Origin: a virus
Length of the DNA stretch: 45,059 nt
Reading direction: 5' to 3' (one strand)
Virus record (IMG/VR): IMGVR_UViG_3300028920_000116
Coordinates: 1 to 45,059 of that record
The translations under genes were made by a program, and so were the position numbers. Shown here piece by piece: positions 1 through 45,059 of this stretch (the stretch's first letter is position 1; every line of letters starts with the position of its first letter). The notes below the pieces were generated by a model. That model saw nothing but the letters and a program-made list of their open reading frames with translations. It made no database searches and was not told the origin of the DNA.

Positions 1-1
1 A

Positions 2-2503
2 ATTGTCACGCCTAAATTTGAGTATTATGTTCCTGACAAAACCGGCAAATCAGAAATCAAGGATATTTACGGTACACCAGTTATAATGAAAACTTCTAAG
101 TCTAAAAAAGACATGAAAGAAGTTGCAACGTGTACTAATACATCAGAAACTGATATACCAGAAGATGTTAAATTTCTTCACAGAAGATGGAGAGGACAAA
201 ACTTAACACCTGATTTGTCTAAATTAAATATCTGCACAATCGATATTGAAGTCGAAGCAGACGGAGAATTTCCAAAAGCCAGTGAGGCAAAATATCCTAT
301 CAATTTAATTTCTGTTCATTTTTCCAAAAGTGATAAAGTTTATACTTTTGGTAATAGACCTTATAATGGCAACAGCGATCTTGTTAAAAATTATCATTAT
401 TGTAAAGATGAAAAAACAATGATGGAAAGATTTATCACTTTCTTTAGAAAACAAAAAGTTGATATTATAACAGGGTGGTATATAAGATTTTTTGATATTC
501 CTTATATTATCAACAGGTGCAAAAATCTCAATATAGAAATGTCGTTATCTCCAGTTAATATGTATCTTGAAAAAAGTACGACCGCAGGATATCATATTGA
601 TGGAGGCGGATATACAATTGCAGGAATATCAACTTTAGATGCACAAGATTTATATAAGAATTTTGTCTACACAAAAAGAGAATCGTATTCACTTCAAGCA
701 ATTGGAATGTTGGAAGTTGGTGAAGGAAAGAAAGATTACGAAGGAACAATTAATAATGCTTGGAATGAAGATTGGGATGGATTTGTAGAGTATAATATTC
801 AAGATGTATTGTTAGTAAAAAAGATTGAAGAAAAGAAAAAGCATATAGAACTCACAGTTAACTTTTGTTATCAGGCTCTCATTCCGTTTGAAAAAATATA
901 TTCATCAATTTCTCTTATTACAGGATATATTCTAAAATATCTTCACGAAAGAAATCTCGTTTATCCTGATAAAAAGAAACAAGAAAAATATGAAAGATCG
1001 CCTGGTGCATATGTTATGGCAAATGCAGGGTTTTATAAGCACGTTGTTTCTTTTGATGTAGAATCAATGTATCCTCATATGATTATGATGTATAATATTT
1101 CTCCCGAAACAATTGTGTCTGATCCAAAAAATCCTGAAGATTATATTAAATGTCCAATTTCCAAATATAAAACGTGGGATACTGCCGATGGAGATTTTAA
1201 AATTGGTGGAATATATTATAGAAAAGATAAACGAGGAGTGCTTGCAGAAATAGTTAAAGATATTTTTGATGATAGAAAAAAATTAAAAAAGAAAATGTTT
1301 ATTGCAAAGAAAATAGAAAAGAATTCTTCATATACAAATGAAAAAAATGAAAAAATTATTAATGAAATAAAAGAAGAAGGAGGAACAGCAGAATATTACG
1401 ACTCCCAACAAAAGATTCGAAAGATTCTTATTAATTCAATATTTGGAGTTCTTGGAAATGAGTACTTTAACTTCTTTGATACAAGAAACTTTATTGCTGT
1501 TACATTAGGCGCTCAAGACTTAATTAAATATCTTTCAAATTCTGTTAATTCTTATATGAAACAAAACTGGCATAAAGTCGCTCCAAAGATTTTTCCTGAT
1601 CATAAAAAAGAATTTTCACAGTTGAAAAAAGATGTCGTTATTCTTATTGATACTGATTCTAATTATTTGTGCTTCGACGAAATTATTCAGGATATGGGAA
1701 TAGAATTTAATAATTATAAAGATTTTATTAAATGGACTGATCATTTAATTAAAAAATTATTAAATCCTTTCTTTAAAAAGATATTAGATATCTATGCAAA
1801 GAAATATGGAGTCGAGCAGATCATAAATTTTAAACAAGAAAAAACAATAACTCAAAAGTTTATACTTGCTAAGAAAAAATATGTAGACGAAGTTGTAGCA
1901 AACGAAGGAGAAATTTATGATAAACCAAAACTTTCAATTACAGGCATTGAAATTGTAAGAACCGATACTCCTTCATTTTCAAGAAAACATATTCGTGGTG
2001 TTGTCGATGAAATATTTCTTAGCAATGGAAAAGACAAACAAAGAGTAACTGATAAAATCAGAAAAATATATAAAGAATATCTTGAAGAAGAACCGACAAA
2101 TATTGCAGTTCCTACAGGAGTAAAAGATTATTCAAAATATGCACCAATTGGAAGTGAATTATTAAAGAAAGGAATTGTATATCCAAAGGGATGTCCGATT
2201 CATGTTAGATCGGCAATTAATTATAATTATTTAATTGCAAAATATAAAATGCCTTTGCAGCCAATAACCAACGGTACTAAAATGAAGTATGTTTATGTAA
2301 TGGATCATAAGAATGACCTTCATCAAAATGCAGTTGGGTTTGTTGTTAATTGGCCAAAAAAGTTTGACGAGTTATTTGAGGTTGACTATTATACTCAATG
2401 GAAAAAAAGTTTTGAGTCAGTTATTCAAAGATTTTTCGATGTATTAAAATGGGGGGAAATAACATTAGAAGACAATAGCCTTAGAAACTTTTTAGAATTT
2501 TAA
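2..2503 (+). CDS. 43: Replicative DNA polymerase, family B, T4 gp43-like (5' partial)
   Basis: Copies the phage genome together with the clamp, loader, helicase and SSB encoded downstream, and carries a proofreading exonuclease. The frame is open to the left edge, so the N-terminus is missing (about 35-40 residues by comparison with T4). The ATG at 86 is internal, because FEYYVPDKTGKSEIKDIYG before it matches the T4 N-domain. Motifs in order: Exo I IDIEVE, Exo II GWYIRFFDIPYI, Exo III YNIQD, Pol A FDVESMYP, Pol B KILINSIFGVLGN, Pol C DTDS. The tail SLRNFLEF resembles the clamp-binding C-terminus of T4 gp43. Odd: the Exo II asparagine (GWN in T4) is Tyr, and the motif B Tyr (NSLYG) is Phe. Family identity is certain. 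Confidence 0.96.
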   Translation: MVTPKFEYYVPDKTGKSEIKDIYGTPVIMKTSKSKKDMKEVATCTNTSETDIPEDVKFLHRRWRGQNLTPDLSKLNICTIDIEVEADGEFPKASEAKYPINLISVHFSKSDKVYTFGNRPYNGNSDLVKNYHYCKDEKTMMERFITFFRKQKVDIITGWYIRFFDIPYIINRCKNLNIEMSLSPVNMYLEKSTTAGYHIDGGGYTIAGISTLDAQDLYKNFVYTKRESYSLQAIGMLEVGEGKKDYEGTINNAWNEDWDGFVEYNIQDVLLVKKIEEKKKHIELTVNFCYQALIPFEKIYSSISLITGYILKYLHERNLVYPDKKKQEKYERSPGAYVMANAGFYKHVVSFDVESMYPHMIMMYNISPETIVSDPKNPEDYIKCPISKYKTWDTADGDFKIGGIYYRKDKRGVLAEIVKDIFDDRKKLKKKMFIAKKIEKNSSYTNEKNEKIINEIKEEGGTAEYYDSQQKIRKILINSIFGVLGNEYFNFFDTRNFIAVTLGAQDLIKYLSNSVNSYMKQNWHKVAPKIFPDHKKEFSQLKKDVVILIDTDSNYLCFDEIIQDMGIEFNNYKDFIKWTDHLIKKLLNPFFKKILDIYAKKYGVEQIINFKQEKTITQKFILAKKKYVDEVVANEGEIYDKPKLSITGIEIVRTDTPSFSRKHIRGVVDEIFLSNGKDKQRVTDKIRKIYKEYLEEEPTNIAVPTGVKDYSKYAPIGSELLKKGIVYPKGCPIHVRSAINYNYLIAKYKMPLQPITNGTKMKYVYVMDHKNDLHQNAVGFVVNWPKKFDELFEVDYYTQWKKSFESVIQRFFDVLKWGEITLEDNSLRNFLEF

Positions 2504-2568
2504 GCTTGATTAATAATAAAGTAAATTTTATATTCGATATAATCCACATTAATTTCAGGAGATGTCTT

Positions 2569-2742
2569 ATGATTAACGAACAGATTATTAAAATGACAAG
2601 AAGTAAAATTGAAGAAATTATTGAAAAAGGAATTAAAAAATATTATATGGAAAAAGACGCGTTTGGTGGATCGAAAATTATAGATTGTATAATGAGAGAA
2701 ATAGATTTAGAACAGGCATTTTGTCAAGTGGAGGAAATTTAA
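2569..2742 (+). CDS. Small hypothetical protein, 57 aa
   Basis: Unrecognised. It starts at ATG 2569 behind AGGAG (2557-2561); an in-frame TTG at 2506 has no ribosome site. The product (MINEQIIKMTRSKIEEII...) is mostly charged amphipathic helix, with no zinc or membrane motif. Its stop overlaps the uvsX start (TAATG), so it is co-translated with uvsX. In T4 the small regulator regA sits downstream of the clamp and loader genes, beside gene 43, but nothing here resembles RegA. Confidence 0.7.
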   Translation: MINEQIIKMTRSKIEEIIEKGIKKYYMEKDAFGGSKIIDCIMREIDLEQAFCQVEEI

Positions 2743-3836
2743 TGAATCTTGATATTTACAAAAAAATAATGTCAGATAAGGGATCGTCTAAAAAAGGAAC
2801 AGTTAATGTTCCTTTAGCTGAATATCTTGTAGAAGAAGATTATGAACCAGAATTTTTATCTACTAATGTAATCACACTTAATTTACTTTTTAGTGGTAGA
2901 GTTCATGGTGGTATTGCAAAGGGAAAGATATCAATGATGTCTGCACCATCGATGTTAGGAAAATCTTTTGTGGCAATGTCTATTGTAAAAAGTGCTCAGA
3001 AGAAAGGAATGAATGTTGTCGTTATTGATACTGAAAGAGCATTTTCTTTTAAGACAGCCAAAGCTCTTGGTATTGATACAAGCAAAGAAAAACTTGTTGT
3101 TCTTCAGGACAATAGTTTAGAACAAGTCGAAACAATTATTCTTAAAATTGTCAATGATATTCCTAAAAAGGATAGAAAAAATATTCTATTTGTAATTGAT
3201 AGTTGGGGAACGCTTGTAACATCTAAAACCATTGAAGACGGACTCGCAGGAAAAGATGTCAAGAACATGACAGAATCACAGAAGAAAAATAGATTGGCAA
3301 ATGTTATATTAAATACACAAGCAACTTTTTTTGTGATTAATCATGTTTACGATAATACAGGCGGATTTGGCGATCCAATGAAAATTCCAGGTGGAAGAAG
3401 AATTATGTTTAATTCTGACGCTGTTGTATTAGGAACATCAAGAGCAAAACATAAAGAAAAAGATGGAGCAAAAGATGTTGTTGTCGGACACATTATTTCA
3501 GCACAAACATTTAAGTCTAGATATTCTATTGAAAAATCTGTATTACAGTTTAGAATAAAACATAACGGCGGACTTGATGTATTCTTTGGTTTAAAAGAAG
3601 AAGCAATAAAAGGAAATTATATTAAAAATTCAAAACCGGGATGGTTTGTTAGATCACATATTAAAGATGATAAACCAGTTAAAGAAGATAAAATGTATAC
3701 AATGGATTTTTGGTATGATATTTTTAAGAATACAGATTTCAAGGAATTTCTTGAAAAGAGATATTGTTTCAGTAATGAATTTGATATTGTAGAACATGAT
3801 GATAAAATAGAAGAAATAACAAAAAAGGGAGAATAA
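2742..3836 (+). CDS. uvsX: UvsX-like recombinase (RecA family)
   Basis: ATP-dependent strand-exchange protein that coats ssDNA for recombination-dependent replication and repair. 364 aa (T4 UvsX 391). Walker A SAPSMLGKS (~67-75); Walker B FVIDSWGTL; then a T4-like block (TIEDGLAGKDVKNMTESQKK) and FFVINHVYDNTG; C-terminal GWFVRSHI and FWYDIFKN match T4 GWYAREF and FWGPLFKH. ATG 2742 is chosen because GGAGG lies 8 nt upstream and it overlaps the preceding stop; an upstream in-frame ATG at 2685 lies inside the previous gene. Confidence 0.95.
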   Translation: MNLDIYKKIMSDKGSSKKGTVNVPLAEYLVEEDYEPEFLSTNVITLNLLFSGRVHGGIAKGKISMMSAPSMLGKSFVAMSIVKSAQKKGMNVVVIDTERAFSFKTAKALGIDTSKEKLVVLQDNSLEQVETIILKIVNDIPKKDRKNILFVIDSWGTLVTSKTIEDGLAGKDVKNMTESQKKNRLANVILNTQATFFVINHVYDNTGGFGDPMKIPGGRRIMFNSDAVVLGTSRAKHKEKDGAKDVVVGHIISAQTFKSRYSIEKSVLQFRIKHNGGLDVFFGLKEEAIKGNYIKNSKPGWFVRSHIKDDKPVKEDKMYTMDFWYDIFKNTDFKEFLEKRYCFSNEFDIVEHDDKIEEITKKGE

Positions 3837-3837
3837 A

Positions 3838-5220
3838 TTGGATCCTCATTTTTTCGAAAAAATTCTTATAAAGTATCTTTTTATTAATAAAGATGCGAGA
3901 GATAAAATAATTCCTTTTCTTACTCCTAAAGTATTTGACGAATATAAGAATGTTAAAATAATTGGTCGAATACTTCATTATATAGAAAGGTTTAATAAAT
4001 TTCCAACCGTTACTGAAATGAAGGTTGATATTGAGGAGGAAGATGTTTATAATCATCTTGCTGAAATTGTTAAAATAGATACTTCAGAATATGACGAGCA
4101 ATTTTTAATATCGGAAGTAGAAGAATTCTTTAAAAAGAAATTAATTTTAGAATCGATTGCAGAAACTGCTGAAAATCTTAACAATGGAGATATTACTAAA
4201 ATTTCAAATGCTCCTGATCAATTGAGGGATGCTTTGGCATTTAGTTTTGATACTAAAATTGGTCTTGATCTTTTTGATGAAGAAGAAAGAGCATATGATT
4301 TTCTTCATAATCGCGATAGAATTATTCCGACATTTTTGAAAAGTCTCAACAAGTACATAGAGGGTGGTTTTCATGAAAAGTCTTTGTTTTTGTTTATGGC
4401 AGAAACAAATCTTGGAAAGTCGTTGATAATGAGTTCGTTGGCGACCGACTGTACATTATTAAACCACAATGTCCTCTATGTTACTTGTGAGATGTCGGAA
4501 GAAAAGATTTCAGAAAGAATAATGGCAAATATGTTTAATGTTCCTATGGAAGGATTGAAGTTAATTACAAGAGATCGTTTTTATGAAAAATTTAGAGGAA
4601 TAAAAGAAAGAACTCAAAAGAAAATTCTTATTAAAGAATATCCTCCAAGAGCTATAAACACAAATCATATGAGAAATCTTATTAAAGAACTTAATAATAA
4701 AAAGAAGTTTGTTCCTGATATTATTTTTGTAGATTATCTTGGATTAATGCTTCCTACTAAATCGACTAAAAATGATAATTCATATGTCGAAGTAAAAAGA
4801 ATTTCAGAAGAATTAAGAGCACTTGCTGTTGAATTAGGAATTCCAATTGTTTCTGCAGTACAAACAAATAGAAAAGGATTTGGTAGCTCTGGTATAGATT
4901 TGACTGATATTAGTGATTCAATTGGAACCGCCGCAACTGCTGACGTTATTGTTGGTGTAACTCAATCAGAAGAATTAAGAGAACAAGGAAAATATAATTG
5001 GACAATATTAAAAAATAGATACGGAATTAATAAACAATCAGTAAAAATTAGTGTTGATTATAGTAAAATGAGAATCTATGAATCTGATGAAGATAATCAA
5101 AATACGAATAATCATAAACCAAGTGAAAAAGAAAAAGTTGATAAAGCCGTCAATGAGGTCGATAACATAATGACAAGAGATCGTAAAAGAAAAGTATCTA
5201 AAGTTATTCAATTTGAATAG
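3838..5220 (+). CDS. 41: Replicative helicase, T4 gp41 / DnaB family
   Basis: Hexameric 5'-3' helicase at the fork and partner of the primase. 460 aa (T4 475). N-terminal helical domain (1-140), then a RecA-like domain: Walker A AETNLGKSL (~188-196), HNVLYVTCEMSEE (T4 HNVLYISMEMAEE), Walker B IIFVDYLGL, ELRALAVELGIPIVSAVQTNR and IGTAATADVIVGV. The start is TTG at 3838 with GGGAG 6 nt upstream; residues 2-13 (DPHFFEKILIKY) align with the T4 start. The gene ends in TAG, so amber is a working stop in this genome. Confidence 0.95.
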   Translation: MDPHFFEKILIKYLFINKDARDKIIPFLTPKVFDEYKNVKIIGRILHYIERFNKFPTVTEMKVDIEEEDVYNHLAEIVKIDTSEYDEQFLISEVEEFFKKKLILESIAETAENLNNGDITKISNAPDQLRDALAFSFDTKIGLDLFDEEERAYDFLHNRDRIIPTFLKSLNKYIEGGFHEKSLFLFMAETNLGKSLIMSSLATDCTLLNHNVLYVTCEMSEEKISERIMANMFNVPMEGLKLITRDRFYEKFRGIKERTQKKILIKEYPPRAINTNHMRNLIKELNNKKKFVPDIIFVDYLGLMLPTKSTKNDNSYVEVKRISEELRALAVELGIPIVSAVQTNRKGFGSSGIDLTDISDSIGTAATADVIVGVTQSEELREQGKYNWTILKNRYGINKQSVKISVDYSKMRIYESDEDNQNTNNHKPSEKEKVDKAVNEVDNIMTRDRKRKVSKVIQFE

Positions 5221-5228
5221 GAGTATTA

Positions 5229-5609
5229 ATGATAATTAAAAAATCAAATACAAATGAAATGGTTCATCGTGAGGCAGAAACTGAAATAATTAAAGAAATT
5301 CAAAAAACAACTTTCTTTAATTTTATGGAATCTGAAGGATTTTCTTTTGATTATTTAGAAACATTTTTTGAAAATCGTGGAATATGCAGTAAAGAACAAA
5401 GTAAGTTTAATATAGCACTAAGGAAGTCTAAAAGTACTTGTAAATTAGATATAGTAGACGGAGTTGTTTTTCTAGAAGAATTTTTTACTAAGTTCCGTAA
5501 AATTATATCTTTGCTTGATGGCCAAACAAAAGGATGTATTAAAAAAGAATTGTCGAATAGACACGGATTAAAAATTGATAAAAATTATCTATACAAAATA
5601 ATACAATGA
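5229..5609 (+). CDS. Unknown 126-aa protein in the position of T4 gene 33
   Basis: No confident family. ATG 5229 follows AGGAG (spacing 5) and the stop overlaps the next start (ATGA). In T4 the order 33-59-32 precedes the SSB, and this ORF holds the position of 33, the late-transcription coactivator. The stretch FSFDYLETFFENRGICSKEQ has the same helical pattern as T4 gp33 MSYLEATTAFLEENSIPETQ, but the match is weak and the C-terminus lacks the clamp-binding LDFLL. Treat gp33 as a positional hypothesis. Confidence 0.72.
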   Translation: MIIKKSNTNEMVHREAETEIIKEIQKTTFFNFMESEGFSFDYLETFFENRGICSKEQSKFNIALRKSKSTCKLDIVDGVVFLEEFFTKFRKIISLLDGQTKGCIKKELSNRHGLKIDKNYLYKIIQ

Positions 5610-6166
5610 AGAGTAGTATTCTTGCAGTATTTTCAGTTTTAAAAAATTCCCAACAGGCAGTAGAAAAAGAAAAGTCGTTGGATATCTTTCGTTTTGTCAG
5701 TAAAAAATGGTTTGATAAAACGGGCGAATATACCTATAGAATATGTAAAAGAATTTATAACGATATAGAAAATAATTATTATAACTATAAAGATTTTGTT
5801 AATTTCATAATGTATCAATATATTAAGAACGGCAAATTTAAAATTTCAAGTTTGATAACAAAAGATATTGTTAATTCAAAAAAATTGTTTACTAAAAAAC
5901 AATTAGAAAAAGATAAAGAATTTATACTTCAGGTAGCAAAGAAAAGTAAAATAAAAGACATTTGTATATTTTTTGAAACTAATGATGAAGGGGAATCGAT
6001 AATATTTCAACTTACAAAACAGGAGTATGTTTCTCCTTGCTTTTTCTTAAGGTTTAAAAAAAGATGCTTGACTAATGAAAAAGAAAATGTTATATTAAGT
6101 AACGATTATAAAAGATTTAGATTAGCAATGAATATTCTACAAAAAAACCTAAAAGGAGGTTCTTAA
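5606..6166 (+). CDS. Unknown 186-aa protein, possible gp59 helicase loader by position
   Basis: Basic, Lys/Tyr/Phe-rich protein. It overlaps the preceding stop by 4 nt and lies directly before gene 32, where T4 has helicase loader gp59 (217 aa, also all-helical and basic). Segments such as YKDFVNFIMYQYIKNGKFKI suit a small all-helical fold, but no aligned T4 motif is seen. The gene 32 ribosome site (AAAAGGAGG) lies inside its last codons. Coding is secure; the gp59 role is inferred only from order. Confidence 0.75.
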   Translation: MKSSILAVFSVLKNSQQAVEKEKSLDIFRFVSKKWFDKTGEYTYRICKRIYNDIENNYYNYKDFVNFIMYQYIKNGKFKISSLITKDIVNSKKLFTKKQLEKDKEFILQVAKKSKIKDICIFFETNDEGESIIFQLTKQEYVSPCFFLRFKKRCLTNEKENVILSNDYKRFRLAMNILQKNLKGGS

Positions 6167-7030
6167 ATGAATAAACGTAAATTTGGAGTTGATTGGTCTA
6201 AGACCATTGCCAAGATTAAAGAACAAAATCAGGGCGGTGGAAAAAAAGACTTCAAAGATGAAAGGATTTATTATCCTCAAATCAAAGAAGACGGTACAGC
6301 ACAGGCCATCATCAGATTCCTTCCTCCAAAGGATACTGATATGCCCTTTGTAAAGGTATTTTCGCATTCCTTTAGAGGTCCGGGCGGATGGTTTATTAAT
6401 GACTGTCCTACAACCAACGGAAAAGAGTGTCCCGTTTGTAAAGCAAATTCTGCTTTGTGGGATACCGATCCTGACACAGTAAGAATTCGTAAGAGAAAGG
6501 TTTCTTACTACTCAAACATTTTGGTAATTAAAGACCCTCAGAATCCAGACAATAATGGTAAGGTATTTCTTTACAGGTATGGAAAGAAAATCTATGATAA
6601 AATCATGGAAAAGATTAGTCCTCCTGAAGATGGTATCGACGATCCGATTATGGTCTTTGATTGCTATGATGGTGCAAACTTCAGGTTGAAGATTAAGCAG
6701 GTCCCTGTTGCTGATAAAAAGATGCCCAACTACGATTCTTCTGAATTTGATAGTGTATCTTCTATTGGAACAGAGGCTGAAATCGGTAAGATTATGAATC
6801 AGAGATTCAATCTCACAGAATTCTTGGAAAGGGTTAAGCCTTATGAAGAACTCGCAGAAAGATTAGAAAGAGTTCTTGGTAAGGATGTAGTTCAGCCACA
6901 GACTCCTGCACCTGTAGAAGACACTTCAGATAATGAAGAAACTTCTAATACAGAAGAAGACCCTGTAATTGGTGAAGGCGACGGAGACGAAGACGAATTC
7001 TTTGAAAAACTTTCCAGGGACGATGACTAA
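6167..7030 (+). CDS. 32: Single-stranded DNA-binding protein gp32
   Basis: Cooperative ssDNA-binding protein that coats lagging-strand templates and organises the replisome. 287 aa (T4 301). Basic N-terminus MNKRKFGVDW matches the LAST-type motif for cooperativity. OB core: TAQAIIRFLPPKD, zinc ligands H67, C80, C88, C91 (spacing as in T4), VSYYSNILVIKDPQNPDNNGKVF and YRYGKKIYDKI. Acidic tail after ~245 (EETSNTEEDP...DEDEFFEK) is the protein-docking region. A strong AAAAGGAGG ribosome site precedes the ATG. Codon use is visibly less A/T-biased than in neighbours, as expected for an abundant protein. Confidence 0.96.
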   Translation: MNKRKFGVDWSKTIAKIKEQNQGGGKKDFKDERIYYPQIKEDGTAQAIIRFLPPKDTDMPFVKVFSHSFRGPGGWFINDCPTTNGKECPVCKANSALWDTDPDTVRIRKRKVSYYSNILVIKDPQNPDNNGKVFLYRYGKKIYDKIMEKISPPEDGIDDPIMVFDCYDGANFRLKIKQVPVADKKMPNYDSSEFDSVSSIGTEAEIGKIMNQRFNLTEFLERVKPYEELAERLERVLGKDVVQPQTPAPVEDTSDNEETSNTEEDPVIGEGDGDEDEFFEKLSRDDD

Positions 7031-7040
7031 TTCATAAATA

Positions 7041-7150
7041 AAATTGGTCTGGGAAACAATCAAAAAATAAAATTCGATTGCTCCTCAATGCAGATGATAT
7101 TTATTATGATAGTTTTTGGATTATTCCCCTCCAAATTCTCAGACCGATTT
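7041..7150 (+). repeat. Inverted repeat between gene 32 and primase
   Basis: AAATTGGTCTGGGAA (7041-7055) pairs with TTCTCAGACCGATTT (7136-7150), 15 bp counting G-U pairs, around ~80 nt that hold a smaller stem (CAATC 7057-7061 / GATTG 7076-7080). The 3' arm ends 11 nt before the primase ATG, which lacks a Shine-Dalgarno sequence, so folding could affect primase translation or mRNA processing. The function is inferred. Confidence 0.6.
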
Positions 7151-7161
7151 ATTTTCTTATT

Positions 7162-8148
7162 ATGAAATTCAGCGATACAATACAAAACGATATAGCATTG
7201 GATCGCCAAATAAGAAGTGTTCTTAATAGTTATTTCAAAACAGTTATAGAAAAATCAGATTCTTATAATTTTAGATGTAACGTATGTGGTGATTCGACAA
7301 AATCTCGTACAAAGAAAAGAGGATACATTTTAAAGCGAAAAAAGCCTTGGATGTATTTTTGTCATAATTGCCAATATGAAAAACCAGTAATATACTGGCT
7401 TAAAGATTTTTTTCCTGCATATTATAAATTATATCTTAAAGAAATTTTACAAGATAGAAAAAAACCTAAAAAGAATGTTCAAAAAATTATTCAACCAAAG
7501 AAAGAAAATATAATAACAGATGAAGAAAAAGCAGATGTAAAGTTTTTTAAAAATATTCTTAAAGGTAAAGGAAAATTATTTGATATTGCGAAATCTTTTT
7601 GTATTGAAAGAAAAATTCCAAAAGAAGTATGGTCTAAATGGCTTGTTGCTACTGATGGCAAATATAAGAATAGATTAATTATTCCTTTTTTTAATAATAA
7701 TGGAGAAGTTTATTATTATCAAGGAAGATCATTATTTAATTATATGAATCCTAAATATTTGTCAAGAAAAGGAAAATATAATAGCATATACAACTTTTAT
7801 AATATAGATAAAAAATCTCCTGTTATTATTCTTGAAGGAATGATAGATTCGATATTTGTTGAAAACGCAATTGCAATGACAGGTATTAAAACTGATATTG
7901 ACGAAGATTTTGAAAAATGGTTTTTATTAGATTATGATAAAACAGGAATAAAGAAAAGTTTAAAAATGATTAAAGAGGGAAAAACTGTATTTCTTTGGAG
8001 AAAATTTGATAAAGAATATAATCTTCCAAAAAGAGATAAATGGGATATTAACGATTTAATACTCTATTTGAAAAAAGATCGATTTAGTATAAAAGAACTA
8101 AAACCGTATTTTTCAAATAGTATTTACGATAAGGTATGGTTATGTTAA
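7162..8148 (+). CDS. 61: DNA primase, T4 gp61-like
   Basis: Makes RNA primers with the gp41 helicase. 328 aa (T4 342). N-terminal zinc finger FRCNVCGDS...YFCHNCQY matches T4 FRCPVCGDS...HCYNCNY. TOPRIM-type core: RLIIPFFNNNGEVYYYQGRSL, PVIILEGMIDSIFVENAIAMTG (T4 VYVLEGPIDSLFIENGIAITG), LLDYDK, and WDINDLI for the late acidic motif. ATG 7162 is chosen because it gives a T4-like N-terminus; an in-frame TTG at 7078 would add 28 unrelated residues. No clear ribosome site. The stop overlaps the next gene. Confidence 0.92.
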   Translation: MKFSDTIQNDIALDRQIRSVLNSYFKTVIEKSDSYNFRCNVCGDSTKSRTKKRGYILKRKKPWMYFCHNCQYEKPVIYWLKDFFPAYYKLYLKEILQDRKKPKKNVQKIIQPKKENIITDEEKADVKFFKNILKGKGKLFDIAKSFCIERKIPKEVWSKWLVATDGKYKNRLIIPFFNNNGEVYYYQGRSLFNYMNPKYLSRKGKYNSIYNFYNIDKKSPVIILEGMIDSIFVENAIAMTGIKTDIDEDFEKWFLLDYDKTGIKKSLKMIKEGKTVFLWRKFDKEYNLPKRDKWDINDLILYLKKDRFSIKELKPYFSNSIYDKVWLC

Positions 8149-8615
8149 AGAAAGTTATTAGTGGTGGTCAAAGGGGTGTTGATCAAGCCGCTCTTTTTGC
8201 AGCTTCAAAACTAGAAATAGAAACAGGAGGCTGGGCACCAAAGGGATATATGACATTAGATGGTCCTAAGTCAGGACTTGCAAAAATGGGACTAGTAGAG
8301 CATACTGCTTCTCATTATCCACCGAGAACATACGCTAATGTAAAAGACTCTGATGGTACAATAAGACTTGCATATGACTTTACTACTGCTGGTGAACTTT
8401 GTACTTTAAAAGCAATTAAAAAATATAATAGACCGTATTATGACATTGATCTTAATGATCCAGACTTTATATTTGATGTTACAAACTGGATACAAAAAAA
8501 CAATATTGAAATTATTAATATTGCGGGCAATGCAGGAAAAACACTAAAAGAATCAAAAATAATTTTTAAAAGAGCGTCGTCATATTTGTATAAAGTTTTT
8601 AGAGGAGTAATATAA
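8142..8615 (+). CDS. YpsA/SLOG-like protein ('putative molybdenum carrier' family)
   Basis: Rossmann-like SLOG fold protein related to bacterial YpsA and the family annotated as putative molybdenum carrier. Diagnostic segments: VISGGQRGVDQAAL (nucleotide-binding loop), GGWAPKGY, SHYPPRTYANVKDSDGTI, and a C-terminal NIEIINIAGNAGK. SLOG proteins bind nucleotides or nucleotide-derived ligands; the substrate here is unknown. ATG 8142 is preferred because AAGG (8131-8134) is 7 nt upstream; ATG 8136 adds two residues. It overlaps the primase end and is followed 2 nt later by the RuvC-like gene, so it is expressed with replication proteins. Confidence 0.85.
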   Translation: MLKKVISGGQRGVDQAALFAASKLEIETGGWAPKGYMTLDGPKSGLAKMGLVEHTASHYPPRTYANVKDSDGTIRLAYDFTTAGELCTLKAIKKYNRPYYDIDLNDPDFIFDVTNWIQKNNIEIINIAGNAGKTLKESKIIFKRASSYLYKVFRGVI

Positions 8616-8617
8616 TA

Positions 8618-9295
8618 ATGTTAATAGTAGGAATTGATTATTCTATAAATTCCTCCGGAATTATTAAAATGTATCTTGATAAGAATCTTAATCAAGAGAG
8701 TGTATTATATAAAGGATTTTCAACAGTAAAGAAAGTATGTAATGTCGATTCCAGTATAACATATTTTAAAAAAGATCAGTTTTTAGATAATATTGAAAAA
8801 TCAATATGGATGAAAGACGAGATAATAAAATTCATAGACGAAAGACCAGATTATGTTGCCATTGAAGGATATGCCTTAAATGCAAAGGGATTAGTATTCA
8901 ATATCGCTGAAGCGACAATGGTATTGAAAACTGCATTATATGAACACGGTATACCAATGAGAATATATGATCCGAACTCTATTAAGAAATTTGCTACCAA
9001 CTTTGGCAATGCTGATAAAATTCGAATGGAAGATGAATTTGATAGGGGAGTTGACTTTGAAGATATTAAACCAAATCTTGGAAAACTTCCGTGTTATAAG
9101 AGTCCTAAATTAGACATTATAGACGCTTTCTTTATAGCAAAATTATTACAGACCGAACTTAAACTAAGAAAGGGATTAATTTCACTTAAAGATTTAACAG
9201 AAAAACAAATCGAAGTTTTTAATAGAGTCACAAAACATTATCCTGAAAATATACTTGTTAGACCTTTTATTAGGAGAGAACATGAAAAAAAATAG
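8618..9295 (+). CDS. RuvC-like Holliday-junction resolvase (RNase H fold)
   Basis: Likely structure-specific nuclease that cuts four-way junctions before packaging, a job done in T4 by the unrelated endonuclease VII (gp49). RNase H-fold carboxylates: D7 in VGIDYSINSSG, E83 in VAIEGYALNAKG, and D166/D169 in KLDIIDAF; DPNSIKKFATNFGNADK lies between, as in RuvC. 225 aa (bacterial RuvC ~173); the extra residues are mostly C-terminal. Ends in TAG. Its end overlaps the RNase H start by 14 nt. Confidence 0.88.
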   Translation: MLIVGIDYSINSSGIIKMYLDKNLNQESVLYKGFSTVKKVCNVDSSITYFKKDQFLDNIEKSIWMKDEIIKFIDERPDYVAIEGYALNAKGLVFNIAEATMVLKTALYEHGIPMRIYDPNSIKKFATNFGNADKIRMEDEFDRGVDFEDIKPNLGKLPCYKSPKLDIIDAFFIAKLLQTELKLRKGLISLKDLTEKQIEVFNRVTKHYPENILVRPFIRREHEKK

Positions 9296-10199
9296 TTTAT
9301 CAAATCTGTTTGATGCAGAAGACCAGGAAGAAATGGCTTTTTCTAAAAAGGTGTTGATTTTTGATGGTCACAATTTGGCATATAGAAATGTATTCGGTGC
9401 CGTAAACAAGATGCCTGAAGATAACGACAAGTTCTTATATTGGAAGCATCTCATGGTTAGCAGTCTGTTTGCAGCGATAAAAAAGTACGAGCCAGATCGA
9501 GTTGTTCTCGCATTTGATACCAAGGGTAGTTGGAGGTATAAAGTATATCCCCAGTACAAAGCTAATCGCAAAGATTTGAAGAATAAGGCAGTGGTTAACT
9601 TTGAGAAATTCTATAAAGCACTAGAGACATTTAAGCATGAAATTATGGATGTTTTTCCTAACATTTATGTTGTAGATGTTGAGGCATCTGAATCGGATGA
9701 TATCATTGCTGTTCTTGTTCAGGATGTTTTTAAGGCCAATACTGAAGTTATAGTTATTTCGTCGGATAAAGATTTTAATCAATTGTTGACATATCCTAAT
9801 GTAAAACAATATGATCCAATCCGAGGAGCGATGGTTAAGTGTTTAAATCCAAAGAAAGAACTCATGATAAAAATAATTTCAGGTGATAAATCTGATAATA
9901 TTTTACCGATTAAAACAAGAGTTGGTAAAGCAACAGCAGAAAAAATTCTTAAACAAGGATTGGATAGTTTTCTCAAATCTGATGAACAAATTAATGAAAA
10001 CTTTAAAAGAAATTCTATTTTGATCGACTTCTCATATATTCCAATGGAAATAAGAAAGGCGATCATAAATAATTACACACAACAAAAGCCCGGTGAGATA
10101 GACGGAACTAAATTGATGAATTTTTTCACAAGAAATCGTTTAGTTAAGCATATGGACGACTGGGCAAAATATCAAAAGTATGTGAAGAGGCTTTCATGA
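9282..10199 (+). CDS. rnh: RNase H / FEN-1-family 5' nuclease (T4 Rnh-like)
   Basis: 5'-3' nuclease that removes primer RNA and adjacent DNA from lagging-strand fragments. 305 aa, the same as T4 RNase H. Metal-binding motifs in order: FDGHNLAYR, VVLAFDTKGSWRYKVYP with YKANRK, VDVEASESDDIIAVLV, VIVISSDKDFNQLL, and SGDKSDNILPIKTRVGKATA (H3TH). Late segment ILIDFSYIPMEIRKAIINNY matches T4 LVLIDFDYIPDNIASNIVNYY. ATG 9282 follows AGGAGAG; upstream in-frame codons belong to the overlapping RuvC-like gene. Confidence 0.94.
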   Translation: MKKNSLSNLFDAEDQEEMAFSKKVLIFDGHNLAYRNVFGAVNKMPEDNDKFLYWKHLMVSSLFAAIKKYEPDRVVLAFDTKGSWRYKVYPQYKANRKDLKNKAVVNFEKFYKALETFKHEIMDVFPNIYVVDVEASESDDIIAVLVQDVFKANTEVIVISSDKDFNQLLTYPNVKQYDPIRGAMVKCLNPKKELMIKIISGDKSDNILPIKTRVGKATAEKILKQGLDSFLKSDEQINENFKRNSILIDFSYIPMEIRKAIINNYTQQKPGEIDGTKLMNFFTRNRLVKHMDDWAKYQKYVKRLS

Positions 10200-10660
10200 A
10201 AAAAACCAAAAACGGATGGTATCAAGGTATATATCATGTCGTAAATAAAAATAAATATATGGGAGATACCCTTCCTGTAATAAGGTCTTCATATGAGGCT
10301 AGGTTTTTTACATGGTTAGATAAAAACGAAAAAGTTAAAAGATGGGGATCAGAAATAATAAAAATTCCCTATAGTTTTGCTATTGATGAAAAAATTCATA
10401 ACTATATTCCTGATGTATATGCAGAAATAGAAGATAAAAATGGAAATATAAAAAAATATCTTATAGAAATTAAACCAAAAACTCAATGCTTTCCGCCTAA
10501 ACAACCAAAAAATAAAAACCAAAAAGCACATAGAAGGTATTTAATGGAAGCTGAAATGTTTATAAAGAATCAAAACAAATGGGCGTTTGCAGATAAATGG
10601 TGTAAAAGTAATGGAATCATATTTACAGTTATAACAGAAGATGATTTATTCGGAAAATGA
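10196..10660 (+). CDS. 4: Head-completion nuclease, T4 gp4-like
   Basis: PD-(D/E)xK-fold protein of the T4 gp4 (gp50/65) head-completion family, which acts on DNA-filled heads before tail joining. 154 aa (T4 150). Family pattern: IRSSYEARFFTWLD, RWGSEIIKIPY, nuclease core YIPDVYAEI...KYLIEIKPKTQ (PD..EIK), RRYLMEAEMFIKNQNKWAFA and ITEDDL. It overlaps RNase H (ATGA) and nrdG by 4 nt each. Odd: a morphogenesis gene inside an early replication operon. It might be used as a DNA-processing nuclease here; the family call is the safer statement. Confidence 0.88.
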   Translation: MKKTKNGWYQGIYHVVNKNKYMGDTLPVIRSSYEARFFTWLDKNEKVKRWGSEIIKIPYSFAIDEKIHNYIPDVYAEIEDKNGNIKKYLIEIKPKTQCFPPKQPKNKNQKAHRRYLMEAEMFIKNQNKWAFADKWCKSNGIIFTVITEDDLFGK

Positions 10661-11211
10661 AAATACAAGAAATAAACGTAGCAATACCCTTTGCAAATAC
10701 TTTTTTAGACTATCCTGATCCTATTAGTAATGCTGTAGTCATTTATATGATGGGATGTGATGGAAAGTGTAAAGGATGTCAAAATCCAGAATTTCAAAAT
10801 AAAGATTATAATTTCTGTACTCAAAAGTTTAAACCGATGATGCTTGAGAGAGAAATTATTAATTCTCTTAAAATAAACAGAACCAATAAATTAGTATTTT
10901 CTGGTGGCGATCCACTAACAAAAAATAATATTTTATTTACAAAAAACTTTACACAAAATCATTCTCGGCATATAGATATTTGTATATATACATGGCACGA
11001 TATAGAGTTTGTAAAGAAGAATGACATTAAGGGTTTTAAGTTTATAAAGTGCGGAAAGTTCGAAGAAAAGTTATTTCAAGGTTCAGAAAAACTCGATGAA
11101 TATTTTAAATTAGCTTCAAAAAACCAAATCATATATAATCATAATTATGTCCCCTTGAGTAAAGACGGTGTATATTATTTCGAGGACGAGGGAGGAGACA
11201 CAAATGTTTGA
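10657..11211 (+). CDS. nrdG: Anaerobic ribonucleotide reductase activating enzyme NrdG
   Basis: Radical SAM activase that installs the glycyl radical on NrdD. 184 aa (T4 156). Cluster ligands in MMGCDGKCKGCQNPEF (Cx3Cx2C), SAM-binding FSGGDPLTKNN, then DICIYTW and a GKFEEKLFQGS segment (T4 GKYEKEL). Translation is coupled at both ends: ATGA overlap with gp4 and an 8-nt overlap with nrdD. The host must supply reductant and iron-sulfur clusters, so the gene is useful only in anoxic cells. Confidence 0.94.
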   Translation: MKIQEINVAIPFANTFLDYPDPISNAVVIYMMGCDGKCKGCQNPEFQNKDYNFCTQKFKPMMLEREIINSLKINRTNKLVFSGGDPLTKNNILFTKNFTQNHSRHIDICIYTWHDIEFVKKNDIKGFKFIKCGKFEEKLFQGSEKLDEYFKLASKNQIIYNHNYVPLSKDGVYYFEDEGGDTNV

Positions 11212-13234
11212 TTCTCAGGCAACAACATTAAAAACTTTAAACAACATTAAAAAAAGTTTAAAAGAGAATCTTAAAAATAAGTATAATATAGACAATGAAG
11301 AAACCGTAAATAAATTTTTGAAAATACACGGACTAGGAAAACAGAATTTTGATTTTATAAGCTCAATAGAAAGTGTAATAAACGAGAATCTAAACGATGT
11401 ATCAATAGACAGTAACAGTAACAAAAACGAAAAAACAATTGAAGCGATTAACCAAGAATGTGTCTCCCCCATTAAAAAAGCAGTTGGTTACGATTACCTA
11501 TACAGACAATTAAAAGATTTATATGGCCCCACCGAAGCCAGTTTTCTCATTGGAGAAATGATGGACTTAAGTTTGGGTCTTAGTGATTCGACAAATATTT
11601 TGAAGCCTTATTGCTGGGCAGTCGATGCCAGTAAGATAATAACATTTGGTAGAGATTTTGGTCAGCTTCATTCTAAACCTGCAAAAAGAGTTTCTAGTTA
11701 TATTTCTGCATTATGTGAAACAGTTCATCAATTGAGTTCACATCTTGCTGGTGCTATAGCCATTGGTTCATTTTTCCTCGACATTGCACATCTCTCCCTT
11801 TATAAAGAAAAATTCGATCTTCGTGAAATAAAGACAAATAAAAAATACAGAAAAGTTTTAGAAAACGAAATGCAACAGTTTGTTCATTCTGTTAATCACT
11901 TAAGTAGAAGTGGCGCAGAATCTCCGTTTACAAACCTTTCTATTTTTGATAGATTAAAATTAAGAACTCTTGTTCAGGATATGAATTGGTATTTCCCCTT
12001 TGATAAACTTCCAATCAATCATCCTAAAAAATTAGAAGGAAATGAAGAAGAAATTAAAAACTTTTATTTGGATTATATTGTAGATTTTATTATTGAAATT
12101 CAAGATGTTTTTCTCGACTTCTTTGATAAGGGCGATCCTCTAAAAGGCGGCGCACCATATAGATTTCCTGTTGTCACTTTAAACTTTTCTAAAAAGTGGT
12201 GGGGAGATAGACAATTAATACAAGACGAAGAATTTTTAAAGAATGTATGTAGGAGAGATATTTACAGATATAATATTTTTGTGAGTGAAGGTACAAAGGT
12301 CGCATCGTGTTGCAGGTTGGTAAGCAATACAGAAATGCTTGAGTTTGCATCACAATCAAATAGTTTCGGTGGTTCGGGTATTTCTCTTGGTTCTCATAGA
12401 GTGTGTACAATCAACTTTATGAGGATTGCAATGGAAGCAAAGAGCAAAGAGGAATTTTATAGTATATTAGATTCACGAATGGAAAGTGCCGCCAAGATTC
12501 TTAAAGCACACAAAGAACTCATTAAGTCCCTTGAGAAAAAAGGACTTCAACCTTTTATCACAAATGGATGGATTGTTTTAAATAGACTGTTCTCGACATT
12601 TGGTATTCTTGGAATATATGAAGCCGCTAAAGTATGTAAGAAAAAATTTGGAAACGGAAAAGACGTTGAAGGAGATATCTTAATACACTTTAATAACAAG
12701 GTTGCCGAACTATCTAAAAAGTATAGCATTATTGGAAACATTGAACAAATTCCAGGCGAATCATTTGCTATTAGATTATCTAAGTCTGATAAGTTACTTT
12801 ATGGAGAAGAAAATATTCCTTACGAATTGTATTCAAACCAGTGGATTCCTCTTTGGAGTAATGCAACAATCTGGGATAAAATGGATGCGGATGGAAAATA
12901 TAATAGCCTTATTACTGGTGGATGTTTAGTACATATCCAGATCGGTGAAAAGGTTACCGCAAAACAAGCAGAAAAAATTATTAAGTATTCTATTAATTCA
13001 GGCGCGGAACACTTTGCGTTGAATAGTGTATATTCAGAATGTGTTAGCGGTCATTGTATGTTTGGTAAACATACTAAATGTCCTGAATGCGGAGCAGACA
13101 TTAAAGAATACTTTACCAGAGTCGTCGGATTTTTTACTCCTGTATCATCTTGGCAGGATATTCGTAGAGAATGGGAATTTCCAAAAAGAACTTTCTGCGA
13201 TCTCAGTATAGTTGACGAAACTGAAAATAATTAA
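11204..13234 (+). CDS. nrdD: Anaerobic ribonucleoside-triphosphate reductase NrdD
   Basis: Class III RNR large subunit, making dNTPs without oxygen. 676 aa. AVGYDYLYRQLKDLYGPTEA and PYCWAVDASKI start the barrel; CCRLVSN carries the active-site cysteines; the zinc site is CVSGHCMFGKHTKCPECG; the glycyl radical lies in TRVVGFFTPVSSW. The RVVGF(F)TPV form resembles the Thermotoga/archaeal NrdD group more than T4 or E. coli NrdD. An N-terminal ~85-residue extension is Asn/Lys-rich, with no ATP-cone recognised. ATG 11204 follows GGAGGAG; the next ORF follows after a 59-nt gap. Confidence 0.95.
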   Translation: MFDSQATTLKTLNNIKKSLKENLKNKYNIDNEETVNKFLKIHGLGKQNFDFISSIESVINENLNDVSIDSNSNKNEKTIEAINQECVSPIKKAVGYDYLYRQLKDLYGPTEASFLIGEMMDLSLGLSDSTNILKPYCWAVDASKIITFGRDFGQLHSKPAKRVSSYISALCETVHQLSSHLAGAIAIGSFFLDIAHLSLYKEKFDLREIKTNKKYRKVLENEMQQFVHSVNHLSRSGAESPFTNLSIFDRLKLRTLVQDMNWYFPFDKLPINHPKKLEGNEEEIKNFYLDYIVDFIIEIQDVFLDFFDKGDPLKGGAPYRFPVVTLNFSKKWWGDRQLIQDEEFLKNVCRRDIYRYNIFVSEGTKVASCCRLVSNTEMLEFASQSNSFGGSGISLGSHRVCTINFMRIAMEAKSKEEFYSILDSRMESAAKILKAHKELIKSLEKKGLQPFITNGWIVLNRLFSTFGILGIYEAAKVCKKKFGNGKDVEGDILIHFNNKVAELSKKYSIIGNIEQIPGESFAIRLSKSDKLLYGEENIPYELYSNQWIPLWSNATIWDKMDADGKYNSLITGGCLVHIQIGEKVTAKQAEKIIKYSINSGAEHFALNSVYSECVSGHCMFGKHTKCPECGADIKEYFTRVVGFFTPVSSWQDIRREWEFPKRTFCDLSIVDETENN

Positions 13235-13240
13235 TATGTA

Positions 13241-13269
13241 TTGACATTCACAAAAGAAAATATTATTTT
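13241..13269 (+). promoter_or_regulatory. Possible sigma-70-type promoter before mazG
   Basis: TTGACA (13241-13246), a 17-nt spacer, then TATTTT (13264-13269), in the 59-nt gap after nrdD, one of the few non-overlapping junctions in the operon. The -35 is perfect, the -10 weak. Confidence 0.4.
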
Positions 13270-13293
13270 TATTTGTAAAGAAAGGAATACGCT

Positions 13294-13662
13294 ATGGAAT
13301 TTAATGAATACCAGGCCGCTGCGAAAACTACAGCTTTATATCTTGATGAGGTTAAAAAGACATTTAAAAATTTACCCGAAGGAATAATTAAAATGTTGGG
13401 AGTATCTTATGCAGGACTTGGAATGGGAGAAGTTGGAGAAGTTCAAGGAAAAGTTAAAAAAATTATTAGAGATTGTGGTGGAATACTAACTGAAAAACAT
13501 AAAGAAGAAATAAAGAAAGAACTTGGAGATTGTTTGTGGTATATAGCGGCAATGTGTACTGAACTTGATATTGATATGAATACTGTTGCGGAAGCGAACA
13601 TAAAAAAGTTATTTTCAAGAAAGGAACGAAATGTTCTTAAAGGAAGTGGAGATAACAGATAA
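13294..13662 (+). CDS. MazG-like nucleotide pyrophosphohydrolase
   Basis: All-alpha NTP pyrophosphatase that hydrolyses (d)NTPs to monophosphates; phage versions are proposed to tune nucleotide pools or ppGpp-like signals. 122 aa, single-domain size. Metal-binding helices: LGMGEVGEVQGKVKK (ExxE) and KKELGDCLWYIAAMCTEL (ExxD). Stands between a possible promoter (13241) and the clamp gene, next to nrdD and fitting nucleotide metabolism. The specific substrate cannot be read from sequence. Confidence 0.88.
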   Translation: MEFNEYQAAAKTTALYLDEVKKTFKNLPEGIIKMLGVSYAGLGMGEVGEVQGKVKKIIRDCGGILTEKHKEEIKKELGDCLWYIAAMCTELDIDMNTVAEANIKKLFSRKERNVLKGSGDNR

Positions 13663-13704
13663 AGCAAATGAAAAATATTAATCCCTTAAAAGGAGTAACT
13701 GTTT

Positions 13705-14403
13705 ATGCAGAAGATTGAATATCAGCGAGAAATTCTTGATCTCGTAAAGGACTTAACAGAAATTAATAACTCTGTTATATTTGAAAAAGACAATAATAAA
13801 GTTGTCGTAAAAAGAGCAGACGCCGAAGTGACTCTTGCTTATATTTTGGAAGCTCCCGCTAAGTTTTTAAACTATGGCGATGATCAAATTGCATTTTATA
13901 ACTATAGCGAATTCTATCAGTTTTTTAATGCGTTCGATTCGCCGGAACTAAAAAGAGTTAAGAACAAACTTATCATATCAGAATCAAATTCAAAAATTGA
14001 ATATCTTCTTTCTAATCCAGAATCTATTACTCCGGGACCAAAGAGGATTCAGTTTGATTCTCCCGATATTAAGTTTGTATTGAATTCTTCTGACCTCGAT
14101 GAAATAACAAAAATGAATGCATTAATTTCAGCTAAGAAAGCCAAGATTATTGGAGATACAAAATCAATTAGTGTTATCATATATAATTCCCTTCATGAAA
14201 ATTCTTTTGAAAAGAAATTCAAGATTGAAAATCTTACGGGATTTAAGGATAATTTTGAGTTTGTTATTTCATCCGATCTTTTCTCAAAAGTTCCACAAAA
14301 GAAAGATTATATTATTGAGATTAAGAAAGAAGGATTCGTCAAGATGTCTCTCAATAATGAAAAAATTGGATTGAATATATTTACTGGTTATGTTCAGTCA
14401 TAA
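13705..14403 (+). CDS. 45: Sliding clamp gp45
   Basis: Trimeric processivity ring for gp43 and, in T4, a mobile activator of late transcription. 232 aa (T4 228). The fold is recognised by length, acidic/hydrophobic strand pattern, ITKMNALISAKKAKIIGD (T4 LLRVSRGLQIDTIAI region) and FEFVISSDLFSKVPQKKDYIIEI (T4 FNFIINMANMKMQPGNYKLLL). AAAAGGAG precedes the ATG. Gene order 45-x-44 supports the call. Late promoters found in the other arm suggest this clamp also drives late genes. Confidence 0.9.
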   Translation: MQKIEYQREILDLVKDLTEINNSVIFEKDNNKVVVKRADAEVTLAYILEAPAKFLNYGDDQIAFYNYSEFYQFFNAFDSPELKRVKNKLIISESNSKIEYLLSNPESITPGPKRIQFDSPDIKFVLNSSDLDEITKMNALISAKKAKIIGDTKSISVIIYNSLHENSFEKKFKIENLTGFKDNFEFVISSDLFSKVPQKKDYIIEIKKEGFVKMSLNNEKIGLNIFTGYVQS

Positions 14404-14416
14404 GGAGATTTAGTAT

Positions 14417-14920
14417 ATGAATGATGAAAATGAAATGAACCAAAATCAACCAAATGTTGATTCGTTTTATCAGCAACAATATGATCTTCCCGAAGTAGAG
14501 GATAAGTTTTTAGATACTGGTAAGGGAGAGATTATAGATAAATCTGATCTTACTCCGTTTGATGTTATTAAATCTGTTGCTCAACAAACTGGAAACGAAG
14601 TTCACGATCCAAAGAAAGGATGTCGTCATTGTTATGGCAGAGGATATATCGGTATTGATTCGTCGACAAAATCTCCTATTCCGTGTTCATGTATTTTTCC
14701 TGCAAAAACTCCTAATGAAAAGATGCAAGAATCTCTCTACGATGGTCAAAAATATTTCAGACCTAATAGAAAACAAAGAAGAAGAATGCAACAGTTTATG
14801 AAAAGACAACTTAAAAAGAATAGAGCTAATTTGAAAGAAATAGTATCTAAGTCTCTTGAACAGAATAAGGAGAATGTTGAAAATGATAGAAATGGAAAAA
14901 CCGAAAAGAAAGAGGCTTAG
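14417..14920 (+). CDS. Hypothetical zinc-finger protein between 45 and 44
   Basis: 167 aa, not recognised as a T4 gene. Acidic, Gln-rich N-terminus; one zinc-binding pattern GCRHCYGRGYIG...IPCSC (~68-92) like half a DnaJ CxxCxGxG module; then a strongly basic helix FRPNRKQRRRMQQFMKRQLK suited to nucleic-acid binding. The end overlaps gene 44 by 38 nt, and the gene 44 ribosome site lies inside it, so it is co-translated with clamp and loader genes. Stop is TAG. The role is unknown. Confidence 0.82.
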   Translation: MNDENEMNQNQPNVDSFYQQQYDLPEVEDKFLDTGKGEIIDKSDLTPFDVIKSVAQQTGNEVHDPKKGCRHCYGRGYIGIDSSTKSPIPCSCIFPAKTPNEKMQESLYDGQKYFRPNRKQRRRMQQFMKRQLKKNRANLKEIVSKSLEQNKENVENDRNGKTEKKEA

Positions 14921-15839
14921 TTATACACTTTTCGTTGAGAAATATAGACCGACTACAATTCAAGAAGTTTTACTGCCTGTAGGATTAAAAAGATTTTTTA
15001 TAAAAATAGTTAAAGAAGGAGAAGTTCCAAATCTTCTTTTTTATTCAAGCAGTCCTGGTGTTGGTAAAACAACTGTTGCTAAAGCATTAGCAAACGATAT
15101 TCAAACAGACTATCTCTATATTAATACTTCTTTAGAAGGGGGCATTGATACTCTTCGTTCTAAAATTGAAAAGTTTGCTACTTCAATGTCGATGTCTGGT
15201 AAAAAGAAGATTGTTATACTTGATGAGTTTGATGGAGCAACTCTTGCACTTCAAAAAGCATTAAGAGCATCAATTGAAGAATTTCATAATACATGTCGAT
15301 TCATATTTACTTGTAATTATATAACTCATATTATTGAACCATTAAAATCAAGATGTCAAATTGTTGATTTTAACTTTACTGATGGTAAAACATCAGAAGA
15401 AATGAAACCAAAGATATTTAAAAGACTTGGTAATATTTTAAAATATGAGAAAATCGAATATGATGAAAAAGTATTAGGAAAGTTAGTTGAAGAATTATAT
15501 CCTGATATTAGAAAGATGCAGGGCCTTCTTCAACAATATCATAAACAAAATATTGTTATAGACGGTAATATTTTTAATTATGAATGTATCGATTCTGAAT
15601 TTTTTGATTTAATTATAAACAAAAAATGGAATGCGGCTCGTAAATACATTATCGAAAAAAATTATAATTATGATGAATTGTATAGAGCATTATTTGATAA
15701 TCTCATTCCTAAAATTCCTCAAGATAAAAAAGCACAAATTATATTAATAATTGGCGACTATATGAAATGGAGTCCTCAAGTTATCGATAAAGAAATTCAT
15801 TTTAGTTGCTGTATGTTAGAAATAATAGGAGTTCTTTAA
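14883..15839 (+). CDS. 44: Clamp loader large subunit gp44 (AAA+)
   Basis: ATPase subunit that opens gp45 rings and loads them on primer-template. 318 aa (T4 319). KYRPTTIQEVLLP (T4 KYRPSTIDECILP), Walker A SPGVGKTTVAKAL (~57-69), Walker B VILDEFDGA (~111-119), sensor 1 FTCNYITHI, arginine finger LKSRCQIVDF, and the small lid domain LYPDIRKMQGLL. ATG 14883 is chosen for AAGGAG 10 nt upstream; ATG 14874 is too close to it. Odd: unlike T4, the small subunit gene 62 is not adjacent but starts ~1.5 kb downstream. Confidence 0.95.
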   Translation: MIEMEKPKRKRLSYTLFVEKYRPTTIQEVLLPVGLKRFFIKIVKEGEVPNLLFYSSSPGVGKTTVAKALANDIQTDYLYINTSLEGGIDTLRSKIEKFATSMSMSGKKKIVILDEFDGATLALQKALRASIEEFHNTCRFIFTCNYITHIIEPLKSRCQIVDFNFTDGKTSEEMKPKIFKRLGNILKYEKIEYDEKVLGKLVEELYPDIRKMQGLLQQYHKQNIVIDGNIFNYECIDSEFFDLIINKKWNAARKYIIEKNYNYDELYRALFDNLIPKIPQDKKAQIILIIGDYMKWSPQVIDKEIHFSCCMLEIIGVL

Positions 15840-16603
15840 TGGTAAGATTTATAGTAGCTCGGAAAAACGAAGAAACTTTTAATAAATTTTTATTACCTTC
15901 TTTACAAAAAGTCGGCGTACAAGCAATTCAAGTTCATGATGATAATAACGAAAATGCAACTATATTTAAAAAGTATAATATGGGCATTGACGCTTTACTA
16001 AATCAAAATATTGAAGATAATGAAATTATTGTATTTGTACACGAAGATATTGGAATTGTTGATAATTTGTTTATAGAAAAAGTAGAAACATTATTTTCTG
16101 AAAAACCAGACGTTGGTCTTGCGGGAATTGCAGGAACAAACGAGTTTACAGAAAGAGGCGGATGGTGGATGAATGTTTCCGATAAACTTCGTGGACACTT
16201 GATTCAAGGTCAAGACGCAACCCCGGGTCAGGGCCAGCATCTCGTTAAAGGACCCATTGGATTTTATAACGATGTTGTAGCAATCGATGGGTGTATAATG
16301 ATGGTACGCTCTAAACTATTAAAAGACGGTCTTCGTTTTGATAATGATACATTTGATGTAGAAAACGATTTTTATGATATAGATTTTGGATTACAAGTAT
16401 TAGAAAAAAGTTTTGATATAGCAGTTGCAGATATTTTAGTATTTCATAATTCAATGGGAAAAGGATCACTAAAAGAACCTTGGCACAAAGCAAAAGAAAA
16501 ATTAATTAAAAAGTGGAAAGATAAGGGAATCGAATTTCCTATAACTAAAGACCAATTTGTTGTTGAAAGAGATAATAGTGAAATAGTTGAAATTGAGGTC
16601 TAA
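15839..16603 (+). CDS. Glycosyltransferase-like protein (Glyco_tranf_2_5 type)
   Basis: GT-A-like fold, family PF13712 as recognised by pattern: EIIVFVHEDIGI (metal/nucleotide-sugar site), VGLAGIAGTNEF, RGGWWMN, VAIDGCIMMVRSKL, NDFYDIDFGLQVLEKSFDIAV and DILVFHNSMGKGS. 254 aa. It starts in the gp44 stop (TAATG). Donor and acceptor are unknown; possibilities are phage DNA base modification, as in T-even phages, or sugar on virion proteins. Its place inside the clamp-loader operon favours an early DNA-related role, but that is inference. Confidence 0.85.
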   Translation: MVRFIVARKNEETFNKFLLPSLQKVGVQAIQVHDDNNENATIFKKYNMGIDALLNQNIEDNEIIVFVHEDIGIVDNLFIEKVETLFSEKPDVGLAGIAGTNEFTERGGWWMNVSDKLRGHLIQGQDATPGQGQHLVKGPIGFYNDVVAIDGCIMMVRSKLLKDGLRFDNDTFDVENDFYDIDFGLQVLEKSFDIAVADILVFHNSMGKGSLKEPWHKAKEKLIKKWKDKGIEFPITKDQFVVERDNSEIVEIEV

Positions 16604-16604
16604 G

Positions 16605-17153
16605 ATGTCACAACAATTTTGGAAAAATAATATTTACTCGTGGAGACAATTAATAAAAAAATTTTGGAGAAAGAATAATATGGAATTAGAAGTACTTCGA
16701 TTTAGTTCTCAAAAAGATTCTACATTAGGTATCCTTTCAGATATAACTAATGATAGAAAGTTTATGTGTTTTACACTGGAAGACGAATACAGAACATTAA
16801 AGGTAAAAGGCGAAACTCGTATTCCTGCAGGAAGATATGAAATTAAGTTAAGAACAGAAGGTGGTTTTCACGAAAGATATTTGGAAAAGTTTGGAATGGC
16901 ATTTCACAAGGGAATGTTATGGATTCAGAATGTTCCTAATTTTGAATATGTTCTTATTCATATTGGTAATAAAGAAGACGATACTGCAGGATGTTTGCTT
17001 GTTGGAAATACATCACAACAAAATATAACAGAAGATGGATTTATTGGCGGATCGACTTCTGCATATAAACGTATCTATCCGACTATTGTAGAAGAATTAT
17101 TGAATGGTAAAAAAGTATTTATAACATATAAAGATTATGATAACATTAAATGA
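16605..17153 (+). CDS. DUF5675-family protein
   Basis: 182 aa. The domain starts at MELEVLRFSSQKDSTLGIL (ATG 16680) and continues CFTLEDEY, TRIPAGRYEIKLR, GMLWIQNVPNFEYVLIHIGN, DTAGCLLVGN, as in DUF5675 proteins of phages, whose function is unknown. Two starts are possible: ATG 16605 (GAGGT 5 nt upstream, coupled to the previous stop) adds a basic Trp-rich 25-residue leader; ATG 16680 has GGAGA 9 nt upstream and gives the bare domain. Both may be used. Confidence 0.82.
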   Translation: MSQQFWKNNIYSWRQLIKKFWRKNNMELEVLRFSSQKDSTLGILSDITNDRKFMCFTLEDEYRTLKVKGETRIPAGRYEIKLRTEGGFHERYLEKFGMAFHKGMLWIQNVPNFEYVLIHIGNKEDDTAGCLLVGNTSQQNITEDGFIGGSTSAYKRIYPTIVEELLNGKKVFITYKDYDNIK

Positions 17154-17388
17154 TATTAAAAATTTTAAATCGACACATAATTTCGAAGAAAGTATTCCAT
17201 TAAAATCAACAATGAGATTTTGGTACTTTTTTAATAATATATCAACAAAAAATATTTTTTTTAATAAAGTAAAGAATATGGTTTATAACTTGGTTTATCC
17301 ATCAAAAGACTTATTGGAGTTTCCCCAATATAGATATGAAAGAGCAATCAAATTTAGTTTAAGAGATTATAAAAATGAAATTATTTGA
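17137..17388 (+). CDS. Small hypothetical protein, 83 aa
   Basis: Aromatic, basic peptide (MITLNDIKNFKSTHNFEESI...) that overlaps the DUF5675 gene by 17 nt and gene 62 by 14 nt. Such overlaps are typical of this operon and support coding, but the ribosome site is weak and no family is recognised. Its place directly before gp62 may mean a loader-associated role or only translational coupling. Confidence 0.55.
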   Translation: MITLNDIKNFKSTHNFEESIPLKSTMRFWYFFNNISTKNIFFNKVKNMVYNLVYPSKDLLEFPQYRYERAIKFSLRDYKNEII

Positions 17389-17773
17389 ATTCCTTAACTC
17401 AATGACATTCCGAAAGGATGATTTAGATTTCACAAATGATGAAATAAAGAAATCATATATTCCATTTATGATCAATCGTTGGATATCTATGTGTGAGGCA
17501 TATCTTCCTGTTGTGAATGAAATTAATAAGTATGACTTGCCAAAAGAAATACATTATGAATTTTTTAAAAGTCTGCTTCCAAAAAGAAAACAATATTTCA
17601 ATTATATAAAAAAGCAAAAAGACCTTGACATAACTGAAAAAAGAATTATAGCAAAATATTTTCAGGTAGGTTTAAAAGAAGCTGAAGAATATATTAAAAT
17701 ATTAGACAATTCTCAAATTAAGGAGATTCTTGAAATATACCGATATGGTAAAAATAGTTTAATTGATGAATAA
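17375..17773 (+). CDS. 62: Clamp loader small subunit gp62
   Basis: Non-ATPase partner of gp44 in the 4:1 loader. 132 aa (T4 187), shorter mainly at the N-terminus. Alignment with T4 is direct: FMINRWISMCEAYLPVVNEI vs FMVENALSQFPECMPAVYAM, HYEFFKSLLPKRKQYFNYIK vs [20 protein letters not shown], and IIAKYFQVGLKEAEEYIKIL vs LLAKRYQVNTNDAINYKSIL. It starts inside the preceding ORF. Distance from gene 44 means the T4 style of translational coupling between the subunits is absent. Confidence 0.9.
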   Translation: MKLFEFLNSMTFRKDDLDFTNDEIKKSYIPFMINRWISMCEAYLPVVNEINKYDLPKEIHYEFFKSLLPKRKQYFNYIKKQKDLDITEKRIIAKYFQVGLKEAEEYIKILDNSQIKEILEIYRYGKNSLIDE

Positions 17774-17806
17774 ATACTCTATGGTAGAAGCCAAAGGAGG
17801 ATTACT

Positions 17807-18322
17807 ATGAAATATGAAGCACCAACTACCGTAGATAAAAAACCATATTGGGTACCAGTAGTGTGTAAAAATAGAGATCAGTTAGTTGGCTATATTAAAG
17901 GAATGAAGTTTATTTTAGGCACTCTTGACGGAATGAAAAATTCAAACGAAGAAACAGGAGTGGAATCTGAGATAGTTATTGATTATGGACAAATAGACCC
18001 ATGTTTAGATTCTTCAAGATTCAATGACATTACTCCATTAGATAAAAGAGAATCTGAAATGTCTAAAGAAGAATTAAAAAAATTTAGACAAGGAATGATT
18101 AAAAAAGCAGTATTAAGAGGTATGGAATATCATCCTGATAATGATCCTGAAATTTTTAAGGAAGTCTTTTTAAAAGTAGAATGTGAACATTGTGGATTAG
18201 GATTTTATCAGTTTGAAAATCCTGAAGATATACCTGAAGAAAGTTTTTATTGTCAAATATGCGGAAGAAAATTAATTGACTATACGGAACACGAAGATAA
18301 TGAATATGAATTTGATGGTTAA
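17807..18322 (+). CDS. Hypothetical protein with C-terminal zinc ribbon
   Basis: 171 aa, strong AAAGGAGG ribosome site. Unrecognised N-terminal region (YWVPVVCKNRDQLVGYIKGM...), a charged linker SEMSKEELKKFRQGMIKKAV, then a zinc ribbon CEHCGLGFYQF...SFYCQICGRKL (~125-153) and an acidic tail. Possibly a nucleic-acid or protein-binding adaptor. It is followed by another zinc-ribbon gene. Confidence 0.8.
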   Translation: MKYEAPTTVDKKPYWVPVVCKNRDQLVGYIKGMKFILGTLDGMKNSNEETGVESEIVIDYGQIDPCLDSSRFNDITPLDKRESEMSKEELKKFRQGMIKKAVLRGMEYHPDNDPEIFKEVFLKVECEHCGLGFYQFENPEDIPEESFYCQICGRKLIDYTEHEDNEYEFDG

Positions 18323-18334
18323 AAGGAGATTAAA

Positions 18335-18517
18335 ATGAGACTTATCAAAAAAATTAAGTGTTTACATTGCGGAGAAATCTTAATTGAAAACGATCAGCCT
18401 TCTTCTAAGACTTGTTCTTGTAAAAGAGTTTCAATGACAGGAAGAAATATTTTTGAAGGAGCTGAAGGAAAAGATTGGGTTGATGTATCACAAAAGCTTT
18501 TAAATGAAGTAGTATAA
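18335..18517 (+). CDS. Small zinc-ribbon protein, 60 aa
   Basis: MRLIKKIKCLHCGEILIEND carries the first CxxC knuckle and KTCSCKRVSMTGRNIFEG the second; the form CLHCG...CSCKRV(S)xxG is a recurring small phage protein type. AAAGGAG lies 7 nt before the ATG. Binding partner unknown. Confidence 0.78.
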   Translation: MRLIKKIKCLHCGEILIENDQPSSKTCSCKRVSMTGRNIFEGAEGKDWVDVSQKLLNEVV

Positions 18518-18543
18518 TAATTATTCTAAACTAGGAGATTGAA

Positions 18544-19269
18544 ATGAAGTATATATTTCTTCTATCTGGAAAAATCAGTTCGGGAAAAAACCAACTAGCA
18601 GAGTTCTTAAATAAAGAGTTTAAAGATCGTGGGTATTCGACTGCTAACGATCTTTTTGCTAATGATCTTAAAAATAATTGTAAGGAAGATTTTAAAAAGA
18701 TTTCTAATTATTTAAACATTTATACAGAAAGAGTAAAATCTTCTGTTGGTGCATTGTTTGATAATACAGGAAGAAATCCTAAATTAGAATCATATCTTCA
18801 GTCGATAGAAAAATTAGTCGATGAATTAAAAATTGAAGATGAAAACTGGTTTGAAGATAAGACTGAATTTACTAGAAATATTCTTCAATTATACGGAACT
18901 GAAATATTCAGAAATAGAGTCGATAATAATTGGTGGGTAAAAAAGCTTAGAGATAGAGTACTTGCAAATAATATTCAGGTCACTTTTATCACTGATACTA
19001 GGTTTCCTAATGAAGTAGAAACATTTTCAGAGCTTAATTCTGATGAAATTAAAACTTTTTCAGTTAGGATTAATAGAAATATAAATACTAAAAAGAGTAT
19101 TGCAGAACACCCATCAGAAATTGCACTAGATAATTGGACAGCATGGGACTTTATTGTCGAAAATGATGGTACTCTAGATGATTTAAGAGATTCTGCAAAG
19201 ACTATTGTTAATTATATTCTTGAAGAAAAAGAGGAGTGCGTTAATTACTTAACTAATTTACCTGTATAA
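18544..19269 (+). CDS. Deoxynucleoside monophosphate kinase (T4 gp1-like)
   Basis: P-loop kinase that phosphorylates dNMPs for phage DNA synthesis. 241 aa, the same as T4 gp1. P-loop LSGKISSGKNQLAEFL (~7-22); family segments LQLYGTEIFRNRVDNNWWVKK (T4 LMQALGTDLIVNNFDRMYWVK), VTFITDTRFPNEVETF and WDFIVENDGTLDDL (T4 DLVITNDGSLEEL). It works with nrdDG and MazG in nucleotide supply. Nucleotide specificity and base preference are not readable. Confidence 0.9.
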   Translation: MKYIFLLSGKISSGKNQLAEFLNKEFKDRGYSTANDLFANDLKNNCKEDFKKISNYLNIYTERVKSSVGALFDNTGRNPKLESYLQSIEKLVDELKIEDENWFEDKTEFTRNILQLYGTEIFRNRVDNNWWVKKLRDRVLANNIQVTFITDTRFPNEVETFSELNSDEIKTFSVRINRNINTKKSIAEHPSEIALDNWTAWDFIVENDGTLDDLRDSAKTIVNYILEEKEECVNYLTNLPV

Positions 19270-19282
19270 TGGGAGAATAATT

Positions 19283-19471
19283 ATGGGATTTCAAGAATAT
19301 TTAAATTCATTACTAGAATCTAAAAAGCCTAAGTATGGCGGACCCGATAAACATGAATTTGAAAAAGACGAAGAAGGAAATATAATTTGTGTAAAATGCG
19401 GATATCCAAAAGGCAGTATTCCAAAACAAGGATGTCCTATGGATATAACAAAAATAGGAGAGAAAGACTAA
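19283..19471 (+). CDS. Small zinc-binding protein with prohead-type N-terminus
   Basis: 62 aa. The N-terminus MGFQEYLNSLLESKK resembles the MSFKxYIKE leaders of other proteins here and contains LLE, a T4-protease-like (L/I)xE site. Then a compact zinc-finger-like part HEFEKDEEGNIICVKCGYPK...GCP. Ribosome site GGGAG. It may be a packaged internal protein; the function of the rest is unknown. Confidence 0.75.
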   Translation: MGFQEYLNSLLESKKPKYGGPDKHEFEKDEEGNIICVKCGYPKGSIPKQGCPMDITKIGEKD

Positions 19472-19472
19472 T

Positions 19473-19712
19473 ATGAAACTCAGCCCAAAAGACGCGGCCG
19501 ATCTTAGATTAGAAATCACAGGACCACTAGTACGTGGAGATTTTGAAAAAATGATTCAAAAGAAATATAATATGAAAAGTTCAGACACTAATCTTATGCT
19601 TGGTAAAATTATTGATGCGGTCAAAACTATTATTAATGAATACGAATTTGAACCGAAAACAATTACAACAGAAAGTGTTGTAGAAAAAGCCAATAGATTC
19701 ATAGGAGAATAA
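19473..19712 (+). CDS. Small protein ending in the ANRFIGE motif
   Basis: 79 aa. It ends VVEKANRFIGE-stop, the same motif that begins several - strand proteins, here at the C-terminus. The DNA encoding IGE (ATAGGAGAA) doubles as the ribosome site of the next gene. The body is helical (DLRLEITGPLVRGDFEKMIQ...). In the packaged-protein hypothesis a C-terminal motif would act as docking peptide and not as a removable leader. Confidence 0.75.
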   Translation: MKLSPKDAADLRLEITGPLVRGDFEKMIQKKYNMKSSDTNLMLGKIIDAVKTIINEYEFEPKTITTESVVEKANRFIGE

Positions 19713-19714
19713 CA

Positions 19715-20002
19715 ATGAGCCTTAAAAAATACATTAAAGAAAGTCGCAACGAAAAAATGATGGTTCTTGCTAGAAGAGCCAGTAGTGTTGTTGAAAATTT
19801 GAAACAAACAGCTAATGAACTATGGGAACTACAGAAAATGTGGGAAAACACTTCAGGACAACGGACAGATTTCTTCGGTCGATATGCTATGAAAATTGAA
19901 GAAATACTTTCGACAGATCATGGTGAAGCAGGATTAGAACCCGAGGTTGAATCATTTGAAAATGATATAGCAACAGCAGATCATGGTGGAGTAGAATTAT
20001 AA
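19715..20002 (+). CDS. Probable virion-internal protein, MSLKKYIKE leader
   Basis: 95 aa. Leader MSLKKYIKES matches the T4 internal-protein leader type (MKTYQEFIAEA): aromatic-hydrophobic helix ending in IxE. Then a helix rich in Arg/Asn/Glu and an acidic tail in which a short unit occurs twice (STDHGEAG and TADHGGVE). AGGAG ribosome site; stop overlaps the next ATG (TAATG). Confidence 0.76.
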   Translation: MSLKKYIKESRNEKMMVLARRASSVVENLKQTANELWELQKMWENTSGQRTDFFGRYAMKIEEILSTDHGEAGLEPEVESFENDIATADHGGVEL

Positions 20003-20286
20003 TGGCCGGCGTAAAAAATACCAAACAAGTTGTTAAACTCTTTTCTGCTCTTGTAGTTGCTACAAAGTCAAAGAAACCTATGTTTCTGTTTATTCCTAAA
20101 CTTATTGGATTAATGACTGCGGCGTGTGCTGGTATTAGTAAGGTTCCTGCCGAAGTTAAAGATATGTCTCCAGAAGAGGAAAAAGAAGTTAGGGCAATTG
20201 TAGAAGAATCTGCTGGCAAGAATAAAGATTTAATTCCTGACAAAATAGAAAATATTATTATCAGATTTTTAAAGGCAATTGCATAA
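20002..20286 (+). CDS. Hypothetical protein, 94 aa, basic/hydrophobic
   Basis: MAGVKNTKQVVKLFSALVVATKSKKPMF... a basic N-terminal half with a hydrophobic stretch LFIPKLIGLMTAACAGI (too short and broken for a sure membrane span), then an acidic helix MSPEEEKEVRAIVEESAG. Start overlaps the previous stop. Lies in the leader-motif cluster but lacks the motif itself. No family recognised. Confidence 0.75.
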   Translation: MAGVKNTKQVVKLFSALVVATKSKKPMFLFIPKLIGLMTAACAGISKVPAEVKDMSPEEEKEVRAIVEESAGKNKDLIPDKIENIIIRFLKAIA

Positions 20287-20295
20287 GGAAATAAC

Positions 20296-20532
20296 ATGTC
20301 ATTTAAACAATATATAAAAGAAAATTTAGAAGATGTTCAAATTATAGATTTTTATTATGAAGATGAAACAACGCCTACATGGACAGGTCCATTGTCTGAA
20401 TTTTTTGATACTAATATTGATTCTTTTTCAGATGAATATATTCAAGAGATTAAAACGGCATTAGAAGAAAAGGGCGAATTTGTTGGTGGCGGCGGAGCAT
20501 CTCCTATTTTTAAAATAGTTCTTAGGCAGTAA
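20296..20532 (+). CDS. Probable virion-internal protein, MSFKQYIKE leader
   Basis: 78 aa. Leader MSFKQYIKENLED with IKE cleavage-type site, then VQIIDFYYEDETTP, which resembles the ITIDFYFKDLSPD and AIEVYYKDIDNSK units of the 218-aa protein encoded opposite (20614-21270). C-terminus FVGGGGASPIFKIVLRQ. Last + strand gene before the bidirectional terminator. Confidence 0.76.
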   Translation: MSFKQYIKENLEDVQIIDFYYEDETTPTWTGPLSEFFDTNIDSFSDEYIQEIKTALEEKGEFVGGGGASPIFKIVLRQ

Positions 20533-20564
20533 GAAAAATAAATAATCACATATAAGATATAAAA

Positions 20565-20590
20565 AAAGACCTTGAAATTTCAAGGTCTTT
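20565..20590. terminator. Bidirectional intrinsic terminator between the two arms
   Basis: AAAGACCTTGAAA/TTTCAAGGTCTTT is a perfect 13-bp inverted repeat. On the + strand it is followed by CTTTTTTTTTA, on the - strand by TTTTATAT. It separates the convergent + operon (ends 20532) and - operon (ends 20614). Confidence 0.92.
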
Positions 20591-20613
20591 CTTTTTTTTT
20601 ATTTTTTTTATTT

Positions 20614-21270
20614 TTAAATTACAATTCCTGCTTCTTCCTTAATATCACTTGCTTTTGTAGAAAGAAGAGGTTTATTCTCAAGAGCATTAGCAACCATTTC
20701 TTCTGTATATGCATCAACATCTGCAATTCTATCAATTTCTTCTGGCTCAAGATTGATTAAAGACTTTTTTATAAGTTCTTCTTTAATTTTATCTTTAGCA
20801 TAATCATCGTCCTGAGCGGCATTAACTGCTTTTAAAAGTTCCTTAATTATAGTTTCTTTTAATTTAGAATTATCAATGTCTTTATAATAAACTTCAATGG
20901 CTTCATTATTTTCTTCGTTTATATTATCCTCTTTTATTTCTTCTTCACCAAGAAAACGATTTGCGTTTCTTACATATGAAGCGGCCAATGCTTCAAGTTC
21001 AGCAGCTTCGGCGTTCTCTGGTTCTGCTGGTGCTTCTGGTTCTGCTGTACTTGTTTCGCCGTCGGTTTCATCTTCTTCAGGCTGTCCTGCATTTTCTTTA
21101 TTTGCCTCTGCTTCTTTTGCATTACCAATAGCAACAACAGCATCTACGATTTCTCTTTGTTTATCCGGACTCAAATCTTTAAAATAAAAATCAATAGTTA
21201 TTTCTTTTTCTTCTAAATCTTCAGTATCTTCAGTTAGAAATCTATTTGCTCTTTTAATATATCCGTTCAT
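20614..21270 (-). CDS. Duplicated acidic protein with two ANRFLxE motifs
   Basis: 218 aa, very acidic. Two units, each motif plus domain: MNGYIKRANRFLTE (1-14) followed by ITIDFYFKDLSPDKQREIVDA, and SYVRNANRFLGE (mid-protein) followed by AIEVYYKDIDNSKLKETI. Between them an Ala/Glu/Pro linker (AEPEAPAEPENAEAAELEAL). LTE and LGE fit the (L/I)xE site of T4-type prohead protease, so the precursor could be cut into two similar internal peptides. Strong ribosome site AAGGAG. Confidence 0.85.
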   Translation of the reverse strand: MNGYIKRANRFLTEDTEDLEEKEITIDFYFKDLSPDKQREIVDAVVAIGNAKEAEANKENAGQPEEDETDGETSTAEPEAPAEPENAEAAELEALAASYVRNANRFLGEEEIKEDNINEENNEAIEVYYKDIDNSKLKETIIKELLKAVNAAQDDDYAKDKIKEELIKKSLINLEPEEIDRIADVDAYTEEMVANALENKPLLSTKASDIKEEAGIVI

Positions 21271-21282
21271 TATTGCTCCTTA

Positions 21283-22392
21283 TTATTTAAGTCTTGCAAC
21301 ATCCTGTCTTTGTATATATCCAAGCTTCTGTAAAATATTTCCTGCGTTTGGACCTTTCCAAGCAATTTTATGTTCGCCTTCTTTATTCTTAAAAAGGAAT
21401 ATAGTATTGTTACCTTTAAGATCATATGTCCATCCAGAAGCAATTTCTTTATTAGGAGTTATAGGAACTGGTTTTGGATTTGTTTGATCAAATTGTCCTT
21501 TAAGTTTAATTTGAAGTTCTCCAGCTTTTTTCTTAGGCTTTGGCTTATCTGGACTGCCTTCTCCCTCATCTTTTTCTATAGGAGAGATAGGCTTTTTTTC
21601 TTTTGGTTCTTCTTTCTTTGGATCATTTTCTATTGGAAATTCTTTATCTGCTTCTGCTTTATCTCTTTTTTGTTTTTCTATTTTAGCATTTTCTTTTCTT
21701 TTATTTCCTTTACTTTTTTCATCAAGATTAATAGAGACAGATTCGGTCGTAGGAACCAATTTATCATATAAAGATTTTTCAATTGGTTGAGTTTGAATCT
21801 TAGGCTGTTTTGCTTTTTGTTCTGCTTCGGGCGCGGCGTCTGGGAATATATTTTTCTTTATTTTTTGTGCAGAAAGCCATGCTTTAAAAAGCATACCGAC
21901 TCCGCCTCTTTTTCTATCAACAGCAAAGAATTTTTGTCCTTTTCCGTCAATAGCAACAAAATACTTTGTTACATTATCACCATCTTCGTCTTCGACAACA
22001 AGTTCATAAAGAATAATATTTCCACCCTTATTAGTTCTATACCAAGATACTTCAACTGGCTTAACTACGTTACCAAATACTTCATGACTATCTTTTTTAG
22101 GATTAAACTGTCCCTGAAATAGATTTTTAATATAAAATGGTTTATTTTCTTTTTGAAGATCATTATACATATCAGTTAAATTTGAAAACAGATCGGCATA
22201 TCCCCATTTAGTAATAGGAAGAGTATCTTCATAGTCTTTTGGTCTCATTCTTCTCTTTGCAGATTTTCTAAGAATATTCCATAAGTTTCTAGCATATCTG
22301 CTTTTAGTTAGAAAACTGGCTTCTTCTAAACTTTCAATTTCTTTTTCGTTTTGAATTTGATTAAAATAAAAACTATTAAATCTACTTGTCAT
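21283..22392 (-). CDS. Lys/Glu-rich protein, paralogue of the 22409-23416 gene
   Basis: 369 aa. Shares a domain (~115-190) with the upstream gene: SWYRTNKGGNIILYELVVED...YFVAIDGKGQKFFAV...FKAWLSAQK. A low-complexity Lys/Glu/Pro linker follows (~200-300), then a second small domain (GWTYDLKGNNTIFLFKNKEGE...IAWKGPNAGNILQKLGYI). N-terminus MTSRFNSFYFNQIQNEKEIES may be a leader (IQNE, IES). No enzymatic motif seen. Probable late/virion protein by context. Confidence 0.82.
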   Translation of the reverse strand: MTSRFNSFYFNQIQNEKEIESLEEASFLTKSRYARNLWNILRKSAKRRMRPKDYEDTLPITKWGYADLFSNLTDMYNDLQKENKPFYIKNLFQGQFNPKKDSHEVFGNVVKPVEVSWYRTNKGGNIILYELVVEDEDGDNVTKYFVAIDGKGQKFFAVDRKRGGVGMLFKAWLSAQKIKKNIFPDAAPEAEQKAKQPKIQTQPIEKSLYDKLVPTTESVSINLDEKSKGNKRKENAKIEKQKRDKAEADKEFPIENDPKKEEPKEKKPISPIEKDEGEGSPDKPKPKKKAGELQIKLKGQFDQTNPKPVPITPNKEIASGWTYDLKGNNTIFLFKNKEGEHKIAWKGPNAGNILQKLGYIQRQDVARLK

Positions 22393-22408
22393 TTTTAATC
22401 TCCTATGT

Positions 22409-23416
22409 TTAATCTTCTAAAAGATCATATATATCTTGAGGTTTGCGAGACCATTCTATATTCTTTTTACTAAAAGGATCGGCATTGCTTGACCAAAAAC
22501 CTAGCATTCCAATTTTATTTGCAAAATCATATGTTTCAGGAGAATCGAATATTACCCAGTTTGCACCATCTTGAAATTTTAAAAGATAAACATTTCCTTT
22601 ATATTTTACTAATTTATATTCATATCCTTCTTTTACTTCTTCATATTCAAAAACACTTCTATTTAATTTTCCTTTTAAATTATATTCGGTTGTTTTACAA
22701 GAAGTACCCGGTTCAACGCCATTTCCCCAAAAACATTTAAGTCTTTCAAAATCGTCATTATTAATTGTCATGATGCCAGGAGTTTTTCTAGAAATATCAG
22801 TTTTCTTTTTTGTATCTTTTTCTTTCTTTGATGTATCAATATATTTCTTACTTATTCTTGGTCTTCTTCTATATACTCTTCCTGGTTTGTGCATTGCAGT
22901 CCAAGCAGAAAATATTTGACCAGTTCTTGTTCTAAACCATTCCTGTCCTTTTTTATCAGCACCAATATAAAACATATTATTAGAAGACCCTTCTTCATTT
23001 GTTTCGCCTTCTAAAGACAATATAACAATGGTGCCTCCTTTATTTGTTTTATAAACAGATATATCATCTATCGAGGTATATGGCTTAGATATTTTACTAG
23101 TGTCTCCAACCAGAATTCCTTCGTAGACTTGTTTAATAAATTGTTCTCTACGGGCTTTTTCCTTAGTAGAGAGTTTGGTAGGTTTTTCTGTTTTAATGCC
23201 GACTGCACGACCAAGCGCCTTAAGTGCCGTAAGCCTGCGTTCAGGTTTACCTTGCTCAAGGTCGTCTGAAAGTGTCTTGATAATTTCATCCCTGCCTCTT
23301 TCATCGATTTCTATAACCCTATCCAATTTATTAATGTTTATTTTGGTCTTCGTTTTCTTCTCAATAAGAAGATCAGAATCTTTAGTAAAATAGTATTCAC
23401 TGAAACGTACTGACAT
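22409..23416 (-). CDS. Probable late virion protein, paralogue of 21283-22392
   Basis: 335 aa. Leader-like start MSVRFSEYYFTKDSDLLIEKK with LIE; basic segment; shared domain SVYKTNKGGTIVILSLEGET...MFYIGADKKGQEWFRT...FSAWTAMHK; C-terminal domain with YEYKLVKYKGNVYLLKFQDGANWVIFD. A T4-like late promoter TATAAATAC (23460-23468) lies ~45 nt upstream, followed by AGGAG before the ATG, supporting late expression. Function unknown. Confidence 0.84.
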   Translation of the reverse strand: MSVRFSEYYFTKDSDLLIEKKTKTKININKLDRVIEIDERGRDEIIKTLSDDLEQGKPERRLTALKALGRAVGIKTEKPTKLSTKEKARREQFIKQVYEGILVGDTSKISKPYTSIDDISVYKTNKGGTIVILSLEGETNEEGSSNNMFYIGADKKGQEWFRTRTGQIFSAWTAMHKPGRVYRRRPRISKKYIDTSKKEKDTKKKTDISRKTPGIMTINNDDFERLKCFWGNGVEPGTSCKTTEYNLKGKLNRSVFEYEEVKEGYEYKLVKYKGNVYLLKFQDGANWVIFDSPETYDFANKIGMLGFWSSNADPFSKKNIEWSRKPQDIYDLLED

Positions 23417-23459
23417 TCAGGACTCCTATATATAATTTCATAATTAGTTATTACTTAAA

Positions 23460-23468
23460 GTATTTATA
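23460..23468 (-). promoter_or_regulatory. T4-like late promoter TATAAATAC
   Basis: Matches the T4 late -10 (TATAAATA) used by gp55/gp33/clamp-modified polymerase. It lies between the terminator of the HNH gene and the start of the 335-aa gene. Confidence 0.75.
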
Positions 23469-23480
23469 ATTTAAAATAAA

Positions 23481-23505
23481 AAAGAGAAGATCATATCTTC
23501 TCTTT
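23481..23505 (-). terminator. Intrinsic terminator of the HNH gene
   Basis: Perfect 11-bp stem AAAGAGAAGAT/ATCTTCTCTTT with 3-nt loop; on the - strand it runs straight into TTTTTTATTTT. It lies 7 nt after the HNH gene stop. Confidence 0.9.
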
Positions 23506-23511
23506 AATTAA

Positions 23512-24078
23512 TTAATCTTGATCCATTTCAATTTCCCAGTAAATAAACGCACGCCATTTACTGTTACTGACCACAGATTTCATATCCTTAAGTCTCTTTA
23601 ATACTCCTTCATTGAAGCTATCTGCAATCTTAGGAGCATATGGTTTATTAAGGATTTTCATATGTGCCTGATCTGGAGTACGATTACTTTTCTTGCTGTT
23701 ACACTTAACACAAGAACAAACAATATTTTGCCAATTTGTTAAACCACCTTCACTCTTTGGAATAACATGATCAAATGTCATCTTAGAAAGAGAAATTTCT
23801 TTTCCACAATATTGACACTTTCCATCGTCTCTATCATATACATTTCTACGAGTGAATGGTTTGTAAAATGCCAAGTGCTTTTTAGGCTTAACAAAGTGCA
23901 TAAGTCTAATAACAGCAGGGCATTCCATTGCAGACTTCCATGAATGCAAATGAACATCTTCATAAGATTCAATGATTTCTGCAACGCCCTTAGACCATAG
24001 AGTGATAGCATCCTGCCAAGAAATAACATCAATTGGCATGTAGCTAGCATTTAACTTTAATACTCTTGCTGTTACCAT
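23512..24078 (-). CDS. HNH endonuclease
   Basis: 188 aa. N-terminal domain LKLNASYMPIDVISWQDAITLW is characteristic of a widespread free-standing HNH family. Catalytic zinc-supported HNH: CQYCGKEISLSKMTFDHVIPKSEGG...CSCVKCNSKKSN (DH...N...CxxC). It may be a homing-type nicking enzyme or a DNA-processing nuclease. Bracketed by its own terminator, so probably a separate unit. Confidence 0.9.
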   Translation of the reverse strand: MVTARVLKLNASYMPIDVISWQDAITLWSKGVAEIIESYEDVHLHSWKSAMECPAVIRLMHFVKPKKHLAFYKPFTRRNVYDRDDGKCQYCGKEISLSKMTFDHVIPKSEGGLTNWQNIVCSCVKCNSKKSNRTPDQAHMKILNKPYAPKIADSFNEGVLKRLKDMKSVVSNSKWRAFIYWEIEMDQD

Positions 24079-24159
24079 AATTTTCTTCTCTCTAGTTCCA
24101 ATCAGTGAATTGATTTTCGTTTAAATATTTTGCTTTAATTTTATTCATATAATTATTTA

Positions 24160-25089
24160 TTAATCCATATCAATTAAAGACGACAGTTTTGAAGCTCCAT
24201 GATACTGTTCAATTCTTTTTGTAGATTTTTCTACATACTCCTTATTAATTTCAATTCCAATATAATTTCTATCTAATCTTTTAGCTTCTTTTGCTGTTGT
24301 TCCACTTCCACTAAAAGGATCAATAACTAAGTCTCCCTTATTAGTCCATGTTATGATATGATCTCTAGCAAGACTTGATGCAAACACAGCAGGGTGCCAA
24401 TTCCATTCTCTTACATCGCCCTTTGTTGATTGTTCAAGAGGAATTTCCCATATATTATATCTTGCTCCATATTCATCTAGTGCGTAATAAAAACTATCAC
24501 ACACTACATATCCATCATCTTTTTCTCTTTTATTCTTGACCTTACCAGAATTTGCATTTTTATTATAAGTCAAATTCTTTCGATCTTTAATTATATTAAC
24601 AGTCTTTGGTTTGCCTTTTGAAAGAACAAACATATATTCAAAACACTGATGATATCGATTTACATCTGGAAACCTAACTCCGGGTTTTTTATAGATCATG
24701 GTATCATGAATATTAAGACCACACTCTTGAAAACCCAATGCTTGTCTAAAAGAGTTTCCTGTTTCCGTTGATCCGCCGTCAAATCCTTTAACGGTTTGAT
24801 CTCCAACTACCCAAACAACAACTCCACCAACTTTAAGCACTCTTGCTAATTCTTTGGCTAGGCCATCGAAGTCGAATGAGTATTTTCCAAACTGCATACC
24901 TGACAGATCGGTTTTAAGCTTTTTGTTATAATTTCTTATTCCATCATACGATATCTACGGAGGCGATGACACGACTAAATCAACACAATTATCTGGAAAG
25001 CTTTTAAGAACATCAACATTGCTTCCACAGATAATAGAATTGACCTTAGAAGTGAAATCGCCTCTTTCAGCAAACTCCTTCTTTTTCAT
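24160..25089 (-). pseudogene. DNA methyltransferase (N4/N6, beta class) with amber codon at SPPY
   Basis: The reading frame runs from ATG 25089 (AAAGGA 8 nt upstream) to 24160 with one interruption: TAG at 24955-24957, codon 45, in VSSPP-stop-ISYDG, where the catalytic (S/D)PPY tyrosine belongs. Downstream is intact: VLKVGGVVVWVVGD, FEYMFVLSKGKPKTVN, a target region, and SAM motif VIDPFSGSGTTAKEA, the motif IV-first order of beta-class enzymes. A product from ATG 24897 would lack motif IV. TAG is a true stop in three other genes here and no CUA tRNA is seen, so the gene is probably inactivated by one substitution, or the base is a sequencing error. Confidence 0.85.
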
Positions 25090-25163
25090 TATACAATCCT
25101 TTTCAATGGGTCAAATATATACTATTATATAATATAACATTTATTGGGGGAAATATGCAATGG

Positions 25164-25250
25164 CGGAGAGTACAGGAGTCGAACCTATAAAGCAATGTTT
25201 CAGCCCGGACGCCTTCCAAGCGCCTTCCTAACCAATTCGGATACTCTCCG
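25164..25250 (-). tRNA. tRNA-Ser (GGA)
   Basis: Acceptor CGGAGAG/CTCTCCG, anticodon loop TTGGAAG, long variable arm, T-loop TTCGACT, encoded CCA. Class II structure confirms Ser. Confidence 0.93.
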
Positions 25251-25284
25251 TTTATTTTTTAAAATATATCGATAATATCATATT

Positions 25285-25485
25285 TTATTGATGAGTTATC
25301 AATTTCTTTGATAATTTAAGAAGCTGTTTTGACCAATCTGCAATTTTCCGAGATGCAGAATATTGTTTTTGGTTATCCAAAAGATTAGAGTAGTCGGTCA
25401 TTTCATCGACGATTTTAATAATATCGTTTTTAATATTAATTTCTTCAATTAAAATCTTTTGGCTAAGATATTTTTTAAATGACAT
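25285..25485 (-). CDS. Small helical protein with MSFKKYL leader
   Basis: 66 aa. MSFKKYLSQKILIEEINIK holds an LIE cleavage-type site after an aromatic basic leader; the rest is a helical peptide (MTDYSNLLDNQKQYSASRKIADWSK split by polar residues). It follows the 25496 gene and is probably on the same late transcript. Candidate internal protein. Confidence 0.72.
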   Translation of the reverse strand: MSFKKYLSQKILIEEINIKNDIIKIVDEMTDYSNLLDNQKQYSASRKIADWSKQLLKLSKKLITHQ

Positions 25486-25495
25486 ATAGATTTCC

Positions 25496-25804
25496 TTAAA
25501 TAAGAGATTCGTCTATATGAACTTTCTCAGCTTTATTACCACGAATTGTAAATACTTCGTGAAGATAAGGACCGCCGGGCCAAACAACAACTGCAAGCTT
25601 TCCTTGATACCCGGGAGTATCTGAACTATATCCATCAAATACAGCAACCGCGGCATCTTCAAGATGGCCGTCTTCAATTTCAGGACCAACTGCTTGTATA
25701 ATAGCTTGTCTTTCTTCGTCGTTTGCTTCCCTTGGTTTTGGGGGAACGTAATCTTCTTTTAACTGTTTATGTTCGATATATTCTTTGAGAGATTGAGGCT
25801 TCAT
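25496..25804 (-). CDS. Probable virion-internal protein (102 aa)
   Basis: MKPQSLKEYIEHKQLKED: leader with YIE and LKE sites, then an acidic helix and a beta-rich C-terminal part (VAVFDGYSSDTPGYQ, KLAVVVWPGGPYLHEVFTI). A late promoter TATAAATAC at 25846-25854 lies ~45 nt upstream and AAGGAG precedes the ATG. No family recognised. Confidence 0.8.
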   Translation of the reverse strand: MKPQSLKEYIEHKQLKEDYVPPKPREANDEERQAIIQAVGPEIEDGHLEDAAVAVFDGYSSDTPGYQGKLAVVVWPGGPYLHEVFTIRGNKAEKVHIDESLI

Positions 25805-25845
25805 TGATATAACTCCTTAAAGAATGAATGATGTGTATATCAATT

Positions 25846-25854
25846 GTATTTATA
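25846..25854 (-). promoter_or_regulatory. T4-like late promoter TATAAATAC
   Basis: Perfect TATAAATAC followed by AATTG, in the 55-nt gap upstream of the 102-aa leader-motif gene. Confidence 0.75.
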
Positions 25855-25859
25855 ATTTT

Positions 25860-26516
25860 CTATGAATTTAATATTTGGTTAATTTTTAATTCGTTAATAA
25901 CTAATTCAAATGCATTTGTATTTAAATGCATAGTTTCTCTATAATAATGTTTTATTAACATATCATTTTTATCTGTTAATTTATCATACATTGATATATG
26001 AAGTATATTATTATCTTTACAAAGCAAGGATAAATATTCTGTAAATAATTTAAGAGCGAATTTTTTATCTTCGCGATTATATTGGGCATATTCACAATAT
26101 TGTGGAATGACAGGCCCATATACTATTACATTAAATCCTTCTTCTTTAATATTTTTAATAACACTAAAATATTTATTTACACATTCTTTAATTATTTCGA
26201 TGTAACTTCTTTCAGGCTGTAATATTTTTTGTTTGGGTAAATGATTACAACAGTCTATTTGTCCAAATGATAATAAAATATAATCTTTTTTAGGTATATT
26301 TTTTAAAACATTATTTAATAAATTATTCCACTTATGACCTTTTTTATTTAAATTATAAGCCAGCGCAGGCCCAAGATTATACGATTTAAAATTTGGATGG
26401 GTATCTTTTGAATATGGAAGTTCTCCTCCCATACTTATATTATCTGTTCCATTAAATATAGAAACATGGCTATCTCCAATACAATGTATTATATTCGTTC
26501 CTATTTTTTTATGCAT
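25860..26516 (-). CDS. SGNH/GDSL-type hydrolase
   Basis: 218 aa. Block I IHCIGDSHVSIF (nucleophile Ser), block III-like LSFGQIDCCNH (GxxD), VIVYGPVIPQYC, and block V-like RETMHLN (His). SGNH enzymes hydrolyse esters on glycans or lipids; phage examples act on surface polysaccharide or are fused to tail proteins. No signal peptide. Starts after AAAGGA, 15 nt from the tRNA-Ser(CGA). Specific substrate not readable. Confidence 0.78.
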   Translation of the reverse strand: MHKKIGTNIIHCIGDSHVSIFNGTDNISMGGELPYSKDTHPNFKSYNLGPALAYNLNKKGHKWNNLLNNVLKNIPKKDYILLSFGQIDCCNHLPKQKILQPERSYIEIIKECVNKYFSVIKNIKEEGFNVIVYGPVIPQYCEYAQYNREDKKFALKLFTEYLSLLCKDNNILHISMYDKLTDKNDMLIKHYYRETMHLNTNAFELVINELKINQILNS

Positions 26517-26541
26517 TTAATATTTCCTTTAGTTTTCTTGG

Positions 26542-26632
26542 CGGAAGCTACAGGATTCCAACCTGTAAACCACATAATTATGGTCACTGCCGTTCGAAGA
26601 CATGCCCCGCAGCGATGAGGTCAGAGCTTCCG
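26542..26632 (-). tRNA. tRNA-Ser (CGA)
   Basis: Acceptor CGGAAGC/GCTTCCG, loop TTCGAAC, long variable arm, encoded CCA. The anticodon stem has a weak pair and the T-loop (TTGGAAT) differs from TTCRANY, so it is less regular than its neighbours. Confidence 0.8.
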
Positions 26633-26640
26633 TATAATGG

Positions 26641-26733
26641 AGGAGAGGGAGGGACTCCAACCCACAAACCACCTTTCGATGGTCAACAGTTTTCAAGACT
26701 GCGCCCCGCAAGCCACTGGGGTCAACCTCTCCT
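26641..26733 (-). tRNA. tRNA-Ser (TGA)
   Basis: Acceptor AGGAGAG/CTCTCCT, loop CTTGAAA, long variable arm, encoded CCA, 8 nt from the previous tRNA. The T-loop is TTGGAGT, shared in style with the Ser(CGA) gene. Confidence 0.88.
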
Positions 26734-26738
26734 TAAAT

Positions 26739-27023
26739 TTAATCTTCTATTGCGTAAACTTCTACATCAGAAAGAATAACCTTAGTAGGTTTTCCCTGAG
26801 CATCAGATTCAAAAGGAATTCCAGAAGCAATGCCGTAAATAACAATGTCGCCCACTTCAATGTCCTGAGGAATTCTTACGCCGTTCTGCCAGATTCCTTT
26901 GCCGACACCAAGAACCTTTCCCTTTTTAAATGGGTTTTGCTCAAATGGCATGATAATTGATCCGACTTGTTTTTCTTCTTCTTTGATTACTTCAACCAGA
27001 ATTTTGTTGTAAAGTACTTTCAT
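26739..27023 (-). CDS. GroES-like co-chaperonin (gp31 analogue)
   Basis: 94 aa. MKVLYNKILVEVIKEEEKQ is the Cpn10 start; mobile loop around GSIIMPFEQNPFKK; then GKVLGVGKGI, DIEVGDIVIYGIASGIPFE and VILSDVEVYAIED, as in GroES. In T4, gp31 replaces GroES to fold the major capsid protein in GroEL; this protein is closer to bacterial GroES. AAGGAG ribosome site. Acts in the host cytoplasm with host GroEL. Confidence 0.92.
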   Translation of the reverse strand: MKVLYNKILVEVIKEEEKQVGSIIMPFEQNPFKKGKVLGVGKGIWQNGVRIPQDIEVGDIVIYGIASGIPFESDAQGKPTKVILSDVEVYAIED

Positions 27024-27066
27024 TCAATTTCTCCTTATTAGAGTGGTTCAATTTATTTTCTTATGG

Positions 27067-27138
27067 AGCCTGTACTCAGAATCGAACTGATGCTTCAATC
27101 TTACCAAGATCGCGTGCTGCCATTACACCAGTACAGGC
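27067..27138 (-). tRNA. tRNA-Thr (GGT)
   Basis: Acceptor GCCTGTA/TACAGGC, loop TTGGTAA, discriminator U, encoded CCA. Confidence 0.9.
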
Positions 27139-27150
27139 ACATATATTTGG

Positions 27151-27238
27151 AGACTCCGGTGGGATTCAAACCCACGACCCTTACGGGAGATTCACCGGGT
27201 TGCAACCGGTCGCCTTTTGTTCTCTTGGCTACGGAGTC
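27151..27238 (-). tRNA. tRNA-Cys (GCA) with long variable arm
   Basis: Acceptor GACTCCG/CGGAGTC with U73 (Cys identity), D-arm start TAGCCAAG as in bacterial Cys tRNAs, anticodon stem ACCGG/CCGGT with loop TTGCAAC. Unusual: an 18-nt variable region forming CCC-GTAA-GGG, and a D-loop without the GG pair. CCA is encoded. It abuts the stop of the next gene. Confidence 0.85.
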
Positions 27239-27445
27239 TTAATTTTTTTCTTTATCTAGCTTTTTAAAATCATCTTTGATTTTTTTAAACTCTTTTTCTA
27301 AACGGGATAAAACTAATTCGTCACATTCTTTCATCTCTTTATATTGATTAAGTAATGATTCGGTTTTATTAATTTCTTCAAGAGCCATCTCTCTATATAA
27401 TTCTTCTCGTTCTCTAAGAGATGCTTCGTATATATTATTTTTCAT
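27239..27445 (-). CDS. Small coiled-coil protein, 68 aa
   Basis: Highly charged and fully helical: REREELYREMALEEINK then SRLEKEFKKIKDDFKKLDK. AGGAT-type ribosome site. The stop codon touches the tRNA-Cys 5' end. Function unknown. Confidence 0.72.
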   Translation of the reverse strand: MKNNIYEASLREREELYREMALEEINKTESLLNQYKEMKECDELVLSRLEKEFKKIKDDFKKLDKEKN

Positions 27446-27454
27446 AATCCAATC

Positions 27455-27730
27455 CTATATAGTACAATTAAGTATGTTCTGATTTGACACGCAAGTTATT
27501 TCAGGATTGCCCCACATTGGAGGATTGTAAGGAGTCCTGTCGATATATATTGGATAATCGTAATGATGAATTTCTTTAATTGTTTCAGTGCCCAAATTTA
27601 TAGGTTGTATAGGCTGACCGAAAATATCGTTTAGCAAATCTTTAAGTTTCTTTGCATCATCGACACTTAGTTCAATTTTTTTGCCGCCGACTTCAACAAC
27701 AATTTTACTAATTTCTACTTTACTTTTCAT
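27455..27730 (-). CDS. Hypothetical protein, 91 aa
   Basis: MKSKVEISKIVVEVGGKKIELSVDDAKKLKDLL: beta hairpin plus helix, then a Pro/Tyr-rich tail (YPIYIDRTPYNPPMWGNPEI) and Cys near the end. ATG 27730 is 7 nt from AGGAG; ATG 27733 and TTG 27736 are alternatives. It overlaps the gene upstream. The KIxVEVGGKxIELSxEEAxxL layout is a common small phage protein type of unknown role. Confidence 0.75.
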   Translation of the reverse strand: MKSKVEISKIVVEVGGKKIELSVDDAKKLKDLLNDIFGQPIQPINLGTETIKEIHHYDYPIYIDRTPYNPPMWGNPEITCVSNQNILNCTI

Positions 27731-27998
27731 CATCAATCTCCTGAGGAAGATGTTTTAATTCTTGTATTGTTAATTTATGTTTTCCTACATTCCAACCAGA
27801 ACGTCTAGGATTTCTACATATTTCACATGAACAAGGTTTTCCAGTATTTCCAAGAATAGGAATATCTTTTTCGATTCTTTCTTTAACGTATTCTTCACCA
27901 AACCATTCTTTTTCAAAAGGAGTAACTAAAGCCTCTGCTCTTCTCTTTCCTTTTTTATTCCTTAACAGAATACGTTCTTTCTTATTATGAGGGTGCAT
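27720..27998 (-). CDS. Hypothetical basic protein with CxCxxC motif
   Basis: 92 aa. Basic N-terminus (ERILLRNKKGKRRAE), then PCSCEICRNPRRSGW, a recurring phage/bacterial motif in which CSC...C and Arg residues suggest metal or RNA binding, and a tail LTIQELKHLPQEIDDEK. Overlaps the next gene by 11 nt. Ribosome site is AAGGA upstream of the ATG. Confidence 0.76.
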   Translation of the reverse strand: MHPHNKKERILLRNKKGKRRAEALVTPFEKEWFGEEYVKERIEKDIPILGNTGKPCSCEICRNPRRSGWNVGKHKLTIQELKHLPQEIDDEK

Positions 27999-28020
27999 AT
28001 AGCAGTCCTTATAAAATTGG

Positions 28021-28094
28021 TGCGGTAGGAGAGGTTCGAACTCTCGGAATCTACATCGGCAATGTAGTGCAATTGACCACTATGCGACTACCGC
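28021..28094 (-). tRNA. tRNA-Gly (GCC)
   Basis: Acceptor GCGGTAG/CTACCGC, anticodon stem CTACA/TGTAG with loop TTGCCGA, A73, encoded CCA. Confidence 0.92.
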
Positions 28095-28100
28095 AATATT

Positions 28101-28331
28101 TTATTTCATCAAATCTTCAATTACAAGGCTCTTGTCTGTAAGCTCACAGTTTAATTCAGTAAGATAGGAATGGGCAATATCCTCTTCTTCAAATACTTTT
28201 GTGCCAGAGAATCTTAATCCTAATCTACTATCTTTATTAAATTTTACAAGCTCTAAACCTTTTGGATCGTTTTCAATTTTTACTATACAAGTTCCGTTTT
28301 CCCAAATTTGTCCAGGAGTTATCATATTCAT
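28101..28331 (-). CDS. Hypothetical protein, 76 aa (tandem paralogue a)
   Basis: MITPGQIWENGTCIVKIEND shares the GQIWExxxxxVxIE opening with the gene immediately upstream (GQIWEGDSIVVQIEK), so the two arose by tandem duplication. Small beta-rich domain then acidic tail. Start overlaps the upstream stop (ATGA). Unknown function. Confidence 0.75.
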   Translation of the reverse strand: MNMITPGQIWENGTCIVKIENDPKGLELVKFNKDSRLGLRFSGTKVFEEEDIAHSYLTELNCELTDKSLVIEDLMK

Positions 28332-28579
28332 ACTCTCCTAATTGTCAAAATTTTACTTGTCGGTTGCATACTATATTTATTTAAAAAATAAAAAAGTTTT
28401 TCTTCGTCGTCATAAATGGCTACTGTTACAAACATAAGTTTATCACCAGTTCTTTTAAACATAACAGTACGATAATCATCATTTAATTTTTCTATTTGAA
28501 CAACAATACTATCGCCTTCCCAAATTTGACCATCTGACAACATTCCCTGAGTGTAAGTCCATTGTCTCCAGTCTTTCAT
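28328..28579 (-). CDS. Hypothetical protein, 83 aa (tandem paralogue b)
   Basis: MLSDGQIWEGDSIVVQIEKLNDDYRTVMFKR...: beta-rich, paired with the 28101 gene by the same opening and length. A late promoter TATAAATAC (28624-28632) lies 45 nt upstream, so the pair is probably a late operon. Confidence 0.76.
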   Translation of the reverse strand: MKDWRQWTYTQGMLSDGQIWEGDSIVVQIEKLNDDYRTVMFKRTGDKLMFVTVAIYDDEEKLFYFLNKYSMQPTSKILTIRRV

Positions 28580-28623
28580 TTTTGTCCTCTTGGAATGTTA
28601 GTGTCCTCTTTATCTATGTTTAA

Positions 28624-28632
28624 GTATTTATA
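28624..28632 (-). promoter_or_regulatory. T4-like late promoter TATAAATAC
   Basis: Perfect TATAAATAC followed by TTAAAC, upstream of the tandem-paralogue pair. Confidence 0.72.
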
Positions 28633-28672
28633 TTCTTATTATTATGTAACTAGGCAGGAACGGTTTAACTAA

Positions 28673-28912
28673 TTAATCCGTACAGTCAACAAATTTTTTA
28701 AGTTTAACTGCTTTAGCAATAATTTTATCTTCTGATGGAAATTCGTCCATCTTTGGGTAATCGGGAATTGTTGTATCATGCTTTTTAGAATTTTCTTTTT
28801 TGATTTCCCATTCATTAAAAATTTGTTCTTTTTTAGAATAGAAATCTTCCGTAACTAATTCTTTTGCTATCCTGAGAATTTCAAGACGTATTTCATAAGG
28901 TGTTTTGGACAT
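28673..28912 (-). CDS. Hypothetical protein, 79 aa
   Basis: MSKTPYEIRLEILRIAKELVTEDFYSKKEQ... is a recurring phage small-protein opening (PYEIRxEVLxxAxxxL) of unknown role. Very strong ribosome site AAGGAGG. Flanked by two short hairpins that share TAGGCAGGAAC (28649-28663 and, inverted, 28953-28967) and by a TATAAATA late-type box at 28974-28981. Confidence 0.8.
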   Translation of the reverse strand: MSKTPYEIRLEILRIAKELVTEDFYSKKEQIFNEWEIKKENSKKHDTTIPDYPKMDEFPSEDKIIAKAVKLKKFVDCTD

Positions 28913-28951
28913 ATCGTCCTCCTTGTGTGTGTGTTGTGTTATATTAACATT

Positions 28952-28981
28952 ATGTTCCTGCCTAGAACATAATTATTTATA
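28952..28981 (-). promoter_or_regulatory. Late-type TATAAATA box and adjacent palindrome
   Basis: TATAAATA (28974-28981) is directly followed on the - strand by ATTATGTTC, a 7-nt loop and GAACATAAT, a 9-bp palindrome that would form at the 5' end of the 79-aa gene mRNA. Confidence 0.55.
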
Positions 28982-28988
28982 TTCATGG

Positions 28989-29067
28989 AGCACCAGGTGG
29001 GATTCAAACCCACGATGATATCCTGCTTGGAAGGCAGGCCCCTTCGATCAACTCGGGTCACTGGTGC
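28989..29067 (-). tRNA. tRNA-Gly (TCC)
   Basis: Acceptor GCACCAG/CTGGTGC, loop CTTCCAA, U73, encoded CCA. Variable region 8 nt and an enlarged D-loop make it somewhat atypical. Confidence 0.85.
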
Positions 29068-29082
29068 TTATTAATATATGGT

Positions 29083-29155
29083 TGCAACGGGTGGGAGTTG
29101 AACCCACTTATCCCAGCTTATGAGACTGGTCAAGATGCCGACCTATTCCCCCTGC
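29083..29155 (-). tRNA. tRNA with CAT anticodon (Met/fMet/Ile2), copy 1
   Basis: Anticodon stem CCAGT/GCTGG with loop CTCATAA; T-loop TTCAACT. The acceptor GCAGGGG/CCGTTGC has one G-G mismatch and the spacing to CCA is one base longer than usual. Near-copy at 30421-30493. Confidence 0.75.
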
Positions 29156-29179
29156 TGTAATATATTTATAATCTTATGG

Positions 29180-29254
29180 TAGGCACAGTTGGATTTGAAC
29201 CAACGATCTTTTGCATGTCGAGCAAATGATTTAGACCAACTAATCTATGCGCCC
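29180..29254 (-). tRNA. tRNA-Val (GAC), C33
   Basis: Acceptor GGGCGCA/TGTGCCT, D-arm GATTAGTTGGTCTAAATC, anticodon stem TTTGC/GCAAA with loop TCGACAT. Position 33 is C where U is nearly universal. Encoded CCA. Confidence 0.85.
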
Positions 29255-29264
29255 ATAAAAATGG

Positions 29265-29338
29265 TGCCCGCTGATGGATTCGAACCATCGATCTCCGGTT
29301 TGTAGGACCGGTGCCCTGTACCGCTAGGCTAAGCGGGC
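29265..29338 (-). tRNA. tRNA-Val (TAC), C33
   Basis: Acceptor GCCCGCT/AGCGGGC, anticodon stem CCGGT/ACCGG with loop CCTACAA (C33), A73, encoded CCA. Confidence 0.88.
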
Positions 29339-29349
29339 AAAAATTTTGG

Positions 29350-29431
29350 TACTCGGGGTGGGATTTGAACCCACATTTTCAATGTACCAGTTACGAATAT
29401 CCAGTTTATAAGACTGGCTCGATACCCGAGT
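29350..29431 (-). tRNA. Non-canonical tRNA (TAT anticodon) with displaced D-arm
   Basis: Acceptor ACTCGGG/CCCGAGT, T-arm GTGGG/CCCAC with TTCAAAT, A73 and encoded CCA are normal. Only 7 nt (TATCGAG) separate the acceptor from a perfect anticodon arm CCAGT-CTTATAA-ACTGG. The D-arm-like sequence GTAACTGGTACATTG instead follows the anticodon arm, in a 26-nt region. A regular Ile(TAT) gene exists at 30064. See the Arg(TCT) gene at 31628 for the same arrangement. Confidence 0.65.
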
Positions 29432-29486
29432 ATAATAAATTATTTCTATACCTACGATCTCAGGCGTAAGTCCGAAATAATTTTAA

Positions 29487-29654
29487 TTATCTTCCTCTAC
29501 CACGACCAAGACCTTTACCAGGACCGCCTTGACCACGACCAATTCCTAATCCACGACCAGTATTAGTTCTTGAGTCATTTCCTTTACAATCTCCCAATCC
29601 TCTACCAGTTCTTGGACCTTCTCCTCTTGGGCCTGTTCTGTCACCACGGGGCAT
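29487..29654 (-). CDS. Gly/Arg-rich DUF5320-like peptide, 55 aa
   Basis: MPRGDRTGPRGEGPRTGRGLG followed by DCKGN and repeats of GRGxG up to GLGRGRGR. The opening has the form of DUF5320 proteins (MPxGDxTGPxGxGPxTGRGxGxC), small cellular proteins often found with iron-sulfur or molybdenum cofactor genes. Perfect AGGAGG ribosome site 6-7 nt before the ATG. It lies between tRNA genes; its function in a phage is unknown. Confidence 0.83.
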   Translation of the reverse strand: MPRGDRTGPRGEGPRTGRGLGDCKGNDSRTNTGRGLGIGRGQGGPGKGLGRGRGR

Positions 29655-29687
29655 AATAACCTCCTATAAAATGTTTATTAAAAGTGG

Positions 29688-29774
29688 CGGAGGAAGAGGG
29701 ACTTGAACCCCCAAGGGCATAAAATACCCGGTAGAGTAGCAGTCTACTGGCTTACCAATTAGCCATATTCCTCC
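29688..29774 (-). tRNA. tRNA-Ser (GCT)
   Basis: Acceptor GGAGGAA/TTCCTCC, loop CTGCTAC, long variable arm, G73, encoded CCA. Confidence 0.93.
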
Positions 29775-29776
29775 GA

Positions 29777-30049
29777 TTATATATTATCATATCTATCTTT
29801 TAATCGATGTAAACTTTCTATACATTCTTCATTATTAGAAAATACAATAATTCTATCTGTTATCATTGCATATATTAATCCAGCAAATAATTCTCTATCT
29901 GGTTTTTTATGTTCAACCAACATTTTATGAAATGTTTCTTGAGAAGAAGAAGTAATATCAAACACAATTGGTATATTTAATTGTTGACATAAACCAACTG
30001 TAAAAATTACTGCATCTTGACTTTCTTTGTCTTTTATTGAATCGAACAT
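29777..30049 (-). CDS. Hypothetical protein, 90 aa
   Basis: MFDSIKDKESQDAVIFTVGLCQQLNIPIVFDITSSS... alternating strands and helices, possibly a small alpha/beta fold; KPDRELFAGLIYAMITDRIIVF. ATG 30049 has AAGGA upstream; an in-frame ATG at 30088 lies inside the tRNA-Ile gene and is rejected. Neighbours are tRNAs on both sides. Confidence 0.75.
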   Translation of the reverse strand: MFDSIKDKESQDAVIFTVGLCQQLNIPIVFDITSSSQETFHKMLVEHKKPDRELFAGLIYAMITDRIIVFSNNEECIESLHRLKDRYDNI

Positions 30050-30063
30050 AATTATTTCCTTGG

Positions 30064-30138
30064 TAGGGACGGTGGGATTTGAACCCACATTCCGCTGTTT
30101 ATAAGACAGCCGTCTTTACCAATCGACATCACGTCCCT
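30064..30138 (-). tRNA. tRNA-Ile (TAT)
   Basis: Acceptor AGGGACG/CGTCCCT, normal D-arm GTCGATTGGTAAAGAC, anticodon stem GCTGT/ACAGC with loop CTTATAA, encoded CCA. The anticodon reads AUA, a codon favoured in AT-rich phage genes. Confidence 0.92.
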
Positions 30139-30162
30139 ATATTTTTATATATTATTTACTGG

Positions 30163-30238
30163 AAGCGGGGGTAGGATTTGAACCTACGGTCGAAAGGATA
30201 TGAGCCTTTCCAGTTAGCCAGACTACTTGCACCCCGCA
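30163..30238 (-). tRNA. tRNA with CAT anticodon (Met-type)
   Basis: Loop CTCATAT in stem AAAGG/CCTTT; acceptor GCGGGG/CCCCGC plus a T1-T72 mismatch, a feature that in bacteria marks initiators (C1-A72); U73; encoded CCA. Initiator status is not certain since the GGG/CCC anticodon-stem pairs are absent. Confidence 0.78.
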
Positions 30239-30246
30239 ATAAATTT

Positions 30247-30335
30247 GGTCCGGAGGGACATCGAGTTTTGACACTTAATCCGCTCACTCTCCCAACGGTA
30301 AAGTCAGGCGTTTTATTCTTAAACTACGGTAATCA
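30247..30335 (-). other. Possible degenerate tRNA or tRNA-like RNA
   Basis: The - strand ends CCTCCGGACCA like a tRNA 3' end and contains GTAGTTTAAGAATAAAACG, very like a Gly-type D-arm, but no T-loop or matching 5' acceptor is seen. It sits in phase with the array spacing, so it is best read as a decayed tRNA gene or an unusual tRNA-like RNA. Confidence 0.4.
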
Positions 30336-30338
30336 TGG

Positions 30339-30410
30339 TACCCTTACCAGGAATCGAACCTGGACTTCAAGCTTAGGAGACTAGCGCACTATCCATTATA
30401 CTATAAGGGC
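30339..30410 (-). tRNA. tRNA-Arg (CCT)
   Basis: Acceptor GCCCTTA/TAAGGGT, D-loop TAATGGATA, loop CTCCTAA, A73, encoded CCA. One mismatch in the anticodon stem. Confidence 0.87.
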
Positions 30411-30420
30411 ATCTATATGG

Positions 30421-30493
30421 TTGCAACGGGTGGGAGTTAAACCCACTTTACCCGGCTTATGAGACCGGTCAAGGTTCGACCTATTCCCCCTGC
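30421..30493 (-). tRNA. tRNA with CAT anticodon, copy 2
   Basis: Near-duplicate of 29083-29155: same GCAGGGGGAATAGGTCG 5' part and CCGTTGCAACCA 3' part; anticodon stem CCGGT/GCCGG with loop CTCATAA. The conserved G-G acceptor mismatch suggests selection and not decay. Confidence 0.75.
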
Positions 30494-30502
30494 TATATAT
30501 CT

Positions 30503-31198
30503 TTAAAATCTCCATTTGTCAATAAACAATTCTTTTTTAACACTGTCAAGGATCATTGGAAAAAAATCAATTCCTGTCAGTGTTTTCAAAGAATCCACTG
30601 TTATTATATATTGTTGCAATGGCTTTTTAGAATTTTCATTTGGTATTAAAAAAGCAATTGTCTTTATTTCAGGTTCTTCATTATCGAGTATTGCCTTAAA
30701 GAAATACTCTGGAACACTTACTTTATTCATTCCAATTGTAGGAAGACTATCTGTAAGAATAGGACCTGTTATAACATAAAGTATTCTTTCAAGTCTTACC
30801 CAATCTCTTACTTGTCCCTCAAGTTTTTTCCAAATTCCTCTGTTGAATCTTGGCTTCTGAGGAGACATATTTGACATGTAGAAAGATTCTCTCATTGTCT
30901 TTTCAGACCATGCCATATCAGCAGCCGGTGCCAAGTGTCCTCTATCATATCCTGACCACCTATAATCTTTTGGTGATGCAGAACCAGTTCTTATACTGTT
31001 GTCAAATTTAAAATTATTTTTTCTTTTATATGAACCGGCCATTAATTGGTATTTATTTATTTTATATGATACCCATCTCGCTTGTTCGTGTTGTTCAGAA
31101 TAACAAAGTGTATATCCTTCACGAATAATAATTGTATCTTTTACTTGTCCATATAAGGGGGACAGTAATAATAAAAGACATATAAGTAAATTTTTCAT
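30503..31198 (-). CDS. Exported DNA/RNA non-specific endonuclease (NUC family)
   Basis: 231 aa. Signal peptide MKNLLICLLLLLSPLYGQ (1-18), then a NUC/EndoG-type beta-beta-alpha-metal domain: WSGYDRGHLAPAADMAWS (catalytic DRGH, ~85-88) and FYMSNMSPQKPRFNRGIW with the metal-binding Asn, then ILYVITGPILTD. Degrades DNA and RNA outside the cytoplasm. The DRGHLAPAADM form is common in Bacteroidetes and Gram-negative secreted nucleases, so it was probably taken from a bacterium. A TATAAATA box (31225-31232) lies upstream, pointing to late expression. Confidence 0.9.
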   Translation of the reverse strand: MKNLLICLLLLLSPLYGQVKDTIIIREGYTLCYSEQHEQARWVSYKINKYQLMAGSYKRKNNFKFDNSIRTGSASPKDYRWSGYDRGHLAPAADMAWSEKTMRESFYMSNMSPQKPRFNRGIWKKLEGQVRDWVRLERILYVITGPILTDSLPTIGMNKVSVPEYFFKAILDNEEPEIKTIAFLIPNENSKKPLQQYIITVDSLKTLTGIDFFPMILDSVKKELFIDKWRF

Positions 31199-31224
31199 AA
31201 CTCTCCTTGTTAAGGTTTTTTACT

Positions 31225-31232
31225 TATTTATA
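31225..31232 (-). promoter_or_regulatory. Late-type TATAAATA box before the nuclease
   Basis: TATAAATA followed by AGTAAAA, 27 nt before the nuclease ATG, with AAGGAG between. Confidence 0.6.
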
Positions 31233-31236
31233 TCTT

Positions 31237-31515
31237 TTACCTTAAACACCACGTTCTACTTTGGTGCCTTTGTACGTAAAGTTGATTTACAAGAGTTCTA
31301 TTTTTTTCAAAGATTTCTAAAAGAATTATTCTATTAATTGATTCGAATATATTTTGATGTGCGTATCCCGATTCGATCTCTTGGGTCCATCTTCCATTAA
31401 TACCTGGAACTCCATCCTCATTAGGTTTTCCGCACCATTTTAATAGTAAACTATAATTATTGTTTTCGAATTTAAAAAGAATACTTTTAATATGTTCATT
31501 TATATTAGAGATCAT
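31237..31515 (-). CDS. Hypothetical protein, 92 aa
   Basis: MISNINEHIKSILFKFENNNYSL... soluble, mixed alpha/beta with WCGKPNEDGVPGINGRWTQE in the middle; no motif recognised. Weak AAGAGA ribosome site. Coding is likely from length and codon use alone. Confidence 0.6.
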   Translation of the reverse strand: MISNINEHIKSILFKFENNNYSLLLKWCGKPNEDGVPGINGRWTQEIESGYAHQNIFESINRIILLEIFEKNRTLVNQLYVQRHQSRTWCLR

Positions 31516-31542
31516 ATTTTCTCTTACTTTCTAAAAGTATGG

Positions 31543-31616
31543 TACCCCCGGCAGGACTTAAACCTGCGGCCCTGGGATTAGAAATCCCATGCTCTATTCA
31601 ACTGAGCTACGGGGGC
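31543..31616 (-). tRNA. tRNA-Arg (TCT)
   Basis: Acceptor GCCCCCG/CGGGGGT, normal D-arm GCTCAGTTGAATAGAGC, anticodon stem TGGGA/TCCCA with loop TTTCTAA, encoded CCA. Confidence 0.93.
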
Positions 31617-31627
31617 ACAAATGTTAG

Positions 31628-31707
31628 TACCCGCTAAGGGATTCGAACCCCCATTTTCAGCTCCATTTACACTTACGAAGGTAGAAGCTTCGCGTGGCTA
31701 AGCGGGC
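31628..31707 (-). tRNA. Non-canonical tRNA (TCT anticodon) with displaced D-arm
   Basis: Acceptor GCCCGCT/AGCGGGT and A73, but CTA replaces CCA. Only 8 nt (TAGCCACG) precede a perfect anticodon arm CGAAG-CTTCTAC-CTTCG. A 23-nt region GTGTAAATGGAGC...TGAAAAT that looks like the D-arms of neighbouring tRNAs follows the anticodon arm. It aligns with the same region of the 29350 tRNA (GTAA-TGG-...TGAAAAT). A regular Arg(TCT) gene is next door. Confidence 0.62.
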
Positions 31708-31717
31708 ATTAAAAGTC

Positions 31718-31778
31718 AGGATGGCATTTTTGGTTTCGATTCAAATTCGAAATTTTTAATTTTTGCAGAAACCATCCT
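31718..31778 (-). other. 61-nt element with 7-bp terminal stem
   Basis: AGGATGG (5' on the - strand, rc of 31772-31778) pairs with CCATCCT (rc of 31718-31724), enclosing GGTTTC/GAAACC nested pairing and an AT-rich core. tRNA-sized acceptor but no anticodon or T arm; possibly a decayed tRNA or small hairpin RNA. Confidence 0.4.
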
Positions 31779-31791
31779 TCAATATTATTCT

Positions 31792-32043
31792 TTATATATC
31801 TCCATTTATATCTCTGGCCGAATCTTCTCTTACATCTAAAAACCTTCTACGAAATTCATCGGCACAATGTTGAGCAGCGTATGTACAATCATGAAGAGTT
31901 GAATATCTGAACTCCTTATTTTGCATATACTTTTTCATTGCCCAAAATATAATGAATTCTAATTCGCCTTTAGTTTCAATGGTTGGACATTTATTAACCA
32001 TAGTTCTAAACTTTTCACGATCTTTTTGATTAATATACGGCAT
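31792..32043 (-). CDS. DUF6899-like phage protein, 83 aa
   Basis: MPYINQKDREKFRTMV...GELEFIIFWAMKKYM matches the small phage family with opening MPYIxxxDRxKF and GELNYxI (DUF6899), function unknown. ATG 32043 has AAGGAG 6 nt upstream; an in-frame TTG at 32049 is rejected. The C-terminal half has a Cys/His cluster (LHDCTYAAQHCADEF). Confidence 0.8.
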   Translation of the reverse strand: MPYINQKDREKFRTMVNKCPTIETKGELEFIIFWAMKKYMQNKEFRYSTLHDCTYAAQHCADEFRRRFLDVREDSARDINGDI

Positions 32044-32063
32044 CTTCAACTCCTTTTATGGGA

Positions 32064-32187
32064 ACGAATGTGCGTTTGTCTGACTTCGATTTCTTGCTTA
32101 GTTGATCAATCTAACAATAATTTCCCGACCTACCAGACAGTATGGGTGAGTATCAACCATAGAAACGGATATCTGCACCACATTCGT
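32064..32187 (-). ncRNA. Structured RNA candidate B (three-stem, ~124 nt)
   Basis: Terminal stem ACGAATGTG (32064-32072) / CACATTCGT (32179-32187). Inside it two further stems: TGTCTG (32077-32082) / CAGACA (32134-32139), and TATGG (32141-32145) / CCATA (32157-32161). No ORF of useful length, no tRNA domains. It lies in the tRNA array downstream of a CAT tRNA and a possible promoter at 32284-32313. The - strand is assigned because the array is transcribed that way. Confidence 0.55.
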
Positions 32188-32203
32188 ATTAATTTTTAAT
32201 TGG

Positions 32204-32279
32204 TACCGACGGGTGGATTTGAACCACCGCTCTTTTCCTTATGAGGGAACTGCATTAGGCCAGACTATGCTACGTCGGT
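32204..32279 (-). tRNA. tRNA with CAT anticodon (Met or Ile2)
   Basis: Acceptor ACCGACG/CGTCGGT, D-arm with GTCTGGCC, loop CTCATAA in stem TTCC/GGAA, encoded CCA. Confidence 0.85.
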
Positions 32280-32283
32280 ATAT

Positions 32284-32313
32284 AATATAATATTTGTATA
32301 AGAAGTTTGTCAA
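32284..32313 (-). promoter_or_regulatory. Possible sigma-70 promoter inside the tRNA array
   Basis: TTGACA (rc of 32308-32313), 18-nt spacer, TATATT (rc of 32284-32289). Its -35 overlaps the 3' end of the tRNA-Thr(CGT). Confidence 0.4.
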
Positions 32314-32386
32314 GCCTCCACAGGAAGTCGAATCCTGATCTCTGGTTTACGAAACCAGTATTTTATACCGGTTAAACTATAGAGGC
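32313..32386 (-). tRNA. tRNA-Thr (CGT)
   Basis: Acceptor GCCTCTA/TGGAGGC, anticodon stem CTGGT/ACCAG with loop TTCGTAA, U73. CCA is not encoded (TTGACA follows), unlike most of the array. Confidence 0.88.
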
Positions 32387-32394
32387 AGATGTGG

Positions 32395-32470
32395 AGCCTG
32401 CGGAGGGATTCGAACCCACGATAACATGCTTACAAGGCAAGCGCATTAGACCGGACTATGCTACACAGGC
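32395..32470 (-). tRNA. tRNA-Thr (TGT)
   Basis: Acceptor GCCTGTG/CGCAGGC, loop CTTGTAA, U73, encoded CCA. Confidence 0.9.
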
Positions 32471-32482
32471 TTTAAAATTTGG

Positions 32483-32565
32483 TACCGGGAGGGGGATTCG
32501 AACCCCCACGGAGATTACCCCCACCAGGTTCTAAACCTGGCATGTCTGCATTTCATCATCCCGGC
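32483..32565 (-). tRNA. tRNA-Leu (TAG)
   Basis: Acceptor GCCGGGA/TCCCGGT, anticodon stem CCAGG/CCTGG with loop TTTAGAA, long variable arm, A73, CCA. Confidence 0.93.
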
Positions 32566-32575
32566 GAATGATTGG

Positions 32576-32657
32576 TACCGAAGGAGGGACTTGAACCCTC
32601 AATCCACGAAGGCGTCAGGTTTTGAATCTGATGTGTATTCCGTTCCACCACTTCGGC
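32576..32657 (-). tRNA. tRNA-Leu (CAA)
   Basis: Acceptor GCCGAAG/CTTCGGT, loop TTCAAAA, long variable arm, A73, CCA. One imperfect pair closes the anticodon loop. Confidence 0.9.
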
Positions 32658-32669
32658 AAAATATTTTGG

Positions 32670-32752
32670 TGCGGTTGCCCGGACTTGAACCGGGACGAGA
32701 TTGCTCTCACAAGGCCCTCAACCTGGCGTGTCTGCCATTCCACCACAACCGC
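32670..32752 (-). tRNA. tRNA-Leu (GAG)
   Basis: Acceptor GCGGTTG/CAACCGC, loop TTGAGGG (G37, as usual for NAG-type Leu), long variable arm, CCA. Confidence 0.9.
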
Positions 32753-32754
32753 AA

Positions 32755-32871
32755 TTATTCTTCTAAGATTTTTTGTTTGAGCTTTACAAGAGTTTCGATT
32801 CTGTATGTAGTTTGAAAGTGTTTACTAAGAATCTTTAATCTTTCAATTTCATTATCAATGATTTCAATCAC
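32755..32871 (-). CDS. Short helical peptide, 38 aa (GTG start)
   Basis: VIEIIDNEIERLKILSKHFQ... a charged amphipathic helix. Start GTG 32871 overlaps the stop of the upstream gene by 8 nt; a longer TTG-initiated reading from 33009 would overlap it almost entirely and is rejected. No ribosome site, so expression would rely on coupling. Confidence 0.45.
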   Translation of the reverse strand: MIEIIDNEIERLKILSKHFQTTYRIETLVKLKQKILEE

Positions 32872-33112
32872 TCGATCTGAATTTAACAGTTGGTAATTCT
32901 TTGAGCAAGTTGAGAATAAAGCATTTCTCAATTGCTTCCTCTTGAATAATGTTTTTAACATTTTTATCACATTCAATTTCGACGACCAATCTTTTTGTAT
33001 TTTTATCAAAGGAAACTTTTATATTTTGTACTTTACTTCTTTCAACAATATCTTTAACATGCGACAAAATACAAAGTTTTGCCGCTTGGCATAAATGTTG
33101 TATTGGAGTCAC
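32864..33112 (-). CDS. Hypothetical protein, 82 aa (GTG start)
   Basis: TPIQHLCQAAKLCILSHVKDIV then a beta-rich half NIKVSFDKNTKRLVVEIECD and a helix. GTG 33112 lies 3 nt after the stop of the ANRFMDDE gene, consistent with coupling. No family recognised. The product could bind RNA or protein, but there is no direct support. Confidence 0.62.
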   Translation of the reverse strand: MTPIQHLCQAAKLCILSHVKDIVERSKVQNIKVSFDKNTKRLVVEIECDKNVKNIIQEEAIEKCFILNLLKELPTVKFRSSD

Positions 33113-33115
33113 GGA

Positions 33116-33403
33116 TTAATTATATTTACGCCTACGACGATTACTCATTCTTCTAGTAGTATCTCTAAGTTTTTGAATAAGCATATCAACATCTTTTCTA
33201 AGAGTCTGGGACATTTCTATGCCCAACGAATCTTCTACTGCTTCTTGGTTTTGATCCAGCGCATCAAGAAATCCATTAAGCTCTTCAATGGTTCTATATG
33301 CAAATGTTGAAACTGCACCCTCAAGATATCTTCTGTTTGTTCTACGAGGAGCTTCTCCTTCGTCGTCCATAAAACGATTAGCATTTCCTACAAGATCGGC
33401 CAT
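33116..33403 (-). CDS. Probable virion-internal basic protein, ANRFMDDE leader
   Basis: 95 aa. MADLVGNANRFMDDEGE is a variant of the ANRFLGE leader, then a helical body (TIEELNGFLDALDQNQEAVED) and a strongly basic end RRMSNRRRRKYN suited to DNA contact inside the head. AAAGGAG ribosome site; a near-consensus late box TAATAAATAC at 33440-33449. Confidence 0.8.
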   Translation of the reverse strand: MADLVGNANRFMDDEGEAPRRTNRRYLEGAVSTFAYRTIEELNGFLDALDQNQEAVEDSLGIEMSQTLRKDVDMLIQKLRDTTRRMSNRRRRKYN

Positions 33404-33446
33404 TTTTAATCTCCTTTAAAAGTGAAATTATGTACTCTTGTATTTA

Positions 33447-33608
33447 TTAAAATTTGTGAATTAAATTTCCAAGTTTATCATAAACACCGCAATCGCAAGC
33501 TGTAGCCCTTTTCCTTTTTCCAGTATCAGGAACATACAGAGTTGCCTTTCTTTCCTGGTTGCATGTCTTACACATAATCTTTGGGGCTACCCACTTTGTC
33601 TTGTTCAT
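33447..33608 (-). CDS. Small zinc-ribbon protein, 53 aa
   Basis: MNKTKWVAPKIMCKTCNQERKA then ATACDCGVYDKLG: two Cys knuckles (CKTC and CDC) typical of small phage zinc ribbons. AAAGGAT ribosome site. Below the usual length cut-off for gene callers. Confidence 0.75.
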   Translation of the reverse strand: MNKTKWVAPKIMCKTCNQERKATLYVPDTGKRKRATACDCGVYDKLGNLIHKF

Positions 33609-33633
33609 TTTATTATCCTTTCAAGTTATTTGG

Positions 33634-33705
33634 AAACCAGGCTGGGAATCGAACCCAGATTTTTAGATTCAAAGTCTAATGTCCTAGCCTTTGGACGACC
33701 CGGCT
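33634..33705 (-). tRNA. tRNA-Gln (TTG)
   Basis: Acceptor AGCCGGG/CCTGGTT (two G-U), anticodon stem TTAGA/TCTAA with loop CTTTGAA, U73, CCA. Confidence 0.9.
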
Positions 33706-33714
33706 ATGTTCTGG

Positions 33715-33788
33715 TCGGAGTGGAGGGATTTGAACCCCCGACGTCTTGCTCCCAAAGCAAGCGCTCTTCCAGACTGAGCCACACTCCG
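33715..33788 (-). tRNA. tRNA-Pro (TGG)
   Basis: Acceptor CGGAGTG/CACTCCG, anticodon stem CTTGC/GCAAG with loop TTTGGGA, A73, CCA. C1-G72 fits Pro identity. Confidence 0.93.
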
Positions 33789-33799
33789 AAATTTTTTGG

Positions 33800-33882
33800 T
33801 GCGGCTGGAGGGATTTGAACCCTCAATCCCTTACGGGCGACGGATTTTAAGTCCGTTGTGTATTCCATTCCACCACAACCGC
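33800..33882 (-). tRNA. tRNA-Leu (TAA)
   Basis: Acceptor GCGGTTG/CAGCCGC, stem ACGGA/TCCGT with loop CTTAAAA, long variable arm, CCA. Reads UUA, the main Leu codon of AT-rich genes. Confidence 0.93.
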
Positions 33883-33892
33883 ATATATTTGG

Positions 33893-33966
33893 TACTGGCG
33901 GCGGGATTTGAACCCGCGATTATCAGCGTGAAAAGCTGATGGATTAGACCACTACCCTACGCCAGC
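33893..33966 (-). tRNA. tRNA-Glu (TTC)
   Basis: Acceptor GCTGGCG/CGCCAGT, stem TCAGC/GCTGA with loop TTTTCAC, A73, CCA. Confidence 0.92.
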
Positions 33967-33983
33967 ATTTAAATTTCAAAGAA

Positions 33984-34015
33984 AAGTAATAGGCATTTCC
34001 GGATACCTATTACTT
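33984..34015 (-). terminator. Terminator-like hairpin after RNA C
   Basis: Perfect 10-bp stem AAGTAATAGG/CCTATTACTT with 12-nt loop, followed on the - strand by TTCTTTG. It lies just downstream of RNA C and is transcribed from the promoter at 34134-34162. Confidence 0.65.
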
Positions 34016-34019
34016 CAAT

Positions 34020-34127
34020 ATTAAAGGCGTGTCCACAAATGCTGTTAAGCCAAACATTTGTCTTTTAAGTCCTTAACCGACCGAGACATCTTGCGCCTCC
34101 ATGTGAGGCAAGACCTCTAACATCTAT
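34020..34127 (-). ncRNA. Small structured RNA candidate C with own promoter and terminator
   Basis: Predicted start ~34127, seven nt after the -10 at 34134. Stems: GCCTC/GAGGC (34095-34099 / 34105-34109); AGGCG+TGTC (34025-34033) with GACA (34085-34088) and CGCCT (34094-34098), alternative to the first; ACAAATG/CATTTGT (34035-34041 / 34055-34061). Loop CTTAAC (rc of 34044-34049) can pair with GTTAAG (rc of 34072-34077), a 6-bp kissing contact. No ORF, no tRNA T-arm. Confidence 0.62.
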
Positions 34128-34133
34128 ATATAT

Positions 34134-34162
34134 ATTATAACACTTTTTTGAGAAATAGTCAA
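34134..34162 (-). promoter_or_regulatory. Sigma-70-type promoter TTGACT-N17-TATAAT
   Basis: -35 TTGACT (rc of 34157-34162), 17-nt spacer, perfect -10 TATAAT (rc of 34134-34139). The spacer end AAGTGT matches that of the 41672 promoter. It drives RNA C and possibly, by read-through, the tRNAs downstream. Confidence 0.85.
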
Positions 34163-34179
34163 GCACTAAATTATACTGG

Positions 34180-34252
34180 TACTCCTAAGGGGAATTGAAC
34201 CCCTGTCCCAAGTCTGAGAAACTTGTATCCTTGGCCACTAGACGATAGGAGC
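34180..34252 (-). tRNA. tRNA-Glu (CTC)
   Basis: Acceptor GCTCCTA/TAGGAGT, stem CAAGT/ACTTG with loop TTCTCAG, A73, CCA. Confidence 0.92.
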
Positions 34253-34267
34253 ATTTATTTAAATTTT

Positions 34268-35929
34268 TTAAAATGGTAAATCGAAGTCTTTTACTACTTT
34301 TTCTACTTCATCACGATCATCTGACTTATACTTTTTCTTTACTGATATCTTAGATGTTCTATCTTTAAACTTAGCATATGATATAACTTCATCAGAATTC
34401 ATTAACCATTCTGCTAATTCTCTAATTTTAAAAGCTGGCATAGTAGTTGAAATATATGAAGGCAAATTTGTTATTAATATATTACTAATAATCTTTAATA
34501 CTGGATTCTTAAATGATTCAGGATTATTTCTATAATAATTTAATAAATCTAATATACTTTTATTTCCGTTTTTATTTTTCCAAGCAAAGTCAATCTTTTT
34601 AATTGGATCAAATTTTTTTAAAGCATCAGGTGGAAAATAATATGGATCATCATATTTTACTTCAGGATAAATAGTTTTCCAATATTCCCATCCGTCTATT
34701 TTCATACGTAATTTTTTAGAATCTGATAATTTATCATAATCACCACTATCATACATTAATCCATAAGGACTTGCCCATATAATAAATGGTCGATTATAAT
34801 CATTTGCTCTTTCTGCGGCCCATTGTGTATATTTTTTTCCATCCTTTTCAATTTCATTTTTAATCATTTGTTCTCGTTGTTTTTTCTCTTTATCAGTTAT
34901 TGGAATAATTTCAATAATAATATTCCCGCGTTTTTTCATATTATTTTCAAATTCTTTTATTGAAATATTTATGGGTCTTATTGCAACATAATCATCAGAT
35001 TTAATCCAAACAATTGCAATAGGAGTACCATATCTTATTAAATATTCATCATTTTTAATAGTATTTTTTTTGTTTTTTATTATCCATTCATATCTTTTTT
35101 TAATTTTATTAACTTCTTCTTGTTGTCTTTCTTTTTCTATTTTTATATAATCTTCAAGAGTTTTATTATATAATTTTTTTAATGCATAAGCCATTGGTCT
35201 ATACAACTGATAAGAAATATTATCAAGATAAACGTGTGGTTCGGTTGCATCTCTCTTATAATTTAATGCAGATTGAAGCCATGTAAAATCGTCATTATGT
35301 TTTGCAAAATCTTTTACTTTAGTAAAGACAGTTCCTGTATTATGTTGAAGATCATATACATGGTCAATTGCAACAATTTTGTCTCCTATTTTTTCTGCAT
35401 TAAGAAGTCTTTCTAAACCATTTGCAATTTTTTCCCAATTTTTTCCACCATATTGTGATCTCCATTCTAGAATATCTTCATTGAAAGCTTTCTTCGCAAA
35501 AGAGGCTAATGTAAATGGAGACATATTATTAAGTTCTTTAAAAAATTTAGTTCTTTCTTCGTAATTAGGCATACCTGTTTCTTTAATTAAGTCATACATG
35601 TCACTAATTAAATCAAGTTCTTTTTTCGTAAAAGTAGTACTTTCTAATTCTTTATTTGTAAAACTTCTATAATCTGTCTTATAAGGAATATGAAATAGTT
35701 CGGCGGCAAGAGAAGTATATAATGCATTTGTAAAATCCTTTTTTAATGCATCGACTATAGTTTCTTTGGCCTGCTTAAAATATGTAACTGCTTCTTCGTC
35801 CATAAGAGCATCAGGATTAAACATTGTCAGTGCATAGAAGTCGAACAACTGATGCTCTTTATCTTTAGGAACAGAATAGTATCCTTCCATTCCGAATTTT
35901 TCTTGTAAGTAAAATTCTCTGAATTTCAT
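34268..35929 (-). CDS. Large hypothetical protein (553 aa) with leader-like N-terminus
   Basis: MKFREFYLQEKFGMEGYY starts like a T4 capsid-targeting leader (aromatic helix ending LQE). The body is a largely helical, charged protein with YRPMAYALKKLYNK, IKKRYEWIIKNKKN, ERANDYNRPFIIWASPYGLMY cut by Asp-rich loops; no enzymatic signature recognised. It follows the two ANRFLGE genes at 35931 and 36261 closely and probably shares their late transcript. Candidate internal head protein, comparable in size to T4 Alt, but no ADP-ribosyltransferase motif is evident. Confidence 0.82.
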   Translation of the reverse strand: MKFREFYLQEKFGMEGYYSVPKDKEHQLFDFYALTMFNPDALMDEEAVTYFKQAKETIVDALKKDFTNALYTSLAAELFHIPYKTDYRSFTNKELESTTFTKKELDLISDMYDLIKETGMPNYEERTKFFKELNNMSPFTLASFAKKAFNEDILEWRSQYGGKNWEKIANGLERLLNAEKIGDKIVAIDHVYDLQHNTGTVFTKVKDFAKHNDDFTWLQSALNYKRDATEPHVYLDNISYQLYRPMAYALKKLYNKTLEDYIKIEKERQQEEVNKIKKRYEWIIKNKKNTIKNDEYLIRYGTPIAIVWIKSDDYVAIRPINISIKEFENNMKKRGNIIIEIIPITDKEKKQREQMIKNEIEKDGKKYTQWAAERANDYNRPFIIWASPYGLMYDSGDYDKLSDSKKLRMKIDGWEYWKTIYPEVKYDDPYYFPPDALKKFDPIKKIDFAWKNKNGNKSILDLLNYYRNNPESFKNPVLKIISNILITNLPSYISTTMPAFKIRELAEWLMNSDEVISYAKFKDRTSKISVKKKYKSDDRDEVEKVVKDFDLPF

Positions 35930-35930
35930 T

Positions 35931-36248
35931 TTATTTTAAAACATGAGCATAAAATGCACCATCTAATGATCCAACAGAATGACGTAAATCCGCACCCAAT
36001 CCTAAATCACCAAGATTTTCTACTTCAATATAATAAAAATTAGGATCGTCGAACCAATTAGCGATTGCCTTATCTCCAACCTTAGCTATTTCACGGTTAT
36101 CTTCATATTTTTTCATTAATTCTTGAAAAGAATTTACGTCAATTTCCGGCATTATTTCTTTAAGGTCTTCAATATTTTTAAGAGCAATTGTAGTTGAAGC
36201 ATCTTCTCCTAAAAAATGATTAGCTCTTTCGACTAGATTTCTTTTCAT
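35931..36248 (-). CDS. Probable virion-internal protein, ANHFLGE leader
   Basis: 105 aa. MKRNLVERANHFLGEDAS leader with LGE site, acidic helix (IEDLKEIMPEIDVNSFQELM), then GDKAIANWFDDPNFYYIEVENLG. AAGGAG ribosome site. Ends 2 nt before the 553-aa gene starts. Confidence 0.82.
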   Translation of the reverse strand: MKRNLVERANHFLGEDASTTIALKNIEDLKEIMPEIDVNSFQELMKKYEDNREIAKVGDKAIANWFDDPNFYYIEVENLGDLGLGADLRHSVGSLDGAFYAHVLK

Positions 36249-36260
36249 TAGATAATCTCC

Positions 36261-36488
36261 TTATTTCTTTTCTTCTTTTTCTTTTTCTGCGTCTTCAAGC
36301 TTTTTGATTTCGGCCTTGCAGTCCTTGATGATTTCTTTTTGCTCTTTAACCTTAGCATTTAAATCTTCAATTTCTTTTTCTGCCTTAGCAATCTTCTTTT
36401 CAAAAGACTTAACAGTTTTCTTTGCTTCCATTATGACTTCGACTTCACCAAGAAAACGATTTGCGGATTCGACTAATTTCTTTTCCAT
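36261..36488 (-). CDS. Probable virion-internal coiled-coil protein, ANRFLGE leader
   Basis: 75 aa. MEKKLVESANRFLGEVEV leader, then a continuous Lys/Glu coiled coil (heptads of EKKIAKAEKEIEDLNAKVK...). Late promoter TATAAATAC at 36538-36546 lies 50 nt upstream; ribosome site AAAGGAG. First gene of the 36488-34268 operon. Confidence 0.84.
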   Translation of the reverse strand: MEKKLVESANRFLGEVEVIMEAKKTVKSFEKKIAKAEKEIEDLNAKVKEQKEIIKDCKAEIKKLEDAEKEKEEKK

Positions 36489-36537
36489 TATAATACTCCT
36501 TTGGTTAGATAATCTCTGAATTATTCAGGACTTAAAA

Positions 36538-36546
36538 GTATTTATA
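36538..36546 (-). promoter_or_regulatory. T4-like late promoter TATAAATAC
   Basis: Perfect TATAAATAC followed by TTTTAAG, upstream of the ANRFLGE operon (36488 to 34268). Confidence 0.77.
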
Positions 36547-36565
36547 ATTTTAATAATAAGAATGG

Positions 36566-36651
36566 CAGGCGGCGAGAGATTCGAACTCCCATTGACTCAA
36601 GTTAAGTCACGGTTTTGGAGACCGCTGCATTGCCATTTATGCTAGCCGCCT
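36566..36651 (-). tRNA. tRNA-Trp (CCA) with long variable arm
   Basis: Acceptor AGGCGGC/GCCGCCT with G73 (Trp identity), anticodon stem GCGGT/ACCGT with loop CTCCAAA. Unusual 18-nt variable region with GACT/AGTC stem; Trp tRNAs are normally class I. CCA encoded. Confidence 0.87.
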
Positions 36652-36675
36652 ATTGAATTTTATTGAAAAAATTGG

Positions 36676-36754
36676 CGGAGCGTACGGGATTTGAACCCGT
36701 GAAAATCTCCGACGTGACAAGCCGGCGTCTTAGACCTGACTAGACCAACGCTCC
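36676..36754 (-). tRNA. tRNA-Asp (GTC)
   Basis: Acceptor GGAGCGT/ACGCTCC, G73, stem CCGGC/GTCGG with loop TTGTCAC, variable region 8 nt, CCA. Confidence 0.9.
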
Positions 36755-36755
36755 G

Positions 36756-36999
36756 CAAATTCTTGTATTGCACCATATATTTCTTGAATTATATCAGTTC
36801 TACAAATTGTTAATCTGCATATTCCATATTTTAAAATATTTTTTCTATATCCAGTTGGTTTTCTTTTTTCTAATATATGTTTATTTAAATTAATTTTAGA
36901 CAAATTAAGAATATTAAGCCAGTATTTTTCTATTTCAGAAATTTTGATCCCATTATCTCTATATCCGATTGAAATCTTAAATTCTTCTTCTTTAGATTT
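36756..36999 (-). pseudogene. Gene remnant: HTH/LAGLIDADG-like family fragment
   Basis: A frame without a start codon, open from inside tRNA-Asn (G-CCA-AATC...) to a stop inside tRNA-Asp at 36730. Sequence KSKEEEFKISIGYRDNGIKI, YWLNILNLSKINLNKHIL, KYGICRLTICRTDIIQEIYG then AIQEFAE. The YGxCRxxxxxTxxxQxIYGxIQ ending is seen in bacterial and phage proteins combining HTH and LAGLIDADG-like parts. Both ends run into tRNA genes, so this is probably a decayed mobile endonuclease. Confidence 0.5.
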
Positions 37000-37001
37000 G
37001 G

Positions 37002-37075
37002 CAGACCTACCAGGATTCGAACCTAGACTAAAAGAGTAACAATCTTTCGTGCTCGCCAAGTTACACTATAGGTCT
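37002..37075 (-). tRNA. tRNA-Asn (GTT), copy 1
   Basis: Acceptor AGACCTA/TAGGTCT, stem AAAGA/TCTTT with loop TTGTTAC, G73, CCA. Confidence 0.92.
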
Positions 37076-37085
37076 GTAAAGTTGG

Positions 37086-37158
37086 CTCCATCCCCAGGAT
37101 TCAAACCTGGATGTTCTCGGTTAACAGCCGAGCCTATTATCAATTATAGTAGGATGGA
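37086..37158 (-). tRNA. tRNA-Asn (GTT), copy 2
   Basis: Acceptor TCCATCC/GGATGGA, stem CTCGG/CCGAG with loop CTGTTAA, G73, CCA. Sequence differs widely from copy 1, so not a recent duplicate. Confidence 0.92.
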
Positions 37159-37171
37159 GTAAAATTCAAAG

Positions 37172-37244
37172 TACCCCCAGAAGGATTTGAACCTTCGACT
37201 CTCGCCTTAAAAGGGCGATACTCTAGCCGCTGAGTTATGGAGGC
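37172..37244 (-). tRNA. tRNA-Lys (TTT), copy 1
   Basis: Acceptor GCCTCCA/TGGGGGT, stem TCGCC/GGCGA with loop CTTTTAA, A73; CCA not encoded. Confidence 0.9.
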
Positions 37245-37255
37245 AAAATGTTTGG

Positions 37256-37330
37256 TACCCCCGGAAAGATTCGAACTCTCATTATTTTCGGGTCGTAGCC
37301 GAATGCCATAATCCATTAGGCGACGGGGGC
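37256..37330 (-). tRNA. tRNA-Arg (ACG)
   Basis: Acceptor GCCCCCG/CGGGGGT, stem TTCGG/CCGAA with loop CTACGAC, A73, CCA. A34 needs host TadA to become inosine. Confidence 0.92.
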
Positions 37331-37340
37331 AAAATTTTGG

Positions 37341-37413
37341 TTAGGGTGGAAGGAATCGAACCCTCATTTATAGAGCCAGAGTCTATCGTTCTAAGCCGTT
37401 GAACTACACCCCA
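37341..37413 (-). tRNA. tRNA-Gln (CTG)
   Basis: Acceptor TGGGGTG/CACCCTA, stem ATAGA/TCTAT with loop CTCTGGC, A73, CCA. U1-A72 fits Gln identity. Confidence 0.92.
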
Positions 37414-37423
37414 ATATATTTGG

Positions 37424-37497
37424 TACCTCCTTAGGGATTCGAACCCCAACCTTACACGTTAAGAGCGTGCCATGCTAAACCGTTACACCAAGGAGGC
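37424..37497 (-). tRNA. tRNA-Lys (CTT)
   Basis: Acceptor GCCTCCT/AGGAGGT, loop CTCTTAA, A73, CCA. Confidence 0.91.
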
Positions 37498-37517
37498 ATT
37501 TTTAAAACAAGTTATGG

Positions 37518-37601
37518 TGGGAGCAGATGGAGTCGCACCACCCGAGCCGTGAGGCAAAAGATTTACAGTCTTCCCCGCTACTACTTACGGAATATACTCC
37601 C
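37518..37601 (-). tRNA. tRNA-Tyr (GTA)
   Basis: Acceptor GGGAGTA/TGCTCCC, stem GAAGA/TCTTT with loop CTGTAAA, long variable arm (class II, as in bacterial Tyr), A73, CCA. The T-loop is TGCGACT where TTCGACT is expected. Confidence 0.88.
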
Positions 37602-37609
37602 TTTAAAAA

Positions 37610-38440
37610 AAAGTATAATGCCTGAGATTACAGCTTATTAGTTCCTACTTTCATTCCCGTACCGTCAAGGTGCGACCCCTGATGTTAAGAACTTATCCAC
37701 TTCTCCAAGAGAAGTATAGAAACATGACTGCCTTTTTTAAAGAGTGGCGATTCTCTTGTCGTACAAAGCTGTCTCAACTTTTGAATTACCGACTACGGTG
37801 GCCGCCGCAGAACGTGCATTCTCAAATCAACTGTCTTTCACCTTGCGAGTGTCAGACTGCCTTTGTTCAACCGAAGTTGCAAAGGATTAAGTCACTTTGA
37901 CTTTGTACCGATCGGGTCTTTGCGTTTTAGTTGCAAATAAAGGAGTTGAACCTTTACCCATTGATGAATAGTCAATTGCCCTACCACTAGGCTAATTCGC
38001 TAACCAACCGTGATGTGCCCGATCTGTTGTGTCATGTCCTTTTGAGACACGATATGCAACACACCACATGTCTTTCAGTTGTCACCTACTTGACCATTTT
38101 TCAAGATTAATGTCATACAAGTATGCCATCAACCTATCAAATTGCTAATAAGCCCTCGTCCACAACGACTCGGACAAATTAACTACTGTTCCCTCTCATA
38201 GATGGTTATGTCGATTCCTCTTCCTTCTTGTCTCCAAGATATCTGCGTCCTTTGGTTATTACGACGTGCCTTTCGGCGAGGCACAACTTCTCTAAAAACT
38301 CCGCGGTAAGGCGAAGTCATAGGAGAGTCAGCTTGCTTGAGAGGACCGTTTCCGGCGATGGTATGTTGGCATTCCACCTTTACACATCTTGCAATGTGCT
38401 ATCCGATTATACTGATGTCAAGCCATCAGTTAAGTAAATT
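37610..38440 (-). ncRNA. Giant structured non-coding RNA candidate (GOLLD/ROOL-like)
   Basis: About 830 nt without a credible ORF, visibly richer in G+C than the genes, between tRNA-Lys and tRNA-Tyr. Clear hairpins: ACTTCTC/GAGAAGT (37699-37715), GTGTC/GACAC (38029-38050), GTGCCT/AGGCAC (38266-38284), ACTGATG/CATCAGT (38411-38430). GATCGGG (37910-37916) pairs with CCCGATC (38018-38024) around a tRNA-like element. An eight-T run (rc of 37606-37613) ends it before tRNA-Tyr. GOLLD and ROOL RNAs are phage-associated, of this size, lie near tRNAs and can contain a tRNA. Identity is inferred; a different RNA family or several shorter RNAs are possible. Confidence 0.6.
37933..38000 (-). other. tRNA-like element embedded in the giant RNA
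   Basis: Acceptor-like GCGAAT/ATTTGC, D-arm GCCTAGTGGTAGGGC, anticodon arm ATTGA-CTATTCA-TCAAT and T-arm AAAGG-TTCAACT-CCTTT. The anticodon would be ATT with C37, which is not a normal tRNA; no CCA; the acceptor helix continues outward (GTT/AAC) into the surrounding RNA. Probably structural, or a tRNA released by processing. Confidence 0.6.
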
Positions 38441-38448
38441 CTATTTGG

Positions 38449-38523
38449 TACCCCTACCAGGATTCGAACCTGGACCTGACGGATTAAAAGTCCGCTATGC
38501 TAAGCCATTAACACCATAGAGGC
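38449..38523 (-). tRNA. tRNA-Lys (TTT), copy 2
   Basis: Acceptor GCCTCTA/TAGGGGT, stem GCGGA/TCCGT with loop CTTTTAA, A73, CCA. Directly upstream of the giant RNA. Confidence 0.91.
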
Positions 38524-38532
38524 ATAAAGTGA

Positions 38533-38560
38533 CCTAGGTTTTTGATATGGAGAACCTAGG
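38533..38560 (-). repeat. Hairpin CCTAGGTT/AACCTAGG
   Basis: Perfect 8-bp inverted repeat (38533-38540 / 38553-38560) with 12-nt loop between tRNA-Lys and tRNA-Ile. No T-run on either side, so a processing or spacer hairpin is more likely than a terminator. Confidence 0.6.
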
Positions 38561-38576
38561 AAACTCCGATGTTTGG

Positions 38577-38650
38577 TACTACGGGTTGGACTTGAACCAA
38601 CTATCTCCTGTGTATCAGACAGGTGCATTTCCCAGTTGTGCTACCGTAGT
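38577..38650 (-). tRNA. tRNA-Ile (GAT)
   Basis: Acceptor ACTACGG/CCGTAGT, stem CCTGT/ACAGG with loop CTGATAC, A73, CCA. Confidence 0.92.
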
Positions 38651-38661
38651 ATAATGTTTGG

Positions 38662-38738
38662 TCTGGAGGGGGAGATTCGAACTCCCGTGATCTCGGTTCC
38701 AGGCCGAGTGACTCTTACGCAGACTAGCCTACCCCCAG
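38662..38738 (-). tRNA. tRNA-Pro (TGG), copy 2, C33
   Basis: Acceptor CTGGGGG/CCTCCAG, stem CTCGG/CCGAG with loop CCTGGAA (C33), A73, CCA. The D-arm is enlarged. Confidence 0.83.
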
Positions 38739-38814
38739 AAAATTTTTAATTAATAAAAGTTTCTAATACTTTTTTTATTTTTCCATTATAATGGATATTC
38801 TTTTAAAAGAATGG

Positions 38815-38890
38815 TGGCTGCGTCCGGAATCGAACCGGAGCTATTTCCCAGGGCTTCAACCTAGAGCTCTACCTACTGAGCTACACAGCC
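38815..38890 (-). tRNA. tRNA-Phe (GAA)
   Basis: Acceptor GGCTGTG/CGCAGCC, D-arm GCTCAGTAGGTAGAGC, loop TTGAAGC, A73, CCA. Confidence 0.9.
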
Positions 38891-38904
38891 AAAATATCTT
38901 TAGT

Positions 38905-39090
38905 AAGTGTAAGTGTGTCCCGCGGTGGTCTATGACCTCCGAAGAACACACCCACTATTAAAACATAATGTTTCCATTATGGTTTTTTCGTACTTTCCAA
39001 TGTGCTTTTTACTTAAAACCGATACTGTCAAAGAACGCGAGTTTCTTTTTTACCAAAGGGATAGTTAAGAAACTCTAACAAACCTATCCA
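38905..39090 (-). other. Structured non-coding interval D
   Basis: Holds several pairings: GTGTGT/ACACAC around GGTGGTC-TAT-GACCTCC (38910-38951); CATAATG/CATTATG (38964-38981) with a T-run on both strands, terminator-like; GGATAG/CTATCC (39058-39088); and GAGTTTCTT pairing with AAGAAACTC across 39020-39080. No ORF. It may be one or two small RNAs plus a terminator. Confidence 0.45.
38964..38981. terminator. Short bidirectional terminator-like hairpin
   Basis: Perfect 7-bp stem CATAATG/CATTATG with 4-nt loop; followed by GTTTTTT on + and TTTTAAT on -. Confidence 0.6.
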
Positions 39091-39099
39091 AATTTTTGG

Positions 39100-39170
39100 T
39101 GGAGAAGGACGGTTACGCTCCGTCGTTCCTAGTTTGCAAGACTAGTGTTCTCCTATTGAACTACATCCCC
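39100..39170 (-). tRNA. tRNA-Ala (TGC) with unusual T-loop
   Basis: Anticodon stem CTAGT/ACTAG with loop CTTGCAA; acceptor GGGGATG/CTTCTCC with one T-T mismatch; A73, CCA. The T-stem GACGG/CCGTC carries loop AGCGTAA, with no TTC. No G3-U70 with G at 3; the pair at 3-70 is G-U, the Ala identity element. Confidence 0.78.
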
Positions 39171-39216
39171 ATTATACCTAATGTTATTTTAGAATGACAA
39201 TTAGGACATACAATTA

Positions 39217-39378
39217 CTAAATTGTCAATACTATTATTTTTTCCTTCAAACTTTTAGGATCGACTAACCAACCCTTTTTAACACTAAACGTACCATCATA
39301 ACAGGCACATTCAAATGAACAATAAATGAGATCATCTTCTATCATTCTGTTACAATCTTTTTCTTTACACTTGTGCAT
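39217..39378 (-). CDS. Small Cys-rich protein, possibly frameshifted
   Basis: 53 aa: MHKCKEKDCNRMIEDDLIYC with SFECACYDGTFSVKKGWL. GGAG lies 8 nt before ATG 39378; the start overlaps the upstream gene. Downstream of an A6 run (39237-39242) the -1 frame reads NNSIDNLVIVCPNCHSKI and ends at 39161, giving a third Cys pair in an HNH-like NLVIVCPNCH context. So the gene may have lost its C-terminus by one base, or may use frameshifting. Confidence 0.65.
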   Translation of the reverse strand: MHKCKEKDCNRMIEDDLIYCSFECACYDGTFSVKKGWLVDPKSLKEKIIVLTI

Positions 39379-39514
39379 TTTCTTTCTCCGATTTCTCAAG
39401 TTCCCCTCTACATTCGGGACACTTATAAACATCTTTTCCTTCAGAGTTTCTTAAAACCCATAATCTTTTATTTTCATCAACGATGTTTCCACAACTTAAA
39501 CATTTGTACTTCAT
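39365..39514 (-). CDS. Small zinc-ribbon protein, 49 aa
   Basis: MKYKCLSCGNIVDENKRLWV...VYKCPECRGELEKSEKEN: two CxxC knuckles, a rubredoxin-like zinc ribbon. It overlaps the next gene by 14 nt and starts 6 nt after the HAD gene, so it is co-expressed. No good ribosome site seen, so coupling is likely. Confidence 0.72.
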   Translation of the reverse strand: MKYKCLSCGNIVDENKRLWVLRNSEGKDVYKCPECRGELEKSEKENAQV

Positions 39515-39519
39515 TTTTT

Positions 39520-39792
39520 TTAAACCTTAATGTTTACTTTTCCAAGTTCAACTTCCATATCGTCTAATGCGATATCAGGAGTGATTGAACCTTTTGCTAA
39601 AATTTTTGCATCGAGCCCAAGCTTTTGTGCCCATCTCTCTGCATAATCCATTCCACTTCCAGACCAGATTACCATTTCACAACCGAACTTCTGGAAGAGT
39701 TCGAACATTTGAATTACATCATATCTTGGAGTGTCTACATACTCTCCAACCTGATAAATCAGGGTTCCATCAACGTCAAATGCTACAATCAT
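39520..39792 (-). CDS. Small HAD-superfamily hydrolase
   Basis: 90 aa. Motif I MIVAFDVDGTLI, motif II VIWSGSGMDYAERWAQKLG, motif III Lys in DAKILAKGS, motif IV-like IALDDMEVE. Minimal HAD fold without a cap domain, so a phosphatase of nucleotides, nucleic-acid ends or sugar phosphates. GGAG precedes ATG 39792; a longer frame up to 39912 runs through the tRNA-His and is rejected. Confidence 0.83.
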   Translation of the reverse strand: MIVAFDVDGTLIYQVGEYVDTPRYDVIQMFELFQKFGCEMVIWSGSGMDYAERWAQKLGLDAKILAKGSITPDIALDDMEVELGKVNIKV

Positions 39793-39810
39793 TTTTTCTC
39801 CAATGTTTGG

Positions 39811-39885
39811 GGCGGCCGAAGGGATTCGAACCCTTTCCTTAACAGTCACAGTGTTATATGCTAAACCGATTACACCACGGTCGCC
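39811..39885 (-). tRNA. tRNA-His (GTG)
   Basis: G-1 pairs with C73, the His identity pair. Acceptor GCGACCG/CGGCCGC with one A-C mismatch; stem TAACA/TGTTA with loop CTGTGAC; CCA encoded. Confidence 0.92.
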
Positions 39886-39918
39886 ATAAATTTTTTCTTT
39901 ACAAATCCCCAAAAAAAA

Positions 39919-39941
39919 GGGAGTCGGTTCGGCCGACTCCC
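39919..39941 (-). terminator. Strong intrinsic terminator
   Basis: Perfect 9-bp GC-rich stem GGGAGTCGG/CCGACTCCC, 5-nt loop, followed on the - strand by TTTTTTTT (rc of 39911-39918). Confidence 0.95.
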
Positions 39942-39969
39942 TCTTCAGGTTCTTATAGGAGTTCGGCCC

Positions 39970-40077
39970 TTACACAGTATTATCCTGTTCTACCTTGGCC
40001 CAAATATAGAGCGCCGTAAAGGCTCTACTCATGGGCAGGCTCGGATTGCGTTTATGTGTTGATTGACTGCGTAACAT
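39970..40077 (-). CDS. Possible 35-aa peptide inside the rod-like RNA
   Basis: MLRSQSTHKRNPSLPMSR then AFTALYIWAKVEQDNTV, with AGGAG 7 nt before the ATG. The ribosome site and both ends of the ORF are paired in the predicted rod, and codon use is unlike other genes here. It may be chance, or a peptide under structural control. Confidence 0.35.
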   Translation of the reverse strand: MLRSQSTHKRNPSLPMSRAFTALYIWAKVEQDNTV

Positions 40078-40151
40078 TTAAATTTCTCCTATGAAATTTT
40101 GTTATAACTCTATCTAATTGTATTTAGAGTTCTTTTTTATTTTCTGTATTA

Positions 40152-40180
40152 ATTATACCACTTTTTTTAAAAGATGTCAA
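40152..40180 (-). promoter_or_regulatory. Perfect sigma-70 promoter TTGACA-N17-TATAAT
   Basis: -35 TTGACA (rc of 40175-40180), 17-nt spacer, -10 TATAAT (rc of 40152-40157). Full consensus, preceded by AAAAAAAAAGC. Confidence 0.92.
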
Positions 40181-40189
40181 GCTTTTTTT

Positions 40190-40363
40190 TTACTTTTTTG
40201 ATCTTTCTTCTAAAAAATTGAATGCTTCTTTTTTCTTTAAAAAGTAAACGTTTTTAAATTTACCCTTCCTAAAAAACCCAAAGTTTTTCCAAAAGAAGAA
40301 TAAGAACTTTTTTTGTGGGAAGTATCTACTTCCAATTTTTACTACACGATATTTGTATTTCAT
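40190..40363 (-). CDS. Small basic aromatic protein, 57 aa
   Basis: MKYKYRVVKIGSRYFPQKKF then LFFFWKNFGFFRKGKFKNVY; very basic and Phe-rich, no membrane-like run without charges. No ribosome site; the ATG follows the 40375-40394 hairpin. Codon use suits the genome. Unknown function. Confidence 0.55.
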   Translation of the reverse strand: MKYKYRVVKIGSRYFPQKKFLFFFWKNFGFFRKGKFKNVYFLKKKEAFNFLEERSKK

Positions 40364-40374
40364 AATAAGTATTT

Positions 40375-40394
40375 GGGTGGTCCGAAGACCACCC
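40375..40394 (-). repeat. Perfect hairpin GGGTGGTC-TTCG-GACCACCC
   Basis: 8-bp stem with a UUCG tetraloop on the - strand, 8 nt after the DUF6745 gene stop. No T-run follows, so it is a stabilising 3' end or weak terminator. Confidence 0.7.
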
Positions 40395-40402
40395 ATTTAA
40401 CA

Positions 40403-41230
40403 TTATGTAAGAACGTCAGGAGATTTCTTAGTTCCATTTCGCCACTCAAGAGCATCCGAAACAGTCTTACAGTCAGGATGGACACCTTCAATATGGTAAG
40501 TACCAATAGAAGGATTAATCATCTTGAGGTAAGGACGACGAACTCCGGGCGAAATTTCTGCCATAAGCAGTTCGTAGTCTCCCTGTGCATCAGCAACATC
40601 TGCATTAAGTCCTTTGATTGCCCGCTCGATTCCGATCTTACGAACGATCTCACGACGAATTTCAGCATTTGTTTCCTTGAGAATCAAGGAAGGATCAAGC
40701 TTATTCCAAGGAGTCTCAACGAGTTCCTTGCTGACCTTCACACCATTGAGGTAATAAAGAGAATGTCCATCGCGGAAAAGGATCGCAGGACCATTTTCAC
40801 AATGAACCTTGCCATCTTCAATATGAATTTCAGAAGGACGTTCACAGAGAATACAAAGTTCATCCATTGGATAATACCATCCGCACACTTCGGCAAACTC
40901 AAGAAGAGGAACAATATCTTCGATACCTTCAATCTTCAGTTCGTTCTTGACAAATGAATAGAACGAAAGCCATCCTGCATCATTCGCACCGAAACAGAAA
41001 TTGTCGATATCGGGAGTGATTCCCATTTCACGAAGCTTGTCAATCGCGGCGAAAGGACTGTCTACCCAAATCTTCTTGGGAGGATCGAACTTAGCAACAG
41101 CATAAATTCGGTCCATAATTTCCTCTGCCTTTGGACGATCGGCCGGTTCTGTTGAAAGACCAATCTTAACCCACTTATCAACATATTCAGGCATCTTTGC
41201 CTTTTGTTCAGCAGTAAGTTCAGTAATCAT
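40403..41230 (-). CDS. DUF6745-like protein
   Basis: 275 aa. YVDKWVKIGLSTEPADRPKAEEIMDRIYAVA opens like DUF6745 proteins, and RPSEIHIEDGKVHCENGPAILFRDGHSLYYLNGV holds their H-x-E/G...GPA...DG...GV pattern. Function is unknown; cellular homologues are often beside a ~110-aa protein like the one upstream here. G+C is visibly higher than in most genes of the window, suggesting recent transfer or high expression. It lies downstream of the 41672 promoter. Confidence 0.82.
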   Translation of the reverse strand: MITELTAEQKAKMPEYVDKWVKIGLSTEPADRPKAEEIMDRIYAVAKFDPPKKIWVDSPFAAIDKLREMGITPDIDNFCFGANDAGWLSFYSFVKNELKIEGIEDIVPLLEFAEVCGWYYPMDELCILCERPSEIHIEDGKVHCENGPAILFRDGHSLYYLNGVKVSKELVETPWNKLDPSLILKETNAEIRREIVRKIGIERAIKGLNADVADAQGDYELLMAEISPGVRRPYLKMINPSIGTYHIEGVHPDCKTVSDALEWRNGTKKSPDVLT

Positions 41231-41307
41231 ATTATTAACTTTCTATTAAGGTTGAAAATAATTTTCGGAAAAACAGGGAATAAATTTATTCCCTGTTAAT
41301 CTTTTGC

Positions 41308-41634
41308 TTAGTCCATGACGCGGCGGGCTTCTTCTTCGAAGTGGTCGTATTCCTGAACAATGTCAACACGCCAGATACCATCGGGAACCTGAACATTTCC
41401 ATGTTCTTCGTGCTCGACTTCAACCTGATCGTTGTTCTTCATGTAAAGAATTCCATCCTTCTCAAAAAGCTCGACTTCCTGAGTAATAGCATGGGCATGA
41501 CCAGTCGTTTCACCTTCTGCGAGGATGTAACGACCACGGCCATACTTGCCATGATTACGACCGACCTTATTTGCACCAGTCGGAATTGAGTCAACACGCT
41601 TAATCAGAACGTCGCCTTGCTGAATGAAGTTCAT
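41308..41634 (-). CDS. Partner of DUF6745 protein (GDVLIKRV family)
   Basis: 108 aa. MNFIQQGDVLIKRVDSIPTG, ILAEGETTGHAHAI, VEVEHEEHGNVQVPDGIWRV and VQEYDHFEEEARRVMD: a conserved small beta-rich family of unknown function with His residues GHAH and HEEH that could bind metal. ATG 41634 has AAGGAG upstream; an in-frame ATG at 41652 is less likely. Shares the raised G+C of its neighbour. First gene after a perfect promoter. Confidence 0.83.
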   Translation of the reverse strand: MNFIQQGDVLIKRVDSIPTGANKVGRNHGKYGRGRYILAEGETTGHAHAITQEVELFEKDGILYMKNNDQVEVEHEEHGNVQVPDGIWRVDIVQEYDHFEEEARRVMD

Positions 41635-41671
41635 AACTTCTCTCCTTTTCAAGGGTTAATTGTACATTTAT

Positions 41672-41700
41672 ATTATAACACTTTTCGGTTATAATGTCAA
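41672..41700 (-). promoter_or_regulatory. Perfect sigma-70 promoter TTGACA-N17-TATAAT
   Basis: -35 rc of 41695-41700, -10 rc of 41672-41677, spacer 17 nt ending AAGTGT. It drives the 41634-40403 gene pair. Confidence 0.92.
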
Positions 41701-41708
41701 GGTATTTT

Positions 41709-42071
41709 TTAAGAAACTTTCTCCAAAAATTCCGTGACTGTTTTTGTCGATTCTAATAGAATCCTTAAATTAAGGATATCTTCTTTTGAAATAACTTTTG
41801 TTCTATTTGGCCTGCCTGAAAGAATAACTTTAGGCAAAGGCTTTGTTTCGTTTTTACAGACATGATTGCTTTCAAGATTCCGCACAGCGCGCTTACTTAG
41901 CTGATCAAAAACAGGTTTCATTTCTTCACCTAAACTTTCCATTGCGTCTTGAAGTTGTTTTCTTTCTTTTTTTGACGAATTCATAGCTTCATCAAATTTT
42001 CTTTTTAGCATTTCAAGATATTCTTTATCTTCTTCTTCATTCGGATTACAATCGTCTCCGTAAAGTCTCAT
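41709..42071 (-). CDS. Hypothetical acidic/helical protein, 120 aa
   Basis: MRLYGDDCNPNEEEDKEYLE opening, long charged helix (KRKFDEAMNSSKKERKQLQD), then a basic segment VILSGRPNRTKVISKEDI. GAGGAG ribosome site. No family recognised; might be a coiled-coil adaptor. It ends 9 nt before the -35 of the next promoter. Confidence 0.76.
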   Translation of the reverse strand: MRLYGDDCNPNEEEDKEYLEMLKRKFDEAMNSSKKERKQLQDAMESLGEEMKPVFDQLSKRAVRNLESNHVCKNETKPLPKVILSGRPNRTKVISKEDILNLRILLESTKTVTEFLEKVS

Positions 42072-42097
42072 AAGACGCTCCTCTTCCTTAAAACTAT

Positions 42098-42307
42098 TTA
42101 GCTCTTACCACAACATTTTTTATACTTGAATCCACTCCCACAAGGACATGGCTTATTTCTTTCGGGCTTTTTAAGAATAATTTCAATTCTTTTATTTCTA
42201 TCAAATACTCTTGTATTTGAAACAATTGCCGGTATTTTGCCGCCGACTACATCTACAAAAAGAGATGCTAATTCAGGATCAGATTTTTCTAACTGAACCG
42301 GTTTCAT
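42098..42307 (-). CDS. SEC-C motif protein, 69 aa
   Basis: C-terminal KPCPCGSGFKYKKCCGKS is the SEC-C zinc motif of SecA and many small proteins; the N-terminal half is a short beta/alpha piece (DPELASLFVDVVGGKIPAIV). In SecA the motif binds SecB and ribosomes; here the partner is unknown. ATG 42307 is used; a TTG at 42313 is rejected. It overlaps the PQ-loop gene. Confidence 0.85.
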   Translation of the reverse strand: MKPVQLEKSDPELASLFVDVVGGKIPAIVSNTRVFDRNKRIEIILKKPERNKPCPCGSGFKYKKCCGKS

Positions 42308-42551
42308 AAACAAACTTCTGTATTCCTGCTGTAAGCCAGCAAGTTGCTGTTATAAAATTAGTCCATCTTGCAAGAACCATACTATCGATTGTCATAAAAC
42401 AAATCGACATAATATACAATCCTAATACTGTTATTCCAATCGTCTGCCAATTAATTTGAACTGTTTTTGTTTTAAAATTATCAATCAATTGTGGAATCAG
42501 AGAATAAGTAAACATGATTGAAACCAATGCTATTACTTTATCTTGCCACAT
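42279..42551 (-). CDS. Small PQ-loop membrane protein (SemiSWEET-like)
   Basis: 90 aa, three predicted membrane helices: ~7-22, ~37-56 and ~62-80. The first ends in the PQ-loop signature YSLIPQLIDNFKTKTVQ. Single PQ-loop triple-helix proteins such as SemiSWEET work as dimers to move sugars. Inner-membrane protein; transport is inferred from the fold only. AAAGGA ribosome site. Confidence 0.8.
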   Translation of the reverse strand: MWQDKVIALVSIMFTYSLIPQLIDNFKTKTVQINWQTIGITVLGLYIMSICFMTIDSMVLARWTNFITATCWLTAGIQKFVYETGSVRKI

Positions 42552-42627
42552 TTTTTATCCTTTTTTTAAGCGGGTGAGAACTTGATTTATCAAATCCCCA
42601 CCCTTAGCGAAATAGAGGAGGAGGATT

Positions 42628-42822
42628 CTATTTGCTGGTATTATCGGTCTTTGTATCAGCGTCCTTAGCGAGTGCCTGTTCCTGCTTCTTCTGAACAGCA
42701 TGAACAGTCTGATAAGTAATACCAAGAGACTTGGCAATTTCAGATTTCTTCACGCCATCAGCAAGCAACTTGCGGGCAACTGCTGACTTTGACTTGTACT
42801 CGACGTCCTGATAAGTAAACAT
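42628..42822 (-). CDS. Small HTH protein
   Basis: 64 aa: MFTYQDVEYKSKSAVARKLL, then HTH KKSEIAKSLGITYQTVHAVQ, polar tail. AGGAG 8 nt before ATG 42822. Same architecture as the 42947 gene (SKxxAVRxL, then IAxxLGxxxQTVHA), so a paralogue pair. Probably a DNA-binding regulator. The promoter at 42890 lies directly upstream. Confidence 0.82.
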   Translation of the reverse strand: MFTYQDVEYKSKSAVARKLLADGVKKSEIAKSLGITYQTVHAVQKKQEQALAKDADTKTDNTSK

Positions 42823-42889
42823 ACTACAAACTCCTTTTAATGGTTTGTTAATTATGAATGGTTGGAGTTCTTCTCCAGTTGACTTAATT

Positions 42890-42918
42890 AATATAATATT
42901 TGCCTCAACTGAAGTCAA
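42890..42918 (-). promoter_or_regulatory. Sigma-70-type promoter TTGACT-N17-TATATT
   Basis: -35 rc of 42913-42918, -10 rc of 42890-42895, spacer 17 nt. Stands between the two HTH genes and would drive the smaller one. Confidence 0.72.
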
Positions 42919-42946
42919 GTATATTTTAAATATTTTTTACTGGCTT

Positions 42947-43366
42947 TTATCCTACTGCAATATCATCTGTTTCAGGATTATAGTTATCGTCAATAACTTC
43001 AATGGGCGGATTACAAACAGGAAGACCCCATTTATTAGGTGCCCAAGTTACCAAAATACGTTCTCCCTCATATTTGCTTTTATCTTTTTTGTTACTAAGA
43101 ATAATAGCATGTTTACGGGATTTCTTAGGTTTTGAAATCTTTGCAATTTTCTTAGTTTTCTTCGGATTCGTCTTTGCAGTTTTATTAATTGCCGAACCGC
43201 CGATATACTTTTTAAGAGTTGCGTGAACAGTCTGTACTGTCATGCCAAGCTTTTCGGCAATATCCTTTTTTGCGTTTGCGGACATATCAATGAGGCCAGC
43301 ATCGTAAAGATTACGAACAGCATCGGCCTTTGAACCATATTCTTTTCCACGATAATTAAAAGACAT
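42947..43366 (-). CDS. HTH protein with basic tail, 139 aa
   Basis: MSFNYRGKEYGSKADAVRNL, HTH KKDIAEKLGMTVQTVHATLK (~36-55), Lys-rich linker (KTNPKKTKKIAKISKPKKSR) and a C-terminal part VTWAPNKWGLPVCNPPIEV. Start overlaps the upstream stop (TAATG). The HTH type recurs in phage small proteins beginning MSFxYxGKxYxSKxxAVR. Likely DNA-binding regulator. Confidence 0.84.
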   Translation of the reverse strand: MSFNYRGKEYGSKADAVRNLYDAGLIDMSANAKKDIAEKLGMTVQTVHATLKKYIGGSAINKTAKTNPKKTKKIAKISKPKKSRKHAIILSNKKDKSKYEGERILVTWAPNKWGLPVCNPPIEVIDDNYNPETDDIAVG

Positions 43367-43503
43367 TATTTCTCCTCTTTTTGAATATTCTTTTCTATGT
43401 TCTTTTTATCACGAGCACGATCATATGACTTTTTGTCTTTATGGACGATTGTTCCACGACCGCCCTTGCCCTTGATTAATTTTAAAAAACTATCACGGTT
43501 CAT
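43366..43503 (-). CDS. Small basic protein, 45 aa
   Basis: MNRDSFLKLIKGKGGRGTIV followed by HKDKKSYDRARDKKNIEK. Coupled to both neighbours (overlaps 11 nt and TAATG). The KGGRGTIVHKDKKxYDR signature is found in other small phage proteins of unknown role. Confidence 0.72.
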   Translation of the reverse strand: MNRDSFLKLIKGKGGRGTIVHKDKKSYDRARDKKNIEKNIQKEEK

Positions 43504-43654
43504 AATTTCCGTTTTCGTAAGAATCCATCGCCGCAGATAATTCCGCCTGATTATTAATCATTGCATCATAACTTACCATACATTGAACGCAATTTTTAGG
43601 ATCATTCGAATTACTACATTTTGCACCTAAAAGATAGCAATAATCATTGGACAT
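43493..43654 (-). CDS. Small Cys-containing protein, 53 aa
   Basis: MSNDYCYLLGAKCSNSNDPK then NCVQCMVSYDAMINNQAE: four Cys (C6, C13, C22, C25) could bind a metal or form two disulfides. AAAGGAAGG precedes the ATG. First gene of a four-gene unit driven from 43684. Confidence 0.72.
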   Translation of the reverse strand: MSNDYCYLLGAKCSNSNDPKNCVQCMVSYDAMINNQAELSAAMDSYENGNYEP

Positions 43655-43683
43655 CTTGAATCCTTCCTTTCTGACTCTACTTA

Positions 43684-43712
43684 ATTATACAGCCAAAACG
43701 AGAAAAAGTCAA
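43684..43712 (-). promoter_or_regulatory. Sigma-70-type promoter TTGACT-N17-TATAAT
   Basis: -35 rc of 43707-43712, perfect -10 rc of 43684-43689, spacer 17 nt; preceded by AAAAAAAAGC as in the 40152 promoter. Drives the 43654-42947 genes. Confidence 0.87.
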
Positions 43713-43742
43713 GCTTTTTTTTAAGTTTTTTGCCTTTTAAAA

Positions 43743-45059
43743 TCAATGTCTTATGATGTAGTATTCTAAAAATGGGCAGGTTTTAATCATATAATCATCA
43801 ACAAAATACATTCCTTTTATTATACATTTGTCAAGATAAACTAAGCATTTGAATGTAAAAATGTCAATTGTGCCGTCAATAATATTATTGACTACTTCCC
43901 AGAGATCAGATATTTTACTTTTGTCAATATCAAATATATAATTTCTTTGCCAATTAATAAGATGATATGTAGGCAATAAATCAGATATTGTTAATAACAT
44001 ATCTCTATCGACCGGTTCAATTTCTTTATAATCTCCTTGAATAGAAGCCTGTTCATATGAGTTACTATAAATGAGAAGTTTTGTGGGCAACTTAGAAAAG
44101 TCCTTTTTTCCTTGTGTATTAAAAATATGATCATTTTTAATAAGATAATTTAATCTTTCTACATATGCCCCGGGCGCGCCAATAACTTGGACTTTATCAA
44201 AACATCCTTCTTTTTTATATTCATGATAAAAACCAATACCATTAACAGATTTCGATCCGTTAGGATTGATACAAACAGAATAAGAAGGATTAAATTCGTT
44301 CTTCTGAATATTTCCAATAATTTTTTGATCGTGCCAGCAAGCAACAACATCACCACTATTTTCTTCAAATCCAATTATACAAAAACTTTTATATCCTTTT
44401 TTACAAGTACACGATTTTAATTTTGCTTTATTGTATTCAGGCGAAATCATTTGTAAACATGTTAAATCATATTTTACACTATCTTCTTCAAGATGCCCAG
44501 TTTTAGCATCTTGTATTTTAACACTAACGCCTTTTGATTCTAAAAATTTTTTATCATTTGCAATTTCTTCTTTAAATTCTGGCCACAAAATTTCTTTTAC
44601 ATATACATTTAATCCGAGATGCTTTAAAAGAAGTACATTGTGTATGAATCTTTTTTTCATAAAAGTAGAATCTTTTATAATTTTTCGATGAAAGGTTAAT
44701 CCAATTCTATCAATTCTATCTTTATAATTTTCTAACCATAGATACTTATCACCATTATGTAATCCATTAGAAAGTATATCAAACTTTTCCTTATCACAAG
44801 TTGACATTATACTTTTAATAGCATTAAGATTTGATCTGATGAAAGGTTCGCCGCCAGCAAAATGTAATATAATTTCACTCGCATCTTTTAAATGAGTGTC
44901 TCTAAATTTAATGTAATCTTTTAAATTAAATTTTCTTTGAAATGTTCTATGACATTCAAACCACGGTTTATCACATTTTTCTGGCGCGACCGCTCTATGA
45001 TGTAATCTATGAAAGCAATATGAACATTTTAAATTACAGTCTGGGAGTATTGGAAACTC
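43743..45059 (-). CDS. Radical SAM enzyme (5' partial at the window edge)
   Basis: 438 codons are visible and the frame is open to the right edge, so the true start lies outside; the ATG at 44807 is internal. Cluster motif PDCNLKCSYCFH (Cx3Cx2C), SAM-binding HFAGGEPFI, FDILSNGL strand, as in SPASM/anSME-like radical SAM proteins. A second Cys group (SCTCKKGYKSFC, CWHD, SVCINPNGS) may hold an auxiliary cluster. Substrate unknown; phage relatives have been suggested in peptide, nucleotide or tRNA modification. Needs anoxic conditions, like nrdDG. Confidence 0.88.
   Translation of the reverse strand, partial: EFPILPDCNLKCSYCFHRLHHRAVAPEKCDKPWFECHRTFQRKFNLKDYIKFRDTHLKDASEIILHFAGGEPFIRSNLNAIKSIMSTCDKEKFDILSNGLHNGDKYLWLENYKDRIDRIGLTFHRKIIKDSTFMKKRFIHNVLLLKHLGLNVYVKEILWPEFKEEIANDKKFLESKGVSVKIQDAKTGHLEEDSVKYDLTCLQMISPEYNKAKLKSCTCKKGYKSFCIIGFEENSGDVVACWHDQKIIGNIQKNEFNPSYSVCINPNGSKSVNGIGFYHEYKKEGCFDKVQVIGAPGAYVERLNYLIKNDHIFNTQGKKDFSKLPTKLLIYSNSYEQASIQGDYKEIEPVDRDMLLTISDLLPTYHLINWQRNYIFDIDKSKISDLWEVVNNIIDGTIDIFTFKCLVYLDKCIIKGMYFVDDYMIKTCPFLEYYIIRH

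Follow-up and report, generated by a model that had tools for sequence, protein, structure and literature searches.

Genomic setting of the RNA

The window (the whole stretch of DNA analysed, 45,059 nt of virus record IMGVR_UViG_3300028920_000116) contains a phage DNA polymerase, UvsX and a tRNA array, a location of the kind expected for GOLLD RNAs. The array runs along the minus strand from 25161 to 39884 and comprises about 42 genes that cover all 20 amino acids, mostly encoding CCA. The first-pass annotation, made from the letters alone, had placed a giant structured RNA within a phage tRNA array, and this was borne out by ARAGORN, which finds 39 tRNAs when the element embedded in the RNA is counted, with Rfam adding a few more. 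The segment and its immediate surroundings are as follows.

39171..39200, minus: promoter-like TTGTCA-18-TATAAT, 11/12, just before tRNA-Ala and upstream of the GOLLD segment (consensus match only)
38446..38523, minus: tRNA-Lys (TTT), ending in CCA, directly upstream of the GOLLD RNA (ARAGORN)
about 37610..38440, minus: whole GOLLD RNA, about 820-835 nt (RF02032 match and full-length alignment A2)
37605..37612, minus: T8 run, no adjacent GC-rich stem (sequence, terminator scan)
37515..37601, minus: tRNA-Tyr (GTA), directly downstream of the GOLLD RNA, missed by ARAGORN (resembles annotated phage tRNA-Tyr)

Three properties ascribed to positions 37610-38440 at first reading, the absence of an ORF, raised G+C and many hairpins, all held. 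No ORF overlapping the segment exceeds 76 aa, all of them being short chance ORFs, and its G+C content is 43.3% against a mean of 32.6% (sd 4.7) for 830-nt stretches of the window, 3.4% of which reach this value. The minus strand folds with a minimum free energy of -246 kcal/mol (z -5.9; 0/20 dinucleotide shuffles fold as well) and the plus strand gives a z of only -1.7; the functional strand is the minus one.

The terminal T8 run is present at 37612-37605 on the minus strand, but its reading as a terminator-like end was not supported: no terminator-like stem was found, and tRNA-Tyr begins within 4 nt. Promoter-like sites at 39200-39171 and 40180-40152 are oriented so as to read into the array, with which the GOLLD RNA would probably be co-transcribed; processing of the tRNAs on either side would then account, at least in part, for its ends. 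In L057, L058 and L059 (Streptococcus) and in L061, a tRNA or tRNA-like match starts about 4-12 nt past the GOLLD 3' end, a proximity which suggests that tRNA processing makes that end.

Two other parts of the array were observed in passing. On the minus strand at 39905-40180, a perfect sigma-70-type promoter (12/12, with an extended -10) precedes a short ORF that has an AGGAG resembling a ribosome-binding site; next comes a strong hairpin with T8 before tRNA-His, a hairpin absent from the terminator-scan list. The arrangement resembles a terminator-bearing leader upstream of the tRNA array. Between tRNA-Phe and tRNA-Ala, at 38891-39099, lie about 200 nt with apparent inverted repeats by eye, in which no ORF of 60 aa and no family match were found.

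Identity of the RNA

The Rfam GOLLD model (RF02032) matches 38067-37619 on the minus strand with 164.7 bits (gathering score 150, E 1.5e-44). The match runs from the first to the last model position (1-416), so that it is not truncated, and the search finds a single copy in the 45-kb record. GOLLD RNA is reportedly to be credited to Weinberg 2009. The first-pass annotation had proposed this family and had named this search as the check, and with a full-model match above the gathering score it is practically certain that the element at 37610-38440 is a GOLLD RNA. The other identities that it had offered fell away. ROOL, likewise a large phage RNA found near tRNAs and likewise cage-forming, gave no covariance-model match over 37500-40200 even with E allowed up to 1, and the match to the GOLLD model leaves no place for a new class of large RNA. 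No match to any other Rfam family was found for the RNA.

On sequence, the window copy is a divergent member of the known family, as its 164.7 bits are modest beside the 306-340 bits of lake GOLLDs, which were found in viral contigs by a two-motif pattern. It also differs from known GOLLDs in missing one hairpin of RF02032, through a deletion at about model positions 247-265, and the stoichiometry of the window RNA may differ for this reason.

Relatives and clade

Several searches for relatives came back empty. A BLASTN search with the RNA as query, covering 50,697 phage records, gave, among the matches listed, only hits in the flanking tRNA-Tyr; relatives sought via the 553-aa protein at 34268-35929 gave none that could be confirmed; a stricter window-specific pattern had no match; and a first genome scan for GOLLD returned 0 loci. 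A looser second genome scan returned 5 loci, 4 of them GOLLDs (three in Streptococcus and one in a Bacteroidales MAG contig), and a second GOLLD pattern with a longer spacer returned 99 loci. When 36 records were searched with RF02032, 35 matched, 31 of them above the cut-off. Two alignments were made: A1 contains 31 sequences including the window, each with a tRNA-like element at the same place in the linker, and A2 contains 21 full-length sequences.

A tree of GOLLDs was built on the last 285 nt, with the linker excluded. It contains a 34-sequence clade (bootstrap 81), 31 members of which have a tRNA-like linker and three of which do not, and a second group of 29 (bootstrap 99) in which none has one. 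Judged by these sequences, the tRNA-like linker is a character of one GOLLD clade, present in 31/34 members. The 31 sequences yield a clade alignment to which the current Rfam model is poorly suited, several members scoring under its cut-off.

Outside the clade, L106 carries a GOLLD at 13244-13747 on the minus strand (138.2 bits, below cut-off) whose linker tRNA is circularly permuted. Its linker begins with the T arm, the acceptor 3' strand CTCCCCC, G and CCA, and continues with a 9-bp spacer hairpin, the acceptor 5' strand GGGGGAG, the D arm and the anticodon arm. No relatives of this permuted element were found in the viral contigs or phage records searched, and since it sits outside the clade, it suggests that a tRNA was acquired a second time.

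Layout of the whole RNA

The domains and main structural elements of the window copy are listed below.

38068..38430, minus: 5' domain, beyond the Rfam model (alignment A2 and covarying consensus structure)
38412..38429, minus: first hairpin of the 5' end, CTGATG-GCTTGA-CATCAG (A2 consensus structure)
37619..38067, minus: 3' domain, RF02032 model 1-416 (covariance-model match)
38060..38067 with 38010-38017, minus: outer stem of the first 3'-domain hairpin (helix 1, 95.6% of cells paired)
38027..38059, minus: inner hairpin with UCAAAAG loop (helices 2-3 of the A1 covariation analysis)
38018..38024, minus: GATCGGG, 5' side of the linker-closing stem (helix 4 of the A1 analysis)
37910..37916, minus: CCCGATC, 3' side of the linker-closing stem (A1 covariation)
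37793..37810, minus: hairpin CTGCGG-CGGCCA-CCGTAG, whose palindromic GGCC hexaloop may form a symmetric kissing loop
37694..37716, minus: conserved hairpin TACTTC...GAAGTGGATA (RF02032 match, alignment A2)
37622..37632, minus: near-universal 3' motif TGTAATCTCAG (GOLLD pattern searches, A2)

The ends are approximate, the 5' end lying near 38430-38445 and the 3' end near 37610. The resulting length agrees with the around 800 nt, including a more variable 5' domain, that characterize GOLLD RNAs, and the copy resembles the env-38 GOLLD in its full 3'-domain match, in its two-domain layout and in a length near env-38's 833 nt. It also shares with the family the variable linker that sometimes holds a tRNA, and the phage tRNA array. 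In A2 the 5' domain shows homology with the 5' half of each of 20 related phage GOLLDs, and of the 153 pairs in the A2 consensus structure, 125 show two-sided change in at least one sequence.

By eye, the segment offers just short ORFs and an inner tRNA, and the first-pass annotation had named a set of decayed tRNAs and protein-gene remnants, instead of one RNA, as the reading that would overturn its proposal. A full-length family match, together with structure that is conserved and covaries along about 820 nt, makes this reading vanishingly improbable; covariation along the whole length in relatives excludes it.

The stem closing the linker

The 7-bp pairing GATCGGG/CCCGATC, pointed out at first reading as enclosing the tRNA-like element, would be weak evidence by itself, a bare 7-bp match being expected about 20 times by chance in 830 nt by our own estimate. 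It is accepted as a real helix because of the comparative evidence: the equivalent stem covaries across the 31 GOLLDs of A1, with 95.4% of cells paired and two-sided changes at 6/7 pairs. Variants include GATCAAG/CTTGATC (L056), GGAGCAG/CTGCTCC (L070) and GGCCGAG/CTCGGCC (L061), and lake GOLLDs have the equivalent stem as GACGGAC/GTCCGTC. The 5' strand sits in a bulge of the preceding hairpin, so that the stem forms a pseudoknot. The Rfam GOLLD structure lacks this helix, its structure line leaving both strands unpaired.

When the linker helix and the tRNA stems are considered together (n=31), 94.0% of cells are paired against 72.6% in shuffles and the covariation score is 0.561 against 0.165, with 0/500 shuffles as high, although such shuffle tests overstate independence because the compared sequences share ancestry. 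The signal collapses once the partners are slid.

The tRNA-like domain

The element enclosed by this stem has the following parts.

37930..38001, minus: tRNA-like domain, ARAGORN 'Asn att' (ARAGORN and Rfam tRNA, 56.4 bits)
37995-38001 and 37932-37938, minus: acceptor strands
37978-37992, minus: D arm
37960-37976, minus: anticodon arm
37939-37955, minus: T arm

The embedded tRNA-like element of the first-pass annotation is thus present, and it is a cloverleaf whose core has the expected D- and T-loop bases, but the CCA and the sound acceptor end of a functional tRNA gene are absent; 'tRNA-like domain' is the better name for this reason. The window copy has an A1-A72 mismatch and C37. Across the set, the D, anticodon and T stems have 96-98% of their cells paired and show two-sided changes (n=31), and U8, A14, the D-loop GG, T54, T55, C56, A58, C61 and U33 are kept in 28-30/30 linker elements. 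Folded alone, the linker tRNA is no better than shuffles (z -0.46), an uninformative result.

The acceptor end differs from this core. Pairs 1-72, 2-71 and 3-70 form in 61, 35 and 61% of elements against 96-100% in control tRNAs, a comparison somewhat in the controls' favour as these were picked for having CCA. The window acceptor is among the better ones of the set, with pairs 2-7 forming. CCA is encoded in 3/31 linker elements (L079, L113 and L157) compared with 326/369 other tRNAs of the same loci, and in 36/38 other tRNAs of the window. The anticodon varies among close relatives whose cores are about 89-96% identical (GCU in L090, UCU in L141, UUU in L156), and L131 has an anticodon loop of 8 nt. 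Recent capture of the window element from its own array was considered and rejected, the best identity of 0.80 being the background level.

These data bear on whether the linker tRNA is cut out by RNase P and 3' processing and translates AAU, leaving the remainder as a by-product or a two-piece RNA. The score of the cloverleaf as a tRNA, the retention of U33, a purine at position 37 in most relatives and the few encoded CCAs all speak for it, and in the window copy a host CCA-adding enzyme could supply the missing CCA to an acceptor that largely pairs. Such a tRNA nevertheless appears improbable given the mismatch and C37 of the window copy, the scarcity of CCA and the poorly kept outer acceptor pairs in the set, and the drifting anticodons; the array already holds two tRNA-Asn (GTT). 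A pairing of leader with trailer that is possible in many relatives (0/1000 partner shuffles as good, with phylogeny not removed) also counts against it, as does the 'pseudo tRNA' held by a Mycobacterium GOLLD, for which separate expression was not detected (PMC6582537). The linker element is very probably not an ordinary working tRNA, and looks like a long-kept tRNA mimic; taken jointly, GOLLD identity and a linker that mimics a tRNA instead of serving translation are quite probable.

The insert could alternatively be neutral filler in a linker that tolerates anything, with tRNA fragments landing from the surrounding genes. Lake GOLLD linkers are A-rich and without a tRNA, L092, L135 and L116 have lost the element or hold a broken copy, and other tRNAs lie nearby in 29/31 element loci against 27/123 loci outside the clade, the latter including some chance pattern matches. 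Filler would not be expected to show the strong two-sided covariation of the D, anticodon and T stems or the near-invariant elbow bases across so divergent a clade, and the permuted tRNA of L106, with the second acquisition to which it points, also argues against it. We regard neutral filler as rather unlikely.

The Mycobacterium GOLLD resembles the window copy in lying inside a large tRNA cluster and in its internal pseudo-tRNA (PMC6582537), going by its description, and differs in that its cluster is on a bacterial chromosome; it is one described case, whereas the mimic described here is a clade character. The window RNA also recalls tmRNA, a large RNA with a tRNA-like part, but no tmRNA match was found in the window, and the tRNA part of GOLLD is internal and lacks CCA. 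As a separate observation, tmRNA genes occur near GOLLD in L007, L008, L011, L012, L015, L001, L010, L056 and L106, in some phage contigs on the opposite strand and no more than a few hundred bases away.

A probable cage with internal tRNA mimics

The env-38 GOLLD is a closed, hollow, RNA-only 14-mer with the linker in its interior (cryo-EM, Kretsch et al. 2025, PMC12286853), and its authors note that tRNAs sometimes occur in the linker (PMC12286853). The window RNA has the GGCC hexaloop listed above and the same region of other GOLLDs has YGGCCR or CGATCA hexaloops; such palindromic GGCC or GATC loops fit symmetric, self-pairing kissing loops, and the one in the window copy is at most a candidate counterpart of the env-38 bridge loops. 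From the env-38 14-mer with its interior linker and the hexaloop of the window copy, the best reading is a cage with internal mimics. By analogy, the window RNA is probably a cage-type multimer: it would fold and self-assemble into a hollow cage of RNA alone, resembling the env-38 14-mer, each subunit holding one tRNA mimic inside.

The elbow and anticodon arm are kept while the acceptor end is not, which is why we suggest, tentatively, as the leading reading of its role though still less likely than not, that the mimic may act as bait or a docking site for factors that read these parts of a tRNA. Candidate partners would be the ribosome or host proteins that bind or cleave tRNAs. Somewhat more doubtful is the extension to the whole clade, in which a caged mimic that keeps its elbow and anticodon arm intact, with an anticodon that drifts and an acceptor end that is disabled, would present many tRNA baits per particle. 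If true, caged baits could, for example, soak up host defences that cleave tRNAs, or retain ribosomes or proteins that bind tRNA, and L106, with its permuted tRNA, would have reached the same result independently.

The present data extend the single Mycobacterium pseudo-tRNA case (PMC6582537) to a whole GOLLD clade. The structure of the GOLLD cage is solved, and since the linker lies inside the cage, the conserved interior tRNA mimic may be the most direct clue to its possible cargo.
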